Origin: a bacterium | GTDB lineage: Bacteria; Patescibacteriota; Saccharimonadia; CAILAD01; BJGX01 | Direction: 5' to 3' | Length of the DNA: 36,331 nucleotides | NCBI GenBank assembly: GCA_029778565.1 | Contig: JAKOQC010000487.1 | Span: 1 to 36,331 of the forward strand | Shown: positions 1-36,331 of the stretch, piece by piece | How positions within the stretch are numbered: the first letter of the stretch is position 1 | How the letters are laid out: every line of letters begins with the position of its first letter | Program-made: the position numbers and the translations under genes | The notes under the pieces: model-generated | Databases searched by the model: none | Seen by the model: only the letters and a program-made list of their open reading frames with translations | What the model was told of the DNA's origin: nothing

Positions 1-3000
1 ACAACATTCATATCCAGTGTACCCGTCTTCGTTAATTCTATTCGTGGGAAAGCAACCGGAGTCACATCATTGTTGTTTGTAGGATCCCCGTCATTGTCTG
101 GGTCAACATTTGTTCCATTCTGAGAATTATCGGTTACAGTAACACTATTCGGAGAAATACCACTACCTGTGGCTGTATTATTGTATGGTCCATAATTGGA
201 TCCCGGAGTAACTGTAACTGTTAGTAAAATAATTCCATAATCCCCGATAACTAAATTATCTGTTCCTGCTAATAAATTAATATTTCCTGAACCATTATAA
301 CTTCCATTCACGGTAAATTTTGTAGAAGTAAGCGAATTAATTGTAAATCCACTTGCGCCCGTAAAAGTTGAACTCAAATTATCCTGAGCCTGTACGTTGC
401 TTAAATTTACATCTCCGGTGTTCTGAACTTTAATACTATACGTGAATGTAAACGTACCATTGCCATTATCGATGGGTCCATTGGAAACAGTTTTTGAAAC
501 TCCGATTTCAGGATCTCCGACAGTTATATGCAATATTGCATTATCACAAAGATCTGTTGGGTCACAAACCTGATACATAATTGTGAAAGTTCCTATAAAC
601 CCTGGTGTAGGAATATAAGTAAATGTACCATTATAAGATGGATCCCATTCGATGGTACCCTGATCAGGAGTAGGTGATTCAAGTGCAATAAAAACCAACT
701 GAGATAATGTATGATCCGGATCAGAGTCATTTGATGCTATCGTACCATTGACAATAGAAGTATTAAAAGGAGTAGTATAGTAATCATCCACTGCATTCGG
801 TGGCAAACAACTGGGTATTCCCACTGTTCCACTTGCTGTTGCAGTACATCCGTTCTTTTCTGTTACTGTTACAGAATATGTACCTACATCAAGACCTGAA
901 ATGCTTGAAGTGGTAGCGCCATTGGACCATAAAAATGTATATGGAGATACACCTCCGGAATAGATTGCAAAAGCAGATCCATTTGCACTCAAACAACTTC
1001 TATTGTATGCAGTTACACTTGCAGATAGTGCTGCCGCTTCATCTACTGTGAATGATTGCGTACTCTGACAAGTAAGTGCATCAGTTACAGTAACTGTATA
1101 GGTTCCTGCGAGCAAGTTAACCGGATCCTGACCTGTAAAACCATTTGACCATAAATACGTATAACCTGCCTGACCCCCTGTTACAGTAAGGTCGATAGCT
1201 CCATTGGCTCCACTGCATGACGATTCCTGTATACTGGCAAATAACTGAATTGCCTCTGCAGGTTGATTAATTACTTTCACTGAGGTAGCAATGCAATTGT
1301 GTGCATCTGTAACTGTTATTGTATAACTACCTGCAACTAGTCCACTGATTGAAGAAGATGTGCTTCCAGTAGACCATGCATAGGTATATGGTGACGTGCC
1401 TCCTGAAGGTGTAGCAGCAATACTTCCGTTATTTCCCTGATAACAAAATACATCTGTTGAGGACGTTGAGATACTCAATATAGCTGGTTGCGTAATAGAT
1501 GATGATGCAAGGACCGCTGTACAACTATTTGCATCCGTAACGGTCACTGTATAAATACCAGGAGCCAATCCAGTTCTATCCTTTGTGGTAACTCCTCCCG
1601 TCCACAAATAACTATATGGCGAAACTCCACCGCTCACTGTCAATAATATGGATCCATCATTAGCTCCATTACAACTTACATTGGTATTGCTCATTGAAAG
1701 TGATATAGCAGTCGGCTCGGTAATGGTGTAGGTGTCACTGGCCGTACAATTATTTGCATCTGTAACTGTAACCGAATAAGTTCCTGCAGCCAGACTTGTC
1801 CTGTCTTCCGTATTATTCGTTCCACTGATATCTGCCCAGTCATAATTATATGGACCAGTACCTCCGGTAGCCGTAATATTAATTGCACCTGTAGCGGCTC
1901 CGTTGCAGAGCACATTGGTTAAACTTCCGGATACATCCAAAATGGTTGGCTGGGTGACAGTAGCCGATGTTATAATTGTGCATGAATTAAGATCCGTTAC
2001 AGTGACTGAATATGTTCCTGCGCTTAATGATGAAATATCTTTAGAGGTAGCCAAATTACTCCATAAGTAAGTGTATCCGGGAGTTCCTCCTCCTACTGTC
2101 AGATTAATACTTCCATCCGCTGATCCAAAACACAATGCTGCAAAAGGAGTTGCGCTAGCGGTCAATGCAGCAGGTTGCGAAATGCTCACAGATGTTGTCG
2201 CCGAACAGCTATTCGCATCTGTCACTGTAACTATATAGGTACCTGCACTTAAGCTGCTAATGTCCTGAGTTGTGGATCCATTGCTCCATGCGTATGTGTA
2301 AGCTGGGGTACCACCTGATACGCTCAAGTCAATGCTAGCATTATTACCACCATTGCAGCTCACATTTGTATTGGTATGAGAAAGACTTAGTGCATTTGGT
2401 TGCGTAATTGTTGCAGATTTTGTGGTCGTACATCCTTTGGAATCTGTTATGGTAAGATTGTATGTTGCCGGAGTTAAAAGAGTTCTGTCTTTACTATTAT
2501 TCGTCCCACCGAGATCAGCCCAATCATATGTGTAAGGATTTGTTCCTCCAGCTGTGTTCACAGTAATTGAACCATTACCAGCTCCATTGCAAGTGACATT
2601 GGATATATCTAAAGTTGCAGTTAATGCAGATGCAGGTTGGCTAATGGAAACGACAAGTGTACTTGTACAGGAATTAAAATCTGTTACCGTAACGGTATAA
2701 CTTCCAGCTGCTAATCCGCTGATATCTTGTGTGGTTTGGCCGTTAGACCAATTATAACTATAGGTTGGTGTACCACCGGTTACAGACAAATCAATACTAC
2801 CTGTACTTTGTCCAAAACAATTCACATCCGTTTTTACATTGTCCAATATAATCTGGGTGGGTTGGGAAAGACTAATAATGCCGTTTCCTTTGCAACCTGT
2901 GTTATCGGTAACTGTAACCCTGTATGTACCTGCTGCCAGACTTGATATATCTTCAGTAGTAGCTCCATTTGACCAGAGATAAGTAAATGGCGAAGTGCCG

Positions 3001-6000
3001 GTGTTTACGGTTAGATTTATTGCTCCGGTTGAACTACCATAACAAAGTATGGTATTTGAAATCGCAATTGTAACACTGACTTCTGTATTACTTACCGCAT
3101 TGTTGCTCACTACGGAACATCCATTCGCATCCGTAACAGTTGCGATGTAGATTCCTGCAAATAAACTTGAAACATCTTGTGTTGTGGCACCATTGCTCCA
3201 TGCATAACTATATGAAGGAGTACCACCACTTGGAGTCAAATCAATTGCTCCATTTGATAAGCCGCAAGTTGCGGTGGTGATTGAAGTGGATGCTGAGGGA
3301 GATGGATGAACACTTACAGTAACTGTTGCCGTTCCTTTACAACCCTGATCATCTGTAGCTGTAACCGTATAGGTTCCATTATGAGAAGTGGTAGCATTAT
3401 TAATAATCGGATTTGCACTACTTGATGTAAATCCATTCGGGCCAGCCCAGGAATAGGATACTCCACCATTTCCGGTAAATTGAATTGTCTGTCCTTCACA
3501 GGTTGGTCCAGTTGATGCGGAAGCGCTTACTGCTCTGACATTAATGAGTTTGCATTTATCATTGCTTTGTCCGCAAACATTTACTGCTTTTGCACAAACC
3601 TGGTACAATCCGGGTGCAACACCAGAAAAATTAACTGTTATTTGTGGGGTATTTTGTCCGCTCGTAATGACAGCACCTGAAGGGACTGTCCATGTGTAGG
3701 TATCTACCATCGGATCCGGATCTACATAGAATACTGCAGCCGTCTCAGATTGACAAACTGTAGTATATGAAGTACAATCCGGGGCACCAAGTTGCACAGA
3801 TTTTGATTTTGTACAACCATTTGCATCTGTAACGGTCACGTTATATGTTCCTGCAGCCAATCCACTTCTGTCTTCGGAATTATTTGTTCCGGATAAATCA
3901 GCCCAATCATAAGTGTATGGAGAAGTACCACCGGTTACTGTTATATTAATGGAACCACTGCTAAAACAAGTGACGGAAACAGTATCCACTGCAATGGATA
4001 TAGCTGTAGGTTGTGTTACAGTTGCAGTGGTTGTCGTTATACAGCCTGCAGCATCACTGATAGTTACTGTGTAAGTACTTGCTCCAATATTTATTAAATC
4101 TTGAGTAGTTTGAGAATTTGACCAAACATATGTATAATTTGGTGTGCCACCGGTTACGGACAAATCGATTGCTCCATTTGTCCCTCCATTACAGTTTACA
4201 TTCGTAACAGAAGTAGTCTTAATTATATCAGAGGATTGGGTGACTTTAATTGAACCTGTTGCCGTAACATTACCGCAACCTCCTGTAAGTGTGACAGTAT
4301 AATTAAATGTGCCTGCAACGCTTGGAGTGCCACTTATCGTAACGGTATTCGAGGCCCAATTACCTGTCACACCTGATGGCAATCCACTAAAAGTGGCTCC
4401 AGTTGCTCCAGTTGTCGTATAAGTGATATTTGTGATGGCAAGATTAATACACTTTATTTGGGCATTCGTACCTGAAGCAGAACTAAGAACTACGGTATTA
4501 TTTGCTGTAACCGTAATAGAACCAGTGGCAGTTATATTTCCACATCCACCAGTTAAAGTTACTGTGTAATTGAATACTCCTGATACTGAAGGTGTACCAC
4601 TTATCGTAACTGTATTAGACGCCCAATTACCGGTCACACCTGATGGTAATCCGCTAAAAGTGGCTCCAGTTGCTCCAGTCGTTGTATAAGTTATATTTGT
4701 AATTGCTGTGTTTATACATTTTGTCTGTGCATTTGTACCAGCAGAAGAGCTTAGTGTGATTGTATTATTTGGTGTGACCGTTATCGATCCATTTGTTGAA
4801 ATGCTTCCACATCCTCCTGTTAATGTAACTGTATAATTAAATGTTCCTGCTACGGATGGAGTGCCAGTAATAGTAACAGTATTTGATGACCAACTTCCAG
4901 TAACACCTGTAGGCAAACCACTAAAAGTTGCTCCTGTAGCACCTGTAGTCGTATAGGTGATATTGGTAATAGCAGTATTGATACATTTTGTTTGTGAGTC
5001 GGTACCAGGAGATGAACTTAATGTAATTGTATTGTTCGCAGTGACTGTTATGGAACCATTTGTTGAAATGCTTCCACATCCTCCTGTTAATGTAACTGTA
5101 TAATTAAAAGTTCCCGCTACGGATGGCGTGCCACTAATAGTAACTGTATTAGATGACCAGCTCCCTGTAACTCCAGTTGGCAGACCGCTAAACGTTGCTC
5201 CTGTTGCACCTGTAGTAGTATAAGTAATATTTGTAATTGCAGTATTAATGCACTTTGTTTGTGCATCAGTGCCAGCTGCAGAACTTAGTGTTATAGTATT
5301 ATTAGGGGTTACCGTAATTGTTCCATTAACTGAATTGGTGCAACCACCTCCGGTCAAAGTTGCAGTATAATTGAATGTACCCGATACAGATGGAGTTCCG
5401 CTTATAGTGATGGTATTTGAAGCCCAGCTCCCACTTACGCCGGTTGGCAATCCACTGAATGTTGCTCCTGTTGCATCTGTGGTTGAATAGGTTATATTTG
5501 TAATGGCATTATTTATACATTTTGTTTGAGCATTAGTCCCGGCAGCAGAAGTTAATGTGATCACGCAGCCAAGAATTTGAATTGCATTTTTATTTTTCGC
5601 TGTTCCAAACTGGCTTATATTATTTCCCGAAGGTACCAAAGTAGAAGTTGTTTGTGTGCTACCATAAAATCCTGAACTTTGATTTGTTGAACCTAATGTT
5701 AATGTAACAGCAGTGCTAGTTTCTGTGGTAGGCATATCAAGAATTCCACCGGTTTGTATAGTCAAATTGTTTGCTATGGTAATAACATTTGAACTTGCAT
5801 TATTAAGACCAATGCCTGCAGTAGCAGCAGCATCTATTTGCACATTATAAAACTTATATGTGCCTGCGTTACTAAAAGCTCCTCCTCCTGAGCTTGATAA
5901 AAATTCTACTGTACCACCTGCCGAACAATCGAAATTTGCCGGGGTAGTAGGCTTATAATCATGTCCAATCTGTAAAAGTCCTCCTGACATATTTAATGTA

Positions 6001-6539
6001 CCTGCTCCAGATAGATCTGAACCACCTCCAGAAGTACCTACAGTAACTGTTCCACCTAAAATATTCAGACTACCTGTAATAATTAAACCGTTACCCGCAC
6101 CCGTAATAGCAGTGCCTCCTGCTTCCATGATTGTTTGAGTGCTTGCTGCTAAAGTCCAATTGCCATCAGCATTAACTGTACCAAAAATATCAAGATCAGT
6201 ACCACTGCCATTATTCAAAGTTAGATTTTGAACTTTATGCACAATTCCTCCTGATTGCACAATGACCTGATCAACGGTCACATTCGCACTAACAGTTACA
6301 TCGTGTGGACTCCTTATTGTAATTACACCACTAGAGCTTGTTGGAGTGCCTTCTCCAGATGATGGTTGTGCCCAAGTTGATCCATTAAATCGTTCCCATG
6401 TTGCTAATGCATTCCAGTTTCCAGAAGCAGCAGATCTATAATCACCTGTGCTTTGTCCAAACATCTTGCTTGCACTTAATATATTTGCAATTACAAATAC
6501 GATGACAAGTATCATTGACTTATTCAGCAATGCTTTCAT
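1..6539 (-). CDS. Giant secreted SprB-repeat surface protein, N-terminal part (runs off left edge)
   Basis: The reading frame is open from ATG at 6539 to the window edge, about 2179 codons; the C-terminus is missing. Residues 1-29 form a signal peptide (MKALLNKS, hydrophobic core, ending near MFGQ). Residues ~30-320 are a glycine/threonine-rich beta-helix-like domain starting TGDYRSAASGNWN, a style common in T9SS cargo. Five PKD-like repeats of ~89 residues follow (motifs AQTKCIN, GATFSGLP, ISGTPSV; residues ~325-760). Next come two SprB repeats, a PKD_6-like domain, an Ig-like domain, then eleven more SprB repeats (to ~1905), a cadherin/tandem-95-like domain starting PPNAVDDYY, and a DUF11-like domain (~2003-2150). 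The last residues in the window, ELTKTGTLDMNV, open a repeat of the kind seen in the giant gene at the right edge. A T9SS sorting domain beyond the edge is expected but not seen. The role is probably adhesin or stalk; the ligand is unknown. It may be coupled to the small ORF upstream through an ATGA overlap. Confidence 0.93.
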   Translation of the reverse strand, partial: MKALLNKSMILVIVFVIANILSASKMFGQSTGDYRSAASGNWNALATWERFNGSTWAQPSSGEGTPTSSSGVITIRSPHDVTVSANVTVDQVIVQSGGIVHKVQNLTLNNGSGTDLDIFGTVNADGNWTLAASTQTIMEAGGTAITGAGNGLIITGSLNILGGTVTVGTSGGGSDLSGAGTLNMSGGLLQIGHDYKPTTPANFDCSAGGTVEFLSSSGGGAFSNAGTYKFYNVQIDAAATAGIGLNNASSNVITIANNLTIQTGGILDMPTTETSTAVTLTLGSTNQSSGFYGSTQTTSTLVPSGNNISQFGTAKNKNAIQILGCVITLTSAAGTNAQTKCINNAITNITYSTTDATGATFSGLPTGVSGSWASNTITISGTPSVSGTFNYTATLTGGGCTNSVNGTITVTPNNTITLSSAAGTDAQTKCINTAITNITYTTTGATGATFSGLPTGVTGSWSSNTVTISGTPSVAGTFNYTVTLTGGCGSISTNGSITVTANNTITLSSSPGTDSQTKCINTAITNITYTTTGATGATFSGLPTGVTGSWSSNTVTITGTPSVAGTFNYTVTLTGGCGSISTNGSITVTPNNTITLSSSAGTNAQTKCINTAITNITYTTTGATGATFSGLPSGVTGNWASNTVTISGTPSVSGVFNYTVTLTGGCGNITATGSITVTANNTVVLSSASGTNAQIKCINLAITNITYTTTGATGATFSGLPSGVTGNWASNTVTISGTPSVAGTFNYTVTLTGGCGNVTATGSIKVTQSSDIIKTTSVTNVNCNGGTNGAIDLSVTGGTPNYTYVWSNSQTTQDLINIGASTYTVTISDAAGCITTTTATVTQPTAISIAVDTVSVTCFSSGSINITVTGGTSPYTYDWADLSGTNNSEDRSGLAAGTYNVTVTDANGCTKSKSVQLGAPDCTSYTTVCQSETAAVFYVDPDPMVDTYTWTVPSGAVITSGQNTPQITVNFSGVAPGLYQVCAKAVNVCGQSNDKCKLINVRAVSASASTGPTCEGQTIQFTGNGGVSYSWAGPNGFTSSSANPIINNATTSHNGTYTVTATDDQGCKGTATVTVSVHPSPSASTSITTATCGLSNGAIDLTPSGGTPSYSYAWSNGATTQDVSSLFAGIYIATVTDANGCSVVSNNAVSNTEVSVTIAISNTILCYGSSTGAINLTVNTGTSPFTYLWSNGATTEDISSLAAGTYRVTVTDNTGCKGNGIISLSQPTQIILDNVKTDVNCFGQSTGSIDLSVTGGTPTYSYNWSNGQTTQDISGLAAGSYTVTVTDFNSCTSTLVVSISQPASALTATLDISNVTCNGAGNGSITVNTAGGTNPYTYDWADLGGTNNSKDRTLLTPATYNLTITDSKGCTTTKSATITQPNALSLSHTNTNVSCNGGNNASIDLSVSGGTPAYTYAWSNGSTTQDISSLSAGTYIVTVTDANSCSATTSVSISQPAALTASATPFAALCFGSADGSINLTVGGGTPGYTYLWSNLATSKDISSLSAGTYSVTVTDLNSCTIITSATVTQPTILDVSGSLTNVLCNGAATGAINITATGGTGPYNYDWADISGTNNTEDRTSLAAGTYSVTVTDANNCTASDTYTITEPTAISLSMSNTNVSCNGANDGSILLTVSGGVSPYSYLWTGGVTTKDRTGLAPGIYTVTVTDANSCTAVLASSSITQPAILSISTSSTDVFCYQGNNGSIAATPSGGTSPYTYAWSTGSTSSSISGLVAGSYTITVTDAHNCIATSVKVINQPAEAIQLFASIQESSCSGANGAIDLTVTGGQAGYTYLWSNGFTGQDPVNLLAGTYTVTVTDALTCQSTQSFTVDEAAALSASVTAYNRSCLSANGSAFAIYSGGVSPYTFLWSNGATTSSISGLDVGTYSVTVTEKNGCTATASGTVGIPSCLPPNAVDDYYTTPFNTSIVNGTIASNDSDPDHTLSQLVFIALESPTPDQGTIEWDPSYNGTFTYIPTPGFIGTFTIMYQVCDPTDLCDNAILHITVGDPEIGVSKTVSNGPIDNGNGTFTFTYSIKVQNTGDVNLSNVQAQDNLSSTFTGASGFTINSLTSTKFTVNGSYNGSGNINLLAGTDNLVIGDYGIILLTVTVTPGSNYGPYNNTATGSGISPNSVTVTDNSQNGTNVDPDNDGDPTNNNDVTPVAFPRIELTKTGTLDMNV
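825..3290 (-). repeat. Eleven tandem SprB repeats inside the left giant gene
   Basis: Each unit is roughly 70-80 residues with the plan CxGxxxGxIxLxVxGGTxPYxYxWSNGxTTxxxxxLxAGTYxVTVTDxxxC. This matches the SprB repeat family first named in the Flavobacterium gliding adhesin. The units are divergent at the DNA level, so the array is not a fresh expansion. Several carry the variant YDWADxxGTNN in place of the WSNG core. The C-terminal unit (NRSCLSANGSAFAIYSGG) is the most degenerate. Two further units of this type lie upstream in the gene at about 3790-4255, split off by PKD-like and Ig-like domains. Confidence 0.9.
4270..5575 (-). repeat. Five tandem PKD-like repeats (~267 bp) in the left giant gene
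   Basis: Five consecutive ~89-residue units share AQTKCIN, ITYTTTGATGATFSGLP, ASNTVTISGTPSV and NYTVTLTGG. They resemble the PKD-like (PKD_5-type) domain of Bacteroidota surface proteins. Units start at about 5563, 5300, 5030, 4765 and 4496 on the minus strand. Several 20-50 bp stretches are nearly identical between units at nucleotide level, more so than among the SprB units, suggesting younger duplication or gene conversion. The first unit is the most divergent at its start, where it joins the beta-helix-like domain. Confidence 0.85.
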
Positions 6540-6844
6540 AAAGTAATATTTCTCTTGATAAATAAATTTTGGAAGGAATCTGCTTTCGCGCCTGATTGGA
6601 AATCAGGAATTGCAACCGATGCAAACTGCAAATGGATTATTGCAGCACCAATTGATTTTGTAAAACATTCTTCCCAGGTTTTAGGACCTGATGTAATTTG
6701 ATTATTGGCAAAATGAAATCCAGGTATAAATGCAAAAGTTGATCCCTGCGGAGGAATCAAATTCAGTACACTTTTATTTAAAAATTGATTGGTTACATCA
6801 ATTAATAATTGAACACGGATTTTTAAACGTAAAAAATAAATCAT
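6536..6844 (-). CDS. Possible small hypothetical protein, 102 aa
   Basis: I do not recognise this protein. It fills the gap between the SprB-repeat enzyme-like gene and the left giant gene. Its TGA stop shares ATGA with the giant's start codon, a layout typical of translationally coupled genes. The C-terminal two-thirds reads like real protein (IPPQGSTFAFIPGFHF, TWEECFTKS, AAIIHLQFASVAIPDFQ), with AT-rich third codon positions and a higher GC content than the flanking spacers. The first ~30 residues are less convincing and show no signal peptide, so the true start could be internal or the ORF could be a remnant of a larger gene. A chance ORF remains possible. Confidence 0.4.
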   Translation of the reverse strand: MIYFLRLKIRVQLLIDVTNQFLNKSVLNLIPPQGSTFAFIPGFHFANNQITSGPKTWEECFTKSIGAAIIHLQFASVAIPDFQSGAKADSFQNLFIKRNITL

Positions 6845-6887
6845 TTGATAATTCTATTATTCTGAAGATGGTCATTAATTTCAATTC

Positions 6888-9467
6888 TTAATTTTTATTA
6901 ATCGTTATCGGCGTGGTTGGAAATGGATTGGTATTAATAATCGTCACACTGGTATTTTTTGTACATCCATTCGCATCAGTCACCGTGACTGAATAAGTTC
7001 CCGGCAGCAGGCCACTGAGATCCTGTGTGGTCGCGCCATTAGACCACGCATAACTATATGCAGGAGTGCCTCCGCTTACGCTGAGATCAACAGATCCATC
7101 CGTAGTATTCGGACAGGTTGCATTTACTTTATTGACACTTAAACTTAAAACGGCCGGTTGCGTAATAGTCTTCGATAAAATCTGTGTACATAAATTGGCA
7201 TCGGTCACGGTAACTGAATATGTACCCGCAGTAAGCGAACTGATATCTTGTGTGGTTGCACTATTGGACCACAAATACGTATACGGTGATGTGCCTCCTG
7301 ATACAGAAAGATCGATTGAAGCATTGCTTCCACCATTGCAGGAAACATTTACCATGGTTGCTGATAAACTAAGCGCTGCGGACGGTTGAGTCACAGTTGC
7401 ACTTGCCGTTTTCAAACAACCATTGGCGTCCGTTACCGTAACGGTATAACTTCCTGAAGGGATTGAAGAAATATTTTGTGTCGATGCTCCATTACTCCAG
7501 TTGTAGGTGTAAGACGGTGTTCCTCCACTCACGGTCAATGAAATCGATCCGGTACTGGCCCCATAACATTTTACATTCGTTGGAGTAGCGCTTGCACTGA
7601 TTGCAGAAGATGGTTGTGTGATGGTTGCTGTTGCTGTTGTTGTACATGCATTTGCATCCGTTACAGTCACTGTATATGACCCGGCTGGAATATTACTGCG
7701 GTTCTGAGTGGTTATTCCACCGCCCCAATTGTAGGTGTATCCGGGAGTTCCTCCTGTAACAGTAAGTGTAATTGCACCGGTAGAGGCTCCGAAGCAAAGT
7801 ACATTAGTAAGTGAAGTTGTAGCAGACAGCAATGCTGGTTCACTGAGATTCACGGTAATGGATTTTGTACAACCACCTGTTGAGGTAACTGTAATATTGT
7901 AGGTTCCGGCTGAAAGTCCACTGATGGTCGTTCCTGTTCCACTTCCTGTGCCTGATGGACTGACCCTGGACCAATTATAGGAATAAGGTGCAGACCCGTT
8001 AGTAATAGTCAAACCGATGGAACCATTGCTGTTGCCTTTACACAAGGGCTTTGTAGTCGTTGATGAAACCAATAAATTACATCCGGTTACATAGGACTTA
8101 GTACCGGTAAAAGACCGGCTGCAAGCATCCGTAATTTTCACCGATAATATACAACCGGTTGGATAGCTTGCCGTAGCCGGAGTGAAAGTGGTATTCACCT
8201 GATTGTTTGGTGAAAATGTACCGCCACAACTCGAAGACCAAAGAATCGTATAATCTGATGTATTGTGGCCGGGTGGCAGAGAAAAAGAAAGGTTATACGC
8301 CTTATTGGAATACATGGTATCTGGCACAGAACTCAGTATGGGAATTACTGCTTTTTCTGTAGTAGATATAAAGGAAAAATTAAAGAATGCTCTTTGAGCA
8401 GCAATGTTTGCAGGCGCTGTGGCCTTGTTATGTGAGTGACCTGCTTCAAGCATAACCCTTCCCCTGTTGGGATCATCCAATCCCCTACCCGATACCATAA
8501 CAGCGGCAGGACCAGGTGATTTGGAAGGAACGTCTGCCTGGGTTGGATCCCAAACATAGACTTTTGCACCAGATCTCCAGGTAGTTTTGGGCAAATAAAT
8601 TTGTTCTGAACCGTTTTGTGTTGCCGCATCAATAGTGCCCATAAATTGCATAATCGGATCTGTTGGATAATCATGGGTATAAGGTGGTGAGCCGGCTCCA
8701 TGATTGCCCCACAATACCAGTGAATTTTCCTCATACGGGCCTGCACCTGTAGCATTTCCGGTTTTATTACTCAGGAAATTCATTTGTTGTGCCTTATTCG
8801 ATGGATTGAACAAATCGTGCATGGCACTTCCTGCATGACATGCCAGCCAAATAGCGCCATCGCAATCCAGATTCCATGCGTATAAATTACCATGGACTGC
8901 CCAGGTTGGATCAGCATGAGGCATAATAAATAAATCATTGCAACAGGTAAGTGAAGCAGGGGCTAAAAAATTATAGGCACTTGCAGGAATTCCTGCATTA
9001 GTCAGGTATCCCTGGGCTATGCTACCATTCTGATCATCAAGGGTCCAGGTCGGCATGGCTTGCAAAGTGGAATATACCTCAACTGTAATCGGAGAAACGG
9101 TTGTTGCGCCAACAACACCCTGTCCCTGCCAGTAGGTGATTCTTGCATTGACCGCACTGCTGCGAAATTCGGCCGGAACAATAAATGGGCCTCCCCGATA
9201 ATCAATACCATTATGACTGAAATCAATTCCATCTTTTATTTTTGAAGAGTTGATTACCCATTTGATCTGAACATTGTAATTTTTAACCAGGTCGTAAACC
9301 ATTCCATACGGTTTTAATCCATTTGCAATTGTTTGAGGTGTGACCCCCATGTTGATAATAAATGACCCTGAACTTATAGTCTCAGATGCTGCATTTACAT
9401 TTAATGAAATGAATTGAATACAACTAAATAGGAATGTATTCAAGAACAAAGATTTTGATTTCTTCAT
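6888..9467 (-). CDS. Secreted protein: enzyme-like N-terminal domain plus five SprB repeats
   Basis: I chose the ATG at 9467 (859 residues) because it begins a clear signal peptide: MKKSKSLFLNT, hydrophobic stretch, VNA cleavage region. An upstream ATG at 9545 would add 26 residues with no signal character. Residues ~27-365 form a domain I recognise only as a conserved hypothetical type. It has IKWVINSSKIKDGIDF, MPHADPTWAVHGNLYAWN (His184), GAIWLACHAGSAM (Cys210) and GRVMLEAGHSHNK (His344, His346). The Cys elbow followed by a distant His recalls class I glutamine-amidotransferase-like folds; that is an inference. Residues ~370-455 look Ig/PKD-like. Five SprB repeats follow from ~461 nearly to the end. 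The protein stops at TPITINKN with no T9SS sorting domain, unusual for a SprB-repeat protein, so it may be truncated or exported in another way. The next giant gene starts 348 bp downstream. Confidence 0.9.
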   Translation of the reverse strand: MKKSKSLFLNTFLFSCIQFISLNVNAASETISSGSFIINMGVTPQTIANGLKPYGMVYDLVKNYNVQIKWVINSSKIKDGIDFSHNGIDYRGGPFIVPAEFRSSAVNARITYWQGQGVVGATTVSPITVEVYSTLQAMPTWTLDDQNGSIAQGYLTNAGIPASAYNFLAPASLTCCNDLFIMPHADPTWAVHGNLYAWNLDCDGAIWLACHAGSAMHDLFNPSNKAQQMNFLSNKTGNATGAGPYEENSLVLWGNHGAGSPPYTHDYPTDPIMQFMGTIDAATQNGSEQIYLPKTTWRSGAKVYVWDPTQADVPSKSPGPAAVMVSGRGLDDPNRGRVMLEAGHSHNKATAPANIAAQRAFFNFSFISTTEKAVIPILSSVPDTMYSNKAYNLSFSLPPGHNTSDYTILWSSSCGGTFSPNNQVNTTFTPATASYPTGCILSVKITDACSRSFTGTKSYVTGCNLLVSSTTTKPLCKGNSNGSIGLTITNGSAPYSYNWSRVSPSGTGSGTGTTISGLSAGTYNITVTSTGGCTKSITVNLSEPALLSATTSLTNVLCFGASTGAITLTVTGGTPGYTYNWGGGITTQNRSNIPAGSYTVTVTDANACTTTATATITQPSSAISASATPTNVKCYGASTGSISLTVSGGTPSYTYNWSNGASTQNISSIPSGSYTVTVTDANGCLKTASATVTQPSAALSLSATMVNVSCNGGSNASIDLSVSGGTSPYTYLWSNSATTQDISSLTAGTYSVTVTDANLCTQILSKTITQPAVLSLSVNKVNATCPNTTDGSVDLSVSGGTPAYSYAWSNGATTQDLSGLLPGTYSVTVTDANGCTKNTSVTIINTNPFPTTPITINKN
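6930..8085 (-). repeat. Five SprB repeats at the C-terminus of the enzyme-like protein
   Basis: Five units share the pattern CxGxxxGxIxLxVxGGTPxYxYxWSNGATTQ followed by GTYSVTVTDANGC. The first unit is longer in its middle (NWSRVSPSGTGSGTG). The remaining four are regular, and the last is followed by only a short tail. The units are closer in sequence to SprB units of the downstream giant (for example SNGATTQDxSxL) than would be needed for fold alone, consistent with module exchange between neighbours. Confidence 0.88.
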
Positions 9468-10729
9468 GGAATAATTATTAATAGCAAAGCAAGGAGAGTA
9501 AGTCTGAGAAGATTTTGATATAATTTTGTATAGCGCAGTAATCATAGGTCAATCGGTATTTAATGAAAACCAATTTAATTTTAAATCAATACAATCTTGC
9601 CCATTCAACCCTGCTGCCTAAAACATTTAGAATGAATGCGCAATAAATAATACTCTATGTGTCTGTAAGTTTGGAATTGATTTGTTGTTAATTGATTCCC
9701 GTGTTCAGAAGCTAATCTAAATAGACTTTTGAAAAAGACATTTAGATGACAAAAAAAACCGCATACCCAAATAACAAAAGCATTTGAATAAAAGTTTGGA
9801 ATAGATCCAGCTATTTTGTTGACTTTCGATCCTGAAAACAGGAAAACATCCAACCAATCACACAGCTTAACAAATAACGTATGAAATTCTCTTAATGAAA
9901 GGGATTCGCTTCTGCAAAAAGCAGTATTGCTCCCTGAAACATTGATATTACAAGAGCCGAAAAAAAAACATGGAATTACGTTTTGATTTAATTTCATCTG
10001 CATTTATCTAACACGCTATTAAAGAGGTGTTCCTGAGTTAAACAATTTTGAATAGGGCATGTCAAATTAACTTCAAAAACGTTGTTCGATACTTCTATAT
10101 GAAGTATGAAATCATTCCAATTAACCAAAAGTGATTTAATAAACACAGTTTTCTATAATTAAAGAACCTTAAATTTTGAGACAATGACATATACACCAAC
10201 CACTTGTGGTCAATTCTGATCATTACCAATGTAAAATTTTCGTCGAACTTAAGAAAGAGCAAAACAAGCGCCTTGCCCGGTTATCTCGCCGCAAAGAAAC
10301 ATATTTTATACAGCAATACATAATGATATTTTGATAATATTTTAATAATTTGTTATATTTTTATTTTTTAATATATAAATATTTGGTATTCTATTCTTTA
10401 ATCATCATTATATAAATACTCAGCTAATTTGGCCAATGCATATCCAATTGTTTGAATTGTAATTTATCTGTGTTTACTAATGTTGGAAACACAATTTTAA
10501 CACGCCCAGAGGATTTCCCTAATAGTTAATACACAATTCGGCCATAACAATGACTTTGTATTGTTTTGCAAGAAAAAAAATGACTATTTCAGTTCATTCA
10601 TAAAAATTTATTCATTTTTCAATCTATACTTTCCATGGTGTCCAAATTCCAAAATAAATATCAAAACAGTTGTTCAGTCTTTTTTTGAATGGAATTGGAT
10701 CTTGCGCTTTTAATTAAATCCTTAAAAAC
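9468..10729. other. AT-rich intergenic region without a convincing gene
   Basis: This spacer lies between the central giant gene and the enzyme-like SprB gene. It is very AT-rich, particularly at 10300-10420, where runs of A/T dominate. The only ORF of any size (minus strand, 9605..10003) has a Phe/Cys/Asn-rich composition, no recognisable motif and no signal peptide, so I treat it as chance. An inverted repeat is at 10089-10107, and the transcription terminator of the giant is just beyond the right end. The promoter of the enzyme-like gene should lie here, but I found no clear Bacteroidota TTG / TAnnTTTG pair. Confidence 0.7.
10089..10107. repeat. Perfect inverted repeat, 7-bp arms
   Basis: ATACTTC and GAAGTAT flank a TATAT spacer. 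It is short enough to arise by chance in AT-rich DNA, but it is an operator-like dyad in the spacer upstream of the enzyme-like SprB gene. Function unknown. Confidence 0.3.
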
Positions 10730-10761
10730 AAAAAGCCCATTCCAAAAGGAACAGGCTTTTT
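10730..10761 (-). terminator. Rho-independent terminator of the central giant gene
   Basis: Read on the minus strand, the hairpin is AAAAAGCC-TG-TTCC, loop TTTT, GGAA-TG-GGCTTTTT, with an internal two-base mismatch. It is followed by GTTTTT. It begins 18 bp past the TAG stop of the 6427-residue gene, the expected place for a terminator, and the A/T-flanked stem would also work in the opposite direction. Confidence 0.8.
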
Positions 10762-10779
10762 GTACGATTATAATTAATC

Positions 10780-13700
10780 CTACCTTGAAACTGTAAATTT
10801 CTTTTGAATCAATTCATGAGCTGTTTTAATCTGCAACACATATTGAGCAGGTGCCAAAATACCTGTCCTCAATAATTCATTGTATTTGCCTTTTAATTTA
10901 AACTCACTAAACGGAGCAACGAGTACTCTCTTTCCATTTTGATCAAATACACTTACTTCAATTTCGCCGTCCTGTGGCAACCATAAATCGACTTTCAAAA
11001 TATCGTTTACAGGATTCGGATAAATAAAGACATACAATTTATCAGGAGAATCCACATTTATTGAAATTTCTCGACTATAGGTGTATATACCCGTTTTGTC
11101 AACTTGTTTCAATCTGTAATAATATACTCCTGATTTAGCAACACCAAAATCATCAAACTCATAATTGTGTTTAGATACGTTTGGTTTATTGCTTGCACTC
11201 ACTTTTCCTAACTCAGTGAATTCTTTTTCCATCTCATGTCTACGTTCAATAATGAAATAATCATTATCTCTTTCAACACCAGTGGTCCAATCCAATTCCG
11301 TAAAGTTACCATTGTATCTTCCTTCTAAATTCATCCAATCCACAGCCGACACAATCTCAATCACTCCGGCGTCTACATCCATTTTGTTTTGACCTGGAAG
11401 CAATTTCATCATCCTGGTACTTCCATATCCAAATGTACCATCGACATCACTATCCATTTCATCCAATCCGGCATGTGCTTTTGTGAATCTATACTTAGAA
11501 TCCGGAAGTTCAAACTTCACAAAGTAGTCACCACTGGTCAATTCATCAATCAGATAATGGCCGTCTTTATCCGTTATGCTTTCACTTACCTTCATTCCTT
11601 CACTATTGTATGCGGATACAATCACACCCGGTAATACCGCTTCTCCAATATCCTGAATACCATTGGAGTTGGCATCTACCCAAACTGTGCGACCCAATGT
11701 CGCCTTAGGCTGGAATCCGGCACCTATGGAGATTACATTATCACCACTTTGCAATGTGATTCTGCGTGTGGTATTAATACCATTTTCATGGGTAATATCA
11801 CTATCCTTATCCGGATTTGTACCTTGATATGGAGGACTTACGGAAAGACTTGATGGTTTATCAAAACGAATGTAGTAAGTTCCTGGTTTCAAGCAGATAA
11901 ACTTGTAATATCCATCATCCGAAGGAGTACCAGGTTTAGTACTTGTCACAGTAGCTGCTACCGTTTTACCAGTTGCTGCATCAATAACATAAACATATAA
12001 TCCATTTATTCCTTTTTCTGCCGGATCATAAATTCCATCATAATCAATGTCAAACCAAACATCACCGGAAATTGAAGTACATTTATACAATCCCAAATCC
12101 CATGTTCTGTCTACTTCACCTTGACTTAATTGAGTGCTTGCCGTCGTATTTGTCCCATTGCTATTATCCACATCACTGTCCTTATAGTCAGGTCCCTGAT
12201 TTGCTGTAGTTACAAGCCAACCAGAAGGAACATCAAATTTTACGTAATAATCACCCGGAATCAGATTTGTGAACAAATAGAAACCATTAATATCTGTTAC
12301 CGTTGATTTTACAAAAACCTTTGTATTTGCATCGTAAAGCCTGACGGTAACACTTTGAATTCCTTCTTCACCAAAATCCTGCATACCATTGAGATTGCGA
12401 TCATGCCAGACATAATCACCCAATGAAGCAAACAACACCAGACCAACATCATAAGTGTTATCAATTTCACCAGCATCAATATGCGTGCATGGTCCAACAC
12501 CAGCCTGATTTACGTCGCTATCTAATCTGTCATCTCCACCCTGATCTTGTTTAGTAAATCCATAATTTGATGGAAGCAAGCTAAGGTCAAATGTTATAAA
12601 GTAGTCTTTGTTTGGAGTTAACTTATCAAACAGATAATATCCATTTACATCCGTTGTATCCTTTCTGATGATTTGACCAGTAGCACAATCACGTAATATC
12701 GCAATTACATCTTTAACTACAGGTTCACCAATGTTATACATTCCATTGCCATTGAGATCCACCCAAATAGTATCACCCAATGCCCCATAGAAATCAGTAT
12801 CCGTACATGCGGTATCCCTTTGATCAGGAATTCCATCACGATTCAGATCCAATCTGGATTCATTGAATAATCCTTCTCCGGCTTTCGGTTGACCCGGGAT
12901 CGTCGCACCACACTTTCTATAGATGTGATCTCCATTACTCTGTGCGGTTAAATCTAGATTTACATTTACAGAAATCTGATATGTTTGAACACCAAATGCT
13001 GCGATAAACTGATTATTGGCAAGAGACCATGGTCCTGTACCAATCAGTGACCATGGACCCGGATTACCCAGGTTACCAATAGCATCTGTTGTATAACTCG
13101 TATTCAGTATATTGATATCATCATCATAACTTGGAGCATCCTGCAGATCATAAGTAGTACTTACTCCACCAAGATTTGTAACCTTGATTCTGTAAACTAC
13201 TTTGAAATTTCCATTACCCAGAGATGTAAGTGCTGATACGGTTTTCTCATGTATGAGGTATGGAATATCTCCACATGCGGTATCCTTCTGTTCAATACTT
13301 CCATCACTGTTGATATCAAGACTAGATTCATTGAATAATCCTTCTCCGGAAACAGGGAATGTAACAAACAACTTACCACACTGATCATATCTGTTATCTC
13401 CAACAGCATCTTCCAAATTAATGGTAACATTCACTCTGAGTATATAAGAGTGTAATGCACCACCTGCAATAGTTTGATTAGTTGCCAGCAACCATGGACC
13501 CGATCCACTGAGTAATACAGGTCCCGGATTTGCTATATTGCCCGGAGCATCGCTGGTATAATTTGAACTATTAATTACAATGTCATTGTCGAATGCAGGA
13601 CGATCAACCAATGCGTAGGTTCCACTTACACCTCCGACATTTCTTACCGTAATCCGATATGTTGCCATAAAGCTTCTTGGACCCGTTTGCGTCATGCCGA

Positions 13701-16700
13701 TAAGATTTTTATCATGCGTTATATATGGTATGTCTGAACATGCCGTATCACGCTGATCTATCGTTCCGTCACTGTTAATATCCAATCTAGATTCATTGAA
13801 TAATCCTTCACCTACTTTAGGATATGATCCAAAGGTATGGCCGCAAGCATCGTAACGATCATCTCCTCCTCCTCCATTCAGATTGATAGTAACATTCACA
13901 CGGATATTATAAGTATGAATAGCACCAACTGCTATAGTTTGATTACTTGCCAGTGTCCACGGGCCGGTACCCGGTAGTCCAATAGGACCAGGATTGCCCG
14001 GATTACCCAATACATTGGTAAAATAATTTGCAGACAAAATGGTGATATCATTATCAAAGGCCGGTGCATCCGTAAGGCTATATGTTCCATTAGCGCCTCC
14101 TTTATTTTCAACGGTAATTTTATATTCTACCTGATAGGTATTCAAACCTGTTGGTGTCAATCCAACAAACGTTTTATGATGAATAATTCTTGGAATATCA
14201 CCGCAAGCCGTATCTCTGGAAATTTCAATACCAGTATAAAATAATCTGGATTCATTGAATAAACCTTCCCCAACTCTTGGAATTCCATTTGCATATCCAC
14301 AAGGCCTGTATACATTATCACCTGATCCATTTGCAAGATCAACACTTACGTTTATAGCAATCTGATATGTCTGATTACTGAATGCACCTATCGATTGATT
14401 AGCTGCCAATACCCAGGGTCCTGATCCAAAGAGTGGTAATGGTCCCGGGTTACCCAGGTTGCCCACCGCATCTGTAGTATAACTAGAACTCAAGATATTA
14501 ACATCATTATCAAAATTCGGTACATCCTGAAGATCATAAAATCCACTAGATCCACCCAAATTGCTCACATTAATTTTATATATAAGTCTGAAGTTACCAT
14601 TGCCGATGTCTGTGATACCCACCAATGATTTATGATGAACGATATATGGAATATCTGCACATGCCGTATCCTTTTGATCAACACTTCCATCACTGTTGAT
14701 GTCCAGTCTGGATTCGTTGAACAATCCTTCTCCGGATATTGGATACGAACCAAATTGCTTACCACACTTATCATATCTGTTATCTCCAACTGCGTCTTCC
14801 AGATTAATGCTTACATTAACCCTGATCAAATAATTCTGAATGGCTCCGGCTGCAATGGTTTGGTTATTAGCCAACAACCATGGTCCTGTTCCGGAAAGAT
14901 TTACCGGACCCGGATTTGCAATATTACCCGGAGCATCACTGCTATAATTGCTATTGTTGATCACGATATCATTATCGAATGCAGGACGGTCAGACAATGC
15001 ATATACACCGCTCATTCCGCCAACATTACGTACTGAAATTTTATAGGTAACCAAAAAGCTTCTCGGTCCGGTTTGCGCTAATGCTACCAGATTCTTTTCA
15101 TGCAGCAGGTACGGAATATCTGAACATGCAGTATCGCGTTGATCAATTGTGCCATCACTGTTGATATCCAGTTGTGATTCATTAAATAATCCCTCTCCGG
15201 TTTTCGGATATGAACCGAATGTCCGGCCGCAGGCATCGTAACGATCATCTCCACCACCTCCGTTAAGATTGATAGAAACATTCACCCGGATATTAAATGT
15301 ATGGGTTGCTCCACCTGCAATGGATTGATTGGATGCCAACGTCCATGGACCTGTACCAATTAATCCTATTGGACCCGGATTTGCAATGTTACCCGGTGCT
15401 GTACTGCTGTATGAAGCAGATAAAATATTGATGTCATTGTCGAAGGCAGGTGAATCGGCAAGGCTGTATGTACCATTTGCACCACCTTTATTTTCAACAG
15501 TAATCTTATATTCTACCTGGTAGCTATTCAGGCCTAGTGGAGTTATGCCGACCAAACTCTTATGATGAATAATCTTTGGAATATCTCCACAAGCTGTATC
15601 ACGCTGCACCAATATACCCGTATAATACAATCTCGATTCATTGAAGAATCCTTCACCTACTTTTGGAATTCCATTTGTGAATCCGCAAGGTCTGTAAATA
15701 TTGTCTCCACTTAAATTAGTCAGATCAACATTTACATTGATGGCAAGCTGATAAGATTGCATACTAAATCCACTGATAGCTTGATTAGTCGCCAATACCC
15801 ATGGACCTGTCCCGAATAATGGTATTGGACCAGGATTGCCTATATTTCCAACTGCATCTGTTGTATAACTTGCACTTAAAATATTTACATCATCATCAAA
15901 TCCCGGTGCATCATTCATGTCATAGTTGCCACTGGCTCCACCTTTATTCGTTACATTGATTCTATAAATGGCTCTGTAATTACCACCACCTAAATCAACA
16001 ACACCAACTAAAACTTTCTCATGAACAATGTACGGTATATCAGCACAGGCTGTATCCTTTTGATCAATACTTCCATCGCTGTTGATATCCAATCTGGACT
16101 CATTGAATAATCCTTCTCCGGAAATTGGATACGAACCAAATTGTTTACCACATGGATCGTAGCGGTTATCTCCAGTCACATCCTCCAGATTGATACTCAC
16201 ACTCACCTTAATGATGTAATTATGTACTGATCCTCCTGCAATGGACTGATTATTAGCCAGCGTCCATGGTCCTGTACCACCCAATAACAGTGGTCCCGGA
16301 TTCGCAATGTTACCCGGCGCATCAGAAGTATAATTCGCACCTGTAATTGTTATATCATTGTCAAATGCCGGACGGTCAGATAATGCATATACTGCATTCA
16401 CCGCACCCACATTTCTAACTGCAATCTTATAGGTTACCTGGAAGTTTCTTGCTCCAGTTTGTGTAACTCCAAGAATGCTCTTCTCATGTATCAGATAAGG
16501 TATATCTGCACATGCTGTATCGCGTTGATCAATAGTACCATCGCTGTTAATATCCAATCTGGATTCATTGAATAATCCTTCTCCAGCTTTTGGATAAGTA
16601 ATAAAGGTCTGCCCACAAGCATCATATCTGTCATCACCACCACCACCATTAAGGTTGATGGAAATATTCACTTTGATGTTGTATGTGTGTATTCCTCCTC

Positions 16701-19700
16701 CAGCTATGGCCTGATTCGTTGCAAGTATCCAAGGACCTGAACCTGGTAAACCAAGAGGACCCGGATTCGCCACATTACCAGGTGCATTGCTGTTATAGCT
16801 TGCAGCGAGTATGGTAATATCATTATCAAAATTAGGTGCATCCGATAAGCTATACACTCCTGGAGCGCCACCTTTATTTTCAACTGTGATTTTGTATTCA
16901 ACCTGGAATGAATTTAATCCGGTTGGTGTAACACCAACGATACTCTTGTTGTGAATAATTCGTGGAATATCACCACATGCGGTATCGCGCTGAATGATAA
17001 TGCTGGTGTAGTATAATCTGGATTCATTAAAGAATCCTTCTCCAACTCTAGGAATACCATTTGTAAAACCACAGGGTCTGTAAACATTGTCTCCGGTACC
17101 CAGATTGACCAAATCAACATTTACATTTACAGATAGCTGATAGGTCTGATTTCCAAATGCTGATATGGATTGATTATTTGCCAGTAACCAAGGTCCTGAT
17201 CCAAATAAAATCCATGGACCTGGATTACCAGGATTTCCTGTTGCATTCGAGGTATAATTCGCATTTAAAATATTTACATCGTCATCAAATGCAGGTGCAT
17301 CCTGTAAATCATATGTTCCACTTGCACCACCCAAGTTCCTCACCAGGATCTGGTATGCTACACGATAATTTCCACCTCCTAAATCGGTTACACCTGTAAA
17401 TGTTTTTTCATGAACGATATATGGAATATCAGCACAGACTGTATCCTTTTGATCAATACTTCCATCGCTGTTGATATCCAGTCTTGATTCATTGAATAAT
17501 CCTTCTCCGGAAATCGGATAAGAGCCAAATGCTTTACCACACTGATCATAGCGATTATCACCAACTGCATCTTCCAGATTAATCGTTACATTCACTTTGA
17601 TGATATATGAATGTATGCCTCCACCGGTAATGCTTTGATTGTTTGCTAATAACCATGGACCTGTTCCTGCTAAATTAACAGGACCCGGATTTGCAATGTT
17701 ACCTGGCGCATCGCTGGTTAATGTTGTACCATTGATTACAATGTCATTATCAAATGCCGGCCGGTCAGACAATGCATACATTCCACTGGTTCCACCAAGA
17801 TTTCGAACAGATATCTTATACGTCACCTGGAAGCTTCGCGCACCGGTTTGAATTAATCCGATGATGCTCTTCTCGTGTACGATGTAAGGTATATCAGTAC
17901 ATGCAGTATCCCGCTGATCGATGATTCCATCGCTGTTGATGTCTAGCCTGGATTCATTGAACAGACCCTCGCCTACTTTTGGATATTGTCCGAATGCATG
18001 TCCGCAAGCATCATACCTGTCATCACCGCCACCACCTTCAAGATTGATGGAAACATTGACGCGAATATTATAGGTATGAGTTCCACCTGCAGCAATCGAC
18101 TGATTTGTAGCTAATGTCCAAGGACCTGTTCCTGCTAATCCCAGTGGTCCCGGATTTGCCACATTACCCGGCGCATTGCTGCTATAGGTTGCCGACAAAA
18201 TATTGATATCATTGTCAAAGTTTGGTGCATCATATAAACTATATATGCCATTGGCACCACCTTTATTTTCAACTGTAATTTTATATTCTACCTGGTAACT
18301 GTTGAGACCCAATGGGGTTACTCCAACAATACTTTTCTTGTGAATAATTTTTGGAATATCCGCACAAGCGGTGTCTAATTGAAAGAGTATACCAGTATAG
18401 AACAATCTTGATTGATTGAATAATCCTTCGCCTGCAATTGGAATGCCCAGAGTAAATCCGCAAGGCCTGTAATTATTATCACCGGTAGCATTTAACAAAT
18501 CTACATTTACATTCAATGAGATTTGGTAAGATTGATTTCCGAATGCCGAAATTTGCTGATTGGATGCAAGTACCCATGGACCAGTTCCTGCCAAAGGCAA
18601 TGGTCCCGGATTACCCGGATTGCCCGTTGCATCCGTCATGTAATTCGCATTTGAAATATTTACATCATCATCAAATGCCGGAGCATCCTGTAAATCATAT
18701 ACACCGCTAGCTCCACCAAGATTGATTACATTGATCCGGTAAACGACTCTGAAGTTTCCACCACCAAGATCTGTAACTCCTACTATGGTTTTGTGATGAA
18801 CTATATATGGAATATCCGCACAAACGGTATCTTTTTGATCGACACTGCCATCGCTATTGATATCCAATCTCGATTCATTGAATAATCCTTCTCCGGAAAT
18901 CGGATATGAACTAAGTTGTTTACCGCACTGATCATAACGGTTATCTCCAACAGCATCACTCAAATTAATGCTAACATTAACTTTAATGACAAACATTTGA
19001 ACACCGCCTGCCCCAATAGATTGGTTTGTAGCCAATATCCAGGGACCTGATCCTCCAAGATTCACAGGCCCAGGATTTGCTATATTACCTGGTGCATCGC
19101 TGGTATAACTTGTACTTCCGATTACAATATCATTGTCAAATGCCGGACGATCAGATAAGGCATACACACCTGATGTACCTCCAATATTGCGTACTGTTAT
19201 CTTATATGTAACCTGGAAATTTCTAGGTCCGGTTTGGTTAACTCCCAATATACTCTTTTCATGAATGAGATAAGGAATATCTGTACAAGCCGTATCACGT
19301 TCATCCACGATTCCATCGCTGTTGATATCCAATCTTGATTCATTGAATAATCCTTCTCCAACTTTTGGATATGATCCGAAAGTATGTCCGCATGCATCAT
19401 AGCGATCATCACCTCCACCACCTTCAAGATTGATGGAGACATTCATCCGGATATTATATGTGTGAATAGCACCACCTGCAATTGATTGATTTGAAGCTAA
19501 TGTCCATGGACCAGTTCCTGCTAATCCGAGAGGTCCCGGATTTGCTACATGTCCTGGAACATTGCTGGAATAATTTGCTGATAAGATGGCTATATCGTTG
19601 TCAAAATTTGGTGCATCAGATAAACTATACACTCCGGGCGCACCTCCTTTATTTTCAACCGTTATTTTATATTCTACCTGATAACTATTCAAACCTGTTG

Positions 19701-22700
19701 GAGTGACTCCTACAATGCTCTTATTGTGAACAATCTTTGGAATATCTCCACAAGCGGTATCTCTTTGAATTAATATGTTGGTGTAGTAAAGTCTGGATTC
19801 ATTGAAAAATCCTTCTCCGAATCTAGGTAATCCATTAAAGAATCCACATGGTCTGTAGATATTATCTCCAGGACCTGGATTTACAAGATCAACACTTACA
19901 TTTACACCTATCTGATACATATGACTTGAAAAAGCACCGATAGATTGATTGCCTGCCAGATTCCATGGACCGTTTCCTGCCAATGGTAATGGACCAGGAT
20001 TTCCAGGATTTCCACTTGCATCTGTAGTATAGGTTGCACTTAATATATTCACATCATCATCAAATCCAGGTGCATCCTGCAGATCATATGTTCCGGTTGC
20101 ACCTCCCAGGTTCCTTACATTAATTTTATAAACTACTCTGAAATTACCACCACCTATGTCTACTACTCCAACAAATTGTTTTTCATGTACGATATATGGA
20201 ATATCCGCACATGCAGTATCTAATTGATCGGTAGTTCCATCACTATTGATATCGAGGCGGGATTCATTGAATAATCCTTCTCCGGAAACCGGATAAGAAC
20301 CGAAACGTTTACCGCACTGGTCGTAACGATTGTCACCAACAACATCTTCCAGATTAATACCAATGTTCACTTTAATTATATACATCTGAATGCCACCGGC
20401 ACCAATACTCTGATTGGTAGCCAATATCCAAGGTCCAATTCCTGCAAGATTTATCGGACCCGGATTTGCAATATTACCCGGTGCATCACTGGTATAACTT
20501 GTACTGTTGATTACGATATCATTATCAAATGCGGGGCGGTCTGACAAAGCATACACTCCACCGATACCACCAATGTTCCGGACAGTAATTTTGTATGCAA
20601 CCTGGAAGCTTCTTGCTCCGGTTTGCGTAACACTTAAAATACTTTTATCGTGCACGATATATGGAAGGTCCGCGCATGCAGTATCACGTTGATCCACGAT
20701 TCCATCGCTGTTGATATCCAATCTGGATTCATTGAATAATCCTTCTCCTGTTTTCGGATATGTTCCGAATGTATGTCCGCAAGCATCATAGCGCTCATCG
20801 CCACCACCACCTTGCAGATTAATAGAAACATTCACCCGGATATTATACGTTTGAGTACCTCCTGCCGAAATAGATTGATTTACAGCAAGTGTCCAGGGTC
20901 CTGTTCCCGGTAATCCTACCGGTCCTGGATTTGCTGGATTTCCAGTTGCATTACTTACATAATTTGCAGACAAGATATTGATATCATTATCAAAACCTGG
21001 CGCATCGGTAAGACTGTATAATCCAGTGGCTCCTCCTTTATTTTCAACGGTAATTTTATATTCTACCTGATAACTATTCAATCCAGTTGGTGTAACACCT
21101 ACGATACTCTTGTGATGAGTAATTCTTGGAATATCAGCACATGCTGTATCCTTTTGATCTGGATTACCATCATTGTTGAGATCCAGTCTGGATTCATTGA
21201 ATAATCCTTCTCCGGCGCGTGGAATTCCCGGCGTCGTATACCCACAAGGTTTATAAATATTATCACCATTTCCTGCATTAACAAGATCCACGTTGACATT
21301 CACAGCAATTTGATAAGTCTGACTGCTGAATCCGTTTATTGATTGATCATTTGCAAGGAACCACGGGCCTGAACCAAATAATATCCATGGACCTGGATTT
21401 GCCGGATTACCGACCGCATTAGTTGTATAACTTGCGCTGGTAATACTTACATCATCATCAAAATTAGGTGCATCTGTAAGATCATAAGTACCTGTTGCTG
21501 CACCAATATTATTTACATTGATTCGATAAATCACTCTATAATTTCCACCACCCAAATCCGTAACTCCGACGATAGATTTTTCATGTATAATATAAGGTAA
21601 GTCTGCACATGCTGTGTCTTTTTGATCTACTGTACCATCGCTATTAATATCAAGCCTGGATTCATTAAATAACCCTTCACCTGAAATCGGATAAGACCCG
21701 AATTGTTTTCCACACTGATCATATCGATTATCTCCTGAAGCATCTTCAAGATTTATCGTTACATTAACCCGAATGCTATACACGTGCACGGCTCCACTGA
21801 GAATCGTTTGATTAGCGGACAATGACCATGGTCCAACTCCAGGAAGTACCACAGGGCCTGGATTCGCAATATTGCCCGGTGCATCACTGGAATAACTTGC
21901 ACTATTAATTGCAATATCATTATCAAATGCCGGACGATCTGAAAGTGCATACATAGCACTGGTACCACCAATATTACGCACAGTTATTTTATAAATAACC
22001 TGGTAACTTCTCGGTCCTATCTGAATCAATCCGATGATACTCTTATCATGAACGATAAATGGTATATCTGCGCATGCTGTATCTCTCTCATCGACAGTTC
22101 CATCACTATTGATATCCAGCCTGGATTCATTGAATAATCCTTCTCCTGCTTTTGGATATGTACCAAATGCATGCCCACATGCATCGTATCTGTCATCTCC
22201 TCCACCACCGCTTAGATTGATGGATACATTCACTTTTATATTGTAGGTCTGTATACCACCTCCAGCAATCGTTTGATTCGTGGCAAGTGTCCACGGTCCT
22301 GTTCCCGGCAATCCTACCGGTCCCGGATTTCCAATATTTCCTGCCGCATTGCTGCTATAACTTGCTGATAAAATGTTGATGTCATTATCAAAATTCGGTG
22401 CATCCGTTAAACTATACAATCCCGGTGCCCCTCCTTTATTCTCAACAGTAATCTTATACTCAACCTGGTAACTGTTCACACCGGTAGGTGTGACTCCTAC
22501 TATAGTTTTATTGTGTACAATTTTCGGAATATCTGCACAGGCTGTATCGCGTTCAATGATGAAATTTGTAAAGTATAATCTGGATTCATTAAACAATCCT
22601 TCTCCTACTCTCGGTATTCCATTAAAGTATCCGCATGGTTTGTAGATATTATCACCTGTCGCATTGGCAAGATCTACATTCACATTCACTGTGATCTGAT

Positions 22701-25700
22701 ATGTTTGATTGCTGAATCCTCCGATTGACTGGTTTGTTGCCAGTACCCATGGGCCTGCACCTATTAATGGCAATGGCCCTGGATTTCCTGCATTTCCTGA
22801 TGCATCAGTTGTATATGTTGCAGTCAAGACATTTACATCATCATCAAATCCAGGCGCATCCTGCAAATCATACACGCCATTTGCACCACCCACATTGCTA
22901 ACATTGATTCGATATACGACTCTAAAGTTTCCTCCTCCCAAATCTGTTACGCCTACCAATGATTTATTGTGTGTAATGTATGGTATGTCTGCACATGCCG
23001 TATCTTTTTGATCAACAGTTCCATCACTGTTGATATCTAATCTCGACTCATTAAACAATCCTTCTCCGGATACCGGATATGAATTAAATTGTTTTCCACA
23101 CCGGTCATAGCGATTGTCTCCAATAGCATCTTCCATATTAATGCTGACATTTACTTTAATCACATACATCTGTACGCCACCTCCAGCTATGGTCTGATTG
23201 GTTGCTAAAATCCATGGACCTGTTCCGGTTAGATTTACCGGACCCGGATTTGCATTATTACCTGCCGCATCACTGGTGTAACTTGTACTATTGATTACAA
23301 TGTCGTTATCAAACGCAGGGCGATCAGATAAAGCATACACTCCACTGGTTCCGCCTATATTGCGAACTGTAATTTTGTACGCTACCTGGAAGCTTCTAGC
23401 TCCGGTTTGCGTTACACTCAGAATACTTTTTTCATGAACAAGGTATGGCAGATCTGCACACGCGGTGTCGCGTTGATCAACAATACCATCGCTGTTGATA
23501 TCCAATCTCGATTCGTTGAATAATCCTTCTCCTGCTTTTGGATATGTTCCAAATGTATGTCCACAAGCTTCATATCTGTCATCTCCTCCACCACCGTTTA
23601 GATTGATGGATACATTCACTTTTATATTGTAGGTCTGTATACCACCTCCTGCAATCGATTGATTCGTTGCAAGTGTCCATGGTCCTGTTCCCGGTAATCC
23701 TACCGGTCCCGGATTTCCAATATTTCCTGCCGCATTGCTGCTAAAACTTGCTGATAAAATGTTGATGTCATTATCAAAATTCGGTGCATCCGTTAAACTA
23801 TACAATCCCGGTGCCCCTCCTTTATTCTCAACAGTAATCTTATACTCAACCTGATAACTGTTCACACCGGTAGGTGTGACTCCTACTATCATTTTATTGT
23901 GTACAATTTTCGGAATATCTGCACACGCCGTATCGCGCTCAATAATGATTCCGGTAAAGAATAATCTGGATTCATTAAATAATCCTTCACCTACTCTCGG
24001 TATTCCATTAAAGTATCCGCATGGTTTGTAGATATTATCACCTGTCGCATTGGTAAGATCTACATTCACATTCACTGTGATCTGAAATGTTTGATTACTG
24101 AATCCTCCGATTGACTGGTTTGTCGCCAATACCCATGGACCTGTTCCAATTAATGGCGATGGCCCTGGATTTCCTACATTTCCTGATGCATCAGTTGTAT
24201 ATGTTGCACTCAAGATATTTACATCATCATCAAACCCCGGTGCATCCTGCAAATCATACACGCCATTTGCTCCACCCATATTGCTAACATTGATACGATA
24301 TATGACTCTGAAATTTCCTCCTCCCAAGTCTGTTACTCCAACTAATGATTTATTATGTACAATGTAAGGTATGTCTGCACATGCCGTGTCTTTTTGATCA
24401 ACAGTTCCATCATTGTTGATATCTAATCTCGACTCATTAAACAATCCTTCTCCGGATACCGGATATGAATTAAATTGTTTTCCACACCGGTCATAGCGAT
24501 TGTCTCCAACAGCATCTTCCATATTGATGCTGACATTCACCTTAATAATGTACATATGTACTCCACCAGCAACAATCGCCTGGCCATTTGCAAGTGACCA
24601 TGGACCTGAACCACCTAAAACTACTGGTCCTGGATTGGCTATGTTTCCGGGTGCATCACTGGTATAATTTGAACCGGTTATTACAATATCATTATCGAAA
24701 GCAGGACGATCAGAAAGTGCATAGACTCCATTCACACCGCCTATATTCCGAACTGTTATTTTATATGCTACCTGAAAGCTTCTTGCTCCGGTTTGTGTTA
24801 CACTCAAAATACTTTTTTCATGAACCAGGTATGGCAGATCCGCACACGCGGTATCTCGTGCATCGGGTACACCATCCAAATTAACATCAAGTCTTGACTC
24901 ATTGAATAAACCCTCTCCCGCTTTTGGAATTCTTAAAGATTTACCACATTCATCATAACGGTTATCCCCACTTGCATCTTCAAGATTTATAATTACGGCA
25001 ACCTTTAAATTATATGTTTGAGTTGCGTTTGCTCCAATGCTTTGATTGGTCGCCAAATTCCACGGACCTGAACCCAATAAAGATAAAGGCCCTGGATTAC
25101 CCGGATTACCTACTGCATTTGTTGTGTAATTAGATGCAGTGATTGTAATGTCATTATCAAAAGAAGGTGCATCTGATAAATTATAAACACCTGCGCTACC
25201 AGTATTGCTTACTACAATACGATAAAGAATTTCATATGAATTCAATCCTGTTGCTGTAGTAGATACAAATTCCTTAGTGTGAGTAATTTTTGGTGTACAA
25301 TCTGAAGGCGCAGTATATGTTGTACTTTTCTTGCAATTAGGTTCGGCACTAAAAGCCGCAGTCACAGTATGCACCAATCCATCTGCTATCTGAGAAGCAA
25401 TATTGTAATTCAATGGACTTGTAAATGGTGCATTAAATGTTTGACTTCCACCCCCTGTAATTTGAACAGTTAATGTACCTGTAGTTGGTGGATTTGTAAA
25501 TGTTACTGAACCGGTCAGGGTATAACTATTTGATACTGCATTGCAATCACCTGCAAGGACTGTAATTCCAGTAACCAAACATGGACAAGGCAAACAACCT
25601 ATCAAAACGATATTATCCAGTTTAAATGCTCTTCCCCTGCTATGTCCCACCACTCGTATTTTATTGGTATTTGCAGGAGATACCATGTTTATGGTTGTCA

Positions 25701-28700
25701 TCGCCAGTAAGGTACCATCATACACATGGGTTGTATTCGATTTTGTTGACGTTGCCAATAAAGTGGTTCCATTATAAAATTCAAGGTAGATCTCTGCAAT
25801 TGAATTTGAGAATGCAGGATTATGAGTTGCCCCTAATGCATTTAGGGTATATAATATATTCGGTAAAGCATTTGTCGTAATGTACTGCTCAATATACCGG
25901 TCTGTATTGTCATCATCATTGTTTAAGATTCCAAAGTCCCCGGTGGTTGAACCGGTTCCCAATGTCCACTCAGATGAAGGAGTACCATTAGCAACTACCC
26001 AACTGCTCGGCGGTGTTCCGGTTTCCATATTTCCATTGACTACTAAGTTACCAGAAACGCAGGATGGATTCGGACACGTTATACAGCTTTGAGGAGATGT
26101 GTATGTAGTACTCTTCGTACAATTCGGATCCGCGCTAAACGTCGCCGTAACTGTATGTAATGAGCCATCTGATGATTGATTGGCGATACTATAATTTACC
26201 GGACTGGTAAATGGTGCATTAAGTATCTGGCTGCCACCACCTGCAATTTCAATTGTTAACGTACCGGTTGTTGGAGGATTGGTAAATGTCACTACTCCGG
26301 TTAAAGTATATGCATTCGTAGTTGAATTGCAAGTACCTGGTGTTGCGCTGATTGCAGTAAGAGAACAGACACATGACGGAGGTGCAGAATATGTCTTGCT
26401 TTTCGTACAATTTGGATCTGCGCTGAAAATAGCTGTCACCGTATGTGTTAATCCATCTGACAATTGATTATTGATGGTATAATTGATTGGACTGGTGAAT
26501 GGGGCATTAAATGTTTGGCTGCTTCCTCCGGTAATTGAAACCGTTAATATTCCGGTTGCAGGTGCATTTGTAAATATCACAGTCCCGGTTAAAGAATATG
26601 TATTAGTTAATGGATTACATGATCCGGGTGTTGCAGTAATTGAACTTACAACACAAACACAATTTGCCGGTGCGTTGTAAGTCGTACTCTTCGTACAATT
26701 GGGATCGGCACTAAATGTAGCCGAAATGGTATGCGTTATACCATCTGAAATTTGTCCGGCAATACTATAATTTACTGGACTTGCAAATGGAGCATTAAAT
26801 ATTTGACTACCACCTCCAGCAATTTGAATGGTTAATATTCCCGAAGAAGGCGGATTTGTAAAACTCACTGATCCTGTAACGGTGTAAGTATTCGATGAAG
26901 AATTACATGCACCCGGAGTGGCCGTAATACTATTTACTGAACACACACATGGAATACAAGCAGTCAACACAATATTATCTAACTTAAGTGCTCTTCCTCT
27001 GCTGTGTCCAACTATTCTGATTTTGGTAGTGTTTGAAGTAGTAGCTATTTGAATATCTGTCAAAGCCGCTAATGAACCATTGTACAGATATGTTGTATTA
27101 GATTTACTGGACGTTGATATGAGCGTATTGCCATTATATAATTCCAGGTAAATTTCTGCAATCGCATTTGAAAATGCTGGTGAATGCGTTGCACCTAATG
27201 CTTTAAGTGTATAAATAGTATTCGGGATTACGCCTGTTGTGATATATTGCTCAATGTAACGATCGGTATTATCATCATCATTATTCAAAATTCCAAAATT
27301 GCCCGTCGATGATCCTGTACCCAAAGTCCATTCAGATGCAGGGGTACCATTAGCAACCACCCAACTACTTGGGGGACTGCCCGCTGACATATTACCATTG
27401 ATATCTAAATTATCTGTAACACATGAATTATTCGGACAAGAAATACAAGGATCCGGTGCCGTAAATGTTGTACTTTTTGTACAATTAGGATCTGCACTAA
27501 ATACAGCTGTCACAGTATGAGTCAGACCATCCGAATTTTGATTGGCTAAACTATAATTAAACGGACTAGAGAATGGTGCGTTTATTACCTGACTTCCGCC
27601 CCCAGTTACCTGTATAGTCAGGGTCCCTGAATTTGGTGGATTTGTAAATGTTACCACCCCACTCACAGTATGCATATTTGTTGAAGGGTTGCATGTACCA
27701 GCAGTTGCCGTAATTCCCGAAACAATACATTGACAAGGATTACATGCCGTCAATATGATATTGTCGAGTTTAAGGGCTCTTCCTCTGCTATGACCCACAA
27801 TTCTTATTTTTGTTGTTGTTGCTGTCGTTGTAATTAAGACATCAGACATAGCTTGCAAAGACCCATTGTAAATAAATGTTGTACTGGATTTATTGGAAGT
27901 TCCCACCAATGTATTGCCATTGTATAATTCCAGATAAATTTCTGCAATGGCATTAGAGAATGCGGGAGAATGCGTAGCGCCAAGAGCTTTAAGTGTATAT
28001 ATGGTATTTGGATTTATTCCTGTAGTGACATATTGTTCAATATAACGATCTGTATTGTCATCATCGTTATTCAGGATTCCAAAATTACCAGTTGATGATC
28101 CTGTACCCAAAGTCCATTCGGAGGCAGGCGTGCCATTAGCAACCACCCAACTGCTTGGAGGAGTACCAACTGACATATTGCCATTGACCACTAAATTATC
28201 AGAAACGCATGCATTATTGGGACATACAATACAAGATGCTGGAGAATTAAAAGTTGCGCTTTTTGTACAATTCGGATCAGCACTAAAAGTTGCTGTCACC
28301 GTATGAGTTAAACCATCCGAATTTTGATTGGCAAAACTGAAATTCACTGGACTTGTGAATGGTGCATTGAACACCTTATTTTCACCACCAGCAATTTGCA
28401 GAGTCAATGTGCCGGTACTTGGTGCCTGAGTAAATGAAACTGAACCAGATAATGTAAACGTATTGGTATTTGGATTGCATGTACCTGGAGTAACATTCAT
28501 GCTGTTAAATACACAATTATTACACGGGGTTGAATCAACAGGTTCAGTATTATTTCCGGTTTTACTGGGACTTGCATGAACAGATGTAATTACAGGAACT
28601 CCAAATCCAGAAGTACCAAAAACATTTAAATCAACTGTTGTTTCATACCAGACTTCATAGATCCACTTTGGATAACTTGGATTAGGAGTATAATTTGTAT

Positions 28701-30063
28701 CTGTTGCAGGTGAATTTGTGGTAAGCACATAATTGTAAGTATTAAAGTTAACATCCATAGAAGATGTAGCACTTAGAATACTTGAGGCACTTCCAGTGAT
28801 CATACCTCCATCACCGCCTGTAACTCCCAGACAATCATAACCAGAAGGTGCAGCGGAGCTGGCTGTTATATAATCTAACTTGAATTCCAATTTTTTTACT
28901 TTATTATTATCATACAATGCAAGTTGCACATGATCAGACCCTACTAATTGACTAAAACTATGGTTGTTTGCCGGCCAACCTATGGTATTTGAGCCATAGG
29001 TATTATCCACAAATGTCTTAGCAAATGTGGTTCGTATTGTAACCGTTTTCAAGCTAGGATTAATTGTCCAGTCGATTTTAGCATTTACCCTTTTATCACC
29101 AGTTGAACTCTTAAAACATAGTTGATCACCAGGACAAGTATCATCTTTTACTACTGCGGTTGCACTGGTCTTTTTACCTTTTGAATCCGTTACCGTTAGG
29201 GTATAAGTACCCGCACAAACATTATTTAAATCCTTAGTTGTAGCACCAGTAGACCAGAGATAAGTAAAAGGTGTATTCGTACCATTCATAGTAGATACTA
29301 TGTCTTCACTACAATCCTGAACACAATTTCCATTGACCACCAAGGATAAATCACTTGGGCATTTCATTGAATCGACTGGCTCAGTATTGTTTCCGGTTTT
29401 ACTTGGGCTCGCATGAACAGATGCAATTAATGGAAAACCGAATCCCGCTGATCCAAAGGCGTTCAAATCCACTGTTGTCTCATACCAAACATCATATATC
29501 CAATTTGGATAACTCGGGTTAGGAGTATAATTAGCATCGGTTGATGGTGAATTTGTAGTTAGTACATAACCATATGTATTAAAATTTACATCCAAAGATG
29601 TGGTTGCACTTTTAATACTTGAAGCACTACCGGTGAGCATTTGACCTTCACCTCCGGTTACACCCAGACAATCATAACCTGATGATGCTCCGGAACTAGC
29701 AGTTATATAATCTTGTTTGAATTCTAATTTTTTGACGCCATTTTTATCATAAAGCGCTAATTGAACGTGATCGGATCCTACCAAATCTCCAAATTTATGA
29801 CCATTCGGCCAGCCTATTGCTGTAGTTCCATAAGTATTATCCACAAAGGTCTTTGCAAATGTGGTTCTTAATGTAACTGTATTTTTTACCGGGTCAATTG
29901 TCCAGGTAATCTTTGCACCTACACGAGCATCATTTGTCGAACTTTTGAAACATAGCTCATCTCCTGATGATTGGCCATTTAAAATTGAGCCAAAATTAAA
30001 TAGCATTATACAGCAAATAATGCTAAAAACTCTTTCCAATTGGTTTTTGTAAATCCGTTTCAT
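10780..30063 (-). CDS. Giant T9SS-secreted modular surface protein, 6427 aa
   Basis: Complete ORF from ATG at 30063 to TAG at 10780. Residues 1-31 are a signal peptide ending near SILNGQ. Then: module A (~32-235, starts LCFKSST, ends SKTGNNTEPVDS), one SprB repeat (~238-304) and a second module A (~309-511). Next are six ~87-residue Ig-like B modules (TPGxCNPxTNTY, SADPNCTKS) mixed with three ~155-residue C modules in order B C B C B B B C B (~518-1584); the C modules (NLVVNGNM, GILNNDDDNTDRYIEQY, HSRGRALKLDN) look like galactose-binding jelly rolls. Twenty-seven DUF11-like D modules occupy ~1590-5757. Four SdrD_B-like domains (~5759-6235), a linker with WTTGVERDNDYF, and a T9SS type A sorting domain (YPNPVNDILKV to KKFTVSR) end the protein. 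It is likely exported by T9SS and displayed on the surface as a very long, calcium-stiffened adhesin or matrix fibre. The size is close to the ~6500-residue SprB adhesin of Flavobacterium, but the domain plan differs. No frameshift was seen. Confidence 0.97.
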   Translation of the reverse strand: MKRIYKNQLERVFSIICCIMLFNFGSILNGQSSGDELCFKSSTNDARVGAKITWTIDPVKNTVTLRTTFAKTFVDNTYGTTAIGWPNGHKFGDLVGSDHVQLALYDKNGVKKLEFKQDYITASSGASSGYDCLGVTGGEGQMLTGSASSIKSATTSLDVNFNTYGYVLTTNSPSTDANYTPNPSYPNWIYDVWYETTVDLNAFGSAGFGFPLIASVHASPSKTGNNTEPVDSMKCPSDLSLVVNGNCVQDCSEDIVSTMNGTNTPFTYLWSTGATTKDLNNVCAGTYTLTVTDSKGKKTSATAVVKDDTCPGDQLCFKSSTGDKRVNAKIDWTINPSLKTVTIRTTFAKTFVDNTYGSNTIGWPANNHSFSQLVGSDHVQLALYDNNKVKKLEFKLDYITASSAAPSGYDCLGVTGGDGGMITGSASSILSATSSMDVNFNTYNYVLTTNSPATDTNYTPNPSYPKWIYEVWYETTVDLNVFGTSGFGVPVITSVHASPSKTGNNTEPVDSTPCNNCVFNSMNVTPGTCNPNTNTFTLSGSVSFTQAPSTGTLTLQIAGGENKVFNAPFTSPVNFSFANQNSDGLTHTVTATFSADPNCTKSATFNSPASCIVCPNNACVSDNLVVNGNMSVGTPPSSWVVANGTPASEWTLGTGSSTGNFGILNNDDDNTDRYIEQYVTTGINPNTIYTLKALGATHSPAFSNAIAEIYLELYNGNTLVGTSNKSSTTFIYNGSLQAMSDVLITTTATTTKIRIVGHSRGRALKLDNIILTACNPCQCIVSGITATAGTCNPSTNMHTVSGVVTFTNPPNSGTLTIQVTGGGSQVINAPFSSPFNYSLANQNSDGLTHTVTAVFSADPNCTKSTTFTAPDPCISCPNNSCVTDNLDINGNMSAGSPPSSWVVANGTPASEWTLGTGSSTGNFGILNNDDDNTDRYIEQYITTGVIPNTIYTLKALGATHSPAFSNAIAEIYLELYNGNTLISTSSKSNTTYLYNGSLAALTDIQIATTSNTTKIRIVGHSRGRALKLDNIVLTACIPCVCSVNSITATPGACNSSSNTYTVTGSVSFTNPPSSGILTIQIAGGGSQIFNAPFASPVNYSIAGQISDGITHTISATFSADPNCTKSTTYNAPANCVCVVSSITATPGSCNPLTNTYSLTGTVIFTNAPATGILTVSITGGSSQTFNAPFTSPINYTINNQLSDGLTHTVTAIFSADPNCTKSKTYSAPPSCVCSLTAISATPGTCNSTTNAYTLTGVVTFTNPPTTGTLTIEIAGGGSQILNAPFTSPVNYSIANQSSDGSLHTVTATFSADPNCTKSTTYTSPQSCITCPNPSCVSGNLVVNGNMETGTPPSSWVVANGTPSSEWTLGTGSTTGDFGILNNDDDNTDRYIEQYITTNALPNILYTLNALGATHNPAFSNSIAEIYLEFYNGTTLLATSTKSNTTHVYDGTLLAMTTINMVSPANTNKIRVVGHSRGRAFKLDNIVLIGCLPCPCLVTGITVLAGDCNAVSNSYTLTGSVTFTNPPTTGTLTVQITGGGSQTFNAPFTSPLNYNIASQIADGLVHTVTAAFSAEPNCKKSTTYTAPSDCTPKITHTKEFVSTTATGLNSYEILYRIVVSNTGSAGVYNLSDAPSFDNDITITASNYTTNAVGNPGNPGPLSLLGSGPWNLATNQSIGANATQTYNLKVAVIINLEDASGDNRYDECGKSLRIPKAGEGLFNESRLDVNLDGVPDARDTACADLPYLVHEKSILSVTQTGARSFQVAYKITVRNIGGVNGVYALSDRPAFDNDIVITGSNYTSDAPGNIANPGPVVLGGSGPWSLANGQAIVAGGVHMYIIKVNVSINMEDAVGDNRYDRCGKQFNSYPVSGEGLFNESRLDINNDGTVDQKDTACADIPYIVHNKSLVGVTDLGGGNFRVIYRINVSNMGGANGVYDLQDAPGFDDDVNILSATYTTDASGNVGNPGPSPLIGTGPWVLATNQSIGGFSNQTFQITVNVNVDLTNATGDNIYKPCGYFNGIPRVGEGLFNESRLFFTGIIIERDTACADIPKIVHNKMIVGVTPTGVNSYQVEYKITVENKGGAPGLYSLTDAPNFDNDINILSASFSSNAAGNIGNPGPVGLPGTGPWTLATNQSIAGGGIQTYNIKVNVSINLNGGGGDDRYEACGHTFGTYPKAGEGLFNESRLDINSDGIVDQRDTACADLPYLVHEKSILSVTQTGARSFQVAYKITVRNIGGTSGVYALSDRPAFDNDIVINSTSYTSDAAGNNANPGPVNLTGTGPWILATNQTIAGGGVQMYVIKVNVSINMEDAIGDNRYDRCGKQFNSYPVSGEGLFNESRLDINSDGTVDQKDTACADIPYITHNKSLVGVTDLGGGNFRVVYRINVSNVGGANGVYDLQDAPGFDDDVNVLTATYTTDASGNAGNPGPLPLIGAGPWVLATNQSIGGFSNQTYQITVNVNVDLANATGDNIYKPCGYFNGIPRVGEGLFNESRLYFTNFIIERDTACADIPKIVHNKTIVGVTPTGVNSYQVEYKITVENKGGAPGLYSLTDAPNFDNDINILSASYSSNAAGNIGNPGPVGLPGTGPWTLATNQTIAGGGIQTYNIKVNVSINLSGGGGDDRYDACGHAFGTYPKAGEGLFNESRLDINSDGTVDERDTACADIPFIVHDKSIIGLIQIGPRSYQVIYKITVRNIGGTSAMYALSDRPAFDNDIAINSASYSSDAPGNIANPGPVVLPGVGPWSLSANQTILSGAVHVYSIRVNVTINLEDASGDNRYDQCGKQFGSYPISGEGLFNESRLDINSDGTVDQKDTACADLPYIIHEKSIVGVTDLGGGNYRVIYRINVNNIGAATGTYDLTDAPNFDDDVSITSASYTTNAVGNPANPGPWILFGSGPWFLANDQSINGFSSQTYQIAVNVNVDLVNAGNGDNIYKPCGYTTPGIPRAGEGLFNESRLDLNNDGNPDQKDTACADIPRITHHKSIVGVTPTGLNSYQVEYKITVENKGGATGLYSLTDAPGFDNDINILSANYVSNATGNPANPGPVGLPGTGPWTLAVNQSISAGGTQTYNIRVNVSINLQGGGGDERYDACGHTFGTYPKTGEGLFNESRLDINSDGIVDQRDTACADLPYIVHDKSILSVTQTGARSFQVAYKITVRNIGGIGGVYALSDRPAFDNDIVINSTSYTSDAPGNIANPGPINLAGIGPWILATNQSIGAGGIQMYIIKVNIGINLEDVVGDNRYDQCGKRFGSYPVSGEGLFNESRLDINSDGTTDQLDTACADIPYIVHEKQFVGVVDIGGGNFRVVYKINVRNLGGATGTYDLQDAPGFDDDVNILSATYTTDASGNPGNPGPLPLAGNGPWNLAGNQSIGAFSSHMYQIGVNVSVDLVNPGPGDNIYRPCGFFNGLPRFGEGFFNESRLYYTNILIQRDTACGDIPKIVHNKSIVGVTPTGLNSYQVEYKITVENKGGAPGVYSLSDAPNFDNDIAILSANYSSNVPGHVANPGPLGLAGTGPWTLASNQSIAGGAIHTYNIRMNVSINLEGGGGDDRYDACGHTFGSYPKVGEGLFNESRLDINSDGIVDERDTACTDIPYLIHEKSILGVNQTGPRNFQVTYKITVRNIGGTSGVYALSDRPAFDNDIVIGSTSYTSDAPGNIANPGPVNLGGSGPWILATNQSIGAGGVQMFVIKVNVSINLSDAVGDNRYDQCGKQLSSYPISGEGLFNESRLDINSDGSVDQKDTVCADIPYIVHHKTIVGVTDLGGGNFRVVYRINVINLGGASGVYDLQDAPAFDDDVNISNANYMTDATGNPGNPGPLPLAGTGPWVLASNQQISAFGNQSYQISLNVNVDLLNATGDNNYRPCGFTLGIPIAGEGLFNQSRLFYTGILFQLDTACADIPKIIHKKSIVGVTPLGLNSYQVEYKITVENKGGANGIYSLYDAPNFDNDINILSATYSSNAPGNVANPGPLGLAGTGPWTLATNQSIAAGGTHTYNIRVNVSINLEGGGGDDRYDACGHAFGQYPKVGEGLFNESRLDINSDGIIDQRDTACTDIPYIVHEKSIIGLIQTGARSFQVTYKISVRNLGGTSGMYALSDRPAFDNDIVINGTTLTSDAPGNIANPGPVNLAGTGPWLLANNQSITGGGIHSYIIKVNVTINLEDAVGDNRYDQCGKAFGSYPISGEGLFNESRLDINSDGSIDQKDTVCADIPYIVHEKTFTGVTDLGGGNYRVAYQILVRNLGGASGTYDLQDAPAFDDDVNILNANYTSNATGNPGNPGPWILFGSGPWLLANNQSISAFGNQTYQLSVNVNVDLVNLGTGDNVYRPCGFTNGIPRVGEGFFNESRLYYTSIIIQRDTACGDIPRIIHNKSIVGVTPTGLNSFQVEYKITVENKGGAPGVYSLSDAPNFDNDITILAASYNSNAPGNVANPGPLGLPGSGPWILATNQAIAGGGIHTYNIKVNISINLNGGGGDDRYDACGQTFITYPKAGEGLFNESRLDINSDGTIDQRDTACADIPYLIHEKSILGVTQTGARNFQVTYKIAVRNVGAVNAVYALSDRPAFDNDITITGANYTSDAPGNIANPGPLLLGGTGPWTLANNQSIAGGSVHNYIIKVSVSINLEDVTGDNRYDPCGKQFGSYPISGEGLFNESRLDINSDGSIDQKDTACADIPYIVHEKVLVGVVDLGGGNYRAIYRINVTNKGGASGNYDMNDAPGFDDDVNILSASYTTDAVGNIGNPGPIPLFGTGPWVLATNQAISGFSMQSYQLAINVNVDLTNLSGDNIYRPCGFTNGIPKVGEGFFNESRLYYTGILVQRDTACGDIPKIIHHKSLVGITPLGLNSYQVEYKITVENKGGANGTYSLADSPAFDNDINILSASYSSTAPGNIANPGPIGLIGTGPWTLASNQSIAGGATHTFNIRVNVSINLNGGGGDDRYDACGRTFGSYPKTGEGLFNESQLDINSDGTIDQRDTACSDIPYLLHEKNLVALAQTGPRSFLVTYKISVRNVGGMSGVYALSDRPAFDNDIVINNSNYSSDAPGNIANPGPVNLSGTGPWLLANNQTIAAGAIQNYLIRVNVSINLEDAVGDNRYDKCGKQFGSYPISGEGLFNESRLDINSDGSVDQKDTACADIPYIVHHKSLVGITDIGNGNFRLIYKINVSNLGGSSGFYDLQDVPNFDNDVNILSSSYTTDAVGNLGNPGPLPLFGSGPWVLAANQSIGAFSNQTYQIAINVSVDLANGSGDNVYRPCGYANGIPRVGEGLFNESRLFYTGIEISRDTACGDIPRIIHHKTFVGLTPTGLNTYQVEYKITVENKGGANGTYSLTDAPAFDNDITILSANYFTNVLGNPGNPGPIGLPGTGPWTLASNQTIAVGAIHTYNIRVNVTINLNGGGGDDRYDACGHTFGSYPKVGEGLFNESRLDINSDGTIDQRDTACSDIPYITHDKNLIGMTQTGPRSFMATYRITVRNVGGVSGTYALVDRPAFDNDIVINSSNYTSDAPGNIANPGPVLLSGSGPWLLATNQTIAGGALHSYILRVNVTINLEDAVGDNRYDQCGKLFVTFPVSGEGLFNESSLDINSDGSIEQKDTACGDIPYLIHEKTVSALTSLGNGNFKVVYRIKVTNLGGVSTTYDLQDAPSYDDDINILNTSYTTDAIGNLGNPGPWSLIGTGPWSLANNQFIAAFGVQTYQISVNVNLDLTAQSNGDHIYRKCGATIPGQPKAGEGLFNESRLDLNRDGIPDQRDTACTDTDFYGALGDTIWVDLNGNGMYNIGEPVVKDVIAILRDCATGQIIRKDTTDVNGYYLFDKLTPNKDYFITFDLSLLPSNYGFTKQDQGGDDRLDSDVNQAGVGPCTHIDAGEIDNTYDVGLVLFASLGDYVWHDRNLNGMQDFGEEGIQSVTVRLYDANTKVFVKSTVTDINGFYLFTNLIPGDYYVKFDVPSGWLVTTANQGPDYKDSDVDNSNGTNTTASTQLSQGEVDRTWDLGLYKCTSISGDVWFDIDYDGIYDPAEKGINGLYVYVIDAATGKTVAATVTSTKPGTPSDDGYYKFICLKPGTYYIRFDKPSSLSVSPPYQGTNPDKDSDITHENGINTTRRITLQSGDNVISIGAGFQPKATLGRTVWVDANSNGIQDIGEAVLPGVIVSAYNSEGMKVSESITDKDGHYLIDELTSGDYFVKFELPDSKYRFTKAHAGLDEMDSDVDGTFGYGSTRMMKLLPGQNKMDVDAGVIEIVSAVDWMNLEGRYNGNFTELDWTTGVERDNDYFIIERRHEMEKEFTELGKVSASNKPNVSKHNYEFDDFGVAKSGVYYYRLKQVDKTGIYTYSREISINVDSPDKLYVFIYPNPVNDILKVDLWLPQDGEIEVSVFDQNGKRVLVAPFSEFKLKGKYNELLRTGILAPAQYVLQIKTAHELIQKKFTVSR
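10783..11030 (-). other. T9SS type A C-terminal sorting domain of the central giant
   Basis: The ~80-residue end contains the hallmarks of the family: a YPNPVND motif, alternating beta strands (IEVSVFDQNGKRV), a PAQYVLQI strand and a basic final KKFTVSR. Sorting domains of this type direct Sec-exported proteins through T9SS and are usually removed by the sortase PorU during anchoring or release. Its presence shows that the 6427-residue protein is complete at its C-terminus. Confidence 0.92.
11355..12785 (-). repeat. Four SdrD_B-like domains in the central giant
   Basis: Four ~115-125-residue units begin GDTIWVDLNGNG, GDYVWHDRNLNG, GDVWFDIDYDG and GRTVWVDANSNG. Each carries the Asp/Asn-rich GxxDxxE loop and the DVNGYYLF, DINGFYLF, DDGYYKF or KDGHYLI strand typical of SdrD_B / Cna_B-like prealbumin folds, with DSDVN-type loops later. 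In the family these are calcium-binding spacer domains. The same four units, in the same order, occur in the giant gene at the right edge. Confidence 0.9.
12790..25300 (-). repeat. 27-copy DUF11-like module array arranged as nine a-b-c triplets
   Basis: Each module is about 154 residues (462 bp): a start like (Y/K)IVHxKSxVGVT, a DUF11-like core with YxLxDxPxFDxDI and GNxxNPGPxxLxGxGPWxLAxNQ, a GDxxYxxCG segment, GEGLFNESRL and a DTACxDIP end. Approximate module starts: 25293, 24830, 24368, 23914, 23447, 22984, 22530, 22063, 21600, 21130, 20665, 20200, 19740, 19275, 18810, 18355, 17890, 17425, 16965, 16500, 16035, 15577, 15112, 14648, 14190, 13725, 13257. Three types alternate: a (TPTGLNSYQVEYKITVENKGG), b (TQTGARSFQVxYKITVRNIGG with ALSDRPAFDNDI) and c (TDLGGGNFRVxYRINVxN with DLQDAPxFDDDV). 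Most modules end in a calcium-loop-like DINSDGxxDQxDTAC that resembles thrombospondin type 3 or dockerin loops. Confidence 0.93.
25310..28520 (-). repeat. Interleaved six Ig-like (B) and three jelly-roll-like (C) modules
   Basis: Order from the N-terminus is B C B C B B B C B. The B modules (~87 residues) share PGTCNPxTN, TFTNPPxTGTLTxQIxGG, FNAPFTSPVNY and FSADPNCTKS. The C modules (~155 residues, starting at about 28215, 27425 and 26075) share VVNGNM, PSSWVVANGTP, GILNNDDDNTDRYIEQY and RIVGHSRGRALKLDN. The start and end of C resemble the NLxxNGxFE...W and DNI patterns of CBM-like, galactose-binding folds, so they are candidates for glycan contact; that role is inferred. Copies are highly similar at DNA level. 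Confidence 0.85.
28530..29985 (-). repeat. Duplicated N-terminal module A flanking one SprB repeat
   Basis: Two ~200-residue copies (about 29360-29970 and 28530-29140) begin LCFKSST and end SKTGNNTEPVDS. They share AKTFVDNTYG, GSDHVQLALYD, GYDCLGVTGG and NPSYPxWIYxVWYETTVDLN. I do not recognise the family. A single SprB repeat with an NGTNTPFTYLWSTGATT core lies between them. The copies are roughly four-fifths identical by eye, so this is an internal duplication. Their position right after the signal peptide makes them the likely distal tip of the exported fibre. Confidence 0.85.
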
Positions 30064-31046
30064 TTCACAATTAATTAGTAAGTAATAATTATTTTAATAT
30101 TCCAAATATTTATTTACTCATCCCATTGAATGTTTCTGAGTGTTTTCATTAACACTACGAGAACTTCAGTTGGCATATCAATGCTATAGTAGATTCCAAT
30201 TGTTATTCTTACAACAACATCTGAAAACATTTCCACCATAGCGGATTGAGTTTTGATAAAATAATACCCGTATGTATTAATAAATACAGGCGACTATTAT
30301 TGAGAATTGAATTGGTTTTCTTGCTGGCATTATGCCAGTTAAACGGCAGCTTGGTAATTCTAATTTATATATGTCAATTTCGCACTACATTACCAGAAAC
30401 GAAATTTTAAGGCTCCCAACATTGCAGAGTCAGAAATACTTGATTTCTAAATTGCGGGTGTCCAAAAGAACCCTTATACATTAAATTCTTGAGATTACTA
30501 ATAAAATAAACTATTCTGAAATAGAGACTCAATGCTATATGAAAACAATGAAGACATAGATTCGACTTCTGTCTCTTCCTGCGATTTTTCATCAGGTCCA
30601 ATAACTCATCTTTTATCAAGATGAAATGATTTGTAGTTTTCATAATTCAGGGACTCTAAAGCGCAAACTTAAAGACCTTTTTTGAAAATTAACACCGATT
30701 ATGTTTCAAATCAAATCATATTTTTTTTTAACTTCTTTAATGAATTAGACATAAATAATATACACATTTAATTTTATTGATTTGAGGATTTTACAAATGG
30801 TTCTTTAGAATCACATAAATATTAAATTACAGATTTCATTCTAAATTATAGAGAGAATTCAGATAACCAACCAAGTATATTGAATTTAAATGTAATAAAT
30901 TATAAATTCAACTCTTGATACTTACAAATTCAAATTAACTTATATCAATAAAAAATAATTTCATCAATAGTACATAACCAGAAAAATAAGCGCTATTCCA
31001 ATTAGTATTTATTCATTCCTGCCCTTGAATTTCCTTCAATTAAGAA
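30064..31046. other. AT-rich intergenic region upstream of the central giant
   Basis: This spacer lies between the right-edge giant and the central giant. It is AT-rich, most strongly from 30700 to 31010. It contains an inverted repeat at 30324-30338, a weaker dyad (TGTATT AATA AATACA) at 30273-30288, and a weak match to a Bacteroidota minus-7 box (AATATTTG on the minus strand, 30103-30110). The 78-residue ORF at 30407..30643 shows no recognisable features. The promoter and any long 5' leader of the central giant must be in this stretch. Confidence 0.65.
30324..30338. repeat. Short perfect inverted repeat upstream of the central giant
   Basis: CTGGCAT and ATGCCAG face each other across a single T, about 260 bp upstream of the start codon of the central giant. 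It is GC-richer than its surroundings and no T-run follows on either strand, so an operator-like site is more likely than a terminator. Function unknown. Confidence 0.35.
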
Positions 31047-31068
31047 CGCCCATTCCTCTGAATGAGCG
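31047..31068 (-). terminator. Terminator-like hairpin after the right-edge giant gene
   Basis: On the minus strand CGCTCATTC, loop AGAG, GAATGGGCG form a nine-pair stem (one G-T pair) 24 bp past the TAA stop. The following bases (TTCTTAATT) are only moderately T-rich, so termination efficiency is uncertain. Part of the stem (ATTC/GAATGGGC) resembles the terminator of the neighbouring giant, in keeping with the shared origin of the two gene ends. Confidence 0.6.
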
Positions 31069-31092
31069 CCGTAATAAATAAATATAGTTCAT

Positions 31093-34000
31093 TTACCTTG
31101 AGACCGTAAATCTTTTATGAATTACTTCATTGGTCGTTTTAATTTCCAGGACATATTGCCCGGGAATTAAGTTCTTTATAGGTATTGATTCAATCGATTT
31201 CCCTTTTGACTTAAATTGATCCGCAGGCACGGACATAATAACTCTACCACTTTGATCGAATACTTTTGCTTCTACTTCAGTATTCAAAGGGATTTTTATT
31301 TCTACTTTCAATAATTCGCTCACTGGATTCGGATAAATGGTCACTTTGGTCTCCTGCTTCTCCTCTTTGACATGAACTGAAATAATTTTACTGTATGTAA
31401 ATGAACCGTCTTTATCCACTTGCTTTAATCTGTAATAAATGACACCTGAAGTATTGATATCAAAATCATCATATTCATAATCATGTGAGGCCAAATTCGG
31501 ATTTGCATGAGAAGCAATTTTTTCAAGGGAAACAAAATCTTTATCTATTTCTGTTTTACGCTCCAGTACAAAATAATCATTATCCAATTCAACACCCGTT
31601 GTCCAGTTCAACTCTACAAATTCGCCATTGTAATTTCCACTAAAATTCAGCCATTCAATCGGGAGTAATTGAGCGACTACACCTGCGTCTATGGTCGGTT
31701 TAATTTCACCAGCATAGATACTAAAGATATTTGTACTTCCGTATCCGTTCTCACCACCTACGTCACTATCATTATCATCCTGACCAGCATGTGCTTTTGT
31801 AAAACCATACTTAGGATTTGGCAAATCAAATTTAACATAAAACTCTCCGTCAGCTAGTCCATCTAACATAAACCTTCCATCCGGTCCCGACAGACTTTCA
31901 CTGACTTTCACTCCCATGATATTAAATGCAGCGACTTTCACGTCAGCTAATGGAAGTTCATCTGAATCCTGAATTCCATTAAAATTTTTATCAATCCAAA
32001 CCATATCTCCAACTTCTGATCTAATTTGAAATCCTCCAAAAATATTGGACACAGTTTCTCCGCTAGATAAAGAAAATTTTCTAGTAGTATTAATTCCATT
32101 TTCATGGGTAATGTCATTGTCTTTATTGGGATCATTTCCCTTATAGGGAGCGGTTGCAGCCAACTTTACAGGTCTTTCAAATTTTAAATAATATGTTCCA
32201 GGCTTTATGCAGTCAATTGCATAATAGCCATCCATTGAAACTGTACCAGGTGTCACCTTGGTTTTCATTGTGGCCACGGTATTATTCGTTGCAGCATCAA
32301 CCACAAATACATTCATACCATTAATTCCTTTCTCTTCCGGGTCAAAGACCCCATCCAAATCATTGTCCAACCAGATATATCCATCTAATTTTGCACACTT
32401 ATAATACCCTGCATCCCAATTGAGATCATCTTCTCCTGGACTTAAATGAGTCTTTACCGTGGTCCCAGGTCCGTTTGCATTATCTACATCACTATCCTGA
32501 AAATCTGATGTCACATTCGGAAGTGTTTGAATCCATCCTGAAGCCGCAGTAAACTTTAAATAATAGTCTCCAGGCATAAGCTCATTAAATAAATATTTAC
32601 CGGTTGAATTTGACAATACATTTTTTATAGGCAACTGAGTTAAAGCATCATATAATGTTACACTCACATCTTTTATTCCGGCCTCACCCGGGTCCTGTAC
32701 TCCATCGCCGTTTTTATCAATCCATACTGAATTACCAATTGATGCATATCTAACCATACCTGCATCATATGTGCTATCTTTTTCAAAAAGATCTATTGTA
32801 GTACATGGACCTACTCCAATTGAATTGACATCGCTGTCTATTTGGTCATCTAAACCTATATTTTGAAATGTAAATCCATAACTTGAAGCATAGGAACCTG
32901 GCTGAAATACTACATAATAATTCATTGGAACCTGAAGAAAATCAAATGCATAATTACCTAAAGCATCTGTAGTATCCTTGCGCAATAAAGTTCCATCACA
33001 ATTATATAACCATGCTTCAATTCCTTTCAAGCCTGGCTCATTCGAATCCTGTAAACCATTTCCATTTAAATCATCCCATACTGTTCCTTTCAATTGTCCG
33101 GCAGGCAATTTGATTAGCGTGGGGTCATCTATGGTTCCTTTATCCCCAGGTTCACCCGGATTTGTTCCACCTGTCAAAGAATTATTCGTAGCATTCGCAC
33201 CACTATCAGATAAATCTTTGGTATCTTCAGGATCGTCGTCAGCTGATAAAACAGGATCATCGTTATTAGGTTTGTCAGCAATCGCGACTGCTTGATTATA
33301 ATATTCATATTTAATCGGGTTAATAAGTAAATCCAATCCGATCTTTATTTTTTCACCCACCTGAATGGTACCACCATCAATGACTTTAAGAAACTTATAG
33401 TCAGATTTTCCATTAAATCCGGTATTCAATGTTAGTAAATTTCCACTGTTTATCAGCCAATTAAAATTCGTAATAGTGTATTCTCCAGGATACAATGGCA
33501 ATGAAGATTTATAATTACCAAATTCATTGGTTATATTATCAGTTATTTGAACATCACCTAAAGTAACATTTCCATTATTCTGCATTGTCAATTCAAATTT
33601 TGCAGAAAACGTTCCATCAAGATTATTAATTACACTCAGTAATTTTTTAGAAATTCCAATTTTTGGATTTTGTGGTAGATTTGTTTTAGTCGGATCATCT
33701 GGATCCCCATCGTTGTCAGGATCTATGTTGGTAATATCATTCGGATCATCGCTATTATCAGATACCGTATTTCCTTTAGTATCCAAACATTTTGCAGTTG
33801 CAACATTCACTACTTTACCGGTATCAATATCCAATTGAGTAATCACATACGTTCCGGTGAAAACTATACTATTACAAGCACTAACGGCTAATACAGGAAT
33901 TGGTCCTCCGAAAATCGTTATTAAAGGATCTGTCAATGCTACATTTGATAATGTTACATTTCCTGTATTACACACTTTAAATTTATAACTAATGGTTTCA

Positions 34001-36331
34001 CCGACATCGGCATATCCATCATTATTTAAGTCATTCCATGTTCCGGTTTTTTCAAGAATAATTTTCGGCACCATTGGAATCAATGTTGTTTCATCATCTG
34101 AGTTAGTAACATTCATATTCTGAGGATCCCTGGCATTTACGGTTGCCGTATTATCCTTTTTCCCGGAATCGATATCAGCTTGTGTCAAGATGTAACTTCC
34201 CTTAAATGTTGTATTGTCTGTTGCCCCTGGTGCCAGCGTAACAGGTCCACCGATTACAGTCACGATTGGATCAGTGATGATTACATTGTGCAATGTAACG
34301 TTTCCTGTATTGGTTACTTTAAAAGTATAATTGATTTTATCACCAACATTTGCTATCCCACCCGGCGCGACAACATTCATGTCCAATATCCCGGTTTTAA
34401 TCAATGAGATTGCTGCAACTTTAGGAATCGTTGTCATTTCATCATCACTGTTTGTCACCATAATATCTTGAGGATCCTTTGCAGTTGTTATGGCGTTATT
34501 GTATTTATAACCGGCATCGATATCCATCTGCGTCAATGTATAGACACCTGTAAATGTTCCATTATCAACAGCGCCCGGTGCTAAACTAATTGGCCCACCT
34601 AATACCGTTATTATTGGATCAATTATCATCACATTGGACAATGTGACATTTCCAGTGTTTGTCACTTTGAAGGTATAATTGATTCTATCGCCCGGATTGG
34701 CAATTCCATTCGGTGCAATAACATTCATATTCAATGCACCTGTTTTGACCAATGCTATACTCGCAATCTTTGGAATCACCGTCGTTTCATCATCTCCATT
34801 GGTTACACTTATATTTTGCGGATCTTTGCCTGTTGTAGTTGCTGTATTGTACTTAAACCCGGCATCAATATCCGCTTGCGTTAAAGTGTATACACCTGTG
34901 AAGCTTATGTTATCTGCAGCACCTGGTGCTAATGTGATAGGACCTCCGGTAACTGTTACTATAGGATCTGTTACTTTGATATTAGTAAGAGTTACATTTC
35001 CGGTATTGGTCACCTTAAATGAATAATTAATTCGATCTCCAGGATTAGTAATTCCATTTGGAGAAATCACATTCATATCCAACACCCCTGTCTTTACCAA
35101 CGCAATGCTTGCAATTTTTGGAATCAGTGTCGTTTCATCATCAGCACTTGTTACAATTATATTCTGTGGATCCCGTCCCGTAGTCGTTGCCGTATTGTAT
35201 TTAAATCCGGCATCAATATCTGGCTGCATCAACGTATAAACTCCCGTAAACGTAATGTTGTCAACAGCTCCCGGCGCCAAAGTAATCGGCCCGCCAGATA
35301 CAGTAATAATCGGATCGGTTACTGCTATATTGGTAAGAGTGACATTTCCGGTATTGGTTACCTTGAATGTATAATTGATTTTGTCGCCTGGATTTGCAAT
35401 TCCATTTGGTGCAATTGCATTCATATCCAATACCCCTGTTTTGACTAATGCAATACTTGCAATTTTCGGAATCACTGTCGTCTCATCATCAGTACTTGTT
35501 ACAATTATATTCTGTGGATCTCGTCCCGTAGTCGTTGCTGTATTGTATTTAAATCCCGCATCGATATCTGATTGCGTCAATGTATAAACTCCCGTAAACG
35601 TAATATTGTCGGTTGCTCCAGGCGCCAATGTGATGGGTCCACCACTAACACTAACTATCGGATCTGATACTGTGACATTGGCTAGCGTTACATTTCCCGT
35701 ATTGGTTACCTTGAATGTATAATTAATCTTATCGCCCGGATTGGCTATTCCATTCGGTGAAATGACATTCATATCCAGTATTCCTGTCTTCACCAATGCG
35801 ATGCCTGCCATTTTTGGAATTGATGTAGTTTCATCGTCTCCATTGGTTACGTTTATATTCTGTGGATCTTTGCCTGTTGTAGTTGCCACATTATATTTAA
35901 ACCCGGCATCAATATCTGTTTGTGTCAGGGAATAGACACCAGTAAATGTAACATTATCTGTTGCTCCGGGTGCCAATGTGATGGGCCCACCACTCACAGT
36001 AACTATTGGATCCGTTACCGTGATATTGCTTAACGTTACATTTCCTGTATTGGTTACTTTGAACGTGTAATTAATCTTATCGCCCGGATTGGCTATTCCA
36101 TTCGGTGCAATGACATTCATATTCAATACCCCTGTTTTAACCAATGCTATACCGGCCATCTTTGGAATTACCGTGGTTTCATCATCACTATTTGTTACAT
36201 TTTGATTTTGAGGATCTTTTCCTGTGGTCGTTGCAACATTGTATTTAAATCCAGCATCGATATCGGTTTGCGTCAATGTATAAACTCCAGTAAATGTTGT
36301 ACTATTAGAAGCTCCAGGTGCCAATGTGATG
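31093..36331 (-). CDS. Giant T9SS-secreted DUF7507-repeat protein, C-terminal part (runs off right edge)
   Basis: The frame is open from the right edge to TAA at 31093, ~1746 codons; the true start lies outside the window. An apparent start at 36324 is only a TTG inside a repeat (TLAPGAS) and is not the gene start. From the edge: one partial and six full ~117-residue DUF7507-type repeats (KTGVLDMNV, NPGDKINYTFKVTNTGNVTL, DPIVTVSGGPITLAPGA, DIDAGFKYNxATTTG), one divergent unit (EKTGTWNDLNNDGYADVGE), a DUF11-like domain starting IGISKKLLSV with an Asp-rich tail, four SdrD_B-like domains, a linker with WTTGVELDNDYF, and a T9SS type A sorting domain (YPNPVSELLKV to KRFTVSR). It is probably exported by T9SS as a surface or matrix stalk protein. 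The last ~660 residues are clearly paralogous to those of the central giant. Confidence 0.95.
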   Translation of the reverse strand, partial: ITLAPGASNSTTFTGVYTLTQTDIDAGFKYNVATTTGKDPQNQNVTNSDDETTVIPKMAGIALVKTGVLNMNVIAPNGIANPGDKINYTFKVTNTGNVTLSNITVTDPIVTVSGGPITLAPGATDNVTFTGVYSLTQTDIDAGFKYNVATTTGKDPQNINVTNGDDETTSIPKMAGIALVKTGILDMNVISPNGIANPGDKINYTFKVTNTGNVTLANVTVSDPIVSVSGGPITLAPGATDNITFTGVYTLTQSDIDAGFKYNTATTTGRDPQNIIVTSTDDETTVIPKIASIALVKTGVLDMNAIAPNGIANPGDKINYTFKVTNTGNVTLTNIAVTDPIITVSGGPITLAPGAVDNITFTGVYTLMQPDIDAGFKYNTATTTGRDPQNIIVTSADDETTLIPKIASIALVKTGVLDMNVISPNGITNPGDRINYSFKVTNTGNVTLTNIKVTDPIVTVTGGPITLAPGAADNISFTGVYTLTQADIDAGFKYNTATTTGKDPQNISVTNGDDETTVIPKIASIALVKTGALNMNVIAPNGIANPGDRINYTFKVTNTGNVTLSNVMIIDPIITVLGGPISLAPGAVDNGTFTGVYTLTQMDIDAGYKYNNAITTAKDPQDIMVTNSDDEMTTIPKVAAISLIKTGILDMNVVAPGGIANVGDKINYTFKVTNTGNVTLHNVIITDPIVTVIGGPVTLAPGATDNTTFKGSYILTQADIDSGKKDNTATVNARDPQNMNVTNSDDETTLIPMVPKIILEKTGTWNDLNNDGYADVGETISYKFKVCNTGNVTLSNVALTDPLITIFGGPIPVLAVSACNSIVFTGTYVITQLDIDTGKVVNVATAKCLDTKGNTVSDNSDDPNDITNIDPDNDGDPDDPTKTNLPQNPKIGISKKLLSVINNLDGTFSAKFELTMQNNGNVTLGDVQITDNITNEFGNYKSSLPLYPGEYTITNFNWLINSGNLLTLNTGFNGKSDYKFLKVIDGGTIQVGEKIKIGLDLLINPIKYEYYNQAVAIADKPNNDDPVLSADDDPEDTKDLSDSGANATNNSLTGGTNPGEPGDKGTIDDPTLIKLPAGQLKGTVWDDLNGNGLQDSNEPGLKGIEAWLYNCDGTLLRKDTTDALGNYAFDFLQVPMNYYVVFQPGSYASSYGFTFQNIGLDDQIDSDVNSIGVGPCTTIDLFEKDSTYDAGMVRYASIGNSVWIDKNGDGVQDPGEAGIKDVSVTLYDALTQLPIKNVLSNSTGKYLFNELMPGDYYLKFTAASGWIQTLPNVTSDFQDSDVDNANGPGTTVKTHLSPGEDDLNWDAGYYKCAKLDGYIWLDNDLDGVFDPEEKGINGMNVFVVDAATNNTVATMKTKVTPGTVSMDGYYAIDCIKPGTYYLKFERPVKLAATAPYKGNDPNKDNDITHENGINTTRKFSLSSGETVSNIFGGFQIRSEVGDMVWIDKNFNGIQDSDELPLADVKVAAFNIMGVKVSESLSGPDGRFMLDGLADGEFYVKFDLPNPKYGFTKAHAGQDDNDSDVGGENGYGSTNIFSIYAGEIKPTIDAGVVAQLLPIEWLNFSGNYNGEFVELNWTTGVELDNDYFVLERKTEIDKDFVSLEKIASHANPNLASHDYEYDDFDINTSGVIYYRLKQVDKDGSFTYSKIISVHVKEEKQETKVTIYPNPVSELLKVEIKIPLNTEVEAKVFDQSGRVIMSVPADQFKSKGKSIESIPIKNLIPGQYVLEIKTTNEVIHKRFTVSR
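31096..31340 (-). other. T9SS type A sorting domain of the right-edge giant
   Basis: YPNPVSELLKV, a VFDQSGRVI strand, IPGQYVLEIKT and the final KRFTVSR match the T9SS type A C-terminal sorting family. It is closely similar to the end of the central giant (VFDQNGKRV, QYVLQIKT, KKFTVSR), so both proteins should use the same export and processing route. Confidence 0.92.
31675..33110 (-). repeat. Four SdrD_B-like domains in the right-edge giant
   Basis: Units begin GTVWDDLNGNG, GNSVWIDKNGDG, GYIWLDNDLDG and GDMVWIDKNFNG. They correspond one to one with the four units of the central giant. Shared peculiarities include GVGPCT in unit 1, DSDVDNxNG in unit 2, EKGINGxxVxVxDAAT and DITHENGINTTR in unit 3, and FTKAHAGxDxxDSDV in unit 4. 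The whole cassette was therefore duplicated as a block. Confidence 0.9.
34065..36331 (-). repeat. DUF7507-type tandem repeats, ~348 bp period
   Basis: Six complete ~117-residue units plus a partial one at the window edge. Units begin near 36150, 35800, 35450, 35100, 34750 and 34400 on the minus strand. Neighbouring units are nearly identical at DNA level across long stretches (for example the segments coding NPGDKINYTFKVTNTGNVTL), indicating recent tandem duplication or ongoing homogenisation. Units become more divergent toward the C-terminus. The family is a bacterial surface-protein beta-sandwich repeat related to DUF11. Confidence 0.9.

Follow-up and report, generated by a model that had tools for sequence, protein, structure and literature searches.

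The window (the whole 36,331-nucleotide stretch of DNA analysed) carries an open reading frame (ORF) with an array of 27 modules, in which three types (a, b and c) follow one another for nine cycles. The array, a putative stalk, was probably built by the copying of whole a-b-c triplets, and its period of three would be mainly an inherited footprint of that duplication unit. Four observations bear on this account: protein identity has a period of three modules; silent sites between copies are saturated; one recent event had the size of a triplet; and in a related gene, array size differs between orthologues by whole triplets. The parts of the ORF were laid out as follows:

10780..30063, reverse strand: array-bearing ORF, 6,427 aa, reading from 30063 to 10780
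25294..30063, reverse strand: N-terminal region, aa 1-1590, with other repeated domains and two weak HpiC1-like stretches
23911..25293, reverse strand: triplet 1, with a1 24832-25293 (diverged N-terminal cap), b1 24367-24831, c1 23911-24366
22525..23910, reverse strand: triplet 2, with a2 23446-23910, b2 22981-23445, c2 22525-22980
21127..22524, reverse strand: triplet 3, with a3 22060-22524, b3 21595-22059, c3 21127-21594 (DxNxDG loop kept in c3)
19738..21126, reverse strand: triplet 4, structure-modelled, with a4 20662-21126, b4 20197-20661, c4 19738-20196
18352..19737, reverse strand: triplet 5, structure-modelled, with a5 19273-19737, b5 18808-19272, c5 18352-18807
16963..18351, reverse strand: triplet 6, with a6 17887-18351, b6 17422-17886, c6 16963-17421
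15577..16962, reverse strand: triplet 7, with a7 16498-16962, b7 16033-16497, c7 15577-16032
14191..15576, reverse strand: triplet 8, with a8 15112-15576, b8 14647-15111, c8 14191-14646
12793..14190, reverse strand: triplet 9, with a9 13726-14190, b9 13261-13725, c9 12793-13260 (diverged C-terminal cap)
10780..12792, reverse strand: C-terminal chassis, four SdrD_B domains and a Por_Secre_tail

The 27 modules, each of 152-156 aa, occupied aa 1591-5757 of the ORF (12793-25293 of the window) and formed triplets of 1,383-1,398 bp. The strict a-b-c order that an earlier note on this DNA had described ran through all nine cycles without a break. In the 27-module matrix, mean protein identity was 77.6, 75.9, 75.9 and 74.2% at offsets of 3, 6, 9 and 12 modules, and 72.6, 73.6, 69.5 and 63.9% at offsets of 15, 18, 21 and 24; at all offsets not divisible by three it was 51.6-57.2%. 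This matrix, the check that the note had proposed, gave a clear excess at offsets of three and upheld the note's claim that modules three apart are closer than adjacent ones (64-78% versus 52-57% identity). Identity thus peaked at multiples of one offset larger than one, the mark of a multi-domain duplication unit. When module order was shuffled, with the end modules left out and the best period from 2 to 7 permitted, none of 2,000 permutations reached the period-3 score (P = 0.0005). Modules of the same type averaged 70-77% identity in protein and 70-74% in DNA. The motifs by which the note had defined the types stood as consensus sequences but were not invariant (a1 had TATGLNSYEILY, b3 QIGPRSYQVIY and c9 SLGNGNFKVVY). 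Module a1 was 56-63% identical to the other a modules and c9 was 58-63% identical to the other c modules, as would be expected of array ends lying outside internal duplication.

The array is old. Among same-type modules the median dS was 1.8-2.0 (about 1.9) and dN/dS was 0.07-0.13; silent sites were near saturation, and codon identity at same-residue sites was 0.53-0.56 against 0.46 expected at random. Because these silent sites are near saturation, the likeness at offset 3 does not come from recent homogenisation; it persists at the protein level through purifying selection. The sole recent duplication was:

22060..24831, reverse strand: b1-c1-a2 versus b2-c2-a3, about one triplet, in triplet register

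The dS values of its b, c and a pairs were 0.69, 0.29 and 0.27, respectively, and in sliding windows the copies were mostly 89-98% identical from late b to a. This single event in triplet register is what ongoing concerted evolution would have in its favour, that is, gene conversion in that register keeping same-type modules similar. Almost all remaining same-type pairs, however, are near silent saturation, with a codon identity little above the random expectation, and concerted evolution of this kind is very improbable.

The contig came from a seemingly mixed bin of 2.25 Mb in 633 contigs (listed relatives, 0.4-1.7 Mb), which would favour an artefact of assembly or reading frame. Against such an artefact, 6,427 codons are open with a dN/dS near 0.1, the copies differ by about 25-30% in DNA, and period-3 arrays occur in independent assemblies; we find it scarcely credible. 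Type IX secretion system (T9SS) tails occurred in only four places in the source bin, on three contigs, and none was found in the 12 relatives of the bin that were searched. The contig probably belongs to a member of the Saprospiraceae and was placed in the bin of an unrelated bacterium with a small genome.

The ORF began with a signal-peptide-like N-terminus (MKRIYKNQLERVFSIICCIMLFNFGSILNGQS, judged by eye), after which came the N-terminal region, the 27 modules and the four SdrD_B domains; a sorting tail of T9SS type A closed it. The tail scored 48.0 bits for Por_Secre_tail (cut-off 27) and 48.7 bits for TIGR04183 (cut-off 23), so that in its C-terminal sorting domain the putative protein agrees with T9SS type A cargo. 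Of the features of a fibrillar adhesin, the ORF had SdrD_B stalk domains, besides the T9SS sorting domain, and no confident adhesive domain was found in the N-terminal region. Judged from its sequence, the product is most likely a giant protein of the cell surface that the T9SS exports and anchors, and the array would serve as its long stalk. The neighbouring gene P0002 (31093-36324) had a C-terminal part homologous to the array gene's 10780-12792 (51% over 669 aa), and its own array was made of DUF7507, unrelated to the triplet modules. The two giant genes have a common C-terminal chassis and unrelated arrays, as if arrays were interchangeable on it. Two more large ORFs adjoining the array gene (3-6539 and 6888-9545) were rich in SprB repeats.

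Under the triplet-duplication account, three modules would first have diverged from one another. Next, recombination between modules of the same type, in triplet register, would have duplicated whole triplets and kept the a-b-c order, and purifying selection would have acted on the copies during their long divergence afterwards. The register of recombination would have held the unit at three. The longest identical DNA runs had a mean of 30 bp (maximum 109) at offset 3 and of about 15 bp (maximum 27) at offsets 1 and 2, which makes recombination in triplet register the easier path, with much of the advantage coming from the recent copy. Without that copy, the best same-type run was 42 bp and the best different-type run 33 bp; as the advantage of the triplet register is modest today, the evidence for the recombination step is indirect.

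When genome contigs were scanned, the module turned up in MAGs of Saprospiraceae and of other Bacteroidota, with matches in 53 of 398 sampled genomes of Saprospiraceae, the family of the genome carrying array L022. Eight orthologues of a related gene contained three modules (L077, L112, L113 and L117), six (L101 and L105) or nine (L070 and L098). They had a common N-flank of about 1,380 aa with 49-66% identity (for L105, by the 248 aa available). Their modules formed phase-pure clades across genomes, with bootstrap values of 100 (beta), 86 (gamma), 98 (internal alpha) and 96 (first module), and the inner copies of each type in L098 were identical or almost so in the module tree. The 3/6/9 sizes and the phase clustering make the strongest case for change by whole triplets; these steps of three were seen in the orthologues of the related gene, and the window array had no close orthologue of a different count. 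Within the N-flank family there were two exceptions: L068 (18 modules, period 4) and L155 (one module). On these comparisons, copy number changed by the triplet in at least two lineages. The earlier note's proposal that the triplet is what duplicates was borne out by these whole-triplet differences together with the triplet-sized recent event.

Period 3 was found in the window array, L022 (a cap, four triplets and a cap), L070, L072 and L098, and the smaller arrays L101, L105, L085 and L108 tended to it (P 0.07-0.08). Other periods in the family were 1 (L025 and L067, the latter with 24 modules), weakly 2 (L086, P 0.09) and clearly 4 (L027/L068 in genome G065, 18 modules). The note had taken homogenisation at the level of single domains as the norm. 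As a general premise this was not supported: multi-domain units are common in domain repeats (PMC1553488), and within this module family the single-domain state is only one among several (period 1 in L025/L067, period 4 in L027/L068). Genome G065 had 52 module matches across several giant ORFs.

The L098 group and the arrays of genome G357 (L085 and L086) formed separate module clades of their own, which makes more than one origin of period three probable. In approximately unbiased (AU) tests of the window against L022, the free tree gave 0.88, a single clade for the internal modules of either array 0.32, and collinear pairings 0.065-0.126. These values fit both orthologous and independent types, and orthology of types between the two arrays was not adopted. 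Period 3 in about four module lineages (the window, L022, the L098 group and L085/G357) is more than would be expected of an arbitrary frozen unit, and it counts against the triplet-duplication account.

In three genomes (G152, G240 and G296; arrays L115, L106 and L078) an ORF ended after module position about 101, the end of the beta-sandwich, and after a stop the next consecutive ORF opened with the remainder of the module, from about position 103. On close examination the junctions also contained a new signal-peptide-like start. With this common split point, one module may be divided between neighbouring polypeptides.

Structure prediction gave the module, with high confidence, a beta-sandwich and after it a loop containing two cysteines (pLDDT 96). 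At least two C-terminal cysteines were present in 323 of 323 modules surveyed, and a DxNxDG-type loop motif was present in the a and b modules, c3 and c9; disulfide bonds and calcium binding in this loop are plausible. In seven of the nine c modules the DxNxDG loop was replaced by a shorter stretch. In L072, L085 and L108 an additional cysteine near the C-terminal end of the module recurred every three modules. L085 seemed to lose the calcium loop periodically, but this reading was rejected, as a Gly-to-Trp change had escaped the search pattern.

No Pfam family matched the module at its curated cut-off. DUF11 (PF01345) scored 10.3 bits on triplet a4-b4-c4, below its curated cut-off of 24.6 bits, and matched only 4 of 84 modules at E <= 0.01 (best 0.003); membership in DUF11 was rejected on the cut-off. 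A PDB sequence search returned nothing useful, the fold search gave only weak pilin/MSCRAMM-like matches (TM about 0.4), and the viral fold library gave no informative match. No relatives were found in viral contigs, and PADLOC detected nothing. The module family is undescribed.

Alternatively, the triplet could be a three-domain structural unit, in which the a-b, b-c and c-a interfaces differ, only whole triplets are gained or lost, and selection holds the order. The eight orthologues that change size by whole triplets and the repeated appearance of period 3 in several lineages are in keeping with such a unit. Among the 21 arrays of at least four modules that looked complete, 12 had a module count divisible by three (P 0.02, for a hand-compiled list of arrays that are not independent). 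In the six-module model (triplets 4 and 5; pLDDT 89.7, pTM 0.52) the shortened loop of c4 and c5 formed a tight beta-hairpin, a feature that also speaks for the structural unit, as do the sites fixed and different in all three types (4 versus 1.2 simulated, P 0.038). Sites fixed within types and different between them, however, showed no overall excess (10 versus 13.8 simulated); this fits plain inheritance on the tree, and type-specific selection was rejected on the simulation. Against a structural unit stand also the related arrays with periods of 1, 4 and weakly 2, the period-4 array L027/L068 having the N-flank of the 3/6/9 family itself, and the sizes of 14, 11, 8, 5 and 4 modules among the relatives. 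At its pTM the six-module model yields no reliable interface. On this balance a structural unit seems rather unlikely to be what set the period. It is doubtful, too, that three modules form a mechanical or assembly unit that grew only by threes and gave rise to period three independently several times in Saprospiraceae.

Duplication of several domains as one unit is widespread in domain repeats, with units of, for example, seven domains in nebulin and four in fibronectin type 3 (Bjorklund et al. 2006, PMC1553488). As in those cases, identity here peaks at a fixed domain offset, with blocks of several domains copied jointly. Unlike them, the array belongs to a probable bacterial T9SS surface protein and an undescribed module, has a unit of three, is unusually regular (nine unbroken cycles) and has related-gene orthologues that differ in size by steps of three. 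In the bacterial stalk SasG the unit has two domains, E and G5, which alternate and whose cooperative interfaces have been measured (PMC4458895). Like SasG, the present array would be a surface stalk with a repeat unit of more than one domain type; it differs in consisting of three variants of one module. Periscope proteins have arrays of highly identical repeats (PMC8201768), and a giant Mobiluncus adhesin has 51 Ig-like domains (PMC10619420). The array resembles these in its many stalk domains of variable number within a surface protein; unlike the repeats of Periscope proteins it is old, diverged into three types and short of high identity. The module is like the DUF11 (PF01345) and DUF7507 stalk domains in its weak sequence similarity to DUF11 and its probable stalk role, and unlike them in having some 50 further residues that form a two-cysteine loop.

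Growth of domain arrays by multi-domain blocks was already known, and what is new is a very regular case in an undescribed module family. It is a clean bacterial example in which the unit of array growth can be read from the sequence, through nine cycles, silent saturation and the 3-6-9 steps in related-gene orthologues. The surface module, which lacks a Pfam model at its cut-off, occurs in about one in eight sampled Saprospiraceae genomes. As periods of 1, 3, 4 and weakly 2 occur within this one family, whether recombination register or structure sets the period can be tested by comparison.
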